This document shows, one piece after another, positions 1-48,512 of a stretch of 48,512 bases of DNA. Source of the DNA: a virus; the IMG/VR virus record IMGVR_UViG_3300030109_005160, positions 1 to 48,512 of that record; one strand, 5' to 3'. The notes beneath the pieces were generated by a model. That model did no database searches, was not told where the DNA came from, and was given only the letters and a program-made list of their open reading frames with translations. Position 1 is the first letter of the stretch, and each line of letters starts with the position of its first letter. The translations under genes were made by a program, and so were the position numbers.

Positions 1-295
1 GTAGCCTGCTATATCTTCTATTTACAGGATAAGGACACCATGCGCCGTTTAGTTTTCTCACCATACCTGACTTGTAAACTGCCATACGTAGTTTAGGAAA
101 GTCACTAGGCTTTACATTACCATATCTAGTTTTAGGTGATAATGAAGACACAGGAAACTCAAACGCTCGTGTGTCATTTTTCGCTTGTCTTTGCGTAGTT
201 ACTTCACGAATATCATAGTCAAGTAACATTTTATTAACGAAAGCGTCTTCTAACGCTCGCTTTTCTTTGTAGTAATTATTCATTGTTCCAGCCAT
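1..295 (-). CDS. Hypothetical protein, cut by left window edge
   Basis: The reading frame opens with ATG at 295-293 and stays open to base 1, giving at least 98 residues (N-terminus MAGTMNNYYKEKRALEDAF). No stop is seen, so the C-terminus lies outside the window. The visible part is rich in charged and aromatic residues and ends with a basic stretch (NRRYSRL). It shows no membrane segment and no catalytic motif I recognise. The first bases overlap the last 20 bases of the upstream minus-strand gene, which supports one co-transcribed leftward operon. Function is unknown. It is probably an early phage protein, judged only from position. Confidence 0.6.
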   Translation of the reverse strand, partial: MAGTMNNYYKEKRALEDAFVNKMLLDYDIREVTTQRQAKNDTRAFEFPVSSLSPKTRYGNVKPSDFPKLRMAVYKSGMVRKLNGAWCPYPVNRRYSRL

Positions 296-443
296 TTCTG
301 TATTTAATTTTAAAGTAATCTTTTATTTCATTGCCTTGCTCGTCATATACACTGACAGCGTCGCCAAATAGTTCGTATAAATCTTTTTCTGTTGTATTTT
401 TACCAAGTTTAATTGTTTGGTAAGCGTTGTATTGTATCGACAT
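276..443 (-). CDS. Small hypothetical protein (55 aa)
   Basis: A 55-residue frame begins MSIQYNAYQTIKLGKN and ends RNGWNNE. The start is chosen for its A-rich leader ending AATAACT-ATG, which is shared by several genes in this operon. A GGTATACTAT motif sits 14 bases upstream of the ATG. The protein is acidic in the middle (EKDLYELFGDAVSVYDEQGNE) and looks soluble. It overlaps its neighbours on both sides. Function is unknown. Small size and packing fit an early host-takeover protein, but this rests on context alone. Confidence 0.55.
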   Translation of the reverse strand: MSIQYNAYQTIKLGKNTTEKDLYELFGDAVSVYDEQGNEIKDYFKIKYRNGWNNE

Positions 444-561
444 AGTTATTATTTTTTATAGTATACCAAGAGGTATATTTGTTAGTATTATTTATTTTAG
501 TTAATAATGTTTTATTATTAAGTAGTATATTATTGTTTGGTAGAAATTTAATTGTATTCAT
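409..561 (-). CDS. Small hypothetical protein (50 aa)
   Basis: A 50-residue frame begins MNTIKFLPNNNILLNNKT and ends TIQRLPNN. It is very rich in Asn, Ile and Leu, as expected for AT-rich DNA, and contains a short SWYTIKNN patch. The leader is AAAACAACT-ATG, and a repeated promoter-like motif lies just upstream (576-608). It overlaps the next gene by 35 bases, longer than typical coupling overlaps, so reality is less certain than for its neighbours. No recognisable domain. Confidence 0.45.
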   Translation of the reverse strand: MNTIKFLPNNNILLNNKTLLTKINNTNKYTSWYTIKNNNYVDTIQRLPNN

Positions 562-575
562 AGTTGTTTTTATTT

Positions 576-608
576 ATTATCTATTAGTGATTGTATTTAG
601 TTTGTAAA
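576..608 (-). promoter_or_regulatory. Promoter-like repeated motif, copy A
   Basis: Read on the minus strand this site has TTTACAAACT, then about 14 bases, then TAGATAAT. Near-identical arrangements recur at 1405-1437, 1494-1524 and 1805-1837. A TTTACA box and an AT-rich TAATAG/TAGATA box at roughly sigma-70-like distance suggest a promoter firing leftward into the gene that starts at 561. It overlaps the end of the preceding small gene. Promoter function is inferred from the repetition and position. Confidence 0.5.
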
Positions 609-698
609 CTCATCACTTGAATCTAATCTATCATACCAGTTATCTAATACCATTTGTATTTGCTCTGAAGTGAGCACAGTTATTCTATCATCTTTCAT
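597..698 (-). CDS. Small hypothetical protein (33 aa)
   Basis: A 33-residue frame begins MKDDRITVLTSEQIQMVLD and ends SSDEFTN. Its ATG overlaps the TGA of the upstream gene as ATGA at 695-698, a classic translational-coupling junction and the main reason to accept so short a gene. The product is acidic, with a probable amphipathic helix (SEQIQMVLDNWYDRL). A promoter-like motif overlaps its stop codon, so the next gene may also be transcribed separately. Function unknown. Confidence 0.5.
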   Translation of the reverse strand: MKDDRITVLTSEQIQMVLDNWYDRLDSSDEFTN

Positions 699-898
699 AG
701 TAAGTTGTAAGTTATAGTTTCATATAAGTAATCTTGTATAGTTTCTTTATATTTATCTTTACAATCAGTTTCTTTATTAAATGGAAACTTAGTGTATAAT
801 TCATTAAGTATTTCTACTTTATTTAATTCTATTGAGTTAGTGACTTTACCATCTGGGTAAGTTACTAAGTTATATTTCTTGTCTTCTATTTTAAACAT
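695..898 (-). CDS. Small hypothetical protein (67 aa)
   Basis: A 67-residue protein starting MFKIEDKKYNLVTYPDG. The leader GAATAACT-ATG is shared with neighbouring genes. The N-terminal third looks like a short beta-hairpin (KKYNLVTYPDGKVTNSIEL). The remainder is helical and contains one Cys. The stop is joined to the next start as ATGA. A TAATAGATA box like that in the repeated promoter motif lies about 25 bases upstream, inside the end of the preceding gene. I do not recognise a family. Confidence 0.6.
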   Translation of the reverse strand: MFKIEDKKYNLVTYPDGKVTNSIELNKVEILNELYTKFPFNKETDCKDKYKETIQDYLYETITYNLL

Positions 899-909
899 AG
901 TTATTCATT

Positions 910-1062
910 TTATTGTATTTTATCTATTAGTATATTTAACTCATCAAATAGTTCTCCATAAGGTGAATCATATACATTATCTAGTGTGTAAGTCTTATTA
1001 TCTACAGTGATCTCATACAAGTCATTGTCAGAATCTATTTGAAAGGATATAGTTTTAATCAT
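910..1062 (-). CDS. Small hypothetical protein (50 aa)
   Basis: A 50-residue acidic frame begins MIKTISFQIDSDNDLYEITV and ends LNILIDKIQ. Alternating hydrophobic residues in the first half predict a small beta-sheet, and a helix ends the protein. Its leader AAATAACT-ATG matches the operon style. It lies immediately downstream of the tRNA-minihelix-like element at 1085-1127, so that structure would form its 5' untranslated region. Function unknown. Confidence 0.55.
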   Translation of the reverse strand: MIKTISFQIDSDNDLYEITVDNKTYTLDNVYDSPYGELFDELNILIDKIQ

Positions 1063-1084
1063 AGTTATTTATTTAATTGTTAGT

Positions 1085-1127
1085 TCTAGTGTGAGTAGTC
1101 GAAACCCACCTCTGCTCCAAGACTAGA
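1085..1127 (-). ncRNA. tRNA-minihelix-like folded element
   Basis: On the minus strand a 6-base outer stem (TCTAGT with ACTAGA) encloses a second 6-base stem (GTGGGT with ACTCAC, one G-U pair). That second stem closes the 7-base loop TTCGACT, which resembles a T-loop. The two stems abut on the 3' side exactly as acceptor and T arms stack in tRNA. Only 12 bases (CTTGGAGCAGAG) occupy the place of the D and anticodon arms. GGTTTCGAC also recalls the 5' part of tmRNA. There is no encoded CCA and no anticodon, so it is not a working tRNA. It could be a tRNA mimic, a processing signal or a 5' UTR element. Confidence 0.4.
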
Positions 1128-1133
1128 TTGAGT

Positions 1134-1157
1134 AAAGAGTTATTATACTAACTCTTT
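1134..1157 (-). terminator. Perfect 9-bp hairpin at gene end
   Basis: AAAGAGTTA and TAACTCTTT pair perfectly around a 6-base loop. The stop codon of the minus-strand gene at 1143-1370 lies inside the hairpin. The stem is AT-rich and is not followed by a clean U-run on either strand, so it may be a weak or bidirectional terminator or a 3'-end stabiliser rather than a strong intrinsic terminator. Confidence 0.4.
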
Positions 1158-1370
1158 ATCTCTAAGTACTAATGGTATATTATTAGTGGCAGTGTAACTC
1201 TTGTATTTTAACCAACATGGTAATTTAGTGAGAGTATCTTTCATTATATTAAATACTTTATCATGTGAGTAAGTAATTTCTTTTCCTTTTTTATTAGTGA
1301 AAGTTATGTTTGTGTTTGTATTAAGAAGACTTTTTCTTACTACAAATCTTTTTGAAGTGATTGTATTCAT
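1143..1370 (-). CDS. Small hypothetical protein (75 aa)
   Basis: A 75-residue basic protein beginning MNTITSKRFVVRKSLLN. The leader TTACAACT-ATG and the promoter-like motif at 1405-1437 precede it. The C-terminal half (DTLTKLPCWLKYKSYTATNN) resembles short conserved proteins I associate with marine phages, in which an aromatic Lys-Ser-Tyr-Thr patch is followed by TNNIP. No function is established for them. One Cys sits in the Pro-Cys-Trp turn. Its stop lies within a 9-bp hairpin, so transcription may be attenuated after it. Confidence 0.6.
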   Translation of the reverse strand: MNTITSKRFVVRKSLLNTNTNITFTNKKGKEITYSHDKVFNIMKDTLTKLPCWLKYKSYTATNNIPLVLRDKELV

Positions 1371-1404
1371 AGTTGTAATTGTTTAATTTAATTTGTATAG
1401 TTAT

Positions 1405-1437
1405 ATTATCTATTATAGTTTGTATTTAGTTTGTAAA
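1405..1437 (-). promoter_or_regulatory. Promoter-like repeated motif, copy B
   Basis: On the minus strand it reads TTTTACAAACT, about 15 bases, then TAGATAAT, with TATAAT embedded just before TAGATA. It lies 35 bases upstream of the ATG at 1370. Spacing and sequence match copies A and C, supporting a leftward promoter. Confidence 0.5.
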
Positions 1438-1493
1438 AGTATGTGAGTTGTTTATTCATTATTTTTATTGTAATAGTATACCACCTCACTTCA

Positions 1494-1524
1494 CTCTATC
1501 TAACTCAGTAATTAGTTTGTATTA
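1494..1524 (-). promoter_or_regulatory. Promoter-like repeated motif, copy D
   Basis: This variant shares TACAAACTAA and TAGATAG on the minus strand but with 11 instead of 14-15 bases between them. A GGTATACTAT box follows at 1473-1482, the same box that lies before the gene starting at 443. Downstream is only a possible 17-residue frame and then the 75-aa gene, so this may be an upstream or weak promoter. Confidence 0.35.
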
Positions 1525-1764
1525 TTTTATTAATATGTAGTATAAATCTAGATAATCTGTTTTAATAGTGTAATCAATATTATGTTTATCTAATGATTTA
1601 AGTGTTGAATCAAAGCTATCTATAGTATATTCAAATAGCATGTAATTCCATTTCTTATAATCATTTATATTAAGATTATTTTCTTTAAAAAACTGAGTGC
1701 AATCATTTACATAGTGTAATTCAGATTCAGCAGGTAATTTATTTAGTAGAGTTTTATAATCCAT
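1522..1764 (-). CDS. Small hypothetical protein (80 aa)
   Basis: An 80-residue acidic protein beginning MDYKTLLNKLPAESELHYVN. It has a mixed helix/strand pattern, with many Tyr and Asp residues and one Cys (NDCTQFF). The ATG follows an A-rich leader (TTAAAATAAAAAAT-ATG), and a promoter-like motif lies at 1805-1837. It is the first leftward gene after the divergent control region and so probably the earliest expressed from it. I do not recognise a family. Confidence 0.6.
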   Translation of the reverse strand: MDYKTLLNKLPAESELHYVNDCTQFFKENNLNINDYKKWNYMLFEYTIDSFDSTLKSLDKHNIDYTIKTDYLDLYYILIK

Positions 1765-1804
1765 ATTTTTTATTTTAATTTGTTATTGTTTAATTTATAG
1801 TATT

Positions 1805-1837
1805 ATTATCTATATATAACTGTAGTTAGTTTGTATA
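1805..1837 (-). promoter_or_regulatory. Promoter-like repeated motif, copy C
   Basis: Minus-strand TATACAAACT is followed after 15 bases by TAGATAAT. The 40 bases between this site and the ATG at 1764 are an A-rich leader. This is the outermost copy, so it would drive the whole leftward small-gene operon from the divergent region. Confidence 0.5.
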
Positions 1838-2109
1838 ATTAGTAGTATATAGTAAAAGGTGAAAAGTTTGTATGAAAAAAAAACAAAAGAGGGGGCCCCG
1901 GGTGACATATTGTCATTTTTGTTATGTCATTGTGTCATGTATATATAGTTGCAATACTCTACTTCTAATCATCTCACAACTTTTTTATAGTGACATTAGC
2001 CCTATATAGTCTAATAATAAGGGCCTATTGTCACACTACTTAAATACGAGTAGAAACCTGTAATTATTTAGATTATAGACAAACATGTTCAACACTAAAC
2101 AACAACACA
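1838..2109. promoter_or_regulatory. Divergent control region with TGTCA pentamers
   Basis: No gene is seen here. The stretch separates leftward small genes from the rightward genes. It holds an A9 run, a GC-rich block around 1888-1903 (GGGGGCCCCGGG), and TGTCA or its complement TGACA at 1903, 1911, 1925, 1933, 1991 and 2029. The first two form the palindrome TGACA-TAT-TGTCA. Repeated short binding sites plus an AT-rich flank are typical of an operator or a replication origin. Neither role can be fixed from sequence alone. The rightward promoter should lie here, but no clear consensus was found. Confidence 0.5.
1990..2034 (+). repeat. Interrupted inverted repeat / hairpin
   Basis: GTGACA pairs with TGTCAC and GCCCT pairs with AGGGC, giving an 11-bp stem broken by a small internal loop and capped by a 16-base AT-rich loop. 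The arms carry two of the six TGTCA pentamers. It lies about 75 bases before the first rightward gene and could be an operator or a cruciform-type origin element. Confidence 0.5.
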
Positions 2110-2349
2110 ATGCCAGGATTACACAAGAAGCCTAAGGGATATGTATCCGCTGCACAGAGAAAAGCTGTACATGCTTCTAAAAAAGACGGAGGGAAAGGTA
2201 ACCCTAATAAACCTAAAATGATAAAGCCTAAAGCAAAATTCCCTGATCTATCAGGTGATGGCAAGGTAACTAAGAAAGATATCTTAATGGGTAGAGGCGT
2301 AATAGATAAACCAAAGATGTTAAAAAAGAAAAGAAAGAACTATGCCTAA
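2110..2349 (+). CDS. Lys-rich protein with EF-hand-like loop and KPKM motifs
   Basis: A 79-residue, strongly basic protein. Residues 46-57 (DLSGDGKVTKKD) match the calcium-binding loop of EF-hand or dockerin repeats, with D46, S48, D50 and D57 as candidate ligands. KPKM occurs at 34-37 and 67-70. The C-terminus KPKMLKKKRKNYA is nearly repeated at the end of the next gene. It is the first rightward gene after the control region and overlaps the next start by 8 bases. Similar short DLxGDGKVT proteins are, as I recall, common in marine phages without known function. A nucleic-acid-binding or virion role is inferred only from charge. Confidence 0.65.
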   Translation: MPGLHKKPKGYVSAAQRKAVHASKKDGGKGNPNKPKMIKPKAKFPDLSGDGKVTKKDILMGRGVIDKPKMLKKKRKNYA

Positions 2350-2773
2350 CAAAAAACCACTTGGACACAGTTTACTAAGACTAGCAAGATTAAGAGACAT
2401 AGGTGAAGGCGGTACATTAAAACGTATGGCTAAGTTTGAAGGATTAAAATCTTTAAAAAAACCTAAGATGATGCAGCAAAAGAAAACTGGCACAAAAGAA
2501 TATGCTAAATATTTAACTGACCGTGGTTTAAAACCCTACGAGTTTGAATATCGTGATTACTTAGCTAAAGCCAAAAAAGATTCTCTTAAAAACAAAATAG
2601 ATACTGTATACTATAAAGATGTTACTGGTCAATATTACCAACAAATAAAAAAAGCTGGTAAGAAACAGTCAGAAACAAAAATAGAAACAGATGTTGCAAA
2701 GAAAGCAATTAAAAAACAATTAGGTATTAATAAACCTAAGATGCTTAGAAAGAAGAGAAAAAAATATTGTTAA
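2342..2773 (+). CDS. Basic KPKM-motif hypothetical protein
   Basis: A 143-residue basic protein beginning MPNKKPLGHSLLRLARLRD. KPKM is at 40-43 and again at 131-134, where KPKMLRKKRKKYC forms the C-terminus and closely matches that of the preceding protein. The middle (residues 50-110) is helical, with Tyr- and Lys-rich segments. It begins inside the end of the upstream gene, so translation is probably coupled. No enzymatic motif is visible. The shared tail suggests that these proteins bind the same target, perhaps DNA or an acidic capsid surface; that is a guess. Confidence 0.6.
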   Translation: MPNKKPLGHSLLRLARLRDIGEGGTLKRMAKFEGLKSLKKPKMMQQKKTGTKEYAKYLTDRGLKPYEFEYRDYLAKAKKDSLKNKIDTVYYKDVTGQYYQQIKKAGKKQSETKIETDVAKKAIKKQLGINKPKMLRKKRKKYC

Positions 2774-2791
2774 CCTTAAAATTATAAACTG

Positions 2792-2905
2792 ATGATGAAG
2801 AAAAAAGCTAAAATGAAAAAGCCTATGCTAAAGAAGCCTAAGCTTAAAGCTAAACCTAAGATGATGGCTAAGAGAAAGCCTAAGATGGGACACAAAAAGA
2901 AATAA
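2792..2905 (+). CDS. 37-aa Lys/Met repeat peptide
   Basis: A short frame starting at ATGATG encodes 37 residues, of which about half are Lys. It is built from KKPM, KKPK, KPKMM and KPKMG blocks and ends in HKKK. It lies directly after two larger proteins with the same KPKM motif, which is the reason to accept it. With no hydrophobic core it is likely disordered and would bind nucleic acid or acidic surfaces. A 5-bp GAAA-capped hairpin begins right after the stop. Confidence 0.55.
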   Translation: MMKKKAKMKKPMLKKPKLKAKPKMMAKRKPKMGHKKK

Positions 2906-2919
2906 GTGTAGAAATACAC
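2906..2919 (+). promoter_or_regulatory. GAAA-tetraloop hairpin
   Basis: GTGTA and TACAC pair perfectly around a GAAA (GNRA) tetraloop, 28 bases before the ATG at 2948 and directly after the preceding stop codon. GNRA-capped hairpins in similar positions occur at 5174 and 23034. There is no U-run, so it is more likely an mRNA-processing or stability element than a terminator. Confidence 0.45.
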
Positions 2920-2947
2920 CATGTTAAACCAATTTAAACTTAAAACA

Positions 2948-3289
2948 ATGACATACTTTTATTATAAGACCACAAAGACGTGGAATGGTCAACCACAATA
3001 CAAACAAATGACAAACTCTGAGGAGGAAACTATTGATCTTTGGAAACATCTTTCAGATAAGAAAAACTGGAGGATAGTTCAATTACCCAATGGATACTAT
3101 CAGACCGAATACAAAGACCCTCAAAATTGCGGTTGTAAAGATGACGACTGTAATTGCGACACTTGGTATGATGTCACTAGACGTGAAACGTTAGAGTCTG
3201 CTGAAGCAGCAATTGATGGTAGCGTTGAACATTACGGCAAAAAGTTAGAGTTCGTAAAAGGACCTAAAGTCGTAAAAACTTTTAAATAA
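2948..3289 (+). CDS. Hypothetical protein with CxCx4CxC cluster
   Basis: A 113-residue protein beginning MTYFYYKTTKTWNGQ. An in-frame ATG at 2921 would add nine residues, but the ATG at 2948 has the better leader (TTTAAACTTAAAACA-ATG), matching other genes here. Cys61, Cys63, Cys68 and Cys70 form CGCKDDDCNC, a likely metal-binding knuckle inserted in a beta-rich fold (WRIVQLPNGYYQTEY before it). The second half contains a short helix (TLESAEAAID). It sits just upstream of groEL. Function unknown; a small metal-binding or regulatory protein is possible. Confidence 0.65.
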   Translation: MTYFYYKTTKTWNGQPQYKQMTNSEEETIDLWKHLSDKKNWRIVQLPNGYYQTEYKDPQNCGCKDDDCNCDTWYDVTRRETLESAEAAIDGSVEHYGKKLEFVKGPKVVKTFK

Positions 3290-3309
3290 TAACAAATAAA
3301 TTTAATTTA

Positions 3310-4893
3310 ATGGAATATAATAACCCTAGTGAGATCGTTAAAGATCTTAATTTTGGCAATGATGCCAGATCAAAGGTATTAACAGGTGTGGACAAACTGG
3401 CTGCAGCAGTCAAGTCCACCCTGGGTGCCTCAGGTATGTGTGTAATATACGAAGACGCTTTAGGCTCTCCAGTGATCACAAAAGACGGTGTAACCGTAGC
3501 TGAATCGGTTGTCTTGATTGATCCCGTGGAGAATATAGGAGCTAAACTAGTTAAACAAGCATCGGCAAAAACTGTAGCGGAAGCAGGTGATGGTACAACC
3601 ACATCAATAGTTTTAGCTGAAGCCTTATTAAATAACATAAATGATACAATTACTAAAGAAACTAATATCTCTATTAGAGAAATTAAAGACGGGATTCAAA
3701 CAGGTTTGGACAAGGTTAATAAATTTCTTCAAAACGAAAGCATTAAAGTTGAAGGTAACCTTTTGGAGCACGTTAGCAGCATTAGTTGCAACAATGATGA
3801 GCAGCTTGGAAAAATTATATCACAAGCTTACAAAGAAGTAGGTAAAAATGGTGTAGTAATGATGGAAGAATCAGAGTCAGAGAAGACCTATTCTGAAATT
3901 GTTGACGGTGTACAGTTTGAAGCTGGCCTAACATCACCACATTTTACTACAAACAAAGACAAAGGTATAGCAGAACTTGATAATCCTGCTATTTTAATAG
4001 TAAATTCTAACATACCTAGTTTAAGAAAGATACAAAACGTGCTAGAGCATGTGATTAAGAACAGGCAATCACTGTTAATTGTAGCACAAATTGATGAAAA
4101 AGCAAAATCCGCGCTCTTAATGAACAAGATCAAAGGCAATATCAACGTAAATATTGTTGATTTACCTGGTTTTGCGGGCACAAGGCAAGGAACACTTGAA
4201 GATTTATCAATTTTAACAGGTGCAAAGGTAATAAGTGAAGAATTAGGCGATGATTTAGACTTAATTAAGCCAGATGTACTTGGTTCTGCGCTAAAAAGTG
4301 TAACAGATAACGACAGAACTGTGTTAACTGTAAACAAAGACACTGATTTAGTGCAACAAAGGATAAAAGAAGTAGAAAAACTACTAAAAAGTGAAAAAGA
4401 CGGGCTACAAAAGAAGTTTTTACAGCAACGTCTTAGCATGTTAAGTGGCTCTGTGGGCATGATACGCGTAGGTGCTGTATCAAAGGTTGAGTTGAAGGAG
4501 AAGAAAGACAGGGTTGAAGATGCTATTTACGCTACTAAAGCTGCAATACGTGAAGGTATTGTACCAGGTGGTGGTATAGCGCTACTTAACGCAGCACAAG
4601 AACTAGAAAAAAGTAATAATATTGGGGAGAAAATACTAGCGAAGTCAATTAAAGCACCTTTTATCACTATAATGAGTAATGCTGGTATAGAAAACTACGA
4701 AACGCCCACCAACACTGGCGTTGGTTTTGATGTTATCTCGGGTAACAGTGTTGAAATGATCAAAGCTGGAATCGTAGACCCCGTCTTAGTTACAAAGACT
4801 GCATTAAAAAATGCGGTAAGTGTTGCAGCTACTATAGCTTCTGCTGATTGTATTGTAAGTAACATTAGAATAAATCCGTATGAAAGCAATTAA
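3310..4893 (+). CDS. groEL: Chaperonin GroEL (60-kDa group I chaperonin)
   Basis: The 527-residue product carries the whole group I chaperonin layout. The equatorial ATPase motifs are TLGASG (37-42), TKDGVTV (57-63) and GDGTTT (93-98). The apical domain includes DGVQFEAGLTSP. The second equatorial block has the VEDAIYATKAAIREGIVPGGG region with the catalytic Asp. It would form a double-ring ATP-driven folding chamber in the host cytoplasm. It is slightly shorter than bacterial GroEL (about 548 aa) and lacks the GGM tail, ending NPYESN. The canonical Pro-Lys of TLGPKG is changed to Ala-Ser. It overlaps the groES gene by 14 bases, the reverse of the usual groES-groEL order. A virus-encoded chaperonin probably serves the large virion proteins encoded downstream. 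Confidence 0.96.
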   Translation: MEYNNPSEIVKDLNFGNDARSKVLTGVDKLAAAVKSTLGASGMCVIYEDALGSPVITKDGVTVAESVVLIDPVENIGAKLVKQASAKTVAEAGDGTTTSIVLAEALLNNINDTITKETNISIREIKDGIQTGLDKVNKFLQNESIKVEGNLLEHVSSISCNNDEQLGKIISQAYKEVGKNGVVMMEESESEKTYSEIVDGVQFEAGLTSPHFTTNKDKGIAELDNPAILIVNSNIPSLRKIQNVLEHVIKNRQSLLIVAQIDEKAKSALLMNKIKGNINVNIVDLPGFAGTRQGTLEDLSILTGAKVISEELGDDLDLIKPDVLGSALKSVTDNDRTVLTVNKDTDLVQQRIKEVEKLLKSEKDGLQKKFLQQRLSMLSGSVGMIRVGAVSKVELKEKKDRVEDAIYATKAAIREGIVPGGGIALLNAAQELEKSNNIGEKILAKSIKAPFITIMSNAGIENYETPTNTGVGFDVISGNSVEMIKAGIVDPVLVTKTALKNAVSVAATIASADCIVSNIRINPYESN

Positions 4894-5137
4894 CCATTAT
4901 CTAGTAGTTAACAATATAAAGGAAGAACCTAAAAAGATCGCTGGCCTAGATATTATGGATAGTGTGGACAGTGACAATAGGTATGTAAAGGCTGAGGTTA
5001 TTAGTATAGGTAACCTCGTTGAAGGCGTAAGTGAGGGTGATGTTGTGTATTATGATAAACACGCCGGGCACAGCATACAACATAAAGATATATTGTACTA
5101 TGTTATCAAAATAGGTGATGTGGTATTAATAGATTAA
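4880..5137 (+). CDS. groES: Co-chaperonin GroES
   Basis: An 85-residue small co-chaperonin, a little shorter than the bacterial 95-100 aa. The GroES barrel signature is visible: AEVISIGN, EGDVVYYDK and a final hydrophobic strand YYVIKIGDVVLID. The mobile loop that docks on GroEL should lie around residues 15-33 (EEPKKIAGLDIMDS). The usual Ile-Val-Leu tripeptide is replaced by Leu-Asp-Ile, so it may be tuned to its own GroEL partner. The start lies within the end of groEL, implying coupled translation and stoichiometric production. Confidence 0.85.
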   Translation: MKAINHYLVVNNIKEEPKKIAGLDIMDSVDSDNRYVKAEVISIGNLVEGVSEGDVVYYDKHAGHSIQHKDILYYVIKIGDVVLID

Positions 5138-5173
5138 CCCAAAAACATAAACCCGAAAACTTATACCTAACCC

Positions 5174-5189
5174 GCTATTGAGAAATAGC
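5174..5189 (+). promoter_or_regulatory. GAGA-tetraloop hairpin after groES
   Basis: GCTATT and AATAGC form a perfect 6-bp stem capped by GAGA, followed by ATTAAATTTTG. It lies 37 bases after the groES stop and 34 bases before the next ATG. The short U-rich tail could give partial termination. Equally it may protect or process the mRNA of the downstream paralogue pair. Confidence 0.45.
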
Positions 5190-5223
5190 ATTAAATTTTG
5201 TTTAACACTTTAAATACAAAGTA

Positions 5224-5586
5224 ATGAGTAAATTCTTATATTTCATGGAACAAACTGATGGTTTGTTTAACACAGCTAATGATTTTGTAGGATACCCTCT
5301 TGAGAGATTCAAGGGATTTAGAACTACAGACACGACTGAGTTACAAATGGAGTTTGATCCAGCATTAGGAACCGTGAATGAAAACAATGATACATCTTTT
5401 ACTGCTGATACTGTTGGCTTAACAGTTACTGCTAATAAGCAAAAAGAAGCAATACAAGATATCGTTGCTGCAATTAACGCTCACCCTAACGGTGATCCGT
5501 TTATTGTTATCGCTGACGACTCAAACTCGGTATTTGCAAGTCAATACATTACAGGTTGTAGCATAACAGTTACTGCTGAAGCGTAA
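5224..5586 (+). CDS. Hypothetical small protein, tandem paralogue 1
   Basis: A 120-residue acidic protein beginning MSKFLYFMEQTDGLFNTAN. Charged loops alternate with beta strands, and a helix (KEAIQDIVAAINAHPNGDP) lies in the second half. No signal peptide or membrane segment is present. The next gene encodes a clear paralogue with an almost identical C-terminus. The leader TTTAACACTTTAAATAC is also shared with it. Position among structural genes and duplication suggest an abundant virion or decoration protein. I do not know its function. Confidence 0.75.
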   Translation: MSKFLYFMEQTDGLFNTANDFVGYPLERFKGFRTTDTTELQMEFDPALGTVNENNDTSFTADTVGLTVTANKQKEAIQDIVAAINAHPNGDPFIVIADDSNSVFASQYITGCSITVTAEA

Positions 5587-5613
5587 TATTTTTAACAATT
5601 TAAATACAGAACA

Positions 5614-5973
5614 ATGGATAAATATTTATATTTCATGGAAGAAACAGACGGTGCATTTGATGCAGCGAATGATTCTATTACAGTTCCACTTAAAAAAGTT
5701 AAAGCTTTCAGAAATACTGATACAACCGAATTTACTATCGAGCTACTCCCAATGTTGGGTTATGCTGATAGTAATGACGCCACATTAGCTGGTGATCAAG
5801 TGGTTTGCACAATTACCGCGAACAAACACAAAGAAGTGATGCAGGACATAGTAGCAAAAATCAACGCTCACCCTAACGGTGATCCAGTGATTGTTGTTTC
5901 TGATGATTCTAATTCTGTGTTTGCAAGTCAGTACATAACAGGTTGCAGTATTACAGTCACTGCTGAAGCTTAA
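5614..5973 (+). CDS. Hypothetical small protein, tandem paralogue 2
   Basis: A 119-residue protein beginning MDKYLYFMEETDGAFDAAN, aligned with its neighbour end to end. In the last 37 residues 34 are identical, ending in the same SVFASQYITGCSITVTAEA. The N-terminal two thirds are more diverged, so the C-terminal part is probably the constrained interface. The leader ATTTTTAACAATTTAAATAC resembles that of copy 1, so the upstream sequence was duplicated too. Both copies are intact, which argues for distinct roles or dosage need. Confidence 0.75.
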   Translation: MDKYLYFMEETDGAFDAANDSITVPLKKVKAFRNTDTTEFTIELLPMLGYADSNDATLAGDQVVCTITANKHKEVMQDIVAKINAHPNGDPVIVVSDDSNSVFASQYITGCSITVTAEA

Positions 5974-5976
5974 TGA

Positions 5977-6417
5977 ATGAAGCTATCAGCTAGCGATTTA
6001 CGTGAACTAAAAATTCTTAAGTATTACAGGCTCGTTCGTAAATGGGCCTGTAAAACTTATGAATTAAAAGACGCGGATTTAGAATTACTTATATATCTTG
6101 ATTGTAAAGAAAGATTTACACGAGATGATTTTATAAATGGAACATATACATACTCTTGGGATAAACAACGCTGGGAACGTTTACGTAAAGCAGGTTGGAT
6201 AGAAGTATGGAGACACCGAAACAGAACTACAATTAAATACAGCATTTTTAAGACATCATTTAAATGTTCACAAGTAATAAGCAGAATATATAGGATATTG
6301 CTTGGTGAAGAAGATCTACCAATATCAGACAGAAATATATTCTACAATAACAAATCATATACAGATAAAGTCTTCAATAAAGCTATTGACGACATGATAA
6401 AAGATAAAGACAGATAA
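5977..6417 (+). CDS. Possible winged-helix protein
   Basis: A 146-residue basic protein (MKLSASDLRELKILKYYRL). The segment from about 8 to 75 has the helix pattern of a winged-helix fold. It starts with a long basic helix and passes ELLIYLDCKERFTRDDF to RWERLRKAGWIEVWRHRNRT, in which LRKAGWIEV and the following basic hairpin resemble the recognition helix and wing of MarR-like regulators. A C-terminal helical extension follows. The start 3 bases after the preceding stop and the TAATG overlap with the next gene place it in the virion operon. It could be a late regulator or a DNA-binding virion protein. Confidence 0.6.
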   Translation: MKLSASDLRELKILKYYRLVRKWACKTYELKDADLELLIYLDCKERFTRDDFINGTYTYSWDKQRWERLRKAGWIEVWRHRNRTTIKYSIFKTSFKCSQVISRIYRILLGEEDLPISDRNIFYNNKSYTDKVFNKAIDDMIKDKDR

Positions 6418-6749
6418 TGGCATTTAGCATGAAACCCATATATGAAGTTTTAGGACATCATAAGGACTCTAAGTACGGCGAATCAATAAAAATGGTTGAC
6501 TTACCAGATAACGTTGCTGGCTATATAGATATGAACAAAACTATATTTGTAAACAAAAACCATCCGAAGAAAATTCAAGGCCAAGCGCTAAAACACGAAA
6601 AAGTACATAAACAACAGATAAAGTCGGGTGATCTTTACTTTGATGACAACAAATACATATTCAAAGGTAAAGAATATAAGATAAAAAATTTAAACATGAA
6701 CAGCAAGGCATTACCATGGGAAAAGCCTGCATACAAAAAAGGAAAATAA
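6417..6749 (+). CDS. Small HExxH zinc metallopeptidase-like protein
   Basis: A 110-residue basic protein. LKHEKVHKQQ places an HExxH zinc-protease motif at residues 60-64 (H60, E61, H64) in a predicted helix. A possible third ligand is E102 in the PWEKPAY segment. A beta-hairpin region (YIDMNKTIFVNKNHP) precedes the helix, as expected for minimal zincins. It starts by TAATG overlap. No classical prohead protease is apparent in the head gene cluster, so a maturation or lysis-linked protease role is possible. Activity is inferred from the motif only. Confidence 0.6.
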   Translation: MAFSMKPIYEVLGHHKDSKYGESIKMVDLPDNVAGYIDMNKTIFVNKNHPKKIQGQALKHEKVHKQQIKSGDLYFDDNKYIFKGKEYKIKNLNMNSKALPWEKPAYKKGK

Positions 6750-6750
6750 T

Positions 6751-7116
6751 ATGGCAACATTAACACCAACATTAACATTTACAAGTTCTGATACAGCTAA
6801 CGACGCGTTAGCATTAACAGTAACAGATTCACTAACTGTAACAACACCTTCAGAAAACGCATCAAGAATATCTATAGCTACAGGATCGGCACAAGCGCTT
6901 ATCGCTAGTAACTCAAGCTTTCAATACATATATGTAAAAAACGAAAGCGGTGCTAACGCAACGGATTTTCTTCAAGTTAAGCTAGGTGGACACGCACTAA
7001 TTAGATTAGATGTAGGCGAGTTTTGTTACATGCCACTTTATAACGGTCATGCTGTTACAGCTGAAGCATACGGTGGAGCATGTGTAGTTGAATACGCATA
7101 TTGGACAAAAGGATAA
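6751..7116 (+). CDS. Small Thr/Ala-rich structural-type protein
   Basis: A 121-residue protein, MATLTPTLTFTSSDTANDA. It consists of short beta strands with Thr, Ser and Ala and a final Tyr-rich strand (VVEYAYWTKG). The pattern SFQYIYVKNESGANATDFLQVKLGG then LDVGEFCYMPL resembles jelly-roll-like decoration or fibre-associated proteins of tailed phages. It has two Cys and no membrane segment. It is linked to the holin gene by a one-base TAATG overlap. A virion surface role is an inference. Confidence 0.6.
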   Translation: MATLTPTLTFTSSDTANDALALTVTDSLTVTTPSENASRISIATGSAQALIASNSSFQYIYVKNESGANATDFLQVKLGGHALIRLDVGEFCYMPLYNGHAVTAEAYGGACVVEYAYWTKG

Positions 7117-7514
7117 TGAGTAAGATATTAGGAAAATTATTTGGCGGCGCAGCTGGTAGTTTTGTAGATAAAATAGCTGGCGTTGCTGACAGGTTTATAA
7201 CAACAGGTGCAGAGAAGCAAGCGTTTGAAAAAGAGATGACTAAAGTCTTGATTGACGCTGAGGCTGCAATGCAGAAAAACGTAACAGAAAGATGGAAATC
7301 AGATTTAGAACATGGAAATTGGCTAACAAGATCGGTAAGACCCCTTGTGCTAATTTTCCTTATTGTATCGACTGTCCTTATGGTATTTGTGGATAGTGGA
7401 TCAGTTAATTTTAACGTCGAGCAAAAGTGGACAGACCTACTTCAGTTAGTATTGATAACTGTAATCGGGGCTTATTTCGGCGGTCGAAGTTTCGAAAAGT
7501 TTAATAAAAAATAG
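7116..7514 (+). CDS. Holin, GTA 3TM holin type
   Basis: The 132-residue product matches the gene-transfer-agent type holin family (GTA_holin_3TM). It has an amphipathic N-terminal region (GKLFGGAAGSFVDKIAGVADRF), a charged helix, and then the conserved NWLTRSVRPLVL entering a membrane segment at about 76-92. A second membrane segment lies at about 107-121, followed by the typical GAYFGGRSFEKF. It would sit in the inner membrane and form the lesion that releases the endolysin. The start at 7116 is preferred over an in-frame ATG at 7101 because it makes the TAATG junction seen elsewhere here. It is far from the endolysin gene at 46989, so lysis functions are split. Confidence 0.85.
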   Translation: MSKILGKLFGGAAGSFVDKIAGVADRFITTGAEKQAFEKEMTKVLIDAEAAMQKNVTERWKSDLEHGNWLTRSVRPLVLIFLIVSTVLMVFVDSGSVNFNVEQKWTDLLQLVLITVIGAYFGGRSFEKFNKK

Positions 7515-7518
7515 TAGT

Positions 7519-8454
7519 ATGCCTAGAATTAGTAGAATAGCAAATGACACTGCACTAACAAATAGTGATAAGTTGCTAGGTACAGATGTATCTGGTTCAA
7601 CTAAAAACTTTACGTTAGCACAGCTTGGTACTTTTACACAAGCAAATTATAGTAATGTAGATATTGCTAATGGCGCTAATAATAGGATAATAACAGCAAC
7701 TGATGCCGACAGTTTAAACGGCGAGGCTAATTTAACATTTGATGGTAGCACATTAACTCTGACAGGTTCAGGAACGGTAAGTAATGGATTACAACTAACA
7801 GGCTCTCATTTAACCCTTGCAGATGGTGTTAAAGCTATTATGGGTGCTGATAGTGATTTTCAAATTTATCATCAACCTGGTACACATAGTCCAGATGGAG
7901 GTACAATAAATGTTGGATCGTGGATAGTGAGTGATTCAGGTAATTTATTAATTCAACAGTCAGATGCTGACCAAGATATTATATTTATGAATGATAATGG
8001 TAGTGGTGGTGATGCAATTTATATGACTTTGGATGGTGGAACAAAAACTGTAGACATAAATGTGCCTTTAAATGTTACAACGGACGCAGATATAACTGGT
8101 AGTGTAAAAGTAACTCAAAATTTAAGAAGAACAATAACAACAGTAACGCCTAGTAGTGGTGTGTCAACGATAAACTTAACAGCAAATGATAACTTTATTG
8201 TTAACTTAACAAACGAATCAAGCTCATTAGTTATGACAATAGCTAGTGAAAACGTGGGGCAGTCTGGTGTTATAATACTTAAAAACCCTTCAAGCGTAGG
8301 GTCATTTGCTATGGCAGCTTTACCAAGTAATATGCTAACACCAGCGGGTGCTAATGTAAACTTTACTACATCTGCAAACGACACATCAGTAATATCATAC
8401 GTTGTAATATCATCAACTCAAGCATTAGTCAATTATGTTGGTGAGTTTTCATAA
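7519..8454 (+). CDS. Tail fibre-like structural protein
   Basis: A 311-residue beta-rich protein. The N-terminus (MPRISRIANDTALTNSDKLLGTD) resembles virion-attachment ends of phage fibres. The centre has repeated short strands (LTFDGSTLTLTG, GLQLTGSHLTLADGVKAIMGADSDFQIYH). The GADSDFQIYH and DQDIIFMNDN blocks are typical of marine phage tail-fibre repeats. A C-terminal domain from about 200 ends in VNYVGEFS. It lies immediately before the two giant Thr-rich proteins and may form the base or a side part of the same fibre. Confidence 0.65.
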   Translation: MPRISRIANDTALTNSDKLLGTDVSGSTKNFTLAQLGTFTQANYSNVDIANGANNRIITATDADSLNGEANLTFDGSTLTLTGSGTVSNGLQLTGSHLTLADGVKAIMGADSDFQIYHQPGTHSPDGGTINVGSWIVSDSGNLLIQQSDADQDIIFMNDNGSGGDAIYMTLDGGTKTVDINVPLNVTTDADITGSVKVTQNLRRTITTVTPSSGVSTINLTANDNFIVNLTNESSSLVMTIASENVGQSGVIILKNPSSVGSFAMAALPSNMLTPAGANVNFTTSANDTSVISYVVISSTQALVNYVGEFS

Positions 8455-8462
8455 CGTAGTAT

Positions 8463-11354
8463 ATGTGGGATTTATTTAGAGTATTTAAGAGGAGTACCTC
8501 AACGTCGAGGAGCACGTCTACGAACCGTACGACGCAGACGGCGTATTCTACAACAACCACATTTAATACATCTACAAGTACAACCACTACTTTCAATACA
8601 TCTACAGCAACTACCACAACTTACAATACGTCAACATCTACGACGACAGCTTTCAATACTACATATTCTACAAACAGATCAACCAATACAGTAGTTAGCA
8701 CTAACAGAGCTACTAATACTGTATACTCAACTAATATAGATACTACTACTACTTTCAACACTAGTACAGCTACAACTACAACTTTCAACACTAGCACATC
8801 TACTACTACTACATTTAACACATCTACTAACACTACAACAAATTATACTACAACATATTCTACTAACAGAACTACTAATACTGTTTTTGAAACATCATAT
8901 GAAACTAGTAGAACAACAATATTTGAAACAACTAGAACTACTAATACTGTTTTCAATACGTCTACTGTAACACAGAAGACAACAAGCACGGTGGTATCAA
9001 CTAATAGAAATACTACTACCACGTATTCTACTAATAGAGCTACCAATACCGTTGTTGTAACCAATAGATCAACTTCTACTGAGTATAGTACCAATATAGA
9101 TACTACAACAACATTCAACACATCAACTAGTACTACAACTGTATTTACGACTACTATAACTACCAACAGAGCAACCACTACTACGTACAACACATCAACA
9201 AGCACTACTACAACGTTTAACACATCAACCACTACAAACACAGTGTTTAACACAAGTACGGTTACACAAAAGTCAACAAGTACAGTTGTTAGTACTAATA
9301 GAGCAACTAACACAGTATTTAATACTAGTACGGATACTGTTACGGTATTTAATACCAGTACAAATACAATAACAGCATATACAACTACATATGAAACTAA
9401 TGTAGCTACTAATACTGTAGTATCTACCAACCGAGCAACTACCACTACATTTAACACTTCTACTGCCACTGCTACAAGTAGAGTAACTACAATAAGTACT
9501 AACAGAGCAACCACTACTACTTACGAAACTGATAAATCAACATCTACAAGTAGAACTACAACCATATCAACTAACAGAGCTACTAATACAGTGGTATCAA
9601 CTAGTAGGTCTACTAATACTGTGTTTAATACAAGTACTAATACAACCACCGCTGGAAGTACAACTATATCTACAAATAAAAACACTACAACAACTTATAA
9701 CACAAGTACTAATACAACCACCACGTTTAATACTTCAACAACAACTCAAACTAGTAGAACTACAACTATAAGTACTAATAGGGCAACTACCACTACATTT
9801 AATACTAGTACGTCTACATCTACAAACAGAACAACTACCATATCTACTAACAGGGCTACAACTACTACATATGAAACAAGTAAATCTACTACAACTGTAT
9901 TTAATACGAGTAAGAGTACTACAACAACATTTAATACGTCTACCACTACAACATTCAATACCACAACCACGTACTCAACCAATAGAGCTACTACAACTAC
10001 TTTCAATACTAGTACCACTACAACTTTTGGTACCACTACCACATATAGTACAAATAGAAATACGACTACAACGTATAATACAAGTACAAATACTACTACT
10101 ACTTTTAATACATCTACTACGACAACGTTTAATACTACTACTACGTATTCAACTAATAGAGCTACAACTACTACGTTTAATACATCTACAAGTACCACAA
10201 CTACGTTTAACACGTCTACAACAACTACGTTTAGTACTAGTACTAATAGAGCTACTACAACTACCTTTAACACTAGCACCACAACGCAAACTAGTAAATC
10301 AACCACCACTACGTTTAACACTAGTACTACGACACAAACTAGTAAATCAACTACTACTACGTTCAATACTAGTACAAATACGCAGACTACTAGAAGCACA
10401 GCTACAAGTAAAAGTACAGCAACAAGTAGATCAACGACTACTACATTTAACACTAGTACTAGTACGACAATCAGTACAAATAGAGCTACGACAACTACAT
10501 TTGATACAACAACTACTTTTAACACAACAACCACATATAACACGAGCAAGAGTACTACAGTGCAAACATCTAGAACCACTAATACCGTGTTTAATACTAG
10601 TACTACTACTACGTTCAATACAACTACAACTTTTGTAACTACGTATTCATCACATATAAAATCTACCAATAGATCCACAGCAACTAGTAGAACTACAAAT
10701 ACTGTATTTAATACTACCACTACATTTAATACCACAACTACATACGCATCACACATACGATCAACAACTATAAATACTTCAAGAAGTACTTCTACAAATA
10801 GATCTACATCAACTGCTAGAACTACAACAATTAGTACTAACCGCTCTACAACTACCACGTTTGATACAACAACTCAGTTTACAACTACATATTCATCACA
10901 TATAAGATCTACTAATAGAGCTACAGCAACTAGTAGAAATACGGCAGAATCTAGAAGTACTAGTACAACAGTGTCTACTAACAGAAGTACTGCTACGACA
11001 ACCGGTGGTAAATCTTTTTCTCATCACACCGCGTTTGTGACAATTATTTCTACTAATAGAAATACATCAACAAGTAGAACTACTGAAACAACATTTAACA
11101 CCACAACCACATACGATACAACGACCACATTTAACACCACAACCACGTTTAATACAACCACTACATTTAATACAACTACAACTTACAATACATCAAGAAG
11201 TACAACAACCACGTATAATACAACAACTACGTTTAATACAACAAGATCTACAGCAACAAATACAACTACAACATTTGTAACAGCATTCAATACATCAAGA
11301 TCAACATTCACATCAGGTGGCGGCGGTGGTGGCTGTAGTAGAGGTTGTAACTAA
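8463..11354 (+). CDS. Giant Thr-x repeat fibre protein 1 (963 aa)
   Basis: After a short basic N-terminus (MWDLFRVFKR) the chain is almost entirely Thr, Ser and Asn with spaced Phe, Tyr, Arg and Val. Recurring units are TTTTFNTS, STNRATTTT, TTTYSTNR and TVFNTSTVTQK. A strict two-residue rhythm holds in the long stretches I followed. One set of alternate positions is Thr or a bulky/basic residue (F, Y, R, K, V, I). The other set is mostly S, N, T or A. Aromatic residues therefore lie 6, 8 or 10 residues apart. This predicts a very long beta-strand structure with one Thr-lined face. The C-terminus is SGGGGGGCSRGCN, a Gly hinge with two Cys. No signal peptide is present. It is probably a virion fibre or adhesin. 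Ser/Thr codons are mixed, so the DNA is less repetitive than the protein. Confidence 0.75.
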   Translation: MWDLFRVFKRSTSTSRSTSTNRTTQTAYSTTTTFNTSTSTTTTFNTSTATTTTYNTSTSTTTAFNTTYSTNRSTNTVVSTNRATNTVYSTNIDTTTTFNTSTATTTTFNTSTSTTTTFNTSTNTTTNYTTTYSTNRTTNTVFETSYETSRTTIFETTRTTNTVFNTSTVTQKTTSTVVSTNRNTTTTYSTNRATNTVVVTNRSTSTEYSTNIDTTTTFNTSTSTTTVFTTTITTNRATTTTYNTSTSTTTTFNTSTTTNTVFNTSTVTQKSTSTVVSTNRATNTVFNTSTDTVTVFNTSTNTITAYTTTYETNVATNTVVSTNRATTTTFNTSTATATSRVTTISTNRATTTTYETDKSTSTSRTTTISTNRATNTVVSTSRSTNTVFNTSTNTTTAGSTTISTNKNTTTTYNTSTNTTTTFNTSTTTQTSRTTTISTNRATTTTFNTSTSTSTNRTTTISTNRATTTTYETSKSTTTVFNTSKSTTTTFNTSTTTTFNTTTTYSTNRATTTTFNTSTTTTFGTTTTYSTNRNTTTTYNTSTNTTTTFNTSTTTTFNTTTTYSTNRATTTTFNTSTSTTTTFNTSTTTTFSTSTNRATTTTFNTSTTTQTSKSTTTTFNTSTTTQTSKSTTTTFNTSTNTQTTRSTATSKSTATSRSTTTTFNTSTSTTISTNRATTTTFDTTTTFNTTTTYNTSKSTTVQTSRTTNTVFNTSTTTTFNTTTTFVTTYSSHIKSTNRSTATSRTTNTVFNTTTTFNTTTTYASHIRSTTINTSRSTSTNRSTSTARTTTISTNRSTTTTFDTTTQFTTTYSSHIRSTNRATATSRNTAESRSTSTTVSTNRSTATTTGGKSFSHHTAFVTIISTNRNTSTSRTTETTFNTTTTYDTTTTFNTTTTFNTTTTFNTTTTYNTSRSTTTTYNTTTTFNTTRSTATNTTTTFVTAFNTSRSTFTSGGGGGGCSRGCN

Positions 11355-11380
11355 GAAAATAAACATGTAATAATAAAAAT

Positions 11381-12445
11381 ATGTCAGGATACGAAAAACC
11401 GTCGGATACACAAGTCAATTATCACAAGGCAGACCTTACAGTTAGGGATAATGGTGATATTGTTTGGTTTAACCCGACAGCGCAAGAAACATGGGAGGTT
11501 ATGATGGGTTGGGAACAGCCTATTATGGAAAAGATGGCAGAGGTGTGCGTTAATGAAGGTGACCATGTTTTAGAGTGTGGTTTTGGCATGGGTATATTAG
11601 CTACAGCTGTGCAGGCTAGAAAACCTGCATCACATACAATAGCAGAAACACACCCACAAATACAACCTAAGCTAGCTGAGTTTGCTTCTAATAACTCAAC
11701 GGTAAGAGCCGTAAACGACAGGTGGTTTAGTTTAATGCAAGAAGCAGGTAGATACGATGTTATATTAATGGACACGTACGCTGATGCAGACTTACACCCA
11801 AAGTTTGCGTATTTTGTAAAGCAAAAAGCAAAGCAAGGCAGCAGAATATCATGGTGGAACTGGAGCGGTGGCACAACAGATCCATGGATGAAGTTTTATT
11901 GGCCAGATGATCATATTGATTTTTACGATGTTAACATTAATCCACCTGCAAATCAATATTTCAACAGAACTGTATATCACTTACCTGTATATACAAATCA
12001 AAAGCCAGCAACAGGCTATGGCGTGGTAAGGCAAGACGCTACTATTCATGTTAACAGTGATGATGCTGTTCCTATGTGGCAAGCGGTTAAACACGACACA
12101 CTATTAACATCAGATGTATCAGGTGAAACATCAACAAAACAAAGAGGTGATAAAAATGTTTTTGTAATGAAAGCAAAAGGTATTTATACTATCAACTCTA
12201 ATTTAAAAGCAACTGGCAACCAGCCTATAATAGCAAAAAGAAATAATACATGGCGAGATTTTAATGTAAATCAACTACTTGTTGGTGATAAGTTATATGG
12301 CGTTGCTGGTAATGAAATAGAAATAACACAAATAGATTTTGATGATTCAGATGATACTGTGTACGAAATATGTAAGATAGGCGTTAACTATAATTACTTT
12401 GTTAACGGTATACTTATTGGGGAAGGAGGTGTAGATAATGCCTAA
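11381..12445 (+). CDS. GAMT-like methyltransferase fused to degenerate Hint domain
   Basis: The 354-residue protein has two parts. Residues about 27-165 match the guanidinoacetate/RMT2-type methyltransferase branch: WFNPTAQETWEVMMGWEQP, the AdoMet motif LECGFGMG (64-71), acidic E89 in TIAETHP, and YDVILMDTYADAD (125-137). Residues about 236-347 look like a Hint (intein/hedgehog) fold: ATGNQPIIAKRNNTWRDF, LLVGDKLYG, then VYEICKIGVNYNYFVNGIL. The block-B His (here Gln281) and the terminal His-Asn (here Ile-Gly) are missing, and I see no junction Cys, so splicing is not expected. It sits between the two Thr-rich fibre genes and overlaps the second by 8 bases. It may methylate guanidino or carboxylate groups on a fibre or a small molecule; the substrate is unknown. 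Confidence 0.75.
   Translation: MSGYEKPSDTQVNYHKADLTVRDNGDIVWFNPTAQETWEVMMGWEQPIMEKMAEVCVNEGDHVLECGFGMGILATAVQARKPASHTIAETHPQIQPKLAEFASNNSTVRAVNDRWFSLMQEAGRYDVILMDTYADADLHPKFAYFVKQKAKQGSRISWWNWSGGTTDPWMKFYWPDDHIDFYDVNINPPANQYFNRTVYHLPVYTNQKPATGYGVVRQDATIHVNSDDAVPMWQAVKHDTLLTSDVSGETSTKQRGDKNVFVMKAKGIYTINSNLKATGNQPIIAKRNNTWRDFNVNQLLVGDKLYGVAGNEIEITQIDFDDSDDTVYEICKIGVNYNYFVNGILIGEGGVDNA
12423..12429 (+). promoter_or_regulatory. Strong Shine-Dalgarno before fibre gene 2
   Basis: AAGGAGG lies 8 bases before the ATG at 12438, inside the end of the methyltransferase frame. Nearly all other starts in the window have only A/T-rich leaders, so this is exceptional. It also encodes Gly-Glu-Gly-Gly, so chance cannot be excluded. 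Confidence 0.45.
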
Positions 12446-15400
12446 TACTACTACAACTTTTCAAACATCTTTATCTACAGATAGACCTACGTCAACAAAC
12501 ACAACTACAACTTTTAACACAACTAGATCAACAGCTACAAGTAAAAGTACTACCACTACGTTTACCACAACTAGATCAACAGCTACAACTAGATCAACAG
12601 CTACCAGCGCCTCAGTGTCTACAAATAGAACCACATCGGAAAGTAGATCAACGTCTACTAGCAGAAATACCACAACAACGTTTAATACTACAACAACGTT
12701 TAATACAAGTACTAGTACGGTTCTTGCTACAACAAAAAATGCAATATTGTGGAGATACCCTGATGATGCATCATCTGCCTCTGGTGCTATATACAATTGG
12801 AGTACAACTTCTACAATGTCAGACCCTGGTGCCGGTAAAATAAGAGGTAATAATAGCGCTGTTCTAAGTGTTACTAAACTGGCAATGTCTGCTACAGATG
12901 CAGATGGGAATAGCCAGTACAACGTACTTAATGCTTTAATGGCTAATGGTGGTAGAATTAGATTAAGAGACTCTAGTGATAGTGAAAATGTTTCATATGA
13001 AATAGAGGGTGGTACTGATCACACTAGTTGGTTTGAGTTTGATGTTAGTCAGCCTGTGTTACTTCCTATTGGTAGTGATACGCTTCCGTCAGCGGCTGGT
13101 ATTTTTGACAACGGTAGACTTTTAGACTGTCACGCTGCAAGAACAGATGCTGGTGGATACAGTACTAACACAACTACAACGTTTAATACTAGTACTAATA
13201 CAACTACAACCTACACAACTCTAACAACTTTTAACACCACAACAACATTTAACACCAGCACAATAACAAACAAACTAACAACTAGAAGCACCGCTACAAG
13301 TAGATCAACCACTACTACGTTTAACACGTCTACAACAACTACGTTCAATACTACAACAACGTTTAATACAACCACTGTTTTTACTACAACGTTCAACACT
13401 AGTACAATAACAAATAAAACAACAGCTACAAGTAGAAATACATCTACTAACAGAAACACAACTACTACGTTTAATACCACAACAACGTTTAATACAAGTA
13501 CGATAACTAATAAAGCTACAAGTAGAAGTACATCAACAAATAGAACAACAACTATATCTACCAATAGAAATACCACAACAACATTTAACACTAGTACAAC
13601 CACAACGTTTAACACAACTAAAAGTACTGCTACAAGTAGAAGCACCGCTACAAGTAGAAGTACTACAACTACATTTAACACTAGTACAACAACAGTAATT
13701 AGTACAAACCGTGCCACAACTACTACTTTTAATACAACTACAACTTATAACACAACCACAACATTTGCGACTAGTACAACTGTGTCAACAAATAGATCTA
13801 CAACAACTACATTTGGAACTACTACAACATACTCCACCAACAGATCCACAACAACTACATTTGGAACTACCACAACATATTCTACTAATAGATCAACAAC
13901 AACAGTGTTCACTACATCTACATCCCGCTCAACTACTATATCTACCAATAGAGCTACAACAACAACATACTCTACAAATAGAGCTACCACAACTACTTTT
14001 AATACCTCAACTGCAACCTCTACTAGCAGAACCACTACTATAAGTACAAATAGAGCAACCACTACTACATATAATACGTCAACAGCAACTAATACTGTAT
14101 TTAATACAAGTACAACAACACAGACTTCAAGGACTACGACTATATCTACTAATAGAGCTACAACAACTACATTTAATACATCAACTTCTACAGCAACTAG
14201 TAGAACTACTACTATTAGTACAAATAGAGCTACGACCACCACGTTTGAAACAACAAAAACAACTAACACCGTTTTTAATACTTCGACTACAACGCAAACA
14301 TCAAGAACTACAACTATATCTACAAACAGAGCCACTACTACTGCTTTTAATACTTCTACCAGCACAGTAACAGTATTCAATACCAGTACAACAACCGTGT
14401 TTAACACAACAACTACATATAGTACTAACCAAGCTACAACCACCACCTTTAATACTAGCACAACAACTACATTTGGTACTACAACTACATATAGTACAAA
14501 TAGGACAACCACTACTACATACGAAACTACAAAAACTACAAATACAGTATTTAACACAAGCACCGCTACAACTCTCACTACTAGTACCACGGTGTCTACA
14601 AACGTTGATACTACAACTACGTTTAATACAAGCACAGCAACGGTAACTACATTTAACACTTCAACTACGACCACATTTAATACAACAACGACTTTTAATA
14701 CTAGTACAGCTACTACTACAACTTTTAATACTAGTACTACAACAACTTTTAACACAACAACAACTGTATCAACAAATAGAGCAACAACTACTACTTTTAA
14801 TACTAGTACAGCTACCGTTACTGTATTTAATACATCAACTGTAACACAAAAAGCAACTAGTACTGTAGTTAGTACAAATAGAGCAACAAGCACGACAGTA
14901 TCTACAAACATCGATACTACTACAACTTTTAACACATCAACCAACACTATTACAGCGTATACAACAACATATTCAACTAATGTAGATACTACAACAACTT
15001 ATAATACTACAAGAGGTACAACAACTGCTTATAATACAAATACTAGTACAACCACTGTATTTAACACATCAACAAGTACTAGTAAAGCTACAAATACAGT
15101 AGTGTCAACTAATAGAGCAACTAATACTGTGTTTAATACGTCAACAAATACAACAACGGTATTTAATACAACAACAGCTACGGTAACAACGTTTAACACT
15201 AGCACAGCTACTACAACCACTTTTAACACGAGTACTAATACTATAACTATATATAGTACAACATACGAAACAAACATTGACACGACTACTACTTTTAATA
15301 CGTCAAGAACTACAATATTTATAACTACTATAAGTACAAATAGAAATACAACAACGGTATTTAATACAAGTACTGTTACGGAAAAAGCTACAAGTACTGT

Positions 15401-15803
15401 TGTGTCAACTAACAGAGCCACTACAACTACATATGAAACAAGCAAAGCTACCAACACTGTAGTATCAACAAACAGAAGTACTAATACAGTATTTAATACT
15501 ACCACTGCTACAACCACTACGTTCAATACTACAACAGCAACTGTTACTGTGTTTAACACTACAACTACAACAAACAGAAGTACAACTACAACTTACAACA
15601 CTTCAACTAACACAACAACGGTAGTATCAACTAATAGAGCTACTACAACAACTTACAGTACCAACAGAGCAACTAATACTGTTATAAGTACTAACACAGT
15701 ATTTAACACAACAACGACATTTAACACTACTGTATCTTTTTACAATACCACAAGAGCAGATTACAATACTGATAGGGTAGACTACAACAGCGTTGGCACC
15801 TAG
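12438..15803 (+). CDS. Giant Thr-x repeat fibre protein 2 with inserted globular domain (1121 aa)
   Basis: Residues 1-95 and 241-1121 are the same Thr/Ser/Asn repeat type as fibre protein 1, with units such as TTTTFNTS, STNRATTTT, ITNKTTATSR and TVFNTSTATVT. Between them (about 104-240) is a normal-complexity domain: NAILWRYPDDASSASGAIYN, a TMSDPGAGKIRGNN loop, SATDADGNSQYNV, GGRIRLRDSSDSENVSYEI and FDVSQPVLLP. This matches a recurrent phage tail-fibre module of the type WRF.T.T..ADPGSG..R.N. The module is strong evidence that the repeats are virion fibre material. The C-terminus departs from the repeat (NTTRADYNTDRVDYNSVGT) and may be a tip or attachment end. The start overlaps the methyltransferase gene and has a real Shine-Dalgarno. 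Confidence 0.78.
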   Translation: MPNTTTTFQTSLSTDRPTSTNTTTTFNTTRSTATSKSTTTTFTTTRSTATTRSTATSASVSTNRTTSESRSTSTSRNTTTTFNTTTTFNTSTSTVLATTKNAILWRYPDDASSASGAIYNWSTTSTMSDPGAGKIRGNNSAVLSVTKLAMSATDADGNSQYNVLNALMANGGRIRLRDSSDSENVSYEIEGGTDHTSWFEFDVSQPVLLPIGSDTLPSAAGIFDNGRLLDCHAARTDAGGYSTNTTTTFNTSTNTTTTYTTLTTFNTTTTFNTSTITNKLTTRSTATSRSTTTTFNTSTTTTFNTTTTFNTTTVFTTTFNTSTITNKTTATSRNTSTNRNTTTTFNTTTTFNTSTITNKATSRSTSTNRTTTISTNRNTTTTFNTSTTTTFNTTKSTATSRSTATSRSTTTTFNTSTTTVISTNRATTTTFNTTTTYNTTTTFATSTTVSTNRSTTTTFGTTTTYSTNRSTTTTFGTTTTYSTNRSTTTVFTTSTSRSTTISTNRATTTTYSTNRATTTTFNTSTATSTSRTTTISTNRATTTTYNTSTATNTVFNTSTTTQTSRTTTISTNRATTTTFNTSTSTATSRTTTISTNRATTTTFETTKTTNTVFNTSTTTQTSRTTTISTNRATTTAFNTSTSTVTVFNTSTTTVFNTTTTYSTNQATTTTFNTSTTTTFGTTTTYSTNRTTTTTYETTKTTNTVFNTSTATTLTTSTTVSTNVDTTTTFNTSTATVTTFNTSTTTTFNTTTTFNTSTATTTTFNTSTTTTFNTTTTVSTNRATTTTFNTSTATVTVFNTSTVTQKATSTVVSTNRATSTTVSTNIDTTTTFNTSTNTITAYTTTYSTNVDTTTTYNTTRGTTTAYNTNTSTTTVFNTSTSTSKATNTVVSTNRATNTVFNTSTNTTTVFNTTTATVTTFNTSTATTTTFNTSTNTITIYSTTYETNIDTTTTFNTSRTTIFITTISTNRNTTTVFNTSTVTEKATSTVVSTNRATTTTYETSKATNTVVSTNRSTNTVFNTTTATTTTFNTTTATVTVFNTTTTTNRSTTTTYNTSTNTTTVVSTNRATTTTYSTNRATNTVISTNTVFNTTTTFNTTVSFYNTTRADYNTDRVDYNSVGT

Positions 15804-15862
15804 TTAGAAAAGATTAAAAGTGTGTAATAGTATATAAAGAAATTTAAATTTAATTTAATAAT

Positions 15863-16768
15863 ATGGAAATGTTTAATAGGAAGGTCCTTAAAGAAAGAAT
15901 AGGGCACCTTCAGAAAAATGATAAGCTCGACTACTTAGAGCAAGTAGAAGGCTACGTTATACGAAAGTGTAGCGAAAACGGAATAGAGTATGCTTATGAT
16001 GTAATGGCAGAGGAAATGCCTTACTTTAAAACAATGGCATATACAGAGTTGGCAACGTGTTTTTATTTACAGCCAATGAACTTCAAAATAAGAGACGCAC
16101 AATTACCAGATGCGTTTAATGATAAAGATCATGAAGTTTTAGATTATGCTTCTTATTTTGTAAGCAACATAACAGATAATACAGCCAACAAATACAAAGA
16201 TAGATTAGATGACTACAGAAAGTGGCCAGCTAAAGATTACTTAGTAATACTTCCAGGTTCAAACAAATTAAAAGACAGATGTTGTTTGAATAAAATGAGG
16301 CATATACAAAGAACACATAAAGGTAACGTTTTATTTAAGCCACATCCGATAACAACTCATCAGATAATTGGTGAAATGAAAGATTTGTTTGGGCAGGAAA
16401 ACGTATTGCCAAGAGAGATGGACATGTATTATTACATACAAAAGTCTAAGAAAGTTTACACAACGCATTTAAGTGAAAGTGCTGTATATGCAAGTGTGTT
16501 AGGTAAAGACATAGAACCATTTGATGTATGGAACAATATATTTTATGGATCTTTTTATTGTGTTAGTAATCATTTATTTGATAACAAGCATGATGCAAGA
16601 AATTATATCAACAAAGTTTTTTCAAGTCCTAAGTCAGGAGTTATATGTCCTAGGATAGATAAAAACTGGAAACAAAAAGTTGATAAGTACTTTGAGTACA
16701 TAACTACTAAAAGAGACAAGTATAAAAACTGGTTTATTGATAGTAGAAAACCAAAAAATAAAAAATAA
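15863..16768 (+). CDS. Putative glycosyltransferase (KPHP motif)
   Basis: A 301-residue soluble protein. The second half resembles the C-terminal lobe of GT-B enzymes of the capsule/CDP-glycerol transferase kind. It has the strand YLVILPGSNK, then NVLFKPHPITTHQ (KPHP motif), a helix with GQENVLPREMDMYYYIQKS, and KVYTTHLSESAVYASVLGKDIEPFD, in which the HLSESAVYAS-GK block corresponds to the donor-binding Ser/Glu loop. The N-terminal half is poorly conserved. The leader (AAATTTAAATTTAATTTAATAAT-ATG) is the operon style. It lies directly after two Ser/Thr-rich fibre genes, so O-glycosylation of those fibres is an attractive role. A host-surface sugar target is also possible. Confidence 0.6.
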   Translation: MEMFNRKVLKERIGHLQKNDKLDYLEQVEGYVIRKCSENGIEYAYDVMAEEMPYFKTMAYTELATCFYLQPMNFKIRDAQLPDAFNDKDHEVLDYASYFVSNITDNTANKYKDRLDDYRKWPAKDYLVILPGSNKLKDRCCLNKMRHIQRTHKGNVLFKPHPITTHQIIGEMKDLFGQENVLPREMDMYYYIQKSKKVYTTHLSESAVYASVLGKDIEPFDVWNNIFYGSFYCVSNHLFDNKHDARNYINKVFSSPKSGVICPRIDKNWKQKVDKYFEYITTKRDKYKNWFIDSRKPKNKK

Positions 16769-16779
16769 AATTTAATATA

Positions 16780-17034
16780 ATGAAAATAAAAAAAGACGAA
16801 TTAAAAGAACTACAAGGAAAAGTTTCAAATATAAACCAAGCTAAACTTAGACTTGGTACTTTAGAAACACAAAAGGTAGTAATAGCACAAGCTATTATAA
16901 ATTTACAGAGACAACTAGAAGAGTTTCATCAGAAGATGGATGTGTTGTACGGTAACGGTGATAAGTTGAACATTGATGTTAACTCAGGTGAATATCAAAA
17001 AATAGAGGAAGATGAAACTAATACGAAAAATTAG
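16780..17034 (+). CDS. Small coiled-coil protein
   Basis: An 84-residue protein whose first 60 residues form a heptad-type coiled coil (KDELKELQGKVSNINQAKLRLGTLE, AIINLQRQLEEFHQKMDVL). A short acidic tail (YQKIEEDETNTKN) follows. No membrane segment. It overlaps the next gene by 23 bases. Comparable coiled-coil proteins occur just before terminase genes in marine podoviruses, in my recollection. A scaffolding or packaging-accessory role is possible but unproven. Confidence 0.6.
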   Translation: MKIKKDELKELQGKVSNINQAKLRLGTLETQKVVIAQAIINLQRQLEEFHQKMDVLYGNGDKLNIDVNSGEYQKIEEDETNTKN

Positions 17035-17230
17035 TGTTGGCAAAGATTATAAGAACGATGCTATGCACTACTCTGTAGGTCAAGAGGTTTATGGTGGGCA
17101 CACTATTTGTAATATCATAGATGGTAAAGACAAATATAGTGTGTTTATTAAAAAAAATGAAGACGTATTACCATGGAAAGACTTTAATAAAAACATGGCA
17201 ATATCAGTCGAGTATAACCTAGAGTATTGA
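17012..17230 (+). CDS. Conserved small hypothetical protein
   Basis: A 72-residue protein beginning MKLIRKISVGKDYKNDAMHYS. It has a beta-rich pattern with the phrase MHYSVGQEVYGGHTICNII, which I associate with short proteins encoded near terminase genes in marine phages. It starts inside the preceding gene and its TGA overlaps the following TTG start. It has one Cys and no catalytic signature. Function unknown. Confidence 0.6.
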   Translation: MKLIRKISVGKDYKNDAMHYSVGQEVYGGHTICNIIDGKDKYSVFIKKNEDVLPWKDFNKNMAISVEYNLEY

Positions 17231-17823
17231 GAGGTTTATTTGACTTTATCATAACACCAAAAGGTAAACGCTATAACAACACTAAGCAGGTTGGTGATAC
17301 AGAACTTATATTAAATGCTTCAATTGAAGATCATTTAATGATAAATAGAACTGGTATTGTAAAAGCGTTACCTAGCGTTGGTAAAACTAATATACAAATT
17401 GGTGATGAAGTAATTCTTCACCATAATGTATTTAGAAGATGGTATGACGCTCATGGTAATGAAAAAAATAGTAGAAGCTTTATAGATGAAAATACATACT
17501 GCGTATCTAGTGAACAGATATTTTTGTATAAACATAAAGATGAATGGCTAGCACCAGATGAATATTGTTTTGTTAAGCCAATAAAATCACGTGATGATTT
17601 TGATAATGATAAAGAACAGCAATTAGTAGGTGTTTTAAAATATTCAAATAACTCCTTAGAAGCGTTAGGATTAACAGAAAATACCTTAGTGGGTTTTAGT
17701 CCGTATAGCAAGTTTGAGTTTGTTATAGATCGCGAGAGGTTATATAGGGTATTAACTAATTCAATTACAATTAAATATGAATATCAAGGACAAGAAGAAG
17801 AATATAATCCAAGCTGGTTATAA
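17227..17823 (+). CDS. Conserved hypothetical protein, TTG start, possible GroES-like barrel
   Basis: A 198-residue beta-rich protein. The start is TTG, overlapping the preceding TGA. No ATG occurs before about residue 38, and the N-terminal residues RGLFDFIITPKGKRYNN look like real protein. NRTGIVKALPSV followed by IQIGDEVILHHNVFRRWYD resembles the central strands of a co-chaperonin-like beta barrel. YCFVKPI begins a second similar unit near residue 115. It might be a second GroES-type partner of the phage chaperonin or an unrelated barrel. It lies between small genes upstream of the terminase. Confidence 0.6.
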   Translation: MRGLFDFIITPKGKRYNNTKQVGDTELILNASIEDHLMINRTGIVKALPSVGKTNIQIGDEVILHHNVFRRWYDAHGNEKNSRSFIDENTYCVSSEQIFLYKHKDEWLAPDEYCFVKPIKSRDDFDNDKEQQLVGVLKYSNNSLEALGLTENTLVGFSPYSKFEFVIDRERLYRVLTNSITIKYEYQGQEEEYNPSWL

Positions 17824-18049
17824 GGCGGTTGATGAATTAATTAAAGTTGCCAAAGAAGAAATAGTAGACACAGACGAAGACATATCAGCTGACAGATTAA
17901 AAAATGCAGCAGCGACTAAAAAGCTTGCTATATTTGACGCGTTTGAAATATTAAATAAAATACAAGACGAACAGAATATGCTTGATGGTGTGGTAAAAGA
18001 AGATAAACAAGAATCTTTTGGTGGTTTTGCAGAAAGAAGATCTAAGTAA
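17777..18049 (+). CDS. Putative terminase small subunit
   Basis: A 90-residue helical protein directly before the large terminase, sharing one base with it (TAATG). Charged helices dominate: VDELIKVAKEEI, then DISADRLKNAAATKKLAIFDAFEILNKIQDEQNML, then an acidic tail. The DRLKNAAATKKLAIFDAFEIL stretch recalls small terminase proteins of marine podoviruses. It would bind packaging-site DNA and hand it to the motor. It overlaps the upstream gene by 47 bases, a long overlap. The assignment rests on position and a weak family resemblance. Confidence 0.55.
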   Translation: MNIKDKKKNIIQAGYKAVDELIKVAKEEIVDTDEDISADRLKNAAATKKLAIFDAFEILNKIQDEQNMLDGVVKEDKQESFGGFAERRSK

Positions 18050-20262
18050 TGTACGAACAAACATTATATAAAGTTGTTCAACCGGTTAAGTTAACTACAG
18101 TTAATAGGTTAAACAAAAGTAAAAAGTGGAAGTACGGGTATAATAAAGAACATGATATTGTTGTTATATCTAAAACAGGTATGATAGGTGATATAGTAGA
18201 AATACAAAATTTACAAATAGCACTACCTAAACAACCAAAAAAAATACATAAGTTTGAAGAAGATAAATGGCAAGTAACACCATATCCAAAAGAACTTAAT
18301 AGGATAAAATCAATATTTGATTGGAGAGATTATCCCGATGAATTTAAAAACAAATATATTGATTATATAGAGGATGAATTTAAAAGAAGAGAAAGCGGTT
18401 TCTGGTTTTATAACAAGGGTATTGCTACTTATATTACTGGTACTCACTATATGTACCTCCAATGGTCAAAGATTGACGTTGGACACCCTGACTTTAGAGA
18501 AGCAAATAGATTATTCTTTATATTCTGGGAAGCTTGCAAAGCAGACACAAGAGCGTATGGCATGTGTTACCTTAAAAACAGACGATCTGGTTTTTCATTT
18601 ATGGCCTCAGGTGAAATCGTTAACCTTGCCACAATATCATCAGATGCAAGATTCGGTATATTATCTAAGTCTGGTGCCGATGCTAAAAAGATGTTCACAG
18701 ACAAAGTTGTTCCAATATCGGTCAACTATCCTTTCTTTTTCAAACCTATACAAGATGGAATGGACAGGCCAAAGACAGAGCTGGCATACAGAGTACCAGC
18801 ATCTAGGCTTACAAGAAAAAAGCTTACCACAGCTACCAGTGATCAACCAGAAGAACTTACCGGTCTTGATACGACTATCGATTGGAAAAATACCGGTGAT
18901 AATTCATATGACGGTGAGAAATTAAAACTTCTTGCTCATGATGAATCAGGCAAGTGGGAAAGACCAGATAATATATTAAATAACTGGAGGGTAACTAAAA
19001 CAACTCTAAGGTTAGGTAGTAGAATTATAGGTAAATGTATGATGGGTAGTACTTGTAATGCACTAGATAAAGGTGGTGATAATTTTAAGAAATTATATTA
19101 TAACTCTGACGTAACTAAAAGAAATAAAAATGGCCAAACAGCTTCAGGACTATATTCGTTTTTTATACCAATGGAGTGGAACTATGAGGGATTTATGGAT
19201 GAGTATGGCTTACCTGTGTTTGATACACCAGATAACGAGATCAACGGCCCACACAATGACATTATTGATACTGGCGTTATAGATCACTGGCAAAACGAAG
19301 CAGATGGGTTAAAAAATGATCAAGACGCGTTAAACGAGTTTTACAGACAGTTTCCAAGATCTGAAGAACACGCTTTTAGAGATGAAACAAAGAATAGTAT
19401 ATTTAATCTAGTAAAAATATACGAACAAATAGATTACAACGAAGAAACAAACCAAGGTGTATCTACTGGTAATTTTCAGTGGGTTAACGGAGTAAAGGAT
19501 TCAAACGTACAATTTTATCCAGATCCAGGTGGTAGATTTAAAGTTAGTTGGGTGCCGCCACCACACTTGCAAAATAAAGTAATTGACAAAAATGGAACTA
19601 AGTATCCAGGCAATGAACATGTGGGTGCTTTTGGTTGTGATAGTTATGATATATCAGGTACTGTAGACGGTTTAGGATCTAATGGCGCTTTACATGGATT
19701 AACAAAGTTTAGTATGGAGGACGCACCTCCTAGTCAATTCTTTTTAGAGTACGTGGCTAGACCAGCAACTGCTGAAATATTTTTTGAAGATGTTTTAATG
19801 GCATTAATATTTTATGGCATGCCAATACTTGCAGAAAATAATAAACCACGTTTATTGTATCATTTAAGAAGACGTGGTTATAGAGGTTATTCAATGAATA
19901 GACCAGATAAAGTTTGGAATAAACTATCAACCACAGAGAAAGAAATAGGTGGTATACCAAATTCTAGTGAAGATATAAAGCAAGCTCACGCGGCAGCTAT
20001 TGAAACTTACATACAACAAAATGTAGGTTTAAAGTCAGATGGAGGTTGTGGTAACATGTATTTTAACAGAACACTAAATGATTGGTCGAGGTTTGATATT
20101 ACTAAGCGTACTAAGTTTGATGCTACTATTAGCAGCGGGCTTGCTATTATGGCATGTAATAGACACCTTTATCAGCCGAATAAAAAGATTCAAAAAGCAA
20201 AAGTAGACTTAAGTTTTTCAAAGTATAATAACGACGGTTTTACTTCACAAATAATAAAATAA
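18049..20262 (+). CDS. terL: Terminase large subunit
   Basis: The 737-residue packaging motor. The ATPase part shows a deviant Walker A at 176-184 (KNRRSGFSF), a Walker B ending in the catalytic Glu at 292-299 (LKLLAHDE), and a coupling motif around 331-337 (MMGSTCN). The C-terminal part carries an RNase H-type nuclease strand, HVGAFGCDSYDISG, with D531 as first acidic ligand. A long N-terminal extension of about 120 residues is present. It cleaves and pumps DNA into the prohead through the portal, whose gene follows 3 bases after the stop. Confidence 0.88.
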   Translation: MYEQTLYKVVQPVKLTTVNRLNKSKKWKYGYNKEHDIVVISKTGMIGDIVEIQNLQIALPKQPKKIHKFEEDKWQVTPYPKELNRIKSIFDWRDYPDEFKNKYIDYIEDEFKRRESGFWFYNKGIATYITGTHYMYLQWSKIDVGHPDFREANRLFFIFWEACKADTRAYGMCYLKNRRSGFSFMASGEIVNLATISSDARFGILSKSGADAKKMFTDKVVPISVNYPFFFKPIQDGMDRPKTELAYRVPASRLTRKKLTTATSDQPEELTGLDTTIDWKNTGDNSYDGEKLKLLAHDESGKWERPDNILNNWRVTKTTLRLGSRIIGKCMMGSTCNALDKGGDNFKKLYYNSDVTKRNKNGQTASGLYSFFIPMEWNYEGFMDEYGLPVFDTPDNEINGPHNDIIDTGVIDHWQNEADGLKNDQDALNEFYRQFPRSEEHAFRDETKNSIFNLVKIYEQIDYNEETNQGVSTGNFQWVNGVKDSNVQFYPDPGGRFKVSWVPPPHLQNKVIDKNGTKYPGNEHVGAFGCDSYDISGTVDGLGSNGALHGLTKFSMEDAPPSQFFLEYVARPATAEIFFEDVLMALIFYGMPILAENNKPRLLYHLRRRGYRGYSMNRPDKVWNKLSTTEKEIGGIPNSSEDIKQAHAAAIETYIQQNVGLKSDGGCGNMYFNRTLNDWSRFDITKRTKFDATISSGLAIMACNRHLYQPNKKIQKAKVDLSFSKYNNDGFTSQIIK

Positions 20263-20265
20263 AAG

Positions 20266-22674
20266 ATGAACACAAAAAGTGCACAAAATTATTTTCCAAG
20301 TCAAGTAGTAAGTGACCAAGAAAAGAACAGCTACGAGTACGGATTAAAAGTAGGTCAAGCAATTGAAGCTGAATGGTTTGGTAAAGACTTTAATTCTAAT
20401 AGATTTAGTTTAAACCAACAAGATTTTCATAAGTTAAGATTATATGCAAGAGGCGAACAATCAGTTCAAAAATATAAAGATGAATTATCAATTAACGGTG
20501 ATTTATCATATCTAAATTTAGACTGGACACCAGTCCCCGTAATTCCAAAGTTTGTTGATATTGTCGTTAATGGTATAGCAGAAAGGGCTTATGATATTAA
20601 AGCGTATTCTCAAGACCCATTTGGTGTTCAGAAAAGAACTGAATATATGGAGTCAATAATAAGAGACATGCAAACAGCAGAGTTTCAAGACGAGGCTATA
20701 AATCAGTTTGGTATTAATCTGTATGAAAACGACAAAGCAGAATTACCTGGTTCACAAGAAGAGCTAGAGCTTCACATGCAATTAACTTACAAGCAATCAA
20801 TAGAGATAGCAGAGGAACAAGCAATAAACGTTTTATTTGATGGTAATAAATATGATCAAACATTAAAAAGATTATATTATGATATAACAGTACTTGGCAT
20901 AGCTGCCGTTAAAAATAACTTTGATACATCATCAGGCATAACAGTTGACTATGTTGATCCCGCTAATTTAGTGTACTCATACACTGAGTCACCGTATTTT
21001 GATGATATATATTATTGCGGTGAAGTAAAAAACATACCTATAAATGAGTTAAAAAAACAATTTCCACAATTAACAAATGAAGATTTATCGGAAATAGAAG
21101 ATCAACCACATCAAAGCGCATACGCGGCAAATAGATATAGCTCAGCATACAACGATAATAATGTTGATAATAACATAGTTCAAGTATTATACTTTAATTA
21201 TAAAACTTATAACAATGAAGTGTATAAGTTAAAACAAACAGGTACAGGTGGTTCAAAGGCTATACAAAAAGATGATTCATTTGAGGCGGTGGGCGAAGTA
21301 CCATTTGAAAAATTATCTAACTCACTAGAGGTTTTATATGAAGGAGCTTTAATATTAGGTACAAAGAAATTATTAAAATGGAATTTAGCTAAAAACATGT
21401 TAAGACCTAAAAGTGATTATACTAAGGTCAAAATGAATTATGCTATACATGCACCAAGGATATATAAAGGAAAAATAGAATCGTTAGTAAAAAGAGTAAC
21501 GGGTTTTGCCGATATGATACAGTTAACTCACTTAAAGTTACAACAGGTTATGTCAAGATTAGTACCTGATGGTGTTTATTTAGATGCTGATGGTTTAGCT
21601 GAAGTTGATTTAGGTAATGGCACAAACTATAACCCACAAGAAGCATTAAATATGTTCTTCCAAACTGGTAGTATAATAGGTCGATCAATGACACAAGAGG
21701 GTGACCCTAATCCTGGTAAAGTTCCTATACAAGAAATATCAAGCGGTAGTGGTGGTCAAAAGCTACAAAGTTTAATAACCACGTACAACTATTATTTACA
21801 AATGATAAGAGATGTTACTGGATTAAATGAAGCTAGAGACGCTAGCACACCAGACTCAAACGCTTTAGTAGGTGTACAAAAACTAGCAGCTGCAAATTCA
21901 AATGTTGCAACAAGGCATATATTACGAGGTGGTTTATTTTTAACATCAGAACTAGCAGAAAACTTATCACTAAGAATATCAGATGTTATAGAGTACTCAC
22001 CAACAAGAGATGCATTTATACAAGCAATTGGTGCACACAATGTAGCAACATTAGCAGAGCTAAGTGAATTACACTTATATGATTTTGGTATATTCTTACA
22101 GTTACAACCTGATGAAGAAGAAAAACAATTATTAGAAAACAATATACAAATGGCTTTACAAGCTAATAGTATAGAGCTTGAAGACGCAATTGATATTAGA
22201 GAGGTTAGAAATATAAAACTTGCAAATCAATTACTAAAGTTAAGACGTAAAAAGAAAATAGAAAGAGATCAAGCTATAGCACAGCAAAACATACAGCAAC
22301 AAGCTCAAGCTAATGCACAAGCGCAACAAGTTGCCGCTCAAGCTGAAGTTCAAAAACAACAAGCTATACAAGCATTGGAATTACAAAACAACGCACAGCA
22401 AGCTGAACTTGATGCTAATAAATTACAACTTGAAGCTGAACTTAAAAAACAATTGATGGAGCAAGAGTTTCAGTATAACTTACAACTAAAGCAAGCTGAC
22501 AAACAAACCGCAAGGGCTATGGAAGAAAATCGTGAAGATAGAAAAGATACAAGAGTTGTGATGCAAGGCATGGAGCAAAGAAAAACTGCCGCGTCAAAAA
22601 ATAAAAATTTTGAATCTTCGGGTAATGATATAATAAGTGGGGATATTGGTTTAGGAAGATTTGAACCAAGTTAA
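20266..22674 (+). CDS. Portal protein
   Basis: An 802-residue protein immediately after the terminase. The N-terminal 550 residues have portal-like features: LDWTPVPVIPKFVDIVVNGIAERAYD, an AEEQAINVLFDG region, and MIRDVTGLNEARDASTPDSNALVGVQKLAAANSN, a phrase typical of large podovirus portals. The last 150 residues are a Gln/Ala-rich coiled coil (IAQQNIQQQAQANAQAQQ onward) that could form the long barrel inside the head. It forms the ring through which DNA is packaged and ejected. It is larger than most portals because of this coiled coil. Confidence 0.82.
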   Translation: MNTKSAQNYFPSQVVSDQEKNSYEYGLKVGQAIEAEWFGKDFNSNRFSLNQQDFHKLRLYARGEQSVQKYKDELSINGDLSYLNLDWTPVPVIPKFVDIVVNGIAERAYDIKAYSQDPFGVQKRTEYMESIIRDMQTAEFQDEAINQFGINLYENDKAELPGSQEELELHMQLTYKQSIEIAEEQAINVLFDGNKYDQTLKRLYYDITVLGIAAVKNNFDTSSGITVDYVDPANLVYSYTESPYFDDIYYCGEVKNIPINELKKQFPQLTNEDLSEIEDQPHQSAYAANRYSSAYNDNNVDNNIVQVLYFNYKTYNNEVYKLKQTGTGGSKAIQKDDSFEAVGEVPFEKLSNSLEVLYEGALILGTKKLLKWNLAKNMLRPKSDYTKVKMNYAIHAPRIYKGKIESLVKRVTGFADMIQLTHLKLQQVMSRLVPDGVYLDADGLAEVDLGNGTNYNPQEALNMFFQTGSIIGRSMTQEGDPNPGKVPIQEISSGSGGQKLQSLITTYNYYLQMIRDVTGLNEARDASTPDSNALVGVQKLAAANSNVATRHILRGGLFLTSELAENLSLRISDVIEYSPTRDAFIQAIGAHNVATLAELSELHLYDFGIFLQLQPDEEEKQLLENNIQMALQANSIELEDAIDIREVRNIKLANQLLKLRRKKKIERDQAIAQQNIQQQAQANAQAQQVAAQAEVQKQQAIQALELQNNAQQAELDANKLQLEAELKKQLMEQEFQYNLQLKQADKQTARAMEENREDRKDTRVVMQGMEQRKTAASKNKNFESSGNDIISGDIGLGRFEPS

Positions 22675-22698
22675 TGTTTAACAAATAAATAAATAATA

Positions 22699-23028
22699 AT
22701 GGCAATAGTAACTAATGATTGGACTGGTAGTATAGTAGCATCAAGATGGGTTGATGATACAGCTGCTGAAACACCTGGTAGAGGAACTTACTTTTGTGCT
22801 ATTGAGTGTATTACAGCTACTACGTTTACTGCATTAATATCTGAAAAGATAGATGATGATAGTGATGGTGAAGCTGCAGATGTAAGTGTTTACATAAACA
22901 CAGAAGGAACAGATGCAGGTACAGCTATAGTAACTGGTGATACTTTTCCAGTTGGTACAATATTATATGGTAAGTGGACTTCATTTACTTTAAATAGTGG
23001 ATCAGTAATAGCATACGAGTGTAAATAA
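22699..23028 (+). CDS. Small beta-rich capsid-associated protein
   Basis: A 109-residue acidic beta-rich protein beginning MAIVTNDWTGSIVASRW. The C-terminal phrase GTILYGKWTSFTLNSGSVIAYEC is typical of small proteins found between portal and capsid genes in marine phages. Position suggests a head decoration or stabilising protein. It has three Cys and no signal peptide. A GAGA-capped hairpin starts 6 bases after the stop. Confidence 0.6.
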   Translation: MAIVTNDWTGSIVASRWVDDTAAETPGRGTYFCAIECITATTFTALISEKIDDDSDGEAADVSVYINTEGTDAGTAIVTGDTFPVGTILYGKWTSFTLNSGSVIAYECK

Positions 23029-23033
23029 GAAAT

Positions 23034-23047
23034 TGTACGAGAGTACA
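23034..23047 (+). promoter_or_regulatory. GAGA-tetraloop hairpin before scaffold gene
   Basis: TGTAC and GTACA pair perfectly around GAGA, 26 bases before the ATG at 23074. It has the same design and distance as the hairpins at 2906 and 5174. No U-run follows, so mRNA processing or stability is more likely than termination. Confidence 0.45.
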
Positions 23048-23073
23048 TATGTTTAATTTTATAATATTATATT

Positions 23074-24258
23074 ATGGCAAAAGATGAAAACGTCAAGATA
23101 GACGAAAAAAACGCCGAGTCACCACAGGGTGATGCTAAGGTAAAAAAGCCTCGTCTTAAAAAATTTCAACAAGATGATACACCTATAAAGGTAAATCTTG
23201 CTGAACCAAAACAGGAAGAGGTTAAAGAAGAACAACCTAAAAAAGAAGTGAAACAAGAGGAAACACCTGTTGTTGAAGAGATAGTAGAAAAGAAAGAAGA
23301 AGAGGTTGTTGAAGAAAAAGAAGCGCCAGTTGTAGAAGAAATAACTGATGAAGAGGTAGAAGAGAAGGTAGAAGAAGCACAAGAAGCAGTTGAAGAAGCG
23401 ATTGAAGAAGCAGAAAAAACTGGAAAAGAGTTACCAGAAAACATTCAAAAGCTTATGAAGTTTATGGAAGAAACTGGTGGTGATCTTGAGGATTATGTTA
23501 AGTTAAATCAAGACTATAGTAAGTTTGATGACACAGCGTTATTAAGAGAATACTATAGACAAACTAAACCACATTTATCAAGTGATGAAGTAGATTTTTT
23601 AATGGAAGATAACTTCACTTACGATAATGAGGCTGATGATCCAAAGGATATCAAGCGAAAGAAATTAGCGTTTAAAGAGCAAGTTGCCGACGCTAAAGCC
23701 CAATTAGACAGGCAAAAGTCTAAATACTATGAGGAAATTAACGCTGGTGTTAAGTTAACACCTGACCAACAAAAGGCTGTTGATTTTTTTAATAGATACA
23801 ATGAAGAACGAAGTAAGCAGGATAAGATTGTAGAAAAACAAAAAACTACATTTGATCAAAAAACTAAAGACGTATTTAATAAAAACTTTAAAGGTTTTGA
23901 ATACAGCATAGGTGAGAAAAGATTTAGATTTAATGTTAAAGATGCAAGTAATGTCAAAGAGCAACAAGGTGATATTAATAATTTTGTTAACAAATTTGTT
24001 GACAACAAAAGTAATACCATATCTGATGCAAAGGGATATCACAAATCTTTGTTTACAGCAATGAACGCTGACGCTGTTGCGAATCATTTTTACGAACAAG
24101 GTAGAGCTGATGCTATAAAAGATAGTATCGCAAAAGCAAAAAATGTTAACATGGATCCTAGACAAGGTCTTGGTGAAGTTGAAGCAGGAGGCCTTAAAGT
24201 AAAAGTTTTACAAGACAACGATATGAGTTCATTTCGTTTTAAACCAAAATCGAAATAA
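23074..24258 (+). CDS. Capsid scaffolding protein
   Basis: A 394-residue, highly charged helical protein between portal and major capsid genes, the usual scaffold position. Residues about 45-130 are extremely Glu/Lys/Val-rich (repeats of EEVVEEKEAPVVEE type). The centre is helical with few hydrophobics. The C-terminal region has DVFNKNFKGFEYSIGEKRFRFNV and AMNADAVANHFYEQGRADAIKDSIAKAKN, resembling the conserved end of podovirus scaffolds that contacts the capsid protein. No protease motif is seen. It would template the prohead and leave before packaging. Confidence 0.75.
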   Translation: MAKDENVKIDEKNAESPQGDAKVKKPRLKKFQQDDTPIKVNLAEPKQEEVKEEQPKKEVKQEETPVVEEIVEKKEEEVVEEKEAPVVEEITDEEVEEKVEEAQEAVEEAIEEAEKTGKELPENIQKLMKFMEETGGDLEDYVKLNQDYSKFDDTALLREYYRQTKPHLSSDEVDFLMEDNFTYDNEADDPKDIKRKKLAFKEQVADAKAQLDRQKSKYYEEINAGVKLTPDQQKAVDFFNRYNEERSKQDKIVEKQKTTFDQKTKDVFNKNFKGFEYSIGEKRFRFNVKDASNVKEQQGDINNFVNKFVDNKSNTISDAKGYHKSLFTAMNADAVANHFYEQGRADAIKDSIAKAKNVNMDPRQGLGEVEAGGLKVKVLQDNDMSSFRFKPKSK

Positions 24259-24286
24259 ATTTTAACAATTATAAATATAAATAATT

Positions 24287-25780
24287 ATGGCAGCAATTAC
24301 TCCAACAGGTGGATCGTCGTTAAATAGCGTACCTTCACCAGTTAAAGCGGCGATAACTACTAACTATTTGGATTTTACATCTGGTAGTAATGACTGGTCT
24401 CAGCAGTACTTACCTGATCTAATTGAGCAAGAAGCAGAAGTATATGGTAAAAGAACTATATCTGGTTTCTTAGCAGCAATTGGGGCAGAAGAGGCAATGA
24501 GCTCAGATCAAGTGGTTTGGACAGAACAAGGTAGGTTACACCTTTCGTACAAAGTAACAGCATACGCAACAGGATCCAACAGTGGTGACCTTACTTTAGG
24601 TGCGGCTCCAGGATCAAGTGCATCTGCAGCAGCTACTCACGGTATCAGAATTGGTCAAACAGTTCTAGTATCTGACGGTCAAGCTAACGCAGTAGTATTT
24701 AGAGGATTAGTAACTCACTTACCAGCAGCTAACAAAATCACAGTAGCTCCTTATACAACAGGTGATGCTTCAGGTGATATTGCAGACGTTTCAGGTATCA
24801 ACACAACAACTCTAGGCTCAAGCGGTAGAGTATTTGTTTATGGTTCTGAGTATGGTAAGGGAACAAACGGTATGGGTAACGACTCAAGTAATAACCCAGT
24901 TATGCCACAGTTCACTACGTTTAACAACAAACCAATTATCTTAAAAGATCATTATTCAATTTCTGGATCTGATACTTCAAGAATCGGTTGGGTTGAAGTT
25001 GGCGCAGAAGACGGAACTTCAGGATACTTATGGTATCTAAAAGCAGAAGCTGAAACTAGATTAAGATTCGCTGATTATCTTGAAATGTCTCTTTTAGAGT
25101 CAGAAAAAGGTACAGTAGGTGGATCAGTAGCTGATAATTCAATCAACGGTGCAGGAGAATCATTCGGTACTGAAGGTTTATTTAAAGCTATCACTGCAAG
25201 AGGTCATGTGACTTCAGGTATTGCAGGAACTAGTGCAGCAGATGATTTAGGATCTTTTGATGAGATTCTTAAAAAGTTTGACGAGCAAGGTGCTATTGAA
25301 GAGTACATGCTTTATTGTAACAGAACAGTATCATTAGCAATTGATGATATGTTAGCAGCTCAGAACTCTTACGGGTCTGGTGGTACATCTTACGGTGTAT
25401 TCAGCAACTCTGAGGATATGGCATTGAATTTAGGTTTCTCTGGATTTAGAAGAGCATCATATGACTTCTACAAATCAGATTGGAGATACTTAAACGACGT
25501 ATCATTAAGAGGTCAAGACGCTTTCAATGATGTCAGAGGTGTTTTAATTCCAGCTGGTACTTCAACAGTATATGATGAAGTAGTTGGTAGAAGCATGAGG
25601 AGACCTTTCTTACACGTAAGATACAGAGCTTCTCAAACTGATGACAGAAGAATGAAAACATGGATAACAGGTTCAGTAGGTGGAAACATCACATCTGATC
25701 TTGATGCTATGGAAATCAACTTCTTATCAGAAAGATGTCTAGTAGTACAAGGAGCTAATAACTTCATGTTACTTAACTAA
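24287..25780 (+). CDS. Major capsid protein
   Basis: A 497-residue protein right after the scaffold gene and before a strong terminator, the classic place for the most highly expressed gene. Codon use is richer in C-ending codons than in neighbouring genes, fitting high expression. The sequence shows an N-terminal arm (ITTNYLDFTSGSNDWSQQYLPDLIEQEAEVYGKR), a Gly/Ser-rich domain, long helices around DDLGSFDEILKKFDEQGAIEEYMLY and a C-terminal strand ending VVQGANNFMLLN. This is consistent with an HK97-fold capsid protein of the large podovirus type. Recognition rests mainly on context and overall pattern. Confidence 0.82.
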   Translation: MAAITPTGGSSLNSVPSPVKAAITTNYLDFTSGSNDWSQQYLPDLIEQEAEVYGKRTISGFLAAIGAEEAMSSDQVVWTEQGRLHLSYKVTAYATGSNSGDLTLGAAPGSSASAAATHGIRIGQTVLVSDGQANAVVFRGLVTHLPAANKITVAPYTTGDASGDIADVSGINTTTLGSSGRVFVYGSEYGKGTNGMGNDSSNNPVMPQFTTFNNKPIILKDHYSISGSDTSRIGWVEVGAEDGTSGYLWYLKAEAETRLRFADYLEMSLLESEKGTVGGSVADNSINGAGESFGTEGLFKAITARGHVTSGIAGTSAADDLGSFDEILKKFDEQGAIEEYMLYCNRTVSLAIDDMLAAQNSYGSGGTSYGVFSNSEDMALNLGFSGFRRASYDFYKSDWRYLNDVSLRGQDAFNDVRGVLIPAGTSTVYDEVVGRSMRRPFLHVRYRASQTDDRRMKTWITGSVGGNITSDLDAMEINFLSERCLVVQGANNFMLLN

Positions 25781-25788
25781 TACTTTTT

Positions 25789-25829
25789 AAAAGAGTTAGG
25801 CGCTTCGGCGCCTAGCCCTTTTATTTTTT
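25789..25829 (+). terminator. Strong rho-independent terminator with UUCG loop
   Basis: AGGCGC and GCGCCT pair around a TTCG tetraloop. The stem extends outward to AAAAG with CTTTT, and a run of Ts (TTTTATTTTTT) follows. It lies 9 bases after the major capsid stop. A UUCG cap is among the most stable in RNA. It probably both terminates and protects the 3' end of the capsid transcript. Confidence 0.9.
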
Positions 25830-25850
25830 AATATTTAATTTTATTATATC

Positions 25851-26651
25851 ATGGCAAAAAAACAAACAAAAAAAGCGGTAGCTATAGAAGAACCTGTAGT
25901 TGCTGTAAAAGAACAACCTAAGAAAAAAAATTCTTGGGAAATGAAGGATAGGAATTACTATTTACTTAGAGAATTAAATCCTTTAACATACACTATACGA
26001 TCAAGGGGTATATTTTACTTTGATGAAGAGAAAGGGTATGAGAGAGAGTTAAAATATACAATTAACCAAAGAACACCATTTGTAGATGAGTTCAAAGGTG
26101 ACGCAAGACTTGGTCATATTGTATTTGAAAATGGTGCACTATATGTACCAAAAGAAAAACAAACATTACAGAAACTATTATCACTATATCATCCAGATAG
26201 AAACACTTTGTTCCAAGAACAAAACTTAGTTAAAGAAGCTGAAGATGATATGGACTATCTTAACTTAGAAATAGAAGCTTTAAATCTAGCTAGAGACATG
26301 GAGGTTGATAGAGCAGAAGCAATACTAAGAACAGAACAAGGTAGTGAAGTTTCAAAGTTAACTTCTAAAGAACTAAGAAGAGACATATTAGTGTTTGCTA
26401 AACAAAATGCAGAACTGCTTATTGAGTTAGCAAATGATGAAAATGTTCAGCTTAGAAACTTTGGAATCAAGTGTGTTGAATTAGGATTAATAACTTTATC
26501 TGGCGACAACAGGGTCTTTACATGGGCCAAGACAGGTAGAAAAGTCATGAATGTTCCTTTTGATGAACATCCATATTCAGCTTTAGCAGCTTGGTTTAAA
26601 ACCGATGAAGGTTTAGAAGCTTATAACAATTTAGAAAAAAGATTAAGCTAA
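25851..26651 (+). CDS. Head-tail region hypothetical protein
   Basis: A 266-residue charged protein. The N-terminus is Lys-rich and low in complexity (MAKKQTKKAVAIEEPV). Residues 30-110 are beta-rich and end in FENGALYVPKEKQTLQKLLSLYHP. The remainder is helical, with LNLEIEALNLARDMEVDRAEAIL and a final WAKTGRKVMNVPFDEHPYSALAAWF. It lies between the capsid terminator and the connector genes. A head-completion or capsid-internal role is likely by position. I do not recognise a family with known function. Confidence 0.6.
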   Translation: MAKKQTKKAVAIEEPVVAVKEQPKKKNSWEMKDRNYYLLRELNPLTYTIRSRGIFYFDEEKGYERELKYTINQRTPFVDEFKGDARLGHIVFENGALYVPKEKQTLQKLLSLYHPDRNTLFQEQNLVKEAEDDMDYLNLEIEALNLARDMEVDRAEAILRTEQGSEVSKLTSKELRRDILVFAKQNAELLIELANDENVQLRNFGIKCVELGLITLSGDNRVFTWAKTGRKVMNVPFDEHPYSALAAWFKTDEGLEAYNNLEKRLS

Positions 26652-26661
26652 TTAATCACTT

Positions 26662-26697
26662 TATAGAGTAGTCACTCTATTGGGTGACTACACTATA
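26662..26697 (+). promoter_or_regulatory. Long imperfect hairpin in leader
   Basis: TATAG-A-GTAGTCAC and GTGACTAC-A-CTATA form a 13-bp stem with one A-A mismatch around an 8-base loop. It ends 12 bases before the ATG at 26710. There is no T-run after it on the plus strand. The long uniform stem resembles an RNase III-type processing site or a translation-control element. Confidence 0.5.
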
Positions 26698-26709
26698 TAA
26701 AAAGAAATT

Positions 26710-27459
26710 ATGGCAGTAAATATAAATACAGTATATACTAGAGTTCAGTCAATTGCAAATAAAGAGCAAAGAGGTTATCTTACGCCTATTGAATACAACA
26801 GATTTGCAAATCAAGCACAATTGGAAATATTTGAACAATACTTTTTTGATTTAGATCAGTATCTTAGAAGGCCAGGTAATGATACCAGGCATGCAGATTC
26901 TGTAACTAGTTTACAAGAAAAAATAGCATTGTTTGAGGTTTTTGATACAAACTTAGGGGACTATAATAGCGGTTATGATTTACCAGCTGCGTTACATAAA
27001 TTATCAACAGTAGAATTATCACACTCAACAATCGATGGTACTGGAGCTAATTGGCACGAAGTTGAAGGCATTACAAAAAAAGACTGGAGATTAATTAGAA
27101 CAAGTAATATATTACTACCAACAAACACACAACCTATATATATAAGAGAGGGTAACAAGATAAAAGTTTATAAAGGTAAAGCAACAACACCTTTCTTTGA
27201 AGAGTTAACAGTTAATGAAGCGATAACAGTAGATTACATAAAACAACCAACAACAGTTAATTGGGCTTATTATTTAGATGCAAACAACGATGCTTTATAT
27301 AATGCAACAGGATCAACTAACTTTGAGTTACACGGATCAGAAGAACCAGTTTTAGTTATTAAAATATTAGAACTAGCAGGTGTAGCAATGAAGTCAAATG
27401 ATGTTTACCAAATAGGCGATAAAGAAAACATTGAAGATATACAACAACAAAAAGGATAA
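26710..27459 (+). CDS. Putative head-tail adaptor protein
   Basis: A 249-residue protein, MAVNINTVYTRVQSIANKEQRGYLTP. The N-terminal 50 residues are helical and contain the phrase RGYLTPIEYNRFANQAQLEIFEQYF, seen in structural proteins placed between capsid and tail-tube genes of marine podoviruses. Later strands (NILLPTNTQPIYIREGNKIKVYKGK) form a small beta domain. The C-terminus is a helix (VLVIKILELAGVAMKSNDV) and a Gln-rich tail. Probably a head-completion adaptor below the portal. It is followed after 4 bases by the next connector gene. Confidence 0.6.
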   Translation: MAVNINTVYTRVQSIANKEQRGYLTPIEYNRFANQAQLEIFEQYFFDLDQYLRRPGNDTRHADSVTSLQEKIALFEVFDTNLGDYNSGYDLPAALHKLSTVELSHSTIDGTGANWHEVEGITKKDWRLIRTSNILLPTNTQPIYIREGNKIKVYKGKATTPFFEELTVNEAITVDYIKQPTTVNWAYYLDANNDALYNATGSTNFELHGSEEPVLVIKILELAGVAMKSNDVYQIGDKENIEDIQQQKG

Positions 27460-27463
27460 TTAA

Positions 27464-28609
27464 ATGGCAGGATTATTTCAAAAAACACAGGAAGAATATT
27501 ATCAGCAAAGCCAATCGTTTACTGGTGACGGTAGTACTAAATTGTTTGATTTACTTACAACGCATTTTCCCAGTATACCAAGCTTAAAGTCTGACATAAG
27601 AATATTTGTTAATAGACAAGAGATAGACGTTGATAACTACAGCTACAGTAATCCTAGGATTACGTTTAGCAGTAATACGAATAATACAGATGTATTAGAA
27701 AGTGATGGCGCACCTAAAGATGGTTTTTCCATAGTAGTAAAAGAAAGAGCTGCATCAGAGAATTTTGGTACATATCAATATGTTTCATTAGATGACGTTG
27801 TAAACAACTTTTTAATAGCTTATGTAGGTGAAAACAAGGTAATACCAAAAGTAAAAAGAACAGATGTTTTATTTCACGCTAGAAGAGGTTTAGCTGAGTT
27901 TAGTTATGATACATTAAAGTCTAAGAAATCACAAGAAGTAGATGTTCCACCATCTCTTATAATACCTCTACCTCATGATTACGTTAATTATGTCGGTTTA
28001 CAACTAGTTGATAGTCAAGGTATATACAAAAAATTGTACCCTACAAGATACACAAACAACCCCACATCTATATTGCAAGATGAAAACTATGATTATATAT
28101 TTGACGATGATGGTAGTGCATTAACAAAATCACCTTCAGAAACTTGGGATAAATTTAAAGAATCAAACAACACCGGCACAGAAACAACACAAAGATCATT
28201 GAATCTTAGTGATGATTCAGATATTGAATTTAGGTTTAATGAAGGTAAACGATATGGATTATCACCAGAGTTTGCGCAAGATAACGGTACTTTTTATATT
28301 GATGAGGTGCAGGGTAGAATACACTTAAGTGGTGATTGTAGTGGTCATCAGTTAGTTATTAATTACATATCAGATACATTAGGAACTGATGGTGAAATGC
28401 AAATACATAAGTTTGCTGAAGAAGCTTTATATAAACATATAGCATATGCAATCGCTAGCACACACACTTCAGTTCAACCAACATATGTTGCTTTATTAAA
28501 AAAAGAAAGATTTGCAGCACTACGTAATGCTAAAATAAGATTATCAAATCTTAAATCAGAGGAGTTAGCTCAGATAATGAGAAACAAATCTAAATGGATT
28601 AAACGCTAA
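27464..28609 (+). CDS. Tail tubular protein A-like connector
   Basis: A 381-residue protein. Residues about 15-115 form a T7-fibre-like attachment domain (FTGDGSTKLFDLL, IRIFVNRQEID, YSNPRITF, GFSIVVKERA). Then comes DVLFHARRGLAEFSYDTLKSKKSQEV with PLPHDYVNYVGLQLVDSQG, a pattern common to tail-tube adaptor proteins of marine podoviruses. The C-terminus is helical and basic. It would join the portal/adaptor to the nozzle protein, whose gene starts 6 bases after its stop. Confidence 0.65.
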   Translation: MAGLFQKTQEEYYQQSQSFTGDGSTKLFDLLTTHFPSIPSLKSDIRIFVNRQEIDVDNYSYSNPRITFSSNTNNTDVLESDGAPKDGFSIVVKERAASENFGTYQYVSLDDVVNNFLIAYVGENKVIPKVKRTDVLFHARRGLAEFSYDTLKSKKSQEVDVPPSLIIPLPHDYVNYVGLQLVDSQGIYKKLYPTRYTNNPTSILQDENYDYIFDDDGSALTKSPSETWDKFKESNNTGTETTQRSLNLSDDSDIEFRFNEGKRYGLSPEFAQDNGTFYIDEVQGRIHLSGDCSGHQLVINYISDTLGTDGEMQIHKFAEEALYKHIAYAIASTHTSVQPTYVALLKKERFAALRNAKIRLSNLKSEELAQIMRNKSKWIKR

Positions 28610-28615
28610 TAGAAT

Positions 28616-31600
28616 ATGCCAGAGTTTAGACGAGAATTTTTAAAATCCAAGATGAATAAAGACTTGGATGAAAGACTAGTACCACCAGGCGAATATCGAG
28701 ACGCCTTGAATATTGAAGTTTCTACATCAGAAACTTCTGATGCTTTTGCTATAGAAGCATCAAATGGTAATTCTAAAATAACAGCATCAACAGTCTTTGA
28801 TGGCTACACTAACCCTAAATGTATTGGAGCAGCAAGAGATACAGAGAATAACAAAATATACTGGCTTGTTACGTCTGATAATAAAGATGCTATATTAGAA
28901 TACGACGCAGACTCAAGTGTGGTATCACCTGTTGCTGTTGCTGTTAAAGCAACTAGCGATGTTTTTAAGTTTAGTAAAGACTTTTTAGTAACAGGTATAA
29001 ACGTAATTGATGATTTATTATTTTTTACTGATGACAACTCTGAGCCAAAAAAATTAAATATAAATAGATTTAAAGCAGCTACCAACGGTGACTTTGATAC
29101 GCACACACAAATATACGGTGGTAATTTATTAGAAGAACATGTTACCACAATAAAGAAATATCCTAAATCTGCACCAAACTTATCTATTAAAAGAACATTA
29201 AGAGATGGTATAGTTGATTCAACTTTTATAGATACAAATGGAGATAAGTTTGTTGAGGCTGATGAGTCAACAACGCCAAAGGCTATAGGTAGTGAGATTG
29301 TTTTAGTTTTGTCAGGTCAACCAGATTATAAAGAAAATGATATATTAAAGATCACAACAACTGATAACTCAACTGTATATACAGCAAGAGTTAGTATTAA
29401 GTCTATAGACGACGTGAGTAGCACTAGTCAAACAATAACAGTTATATTGCTGTCAACAACAGACGAAATGTTAAGCTCTGATAAGCAAGTGTGGAACGTT
29501 GAGCTTGAAGAAGGTGATTCATTTTTTCAAGATAAGTTTCCTAGATTTGCATACAGATGGAAATACAACGATGGTGAGTATTCTGCATTTTCACCTTTTA
29601 CAGGTGTTGCGTTTATACCTGACGATGAAGACTTTATATATAACATGGAAGAAGGCCATAATGTTAATATGGTTAACAACGTTAGAAAAATTACTTTAAA
29701 TACTTTTGACACGTTACCAGCTGATGTAATAGAAGTTGACGTGTTATATAAAGAATCTAATGCCGCTAATATTTATTTAGTTTCTACATTAAAAAATAAA
29801 GAAAAGTCTATAACAATTACATCCGAACAAATAGAAAAAACTATTGAATCAAACCAATCGCTAAGACCTTATGATAACGTACCACGTAAAGCTAAAGCGC
29901 AAGAGATTACAGCCGGTAGATTAATGTATGGTAACTACCTTCAAAACAATACATTTAGAGATGCTGTTAAAATAAAATTAACAAACACACCCGCAGAAGT
30001 TGATAGAAACACACCTCAACCATCTGCTAAAAGTTTACGAACGTATCAAGTTGGTGTTGTTTATTTAGATGAGTTTGGTAGACAGTCACCTGTTTTTACT
30101 GGCACAGATAGTTCGTTAAAATTAGACGGAACATATGCTGATAAAAAGAATATATTAAAAGCAAAGATTAATTCTGACGCGCCATCTTGGGCAACGCATT
30201 ATAAGTATTATATAAAAGAAAATTCAAACGAGTATTATAATGTTATAATGGATAGATTCTATGAAGGAGAAGAAGATAACTTTTGGTTAAGTTTTCCATC
30301 ATCAGAAAGAAACAAGCTAACAGAAGATGATTACTTAATACTTAAAAAACAAAACGGTAAGAACGTTGCATTTGATCCAAATGAATATGGCTTTAAATCT
30401 AAGAAATATAAAATATTAGACATACAAAATAGTCCACCTGAATTTATAGCTAAGAAAAAAGAATTAATAGGTGAATTATCTGACACTAGTCAATTATTTC
30501 CAAACACACTAGTTGGTCATCCACGTGAAGGTTTTAGAACGTTTAGAATAGCTGGTGACAAAATAGGTGTTGATGCTAGTGAGTTAAGAGACATAGCAAA
30601 TAATGATAACTTTGTTAATCAAAATAAGTTTATACGTATTACAGATATAACAGACGTACGTGCTACTAATTATTATCAAATAGAAAAAGTATCAAAGGTC
30701 GATGCTAATGAGGATGGGGATTTTGTAGATGCTGGTGATTACTATGAGTTTACACTAGCAAAAAAGTTTGGCGCTGATGTTAACTGGGTAGGAACAAAAG
30801 ATAATAGAGTTGTTGATTTAAAGTTACAGTTGTTTTCTGAAGAAGTAATAATACAAAACGAAGAGTTTGCTGGTAGATTTTTTGTAAAGTTAAAACGTGA
30901 TGACATTATAGCAGAAAATATATTTGGTGGACCAGCTGACGAGTTTGATCAAGTTGCTGAAGCTAAATTTAAGTTAATTGATTTTAATGACACAGAGGCT
31001 GCTAGTAAAACACTAACATCAAAACAAGCTTCAACATCTGGAACAGTAACCACACCTTTTATAGATGATGCAAGAAGAAGTGACTTTGCTGGCGCTGGTT
31101 TTGTTATAGAACACGACTTAGATAAAAGCGGTAACAAGCCGACTGGTGATTTAGCAGCTGGCACAGCGGCATTTACAGTTAAAAAAGCAAATGGTAGTTT
31201 TGTACAAACAAATACAATTGTTGGTCCTAAAAAAGGTAATAATAGATTAATGTTACGTTATATAGATTATGGCGATGATAGAGCAGGTTCAGACACTACA
31301 GCACCAAAAGAAAGAGACTTTACAGCAAGAAATGATGAGAATAAAAGAATAACAGGTCAAACAGACTTTCAGTTTCACGAAATGTTAAGAGGTCAAAAGG
31401 GTTTATACTTATCTTTTGCTGGTGATCCTAATCAACACAGGATAAAAATTAGAAGTATAAAGTTAAGCTCTGTAAGAAACTTTAACTCTGTAAGAAGAAA
31501 TGCTAGTAGTGCAAATAGAGGTATAAGGTATGATATAGTTTTACAATCACCAATTGTATGGGGACCGTTAGCATCACAAACCGGTGGTACAGATGGTGGT

Positions 31601-34600
31601 AACTTACGTGTAGATGGCTTAGGCGCTGGTGGTCAAATATTTCCTATAAGAAAAAGATTAAACTATGCTACAATAAAATTATGGAGAAAAAGAACTAATC
31701 AAGTTCAAAAGAAAACCGGTAATCCCGCTGTATGGGAAACAGAACCAAAACCTTCTATAACTGATCTTGATTTATACTACGAGGCAAGTGATGCTTACGC
31801 AATAGCAGACCATGGTACCGAGCAAAATCTAGGTAACAATAGAAACGGTAGTAAGATATGGTATAACTGTTTTAGCTTTGGTAACGGTGTTGAGTCAGAT
31901 AGAGTTAGAGATGATTTTAATGGTATACGTATAGATAAAGGTGCTACAGCATCAGCAACACTTGATGAGCCTTTTGCAGAAGAAAGAAGAAAATCAAGCA
32001 TAATATACTCAGGCGTATTTAACTCTACAAGTGGTGTTAATAAACTAAATCAATTTATACAAGCAGAAAAAATAACAAAAGATTTAAATGACGCATACGG
32101 CTCTATACAGAAGCTGCATAGTAGAGATAATGACATTACTGTTTTGTGTGAGGATAAAGTATTAAAAGTACTAGCTAACAAAGATGCTGTATTTGAAGCA
32201 GACGGTGACTCTAGATTAGTGTCAACAAATAACGTTTTAGGTCAAGCAATACCTTACGCTGGTGACTTTGGTATAAGTAAAAATCCAGAATCATTTGCTG
32301 ACTTTAGCTTTAGAAGTTATTTCTCTGATAAAGATAGAGGTAAGGTGTTAAGATTATCAATTGATGGTTTAACTGATATATCTGGTAAAGGTATGGGTGA
32401 CTACTTTAGTGATAACTTATCGCTAGCTGATACTGTTATTGGTAATTACAACGAAGATAATAATAGCTATAACATAACATTAAATAATGACACTGTTAGT
32501 TTTAAAGAGGCTGTAGAGGGTTGGCCAAGTAGAAAATCATTTATACCAGAGTATGGTATATCACTTAACAATACTTATTACACATTTAATAATGGCGATC
32601 TTTATGAACATACTAATGACGTTAATAAGAATACATTTTATGGGGCTGCACAAGCAGACTCAACCATAGACGTTTTATTTAATGAAAATAGAAACGCTAT
32701 AAAGAAATTTAAAACGCTAAATTATGAGGGTGATAGTGGCTGGGTAGCAGATGAAATAACAACAGATCAAGAGACTGGTGCTGATGTTAGTTTTAAAGCA
32801 AAGGAAAACAAGTACTTTGCACATATGAAACATGTTAAGAAACATAAGGTTACAATCAACATAGGTAACAGTGATGGTGGTAATATAATAATACCCGATG
32901 GTCAAAACATTAATATACTACCTGGTGCAACAGCTTCAAACTCATTTACGTTTATCGTGAAACCAAAATCAGGTTATAAGTTTGATTCAGCGTTTACATT
33001 TGGAAGTTTCAACACAAACTATTTAACAACCACTGCTTCAGGAAATACATCTGCAACAATAAATTCAGATGGTAATATGGTTGTTGCTACACAATTAAAT
33101 AGCTTTAAAATGGTACCTGAAAATATTGAATTAGATTTACCACTTGTAACGTCAGGTAAAATATCTACTAACGCGTTTACCTTAGCTGGCACGTTTAATA
33201 AGACAATACAAAATTCTTCTGTAAATGACATTAATGGTGGTGGTACTATATCAGCAGGTGCAGCAGATGGTTCGTCATGGACTACTTCTGGTACTAGTAA
33301 TACAAGTACAACTTTAATGAATATATTAGTTACGCCTCACTCTAATCACGAGTTTACAGATGATAATCTACCACAATTAATTGTGACTGGTGAAATCAAT
33401 GATAACTATGAAATAACTGGACCTACAGCTCAAGGCACAGGTTATACATTTAAAGTTGTCGGGTCAAGGGTTAATAAAAATCTTACAGCAGAAAATATTA
33501 AATTAATATCTAAACCAAATAAAGCTGTTAGTCTTGAGACTAATGCTATATGGGGCGCGGATATATCGCAAGAAGATTTTGCTAAGGATGAAGAAGAAAG
33601 AGAGATAATAGTTAGAGGATCTGTTGGTGCGCAAGTGTTATTAGGTGCAAGTGTTGTATCTTCAACAGGCACTGATCTTGCTATTAATATATTAGATGGT
33701 AATGGCTTTGCAACAGGTCAAAAGACATTAACAATAGGTGATAACGGTCAAGCAAAAGCAATAATAAAGGTAACAGCTAACGGTACAAGTGGAAGAAGAA
33801 ACGTGTTTATATTACTTAGCGAAACTACAGGTTATGTTATAACAGATGAGTTTGATAACTCTGATGGTGCGGATGATTCTAAAGTATTATACACTATACC
33901 ACAGACATTATTGGTACATATTAGTGGTTTTCTTTTAGTAGCAGCGTCTACGACGCCACACAGTTCTTTTGGTTCACTACCAGCTGGACCAGCAGAGACC
34001 ACACAGTTTAGTTTGACTTTAACAAACAATTCAGTGTTAGGTACAAATCCAGGCTCAGGCGTACAAATGAACGCTGCAGCTGCTTCTACTAGTCCAATGC
34101 GACAACCTGCTAATACAGAGTTTCCTACAGAAAACAATATATTTTCACAGCAGTTTTCTCTTGCAAGAAACAACTCCGGCGACAGTGATAGTAGGGTTGT
34201 TAAGGTAGATGATCTTGATGTACAAAATGACTTCTTAAAAACTGATGGCACAAACGCTTATGATTCTAGCACTGGTAATCTTGTGTTAGCTAACGGTAGT
34301 ATATTAAAAGTTATTGATCATAGATATGGCGTTATTGGCTCGTCTGGTAGAGGTAACATCACTATACAGTTTGAAATACTTAAATATGGTACAGCTGATG
34401 ACTACGTTGTTTTAAAAACACAGAACGTACTTAATTTATCTCAAAATGTTGGTGGTTCAGGTTCTACAGTGTCAACAGTAACTTTAACTGGAAATCCAAC
34501 TACTTACATAGCTGCTGATATAGATGAAAGAGCTGGTAATGTATTTGCTACAAAAGCAAATAACGACCCGATAACGTTTCAGTATATTGTTACGTTTACA

Positions 34601-34837
34601 GCTGCAGCAGCAGGTAGGTTTGTTGATGAGTTTCAGGTAACATACAGCTCGCTAAGTTCAAACATAGATACTAATACATCAGACGCATATCTTTTGTTAG
34701 AAAGTGGATCAGGTGATAAGTTTGGTAGAATAAGAGAGGGTGATACAGCAATAGCTAACTTTAAAGTATTAGCTGATGGAAGTATATCAGGTGGCACAGC
34801 AGCAAGTGCAACGGTAGCAGTAAGTTTATTAAATTAA
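28616..34837 (+). CDS. Giant tail tubular protein B-like nozzle protein (2073 aa)
   Basis: The N-terminus has MNKDLDERLVPPGEYRDALN (residues 13-32), the hallmark of large tail-tube nozzle proteins of this phage type. It is followed by propeller-like repeats (IGAARDTENNKIYWLVTSDN, VIDDLLFFTDDNSEPKKLNI). The middle, about 400-1300, continues beta-rich. The region from about 1400 to 2073 contains several Ig-like beta-sandwich stretches (GASVVSSTGTDLAINILDG, TTQFSLTLTNNSVLG, ADGSISGGTAASATVAVSLLN). T7 gp12 is under 800 residues, so this is nearly three times as long. It probably forms the tail tube plus extra decorating domains on the outside of the tail. Confidence 0.72.
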   Translation: MPEFRREFLKSKMNKDLDERLVPPGEYRDALNIEVSTSETSDAFAIEASNGNSKITASTVFDGYTNPKCIGAARDTENNKIYWLVTSDNKDAILEYDADSSVVSPVAVAVKATSDVFKFSKDFLVTGINVIDDLLFFTDDNSEPKKLNINRFKAATNGDFDTHTQIYGGNLLEEHVTTIKKYPKSAPNLSIKRTLRDGIVDSTFIDTNGDKFVEADESTTPKAIGSEIVLVLSGQPDYKENDILKITTTDNSTVYTARVSIKSIDDVSSTSQTITVILLSTTDEMLSSDKQVWNVELEEGDSFFQDKFPRFAYRWKYNDGEYSAFSPFTGVAFIPDDEDFIYNMEEGHNVNMVNNVRKITLNTFDTLPADVIEVDVLYKESNAANIYLVSTLKNKEKSITITSEQIEKTIESNQSLRPYDNVPRKAKAQEITAGRLMYGNYLQNNTFRDAVKIKLTNTPAEVDRNTPQPSAKSLRTYQVGVVYLDEFGRQSPVFTGTDSSLKLDGTYADKKNILKAKINSDAPSWATHYKYYIKENSNEYYNVIMDRFYEGEEDNFWLSFPSSERNKLTEDDYLILKKQNGKNVAFDPNEYGFKSKKYKILDIQNSPPEFIAKKKELIGELSDTSQLFPNTLVGHPREGFRTFRIAGDKIGVDASELRDIANNDNFVNQNKFIRITDITDVRATNYYQIEKVSKVDANEDGDFVDAGDYYEFTLAKKFGADVNWVGTKDNRVVDLKLQLFSEEVIIQNEEFAGRFFVKLKRDDIIAENIFGGPADEFDQVAEAKFKLIDFNDTEAASKTLTSKQASTSGTVTTPFIDDARRSDFAGAGFVIEHDLDKSGNKPTGDLAAGTAAFTVKKANGSFVQTNTIVGPKKGNNRLMLRYIDYGDDRAGSDTTAPKERDFTARNDENKRITGQTDFQFHEMLRGQKGLYLSFAGDPNQHRIKIRSIKLSSVRNFNSVRRNASSANRGIRYDIVLQSPIVWGPLASQTGGTDGGNLRVDGLGAGGQIFPIRKRLNYATIKLWRKRTNQVQKKTGNPAVWETEPKPSITDLDLYYEASDAYAIADHGTEQNLGNNRNGSKIWYNCFSFGNGVESDRVRDDFNGIRIDKGATASATLDEPFAEERRKSSIIYSGVFNSTSGVNKLNQFIQAEKITKDLNDAYGSIQKLHSRDNDITVLCEDKVLKVLANKDAVFEADGDSRLVSTNNVLGQAIPYAGDFGISKNPESFADFSFRSYFSDKDRGKVLRLSIDGLTDISGKGMGDYFSDNLSLADTVIGNYNEDNNSYNITLNNDTVSFKEAVEGWPSRKSFIPEYGISLNNTYYTFNNGDLYEHTNDVNKNTFYGAAQADSTIDVLFNENRNAIKKFKTLNYEGDSGWVADEITTDQETGADVSFKAKENKYFAHMKHVKKHKVTINIGNSDGGNIIIPDGQNINILPGATASNSFTFIVKPKSGYKFDSAFTFGSFNTNYLTTTASGNTSATINSDGNMVVATQLNSFKMVPENIELDLPLVTSGKISTNAFTLAGTFNKTIQNSSVNDINGGGTISAGAADGSSWTTSGTSNTSTTLMNILVTPHSNHEFTDDNLPQLIVTGEINDNYEITGPTAQGTGYTFKVVGSRVNKNLTAENIKLISKPNKAVSLETNAIWGADISQEDFAKDEEEREIIVRGSVGAQVLLGASVVSSTGTDLAINILDGNGFATGQKTLTIGDNGQAKAIIKVTANGTSGRRNVFILLSETTGYVITDEFDNSDGADDSKVLYTIPQTLLVHISGFLLVAASTTPHSSFGSLPAGPAETTQFSLTLTNNSVLGTNPGSGVQMNAAAASTSPMRQPANTEFPTENNIFSQQFSLARNNSGDSDSRVVKVDDLDVQNDFLKTDGTNAYDSSTGNLVLANGSILKVIDHRYGVIGSSGRGNITIQFEILKYGTADDYVVLKTQNVLNLSQNVGGSGSTVSTVTLTGNPTTYIAADIDERAGNVFATKANNDPITFQYIVTFTAAAAGRFVDEFQVTYSSLSSNIDTNTSDAYLLLESGSGDKFGRIREGDTAIANFKVLADGSISGGTAASATVAVSLLN

Positions 34838-34843
34838 AAAATT

Positions 34844-35347
34844 ATGAGTGCAACAATATCATTTAGTGAAATACCAGCAGACGTAGAAGCAAAAAGTGCA
34901 GCTGGTTATAACGGTTTTGACGTAGACGATAGAGCGTACGATCTATTGTATGTTTCAGATATATCATCTGGTAGCATGGCTACACCTCATTTATGCGGTG
35001 CTATTATAGCAAAAAGTACTACTGTATTAACTATAGACACAAGTGTGTACAGTACAGCAACGTACAACGCCACGTTAAATGAACACGCAATAGATTTAAA
35101 AGACGTGGTTAATATTGGCTTAGGTATATCAACAGCTAGCAGTAGTGAGTGGACTAGCGGGTCTTGGCCCTTTGCAGATGACACTGTTAGAGGCAACTTT
35201 TACTTCTTTGTTGTCAAAGATAAAGTAGCACAAAGCAATGGCTTACTAGGTTATTACATGCAAGTTAAGATGAGACTAACACCTGGTAGCAGTAAAAAGA
35301 CTGAATTATTCGCTGTAGGTAGCGAGATATTTGAAAGTAGTAAATAA
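34844..35347 (+). CDS. Small structural protein of the tail region
   Basis: A 167-residue acidic, beta-rich protein (MSATISFSEIPADVEAKSAAGYNGFDVDDRAYDLLYV). It ends in MQVKMRLTPGSSKKTELFAVGSEIFESSK. No signal peptide or membrane segment. It lies 6 bases after the nozzle gene and before the internal virion genes. It may be a tail or tube accessory protein. Not recognised as a named family. Confidence 0.55.
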   Translation: MSATISFSEIPADVEAKSAAGYNGFDVDDRAYDLLYVSDISSGSMATPHLCGAIIAKSTTVLTIDTSVYSTATYNATLNEHAIDLKDVVNIGLGISTASSSEWTSGSWPFADDTVRGNFYFFVVKDKVAQSNGLLGYYMQVKMRLTPGSSKKTELFAVGSEIFESSK

Positions 35348-35373
35348 TAAAAAATTAATGTAATTATAATACA

Positions 35374-36132
35374 ATGGGTGAATACGCAATAAAATTAGAT
35401 CGATCAGCTATTAGCTCCGCAAGTGAACTACGTGGCGCAGCGGCTAACATTGCAGATTTAAATCAGCAAGTAGCTGATAGGGGTGGTGTTGATGAAATAT
35501 ATAGTACAAACAGTAATAATAAAAAGAATATGTTAGGAGATTTATCAAGTGGACAGGTAGGAGCAATAGGCCAAGGCATTGGAGGTCTAAGCAGCATAGT
35601 ATCTAGTATAGTAGGTGGGAGAGCTAGAAGGCAAGAACAAGCAGATGCTAGAAACGCGTATAGAGATAGGATGTCGTCGTTTGAACAAATGGATTATTAT
35701 GGTAGTCAACCAATAAATCCGTTTGCAAACCTTACCGTTAACCAATTACAAGCTCAATTTCAAGCAAGACAACAACAACAAATGGCAGCCGACACAATGG
35801 CGCAACTTAGAGGTGCAGCGGGTGGATCAGGTATAGCCGGTTTAGCTCAAGCGTTATCACAGCAGCAACAAGGCAACCTAGCACAAATAGCCGGTGGTAT
35901 AGGTCAGCAAGAAGCTGCAAACCAAATAAATATAGCTCAGGGTGAAAACATTAGATTTCAAGCACAACAAGCAGCTGAACAAAGAGTAAGAGATAAAAAC
36001 GAAACCTTATTAGCGTTAGCAACACAGAGAAAAGCAATAGCTGATCAAGCAAGAAAAGACGCTACAGAAGCATTAGTCGGTGGCATAGGTAATGTAGCGG
36101 GTGCAGCGGTAAGTTTTATAGGCGCAGGTTAA
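35374..36132 (+). CDS. Internal virion protein, Gln/Ala-rich
   Basis: A 252-residue protein with a Gly-rich, membrane-active segment (GQVGAIGQGIGGLSSIVSSIVGGRARRQ), a long Gln/Ala coiled-coil region (QLQAQFQARQQQQMAADTMAQL, GSGIAGLAQALSQQQQGN) and a hydrophobic Gly/Ala C-terminus (VGGIGNVAGAAVSFIGAG). This layout matches small ejection proteins analogous to T7 gp14, which enter the host envelope during DNA delivery. It is first in a run of three internal virion genes. A tape-measure-like role is less likely given the size. Confidence 0.68.
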   Translation: MGEYAIKLDRSAISSASELRGAAANIADLNQQVADRGGVDEIYSTNSNNKKNMLGDLSSGQVGAIGQGIGGLSSIVSSIVGGRARRQEQADARNAYRDRMSSFEQMDYYGSQPINPFANLTVNQLQAQFQARQQQQMAADTMAQLRGAAGGSGIAGLAQALSQQQQGNLAQIAGGIGQQEAANQINIAQGENIRFQAQQAAEQRVRDKNETLLALATQRKAIADQARKDATEALVGGIGNVAGAAVSFIGAG

Positions 36133-36143
36133 AATAAAAAGAT

Positions 36144-37709
36144 ATGGCATTAGAATCAACGAGTATATTATTACAACAGCAAAAAGCATTAGGTGAAGCA
36201 AATAAGTTTGTAGACTACAGCAAAACTATTGATAAGACTTTAGGCAAAGCTATAGAAAAAGAAGTAGAAATACGTAAGAAAGCAGAGGATACATACTCTG
36301 AAACCATGACCGAGTATAATATAGAGGCATTACAAACTGATGAGTATCCAGAAGACTGGGGACCAGATATGACCGCTGAGTTAAGTAGACAAAAACAAGA
36401 GTATGCTGCAGCCGCGCAAACTGTCAAGACAACAAGAGATAAAACAAGTCAAGAGTACATTGATGCTGTAGCTAAAATGTCTCAGTTAAAAGCAGGTATG
36501 TCTGGTATGAGAACTAAAATAGACCTATGGAAGTCTGATGCTGCAGAGTTTGCTAAATTAGCTGAAGAAGGAGCTATAACAGAAGGTTTAAGTGTAAACG
36601 AAAGAAACAAACTATTTGGTTACAACAACTCTAAAAATACAAAACCAGTTTTTAAAGATGGTAGGTTTGGTGTTGAATATACTTGGATTGATAAAGATGG
36701 TAACGAACAAACTGATATAGCTTACGAAGGTGAACAACCTAGAGTTGTTGCTCCTGCAACAAAAGAAATAGAAGCCGTAAACGTCAAATATAATGATGCT
36801 GTCAAGCTTATAGGTGAGGGTAAATGGAACGAATCAGCGTGGACACAAGATGTTAGAAACTTTACAAACACATTAAACTTTGATCAGTTAAGAAGTTTTG
36901 CTGGTGACTTTGAATCAGTAAATGGTTCACAAAGATTTGATGATATAGAGTTTGTAAAAACAAGACAAGAAAAATATCAAAAAGAAAATCCTAACTCTGA
37001 GTTTGGCAAGTGGTGGCAAGATCCAACTAACAAGGGTGAATTAAAAGAAGGTATTACACAGTTTTTTAAAGATACATACTTACCAAAGTTTAGAGAGTTT
37101 CAACAAGAGCAAAAATCAAAACAAAGAATTAACTCCGCTTATAAGGCATTTTCTGTAACAGGCGATGAAAAGTCATTTAACATAGTAAAAACTATGCAAA
37201 TAAATGATGATGTAAGAAGAGCGTTAAGTAGCACAAACATAGCAAATGGTAAAGCAGGTGAAATATATGCTAGTCAAATAACAAGTGTTTTTGATGGCGC
37301 AGGTTTAGTAACAGACGAAGGAGCGCCACTAGAAATAGGCTTTATAAGTGCTAACTACGGTGACGCGGATGTAGACTATAGTAATGCTTCAAGAGAAACT
37401 TTATTAGCTGGAATAGAAGAATCTGGAAGCGTTGATGGACAATTAGGTTCTAGACCTTTAGGTCCAGGTGATAGTATAGTTATATATCCAAGTGAAATAA
37501 GAACCGGCGAAGATGAAGATATGACGGCGGATCAAAGAGCTAAATACAAACCTAAAGTTATCACTATACCTAAAGGTTTAAAAAACGCAGGAAGAAGAGA
37601 GGTACAAAACTTTCTTAGACAAGCATACAGAGACTCTTTTAAAAACATGGTCATTGATGATGCATACTTTGACGGATCAAGCGAAAAGCCAGACAACAAC
37701 CCACTATAA
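36144..37709 (+). CDS. Internal virion protein, helical
   Basis: A 521-residue charged, helical protein (MALESTSILLQQQKALGEANKFVDY). Long helices run through residues 1-150, then a beta patch (PVFKDGRFGVEYTWIDKDGNEQTDIAYEGEQPRVV), then further helices, and a disordered acidic tail ending EKPDNNPL. It lies between the Gln/Ala-rich and the giant internal proteins, the place occupied by gp15 in T7-like phages. It would form part of the internal core and be ejected with the DNA. No enzymatic motif was found. Confidence 0.6.
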   Translation: MALESTSILLQQQKALGEANKFVDYSKTIDKTLGKAIEKEVEIRKKAEDTYSETMTEYNIEALQTDEYPEDWGPDMTAELSRQKQEYAAAAQTVKTTRDKTSQEYIDAVAKMSQLKAGMSGMRTKIDLWKSDAAEFAKLAEEGAITEGLSVNERNKLFGYNNSKNTKPVFKDGRFGVEYTWIDKDGNEQTDIAYEGEQPRVVAPATKEIEAVNVKYNDAVKLIGEGKWNESAWTQDVRNFTNTLNFDQLRSFAGDFESVNGSQRFDDIEFVKTRQEKYQKENPNSEFGKWWQDPTNKGELKEGITQFFKDTYLPKFREFQQEQKSKQRINSAYKAFSVTGDEKSFNIVKTMQINDDVRRALSSTNIANGKAGEIYASQITSVFDGAGLVTDEGAPLEIGFISANYGDADVDYSNASRETLLAGIEESGSVDGQLGSRPLGPGDSIVIYPSEIRTGEDEDMTADQRAKYKPKVITIPKGLKNAGRREVQNFLRQAYRDSFKNMVIDDAYFDGSSEKPDNNPL

Positions 37710-37711
37710 TT

Positions 37712-40700
37712 ATGAAAGAAACTATATTTGAATTTTACCGTCAGTATGCACCAGACGTTAAGCTTACTGATGATAAAATTGCACAACTAGAACAGCATTA
37801 CCAAGGCGATACAAATAAGTTTATAAATGATTTTAAACAAAAATTTTTTGACCCTAAAGGTATAGAATTTGACAGAGTGTCTGCAGCTGGCCAAGCAGCT
37901 AAAATATATAGAGCATTTGATGAGGCTGATGTTGAGGCTGTTTATGAACAAGAACAAAAAGACAAACAATTACTAGCAGAGCAAGAAGTTGAAATCAGTG
38001 ACAACTTTGATCCTATGGTTATGCTAGGAGATATCTATAATGGCAACACTACGTTGCAACAGGATTACGTAAAAATCAATCAATTATTTTCCCCATACGG
38101 TTTTAAAGTTAAAAGAGACACTCAGGCAGAGGTAAACTCAGAGTCTGGAACTTATAGCAGAAGAGATAAGCTTGTAGTTACAGCACCTAATGGAAACACA
38201 CAAGAAATATTTCTTAATACAAAAGATGAAAAAGCTAATAGAGAAGTTCTTGCAAAGTTTTTTACTGATAATGCGGATAAAAACTCTGATGAATACAAAG
38301 CTGGTCAAGATAAATTTAAAAGAGAATTTAGTCCTTATGGTAGAGCTTACTATGATGCTGTTAGCCTATCTGACCAGGAAAAAGAAACTATAAAACAACA
38401 AGTAGAGAATACAGACTTTAGTGAACAACAGATTGTTGACGGTGCTAGAACAATGACAGGTGCCGTTGCGGGTGTTTTATATAAAACTGGCGAGCTACCA
38501 AAAAGCAAAGAAGATCTTGTTGAGCTTAAACATGAGCAAACTTTAGAAAAAGCAAGACAAATATTAATAGATCAAAGATCAAAAGATTTAGGTGGTTATA
38601 GTGATGCTGGCGAACTATACGAACCATCGCAACAAGAGATAGAAAATTTAGCAAGAAACCTACTACATAGAGAATTGTTATTTGAAAAAAGACAACAAAA
38701 AGGTAATGATTACATTGACGGTTTAGATGACGATTATTTTTCTGATGAGAAAGCAAACCGCGATAGAGCAAAGACTTTTTTAGCTGGAACGTTAATAGAA
38801 TCTGAAGCTGGTAAAGATCTTGATCAACGTATAGATCGTTTAACTATGTTAAGTGATAACTTTGATTTAGATCCAGACGTTCAAAAGCTAAATGTTATCA
38901 TGGATAAGTACGAAGAGTATGATAACACAGAGCAGGTTATGTTTAACATGTCTGATAAAGATAGAGAAGAGCTAAACGAATTACAAAAAAGAGTTTCAGG
39001 TAAAATACATGATATAGACACGGCGAGAAACGACATAATAGGGCGAGCAGATTTTTTAGAAGAAGTACCTGAACAGCTTGAACTAGCTAGAAAATCATAT
39101 GCTCAAGCATCTAGGTTTGCTGATAAATTATTTAATGTTGGCTTACCACAAACGCTTTACGGTATTGGTGGTGCTCTTGGTAGAATAACATCAGATATAG
39201 ACATGCTTATATACGCACAAAACACAGGGCGTGAAGATAATTCTAAGTGGTTTAAAGAAACTTTTCCGGCATTAACATCAGAAGAGTTTTCAAAAGCTAG
39301 TGTAGAAAGGCAAAAAAAGTTTGAAAAGATAAGAGGTAAATATTCTAAAGGTGCAGATATAGGTCAAGTTGGTGAAGCTTTTGCGGCAGGTGATGGTGTT
39401 GTAGATAGCCTTGCTAAGGCTGGTTCAAAATTTTTTAGTGCTGGCATGTGGACCAACACGCTTGACATAACAGCAGACTTTTTACCTATAGTTGGTACAA
39501 TAGCAGCAACTGGTATATTAGGCGGTGGAGCTTTAACGGGAGGTGCTAGAGCTTATTCAATGGTTGGTCTAGGTTATAGTGCTAGAAGAGGTCAATATGA
39601 CTTTGATGAGTACACAAACCCTATGGCTAAAAAAACTAGCATAGGACAAAAAATGTTTGTATCAGCTGGTCACGGTATAGCAGAATACGCGGGTGAAAGC
39701 TTAACAACATTTAAATTAGTTGATAATATGATATCACCTAGAGGTTTACCACTTTTAGGTGGTAAAGAGGTTGCGAAAAGATTAGCACCTGAAACAGGCA
39801 AATATATACAAAAAAACTTTTTAACATCTGTTCCAGCAGCTTTTGCAGCAGAAGGTTTAGGTGAAGGTGCCACTCAAATGATGCAAAATATTTTTGACAG
39901 AAGACCTGTAATGGAAGATGTTGGTCACGCTGTATACGCTGGTATGCTGATGGGTGGTGGCATGGGAGTATTTAGTACAATGCATGGCGCAGCTTTAACA
40001 AGATCTGTTGATGGTAAAACAAGAAAAGCATTAGATCTTGACTACCAAAACTTTCAAACAGAACTTGGAAGATTAGAAAAACTAAAAGCTAGAGTTAAAA
40101 AAAGAGGTGGTTTTAATTTAGAAGCTACAAACGAAGCAATAGCAAAGCAACAAAAAAAGGTCGAAGAGGCTAGTGATAGACTACAGGAAAAATACACTAA
40201 CATTGTTAAGTATTCACCACTATATAACAAAGCTGTGTTTGATCAAGTTATTAAATCAGAAGCGTATGTTAATGAGTTGAGAAGAGAATATGAGCAACTA
40301 GATAAAGAGTATAGAAAAGGCCAGATAGATTTAGAGACTCGTGATAAAAGAAAACGACAAATAGAAATGGAGGTGCAGGGTCAGGTTGATCTTCAGGATA
40401 AAATCAAATCAAACAAATTAAATTTGTTTCAAGCTTTAAAAGATTCTAGCGATAAAAAAGACAAGCAGAAATATGATGATTATATTGAAAAAGCAGAGGC
40501 AGAAGGCGTTGAAAACGTTACAGCAAGAGCAGAAGAAATATATTATGAAGATGTTTACGATCAAAATATAAAAAAATATAAAGAAGTTGCTAAAAAACAT
40601 AACGCTAAAAAAGATAAACCATATAAGTTAGAAGTAAAAAGCTTAACAAAAGCTGAAGCGATAGAGTATTATAAAAATTCTGACTTTGCAAAGGGTAAAT

Positions 40701-43700
40701 CAGAGGCAGAAATTAACAAAACACTAGATGATATAAGGCAAGGTAGACAAAATGGTTTTCAGTTAGACAGCGCTGATGGTCAAACCAGAACAGCTGTTGC
40801 TATTAAAGATAATGCACTTAACAATAGAAGAGTATTTACAATGCCTCACGAGGTAATACATACCGTTGTTGAAGAGGCTTTTGGTGGTGATGTAGCTAGA
40901 GAAGCAGAACTTGCAGATGCTATAAGAGAATATACTAAGAATGCTCTTCCAGAAATATATAAATTATTAGAAAATGAAACTGACATTGAGGTTCCGTCTG
41001 TCTTTTTTGAATATTTTGCAGAGCAAGGACACAAAGTAAAAGATCATGCACCATTTTTTAATGGTATGAAAAATGTTACAATGCCAGACGTTGACTTTAT
41101 GAACGCTGGTGAAATGGTAAGGTACTTTGATTCTTTTATAAAGTATAGTCAAAAAAGAACAGCATTAGAAAAAGCAAAAGCACAAAGAGCAAAGAAAAGT
41201 ATTGAAGAAGATCCTAAAGGTTACGCGATAAGAAGAACTAAACTAAACAGAAAAGTATTAGCATTGATGAGAGACGAAGATCCTGATGCTGATTTTGTTT
41301 GGAACGAGGATATAGCATCTGAAGCTTTAGCTTTTGTTATTGAAAATAAAATACTTAACACGTACATATTAGGTAAAAGACCTATAGGTATATCACCTAC
41401 AGAGTGGATAAATGATGTGTATACAGAGTTTATAAGTGTTTCTAATAACTACGACGGTAGAATAAAAGATGCTGATGGTAACGCTGATTATTTTGGTTGG
41501 CTCATGGGTAACTTAGGCTACCAAACACTTGATGTTACTAAGTCTGTAATTAAAGAACAACAGGAAAGAGCAAAGACAGTTGACATAGATGAAGCAAGGG
41601 GTATAGCAGAACAAACAGGAGATACAGTTGAAGACTTTGGTTTTACTGAGGTTGCTGAAAAGTTAGGTGTACCGGTAGAAACAATTAAAGAATTAACTAA
41701 GTTAGTACAGGGTGAGTTAGGTAGGTTTACAAAAGATATTACAGAGGGTATTACACTCAATAGAAGTATATCACCTTTGTTTCAAACATTGAATGCTAGG
41801 TTTGCTCAAGCTACAGCTAAAAACCCAGGTGGTGGTAACTGGAGAGTAATAGCACCTTTATTAAAAGATTTAAAATCTTTCATAGAAAATAATACAGCTA
41901 CAATGCTAAATGAAGTTAGTACTGAATATGCTGCTAAGAACATACCACAGATAGTACAAAAATCTGTTAATGGTGAGTTTATATCGGACTGGAAAGGTAA
42001 AAAAATAGACAGACAAAGTAAAGCTGACACGGGTAAAACATCTGGTCCACAGATAATGAGAAAAGATAAGCAAGGTATAAGAAATCTTATAAGAAACCCA
42101 CAGGCTTTGTTAGATATATTCTTACCTAATAACAAACCAAGTCAAGCTAAAAAAGAAGGTTTAGCTATTAATCTATCACAAAGACTAGCAAGAGAGATAT
42201 TACAAAATGATTTACTTAACTATATAAAAACAGGTAGCTTTAAAAACTCACCTATAACAGAAAGACTAGCAAAAACACAAAGCTTATTTGATAGGGTTAT
42301 AAGCGAAGCTAAAGCAGCTGAAATAGTAAGGCAGAGTGATAGAATAAAAAATAGTGTTGAAACATTAGCTCCGCCTGATAGAATAAAAGTATTTGAAGTT
42401 AACGATCAAATTATTGAACTTATAAGAAAAGGCGTTGATGTTGAGGCTGCTGTAAGGCAACTATTGAGGTTTGGTGATAAAAAAATGTTGCAAGTAGCAA
42501 AAGCATATAGTAGTGTTATTGCTAAGTATGGTGACTTTACAAAGCTAGCAAAAGCAGAAAGATCTAAAATAAAACCAAGCGTTGTTACATTAGAAGATTT
42601 TATACAGCAAGAGTTTGCTGACATAGTAAGTGATGATCTAATGTTTAGTAAGTTTGTGGATAAAATAGCTAACTTAGAAAAAGACTTAAATGCTTATCAT
42701 CTTGAAGATGGTAGAGTAGAAACAGCAAGAAAAACAGACAAGAAGTTTATAAAGAGCTTAATGAAAGAATTTAACAACGATCCAAAAGAAGTTGCTAGGT
42801 TTGTTTTAAAGTTTATGAAGGGCCACACAGCTTCAGCAAGTCAAATATCAAACAAAGCTCTTGGTATTATTGATGGTATACTTAGTATAATTGATAAAGA
42901 TAGAGTTAGCGCAAGGTCAAGATTTCAAAACTACCAGAATGTAGACGAGATGCTAAACACGTTATTACGTGATAACCTTGGCATGCAAATTACTAAAGTA
43001 AATAAGTTAGGCAAACGAGAAGGTGGTTATGAAATAACATACGAAGGTCAAGATGTATTCTTAGGTAATTCTGAAATAAAATTAAACCCAATAGAGTCAA
43101 AAGCTGTAATAAAAAATAACATAACTTACGATCAAAGCAAAGCTGAAGCCGACGAGCAAACAGCTGCTATGTTTAAATATCTAGACTTCTTAAACAAACA
43201 AAGGGGTAATAACTACGATGATATAGATTTTATATTAGCGCTACAGTCTTTAAATAGCAACATGCAAACCATGTTACGTAGATCCGCGCCATACACATAT
43301 AAGTTTGTAGGTGATTATACAGGTGCGTTACGATATGAACATATCATACCAGCTGGTTATATATTAACAAACATAGCTGATCATTACTTAAACAAAGGAA
43401 AGACAAAAGCAGATCTTAAAAAGTTAATGTCTAAATATGAGGTTGCTATTATACCACAAACTATGGACAAGCAGATACCTATGGGATCGTTAATGGCTAG
43501 AGGTTATCAAGCTGGTGACAATGCTTTGGCTAATAGATATTATACTATAGCAAATTTTGGCAAAGACAATTTTTATCCTGTAAAAAATATAAATAACGGT
43601 GATGTGTTTGGTGACGTGTTTAGTAAAAAGTCATTACAAAGACTAAACATAAGAGCAAAAAATAGCGTTGAAAAACGATCAGATTCTAAAGCAGCACAAC

Positions 43701-46363
43701 ACTTTGTTGTTGCTATGAAAAAATCAATTGATCCTAATGCAAAACAAAAAGGTGCTAGCGTTATAGACTTTGATGACACGTTAGCTAAAACTACTTCTAA
43801 GGTGCTTTACACGCTTCCTAACGGAACTAAGGGTAAAATAGATGCCACAGAGTTTGCGACACGTTCTGAGGCCTTAGAAGCTGAAGGAGCAGATTTTGAT
43901 TTTAGTGAATTTACTAAGGTAAAAGCTGGTAAACGTGGACCTTTCTTTGGCAAAGCGCAAGCATTAAAAGATAAGTTTGGTAACACAGATATATTTGTGT
44001 TAACAGCAAGGCCACAAGACGCTGCACCAGCTATACAAAAGTTTTTAAGTGGTATAGGTTTAGATTTAAAAATAGAAAATATAATTGGACTAGAAAATGG
44101 TACGCCACAAGCTAAGGCAGACTGGATAACTAGCAAGGTAGCAGAAGGTTATAATGATATACTATTTGCTGATGATGCTATTAAAAACGTTAAAGCGGTA
44201 GCTGATGTACTAGACATGTTTAATATTGGCGGTAAGATATATCAAGCAAGACAAAAGTTTAGTAAAGAAGGATCAACAGAAAGAACACTAGATAAAATAT
44301 TAGACGAAAATAATCCTGATAGTGACGTTGCGGGTAGAGCTGTAGATAAAACAGAAGCAAAAGAAAAGGGTAGACCTGGTTTTTGGTTAAAAGAACTATT
44401 TAACTTTAGATCAAAAATTAATCAAATATTTATTCCACCATCTGCTGAAGATTTAAAAGGGTTATGGGACAATCACATAGCTGGTAAAGGTAGAAAAGGT
44501 GAGTCTGACAAAGTATGGTTTGAAGAAACTATACTAAGACCTTACGCTAGAGCGGAACGTGCACTTGATAGAATTAAGTTAGCTATTAGAGATGGTATGG
44601 TTAACTTAAAAAAAATGTATGGTAAAGACTTTATACAAGGTTTATATAAAGATGCTATGCCAGAATTTACACGTATGGATGCTGCTAGAATATATTTATG
44701 GTGGAAAGCAGGGCATGATATACCTGGTGTAACAACAGAGCAGTTTGATAAGCTATTAGATTACGTAATGAAAGATCAGCAGTTAAAGAACTATGCTGAC
44801 AATGTTTTTGAATTATTAAATGATAATATAAAACCTGCGTTAGTACCTTTATTTGAATTATATCCACCACCAACACAATACTGGAAACAACAAGATATAA
44901 ACTCTGATGTAGAATTTGTTTTTAAATTTATACGACCAAGTATTCATCAAGAATTTATTGACAATAGATACAGCGTGTTTACACCTGAGATGATGAATAA
45001 GATTGAAGCTATATATGGTACTCAGTTTAGAGAGGCATTAGAAGATATATTCTTTAGGATGGAAGAAGGCGTTAACAGAAACGCTAGTCAAATAAATAAC
45101 CCTTGGATTAAGTGGTTAAACTTTGCTACAGGTAATATAATGTTTGTGAATATAAGATCAGCGTTATTACAGTCTATATCAGCAACAAACTTTATAGAGG
45201 TTACTGGACCTAATAACTTATTTAATACATTAGCTAGGGTTATGGATAGAAAACAATGGGTTGCAGATTTCACAGCACTATGGAACTCAGAGTTTTTAAG
45301 AAACAGAAGAGGCAGAGGTAAAATAGATATTGTGCAAGAAGAGATACAACGTACTGTGGCGTCTGAAAAAGATCCATTCTTACGTTTAGCTAGCTTATTA
45401 CAAAACAAAGGTTATGCACCTACTAGGTTTATGGATAGTTTAGCTATAGCATTTGGTGGTGCGGCTTATTATAGAAACCTTATTAATGATTATGTTAGTA
45501 AGGGTATGGATCAGGTACAAGCAGAGAGAACAGCTATGAGAGACTTTAGAGAAAAAGCTGAAGCCTCACAGCAGTCTGCAAGAGCTGATTTAATATCTAT
45601 GCAACAAGCTAGTGTTATGGGTAGAATATTCTTAACGTTTCAAAACGTTACAATGCAGTACACAAGGTTAGGTAAGAAAGCGCTTAATGACTTTAAAAAT
45701 GGTAGAAGAGTTAAAAACGCAGATGGTACATTTAAATCTTTACGTGATAGTAGGTTAGAACAAGCTTGGCAAATGTTTCAGTTTATGGCTTATCAAAACC
45801 TATTGTTTGCCGGTTTACAAAAAGCTATAATACTTATGTTTGCTTTAGGTGAAGGTGAAGAGGTTGAAGAAAAACAAAAAATAGATTACTTAAACGCAGC
45901 GCTAGATTCTATATTAAGAGGTAGCGGTATAGTTGGTGGCATACTATCAGTGGTTAAAAATATAGGTATTGAATTAGCAAGGGGCAACAGAAGAGACTTA
46001 GATGTTAAGGTGTTAGAAATATCACCTACAATATCTACTAAATTTAGAAAGGCAGCGAAGATAATCAACGCTGTAGGTAAAGGTAACTACAAAGATTTAT
46101 TAATTGAAACACCTTCGTTTGTTTATGGTCTACCAACTGATAGAATAGAAAGATTAATAAGACAAATAGAAGCAGGTGTTGATTTACACGATCAAGGATA
46201 TAAGTCATACGAAAGAATACTAATGAGCTTAGGTTGGTCAACATATGACTTTGGTTTAGACAAACCACCTACAGTACTTGACATACTTGACATGAGTGAA
46301 ACACAAAAGAAAACAAGAAAAAGATCACGTAGAACACGAAGTAAACGAGGTAAAAGAAGGTAA
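37712..46363 (+). CDS. Giant internal virion / polyvalent protein with zincin and HAD domains (2883 aa)
   Basis: One uninterrupted frame. Residues 1-560 are charged helices. About 589-620 is hydrophobic and Gly/Ala-rich (FLPIVGTIAATGILGGGALTG), possibly membrane-inserting. HEVIH at 1046-1050 with a downstream FFEYFAE is a zinc-peptidase motif. About 1232-1330 (DVYTEFISVSNNYDG, GWLMGNLGYQTLDV, VAEKLGVPVETIKEL) has a faint sigma-factor-like look. RYEHIIPAGYIL lies near 1873. A HAD phosphatase has DFDDT (2019-2023), LTARP (T2098) and FADDA (D2154, D2155). About 2463-2497 (NPWIKWLNFATGNIMFVNIRSALLQ) resembles a large-polyvalent-protein-associated domain. The last 20 residues are almost all Arg, Lys, Thr and Ser. 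Such proteins are thought to enter the host with the genome and act at once. Confidence 0.78.
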   Translation: MKETIFEFYRQYAPDVKLTDDKIAQLEQHYQGDTNKFINDFKQKFFDPKGIEFDRVSAAGQAAKIYRAFDEADVEAVYEQEQKDKQLLAEQEVEISDNFDPMVMLGDIYNGNTTLQQDYVKINQLFSPYGFKVKRDTQAEVNSESGTYSRRDKLVVTAPNGNTQEIFLNTKDEKANREVLAKFFTDNADKNSDEYKAGQDKFKREFSPYGRAYYDAVSLSDQEKETIKQQVENTDFSEQQIVDGARTMTGAVAGVLYKTGELPKSKEDLVELKHEQTLEKARQILIDQRSKDLGGYSDAGELYEPSQQEIENLARNLLHRELLFEKRQQKGNDYIDGLDDDYFSDEKANRDRAKTFLAGTLIESEAGKDLDQRIDRLTMLSDNFDLDPDVQKLNVIMDKYEEYDNTEQVMFNMSDKDREELNELQKRVSGKIHDIDTARNDIIGRADFLEEVPEQLELARKSYAQASRFADKLFNVGLPQTLYGIGGALGRITSDIDMLIYAQNTGREDNSKWFKETFPALTSEEFSKASVERQKKFEKIRGKYSKGADIGQVGEAFAAGDGVVDSLAKAGSKFFSAGMWTNTLDITADFLPIVGTIAATGILGGGALTGGARAYSMVGLGYSARRGQYDFDEYTNPMAKKTSIGQKMFVSAGHGIAEYAGESLTTFKLVDNMISPRGLPLLGGKEVAKRLAPETGKYIQKNFLTSVPAAFAAEGLGEGATQMMQNIFDRRPVMEDVGHAVYAGMLMGGGMGVFSTMHGAALTRSVDGKTRKALDLDYQNFQTELGRLEKLKARVKKRGGFNLEATNEAIAKQQKKVEEASDRLQEKYTNIVKYSPLYNKAVFDQVIKSEAYVNELRREYEQLDKEYRKGQIDLETRDKRKRQIEMEVQGQVDLQDKIKSNKLNLFQALKDSSDKKDKQKYDDYIEKAEAEGVENVTARAEEIYYEDVYDQNIKKYKEVAKKHNAKKDKPYKLEVKSLTKAEAIEYYKNSDFAKGKSEAEINKTLDDIRQGRQNGFQLDSADGQTRTAVAIKDNALNNRRVFTMPHEVIHTVVEEAFGGDVAREAELADAIREYTKNALPEIYKLLENETDIEVPSVFFEYFAEQGHKVKDHAPFFNGMKNVTMPDVDFMNAGEMVRYFDSFIKYSQKRTALEKAKAQRAKKSIEEDPKGYAIRRTKLNRKVLALMRDEDPDADFVWNEDIASEALAFVIENKILNTYILGKRPIGISPTEWINDVYTEFISVSNNYDGRIKDADGNADYFGWLMGNLGYQTLDVTKSVIKEQQERAKTVDIDEARGIAEQTGDTVEDFGFTEVAEKLGVPVETIKELTKLVQGELGRFTKDITEGITLNRSISPLFQTLNARFAQATAKNPGGGNWRVIAPLLKDLKSFIENNTATMLNEVSTEYAAKNIPQIVQKSVNGEFISDWKGKKIDRQSKADTGKTSGPQIMRKDKQGIRNLIRNPQALLDIFLPNNKPSQAKKEGLAINLSQRLAREILQNDLLNYIKTGSFKNSPITERLAKTQSLFDRVISEAKAAEIVRQSDRIKNSVETLAPPDRIKVFEVNDQIIELIRKGVDVEAAVRQLLRFGDKKMLQVAKAYSSVIAKYGDFTKLAKAERSKIKPSVVTLEDFIQQEFADIVSDDLMFSKFVDKIANLEKDLNAYHLEDGRVETARKTDKKFIKSLMKEFNNDPKEVARFVLKFMKGHTASASQISNKALGIIDGILSIIDKDRVSARSRFQNYQNVDEMLNTLLRDNLGMQITKVNKLGKREGGYEITYEGQDVFLGNSEIKLNPIESKAVIKNNITYDQSKAEADEQTAAMFKYLDFLNKQRGNNYDDIDFILALQSLNSNMQTMLRRSAPYTYKFVGDYTGALRYEHIIPAGYILTNIADHYLNKGKTKADLKKLMSKYEVAIIPQTMDKQIPMGSLMARGYQAGDNALANRYYTIANFGKDNFYPVKNINNGDVFGDVFSKKSLQRLNIRAKNSVEKRSDSKAAQHFVVAMKKSIDPNAKQKGASVIDFDDTLAKTTSKVLYTLPNGTKGKIDATEFATRSEALEAEGADFDFSEFTKVKAGKRGPFFGKAQALKDKFGNTDIFVLTARPQDAAPAIQKFLSGIGLDLKIENIIGLENGTPQAKADWITSKVAEGYNDILFADDAIKNVKAVADVLDMFNIGGKIYQARQKFSKEGSTERTLDKILDENNPDSDVAGRAVDKTEAKEKGRPGFWLKELFNFRSKINQIFIPPSAEDLKGLWDNHIAGKGRKGESDKVWFEETILRPYARAERALDRIKLAIRDGMVNLKKMYGKDFIQGLYKDAMPEFTRMDAARIYLWWKAGHDIPGVTTEQFDKLLDYVMKDQQLKNYADNVFELLNDNIKPALVPLFELYPPPTQYWKQQDINSDVEFVFKFIRPSIHQEFIDNRYSVFTPEMMNKIEAIYGTQFREALEDIFFRMEEGVNRNASQINNPWIKWLNFATGNIMFVNIRSALLQSISATNFIEVTGPNNLFNTLARVMDRKQWVADFTALWNSEFLRNRRGRGKIDIVQEEIQRTVASEKDPFLRLASLLQNKGYAPTRFMDSLAIAFGGAAYYRNLINDYVSKGMDQVQAERTAMRDFREKAEASQQSARADLISMQQASVMGRIFLTFQNVTMQYTRLGKKALNDFKNGRRVKNADGTFKSLRDSRLEQAWQMFQFMAYQNLLFAGLQKAIILMFALGEGEEVEEKQKIDYLNAALDSILRGSGIVGGILSVVKNIGIELARGNRRDLDVKVLEISPTISTKFRKAAKIINAVGKGNYKDLLIETPSFVYGLPTDRIERLIRQIEAGVDLHDQGYKSYERILMSLGWSTYDFGLDKPPTVLDILDMSETQKKTRKRSRRTRSKRGKRR

Positions 46364-46382
46364 AAACAAGTAATAATAAATA

Positions 46383-46682
46383 ATGGCAGCACAAAATCCA
46401 ACAACGAAGGAAACGTTAAAAATAATAGAATATCAGATAGAACAGATATTTAAAGAAGTCGAAAAGCTTAATGAAGATAATTTAAAAGCACACACTGACG
46501 TTAAAAATGATCTACGTTTTATAAAGAATAATTTATTTGATCCTAATGAAGGCATTTGGGCTGAAGTAAAACGTAATACAAATTTTAGAAATGACACTGT
46601 TAAATGGAGAAGCGCCTTAGGATTAGGTGTTTTTAGTTTAATAGGAAAACACATATATGACTTTTTTAAATCACTCTCATAA
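46383..46682 (+). CDS. Small coiled-coil protein with C-terminal membrane anchor
   Basis: A 99-residue protein. Residues 8-60 form a coiled coil (LKIIEYQIEQIFKEVEKLNEDN). Residues about 75-96 (WRSALGLGVFSLIGKHIYDFF) form a likely single membrane segment near the C-terminus. The layout resembles XhlA-type or accessory lysis proteins. It leads the lysis cassette and is joined to the next gene by TAATG. It may regulate holin or spanin action at the inner membrane. Confidence 0.6.
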   Translation: MAAQNPTTKETLKIIEYQIEQIFKEVEKLNEDNLKAHTDVKNDLRFIKNNLFDPNEGIWAEVKRNTNFRNDTVKWRSALGLGVFSLIGKHIYDFFKSLS

Positions 46683-46984
46683 TGAAACAAATAGAAGAAT
46701 TAGGCGATAAAACAATTGGTATAGATATAGATGGCGATAAAAAGCCAGACTTTAAAGTCGACGTAAAAAGTATTGCGATCGTCATAGGGTTCATTATATC
46801 TGGTACTATGGGTTATAATAATCTTAAGCAAGAGATAGAATTAGCTAAAGAACTACCGGCTTATGAAGTAAAGGAAACATCTGATGGTTTACTACTAAAA
46901 CAAAAAGTAGATTATTTAGAAAAAGAAATAGAAAAATTAGAGAACAAGGTAGATAATTTAGAAAACAAAGTATATAAAAGATAA
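46682..46984 (+). CDS. Membrane-anchored coiled-coil protein, possible i-spanin, copy 1
   Basis: A 100-residue protein. After a short acidic N-terminus (IGIDIDGDKKPDFKVDVK) a membrane segment lies at about 29-45 (SIAIVIGFIISGTMGY). A coiled coil (LEKEIEKLENKVDNLENKVYKR) ends the protein. The N-in, single-membrane, periplasmic coiled-coil plan fits an inner-membrane spanin subunit. The gene at 48068 encodes a similar protein with the same C-terminal DKVYKR/NKVYKR. It precedes the M15 endolysin by 4 bases. Confidence 0.55.
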   Translation: MKQIEELGDKTIGIDIDGDKKPDFKVDVKSIAIVIGFIISGTMGYNNLKQEIELAKELPAYEVKETSDGLLLKQKVDYLEKEIEKLENKVDNLENKVYKR

Positions 46985-46988
46985 TTAA

Positions 46989-47450
46989 ATGATTAGTAAA
47001 CACGTTAGTATGCGCGAGGGTAGGTATAGCATAACAGCAAAACGCCTTGGCTTAGAAAATAATCCAACTGAAGAACATCTTAACAATATGAAAATGTTAG
47101 CTGTAAAAGTGTTTGAACCGCTTAGAGAGTGGGTTGGTGGTCCTATCAGGATAAATTCATTTTATCGTGGACCAGAGTTAAACAAAGCTATCGGCGGTAG
47201 CAGTAAGTCACAACATTGTAACGGTCAAGCTGTGGACATTGATGATGTGTATGGACACAAAACAAACGCTGAAATGTTTAACTTTATAAAAGATAATTTA
47301 CAATTTGATCAGATGATATGGGAATTTGGTGATCACAAAAATCCTGACTGGGTGCATGTAAGCTATGTAAATCCAGGTGAAAATAGAAACAGATGCTTGG
47401 TAGCATTTAGAAAAGACGGTAAAACTCAATACGCAAATTACGCAGCTTGA
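46989..47450 (+). CDS. Endolysin, M15 peptidase (D,D- or L,D-type)
   Basis: A 153-residue single-domain peptidase. SFYRGPELNKAIGGSSKSQHCNGQAVDID contains zinc ligands H76 and D83, and WVHVSY gives H123, the HxxxxxxD...H pattern of family M15. It cleaves peptide cross-links or stem peptides of peptidoglycan. No signal peptide is present, so it depends on a holin to reach the wall. The candidate is the holin at 7116, far away in the same window. It is surrounded by small membrane genes that complete lysis. Confidence 0.88.
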   Translation: MISKHVSMREGRYSITAKRLGLENNPTEEHLNNMKMLAVKVFEPLREWVGGPIRINSFYRGPELNKAIGGSSKSQHCNGQAVDIDDVYGHKTNAEMFNFIKDNLQFDQMIWEFGDHKNPDWVHVSYVNPGENRNRCLVAFRKDGKTQYANYAA

Positions 47451-47566
47451 TTAACTGGAACAAATTAAAGCCTGAAGACAAGGTAGTTAGAATTATATTT
47501 TTTCTAAAAGGCATTTGGCTTGTGGCTATTTTAGTATTACATTACATTTTTAAAATTTGGACATGA
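47447..47566 (+). CDS. 39-aa single-membrane-segment peptide (TTG start)
   Basis: A short frame opens with TTG overlapping the endolysin TGA, and its own TGA overlaps the next ATG as ATGA. Both junctions are coupling-type, which supports a real gene. The product INWNKLKPEDKVVRI then IIFFLKGIWLVAILVLHYIF has one hydrophobic helix. It may be a small holin, antiholin or pinholin-like peptide. Function inferred from place and hydropathy only. Confidence 0.5.
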   Translation: MINWNKLKPEDKVVRIIFFLKGIWLVAILVLHYIFKIWT

Positions 47567-48054
47567 CAGAAAAACAAAGAGACTTAGGTAGATTAATAAC
47601 AATAGGAGTACTTGTAGGTATTTTATTAGCAGGTGTGTTATCAGGTTGCTCAACATTATTGTACCCTTCAAATCAAGTAATGGTTACACATGTGTTAGCA
47701 TTAACAGAAATGGGTGATACAGTGAAGATAAGAATAGATCAAATAAGACCTCAACAAATGTATAATGTTGTTGGTTATGACTTTGTTAGATGGCAAGATA
47801 ATAGATATTACAACCCGTACAATGATTATAGATACGATTATAGGTATCATGATAGTAGGTGGAGATACCATGGTAAAGCAAATGGCACATATGGTCATAT
47901 AATACCAAACCCAAACAATAATAATAACGCACCTATAACAGTAGGAAGCCCTGGTGGGTCACAAAGTTATGGTGGTAACACAACGGGTGGTGGTAGTAAT
48001 CCAGTTGCTACTAACCCAGTTACATCAACAGGTGGCGGTAAAAAGAATAACTAA
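47563..48054 (+). CDS. Lipoprotein, possible o-spanin
   Basis: A 163-residue protein from the ATG at 47563; a TTG six bases upstream is less likely. Residues 9-28 are a hydrophobic export segment ending in lipobox LSGC with C29 as the lipidated Cys. A central region is very Tyr/Arg/Asp-rich (DNRYYNPYNDYRYDYRYHD). The tail is low-complexity Asn, Gly, Ser and Thr. It would be anchored in the outer membrane and exposed to the periplasm. Next to an inner-membrane coiled-coil protein this fits an outer spanin, but it is longer than most o-spanins. A surface-exclusion lipoprotein is an alternative. Confidence 0.62.
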   Translation: MTEKQRDLGRLITIGVLVGILLAGVLSGCSTLLYPSNQVMVTHVLALTEMGDTVKIRIDQIRPQQMYNVVGYDFVRWQDNRYYNPYNDYRYDYRYHDSRWRYHGKANGTYGHIIPNPNNNNNAPITVGSPGGSQSYGGNTTGGGSNPVATNPVTSTGGGKKNN

Positions 48055-48067
48055 CAAAATAACAACA

Positions 48068-48379
48068 ATGGCAGCAAAAAAAATTAGCGAAGATACAGAA
48101 GTAAAATTAGATCTTAAAACAATTGGTTTATTAGTTGGTGGTGTAATGTCACTTGCTAGTATGTGGTTTACATTGCAAGGAGAAATACAAGAACTCAATA
48201 ATAAAATAGATAATTTTGGTAGTGAAGAGTTCGTGCAAAAAATGGAGTTTCAGTTAAAAGATGAACTTGTTAGATCAACTATTATACAAATAGAAAAATC
48301 AACTGAAGTGTTAAAAGAAGATATACTAGACAATAAACAGTCTATAAAAGAATTAGAGGATAAAGTTTATAAAAGATGA
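48068..48379 (+). CDS. Membrane-anchored coiled-coil protein, possible i-spanin, copy 2
   Basis: A 103-residue protein. The start at 48068 follows a good A-rich leader (AATAACAACA-ATG); the open frame upstream is read-through of low-complexity sequence. Residues about 17-37 (TIGLLVGGVMSLASMWFTL) form a membrane segment, followed by a long coiled coil ending IKELEDKVYKR. The plan and final residues match the protein at 46682, so they are probably paralogues. It follows the lipoprotein gene directly and is the better candidate for its inner-membrane spanin partner. Its stop overlaps the next start as ATGA. Confidence 0.6.
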   Translation: MAAKKISEDTEVKLDLKTIGLLVGGVMSLASMWFTLQGEIQELNNKIDNFGSEEFVQKMEFQLKDELVRSTIIQIEKSTEVLKEDILDNKQSIKELEDKVYKR

Positions 48380-48512
48380 AAAATTTAATAACAATATTAT
48401 TTATATTATGTGGTTTTTTTGCTCATGGTCAAAGTGGAGTTAAAGTAATTCACTTTAATTACAAGTGGAACGACAAAAATAACTATAACATTAGAGGGCT
48501 TAAAAATGCTAC
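48376..48512 (+). CDS. Secreted protein, cut by right window edge
   Basis: The frame starts with ATG overlapping the previous TGA and remains open to the end of the window, giving 45 visible residues. MKNLITILFILCGFFAHGQSG is a clear export signal peptide, with likely cleavage near the Ala-His-Gly-Gln region. The mature start GVKVIHFNYKWNDKNN resembles the first strand of thioredoxin-like proteins, but the active site would lie beyond the edge. Export plus location suggests a periplasmic protein made late in infection. Confidence 0.6.
   Translation, partial: MKNLITILFILCGFFAHGQSGVKVIHFNYKWNDKNNYNIRGLKNA

Follow-up and report, generated by a model that had tools for sequence, protein, structure and literature searches.

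A putative large polyvalent ejection protein with zincin-like, HAD phosphatase and sigma-70-like parts in an uncultured marine phage

A giant reading frame at the end of the virion operon

The window analyzed here is the whole 48,512-base stretch of a virus record, within which 37712-46363 (+) forms one uninterrupted ORF of 2883 aa (Table 1). The earlier note had described a single frame combining zincin and HAD motifs with a hydrophobic segment and a basic tail, and we located every one of these elements: HEVIH at residues 1046-1050, DFDDT at 2019-2023, LTARP at 2097-2101, FADDA at 2152-2156, the strongest hydrophobic stretch at 590-608 within the glycine-rich region 575-770, and KKTRKRSRR at 2866-2874 in the basic C-terminus. 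By themselves the zincin and HAD motifs are weak evidence, given that HExxH is present in 1.2% of composition-preserving shuffles and a loose HAD motif string in 2.7% of such shuffles. The decisive observation is that the catalytic residues are conserved across relatives, and the domains are therefore real, beyond chance. Searches of Pfam, PHROGs and PDB sequences with the whole protein returned nothing usable, and Foldseek on its multi-domain models gave noise alone.

Table 1. Features of the giant ORF and of neighboring genes in the window
Feature	Position in window	Strand	Evidence or remark
Giant ORF of 2883 aa, putative polyvalent ejection protein	37712..46363	+	full-length relatives in IMG/VR
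Variable N-terminal part (aa 1-574), without known domain	37712..39433	+	in most stretches, close relatives are 16-58% identical; dN/dS 0.39
Glycine-rich hydrophobic domain (aa 575-770)	39434..40021	+	common to giant virion proteins of flavobacterial phages (profile matches)
Zincin-like metallopeptidase domain (aa 1006-1150)	40727..41161	+	H, E, H, E invariant in 44 sequences
HEVIH of zincin; putative third ligand E1093	40847-40861; 40988-40990	+	
Sigma-70-like segment (aa 1195-1340), with region 2-like helices ahead of a region 4-like part	41294..41731	+	profile and fold matches
Region 4-like helix-turn-helix of sigma-like segment	41627-41689	+	
'EH' domain (aa 1804-1988), invariant Glu-His 1876-1877	43121..43675	+	no consistent Pfam match
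HAD phosphatase domain (aa 2010-2186): DFDDT, LTARP, K2135, FADD	43739..44269	+	invariant motifs, fold
Helical C-terminal module (aa 2215-2851), conserved; core common to the family	44354..46264	+	
Basic tail (aa 2862-2883)	46295..46360	+	52% K/R in last 25 residues
2073-aa virion structural protein, upstream, same operon	28616..34837	+	phrog_14478, 1.5e-146
252-aa structural-operon gene, upstream of giant ORF	35374..36132	+	homologues upstream in family loci
Holin-like gene and endolysin, just downstream of giant ORF	46682..47450	+	

The terminase and portal of the window match those of flavobacterial phages, namely the Flavobacterium elemo phages, Cellulophaga phi38:1 and phi18:3, and Tenacibaculum Gundel_1, and the environmental record MW202828 also matches this terminase and portal, at 62%. 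The host of this uncultured marine phage probably belongs to the Flavobacteria. The phage of MW202828, which has the closest terminase, encodes a giant protein of 3859 aa (L013:741-12320, minus strand) in which HExxH occurs twice and neither the hydrophobic domain nor a HAD or sigma segment was detected. Elsewhere in the window, 3310-4893 encodes GroEL (Cpn60, 1.9e-55) and 17227-17823 a GroES-like co-chaperonin; GroEL/GroES-like genes are also carried by several flavobacterial phages.

The virion operon ends with the giant ORF, and the gene order agrees with that of flavobacterial phages: the same operon end holds a 3694-aa 'structural protein' in the elemo phages, a 1691-aa protein in phi38:1 and a 1935-aa protein in phi18:3, the last of which (gp123) owes its annotation to MS/MS on virions. 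A profile of the hydrophobic domain matched elemo gp18 (9e-23), phi38:1 gp101 (2.6e-20), phi18:3 gp123 (1.4e-14) and Gundel_1 gp074 (3e-14), with E-values computed on small sets, and across all ORFs of those isolate records it gave just two further matches up to E 0.1, both weak (E 0.01-0.05). Across the family loci described below, homologues of the 2073-aa protein lie upstream of the giant ORF in 60 of 123 and homologues of the 252-aa gene in 54 of 123, while downstream we found the holin homologue in 41 and the endolysin homologue in 33 of the same 123. The homology of one domain to giant flavobacterial-phage proteins, taken with this synteny, suggests by analogy that the protein is present in virions. 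Upstream of the giant ORF, a 167-aa ORF (34844-35347) has matches to the phage families phrog_18548 and phrog_38031, as does the neighboring 2073-aa protein, each to a different part of them, a pattern that suggests gene fission or a moved domain.

Conserved domains of the giant protein family

The HAD segment as a query alone found at least 257 places in IMG/VR, and a second query found 53 places, additional or overlapping. In the loci that were kept, the HAD lies nearly always inside a giant ORF; those that are full length mostly measure 2000-4700 aa. The family set comprises 124 non-redundant giant ORFs with HAD from uncultured marine phage contigs. Almost all of these contain the C-terminal module, 75 have a detectable zincin and 34 a detectable sigma-like segment. 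The conserved unit of the family is the HAD followed by about 650 residues of C-terminal module, with the zincin upstream of the HAD in most members and the hydrophobic domain and sigma-like segment there in part of them; the basic tail averages 33% K/R over 89 full-length members. Domain order is mostly the same throughout the 124. In two members (L055 and L057) the HAD lies before an HExxH motif, and in a third (L093) about 850 residues separate it from the C-terminal module; the domains have therefore been shuffled within the family. At a threshold of E 1e-5, neither the HAD nor the C-terminal module found a match among 50,697 phage records, isolates included. The idea that the giant proteins of flavobacterial isolates carry the HAD or the sigma-like segment was rejected, as profile searches at the sensitivity used found neither in them. 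Gundel_1 gp074 and a contig from human faeces contain weak relatives of the C-terminal module, and the HAD was found as an ORF of its own in two places, a 462-kb phage and a contig of a Flavobacteriaceae MAG.

Residues H1046, E1047, H1050 and E1093 are the sole invariant positions in 44 zincin segments whose identity falls to 13-14%, and the zincin profile matches elemo gp18 at 3.5e-9, an E-value again computed on a small set. This pattern of conservation strongly suggests a zincin-like (gluzincin-like) metallopeptidase domain. The region is modeled with well-predicted strands and helices (pLDDT about 80-90). When the domains were taken individually through profile searches and structure prediction, the HAD proposed in the earlier note was recovered by both sequence and fold, whereas the zincin was upheld by its invariant residues: the list from the fold search with its model contained no zincin, which is an absence only, and a PDB search with the alignment profile gave no relevant match.

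The HAD segments are invariant at D2019, D2021, T2023, T2098, R2100, K2135, D2154 and D2155 across 121-124 sequences. The closest fold to the HAD model is the 3'-phosphatase of T4 polynucleotide kinase (5uj0, Z 12.0, rmsd 2.6, 127 of 142 residues aligned), followed by 1ltq (Z 11.2) and 2ia5 (Z 10.9), so that the top three matches are all T4 Pnkp; the further matches listed are nearly all HAD-fold proteins, among them many small-molecule phosphatases. For each of the six segments tested, the best phage family was phrog_415, 'polynucleotide kinase', with E-values of 6.5e-8 in the relative L055 and 0.008 for the window, and direct sequence comparison of the HAD profile with T4 Pnkp stayed at noise or shuffle level. 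Together, sequence and predicted fold establish this region as a HAD-superfamily phosphatase domain. Five members (L096, L112, L150, L152 and L154) have roughly 130-200 residues inserted between HAD motif I and the rest of the domain, the position where HAD caps usually sit.

In the conserved domain ahead of the HAD, a Glu-His pair is invariant, represented in the window by RYEHIIPA at 43331-43354; in Pfam at most two members matched any one family, and no known family was recognized. The C-terminal module, about 650 residues long, is modeled as helical with a pLDDT of 75.8. Compared with BFVD, it matches proteins of uncultured marine viruses over nearly its full length and, with E-values between 1e-7 and 1e-5, proteins whose annotations read large polyvalent, ART-PolyVal and MuF-containing, a predicted fold resemblance that would place the giant protein in the polyvalent class. 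The earlier reading of the ORF as a large polyvalent protein is favored by its architecture, by the fold of this module and by its operon position, and it finds no counterpart in Pfam, where no LPD or polyvalent domain matched the giant protein or the family members searched.

Against two relatives, L011 and L001 (76-83% overall identity), dN/dS was 0.05 for the C-terminal module, 0.06 for the EH domain, about 0.08 for the HAD, 0.08-0.10 for the sigma-like segment and 0.12-0.20 for the zincin, indicating that purifying selection acts on the enzyme domains; the higher value for the N-terminal part comes from a single comparison. After residue about 1200, close relatives are 85-100% identical in most stretches, as against 18-88% before it. 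This jump in identity, from about 30-70% to 85-100% at about position 41310 of the window, suggests recombination.

The sigma-70-like segment

The faint sigma-factor-like look that the earlier note had remarked on at residues 1232-1330 turned out to be a real signal in Pfam, NCBIfam and the predicted fold, good in strength though not conclusive. Among 29 sigma-like segments searched against Pfam, Sigma70_r2 was the commonest match (7 members, best 2.2e-4), and the window's own segment matched Sigma70_r4 at 0.021, whereas the control segment A4, from the EH domain, gave scattered matches with no family in more than two members. The NCBIfam models sigma70-ECF and FliA_WhiG match the segment of L063 at 8e-4 and 1e-3, and in PDB profile searches sigma factors ranked first with marginal E-values (0.08 and 0.16). 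Over 50 whole records at E<=1, Sigma70_r2 matched just ORFs of about 250-270 aa and the giant ORF; its giant-ORF matches, in 8 of the 50 records, all fall inside the predicted segment (5e-6 to 1.5e-3), and TIGR02937 gave the same pattern (5e-7 to 4e-5 in the giant ORF), both models scoring under their curated cut-offs in these giant ORFs of relatives. In the DNA search, the window's giant protein drew no Sigma70_r2 match with an E-value up to 10, and Sigma70_r4_2 has a single match in the window, at aa 1306-1326 of the giant protein, with an E of 0.008 that is under the cut-off. In the window and in two close relatives, a region 4-like helix-turn-helix stands behind region 2, as the order in sigma factors would have it, and the region 2-like part is the better recognized of the two. 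In hhalign comparisons with four E. coli sigma factors the segment reached P 0.004 in the region 2 register, versus 0.32 and 0.44 for two control segments, and a profile of the segment could not tell E. coli sigma factors and shuffles apart. The fold search returned bacterial sigma factors in all of its top 8 places, with Z from 6.9 to 4.6 against 4.4 for the next, unrelated protein, Z-scores of 5-7 being modest for a helical bundle. Taken together, these matches make it probable that the segment is homologous to sigma region 2.

Besides the giant ORF, most near-complete contigs of this group have a stand-alone gene of the sigma-70 family, with a product of about 250-265 aa and E-values down to 4e-19 (for example G030:C1:62994-63626 and G053:C1:24334-24957, with about 25 other records, and L168-L170). 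G053 and G059, which have this gene, are close relatives of the window; in the window itself, whose record may be incomplete, no separate sigma gene was found. A second sigma beside such a gene is not obviously needed, which counts against the function proposed below. We consider it unlikely that the segment works as a promoter-reading sigma factor.

The segment could be an unrelated linker domain that has converged on a small helical bundle, a reading favored by a fold Z below 7, by the failure of E. coli sigma factors to rise above shuffles and by the lack of a Sigma70_r2 match in the window's giant protein taken alone. This explanation appears doubtful: in whole records, the Pfam and the NCBIfam models each single out this place independently, the hhalign P value in the region 2 register stands apart from those of the controls, and control segment A4 drew no recurrent Pfam family. 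Alternatively, the segment might be a decoy that binds the host's RNA polymerase at its clamp to silence host transcription, and that reads no promoters. The better recognition of the region 2-like part is in keeping with this role, as is the full separate sigma gene of relatives, which could read promoters; the region 4-like helix-turn-helix behind region 2 in the window and two close relatives speaks against it, and we regard a decoy as possible while thinking it rather less probable than not.

Proposed function and comparison with known systems

On balance, we moderately favor the view that this uncultured marine phage encodes in its giant ORF a large polyvalent ejection protein, putatively multi-enzyme, with a zincin, a sigma-like part and a HAD. 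In this proposal, the protein would be packaged with the DNA and ejected into the host, with the hydrophobic domain aiding passage across the envelope. The zincin could then cut the chain, itself and/or host proteins, releasing parts, and self-processing is the most likely of these. For polyvalent proteins, both self-processing and a jump-start of transcription have been proposed (PMC5512222). The sigma-like part may bind host core RNA polymerase and either start phage early transcription or take polymerase away from host sigma factors, and the HAD may strip 3'-phosphates from DNA or RNA ends left by host nucleases during entry. A further version of this scheme has the phages of the group carrying a sigma factor inside the virion: the sigma-like part would enter the cell along with the DNA, be released by the built-in zincin and direct host polymerase to the first phage promoters before the separate sigma takes over. 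This version is speculative, and we think it unlikely.

The protein resembles large polyvalent proteins, whose commonest domain is the zincin (Iyer et al. 2017, PMC5512222), in joining several enzyme or binding domains, a zincin among them, in one 2883-aa chain. In those proteins the zincin is a common hub and delivery with DNA is found in known cases, and the C-terminal module of the window protein resembles annotated members by fold; the window protein differs in matching no Pfam LPD domain and in the addition of a HAD and a sigma-like segment. The N4 virion RNA polymerase type of polyvalent protein is likewise giant, includes a zincin and is proposed to jump-start transcription (PMC5512222). 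No polymerase domain was recognized in the present family, with no Pfam polymerase match in 17 members (structure models of the giant cover parts after aa 990), and an N4-like polymerase identity found no support. With elemo gp18, phi38:1 gp101, phi18:3 gp123 and Gundel_1 gp074 the protein has the hydrophobic domain in common, and with elemo gp18 the zincin as well, the elemo, phi38:1 and phi18:3 genes lying at the same operon end; the HAD and sigma-like segment set it apart from all of these giants. The HAD has its nearest fold in the 3'-phosphatase of T4 polynucleotide kinase/phosphatase (PseT), with which it shares motifs of the DxD, S/T-x-R and DD type, but unlike PseT the giant protein has no recognized kinase domain, and the direct profile comparison is not significant. 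The sigma-like segment is akin to the sigma-70 family (FliA/WhiG, ECF) in its region 2-like and partly region 4-like parts and its predicted region 2 fold, and unlike those factors it sits inside a giant virion-operon protein and scores below curated cut-offs.

Two further alternatives concern the protein as a whole and the substrate of its phosphatase. The giant could belong inside the virion or in the tail channel, with its zincin, HAD and sigma-like folds there for the mechanics of assembly and ejection, through proteolytic maturation or as scaffold, and with no enzyme acting in the host. Its ORF adjoins virion genes in the operon, the homologous isolate giants are annotated as structural only, and phi38:1 gp101 and phi18:3 gp123 keep the hydrophobic domain without HExxH or HAD motifs. 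However, the catalytic residues of the HAD and zincin are all invariant over very divergent sequences, which mechanics alone would not need, and we judge a purely mechanical role improbable. For the HAD within a polyvalent ejection protein, the fold points to nucleic-acid 3'-phosphates, and not signals or free nucleotides, as the substrate, a reasoned guess based on the model. Activity on small molecules such as nucleotides, alarmones or cyclic signals is a reasonable, if less favored, possibility: small-molecule phosphatases are numerous among the fold neighbors after T4 Pnkp, and the HAD of the Flavobacteriaceae MAG, 35% identical, is a separate small ORF. The first three places in the fold search and the recurrence of the polynucleotide kinase family phrog_415 as best match in six of six segments weigh in the other direction.

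The giant protein represents a family of virion-operon proteins that is widespread in marine metagenomes and apparently has no isolate with the full set of domains. Two of its parts, the Pnkp-like phosphatase and the sigma-like segment, go beyond the polyvalent-protein survey, from the text of which the words sigma, phosphatase and haloacid are absent (PMC5512222); the available excerpt of a jumbo-phage survey names Pnkp-type HADs in RNA repair and does not place them in polyvalent proteins. If ejected with the phage DNA, the protein may be a ready-made takeover kit. Its interest lies mainly in the sigma-like segment, for if that part works, it would provide a protein-delivered start of transcription without a virion polymerase.
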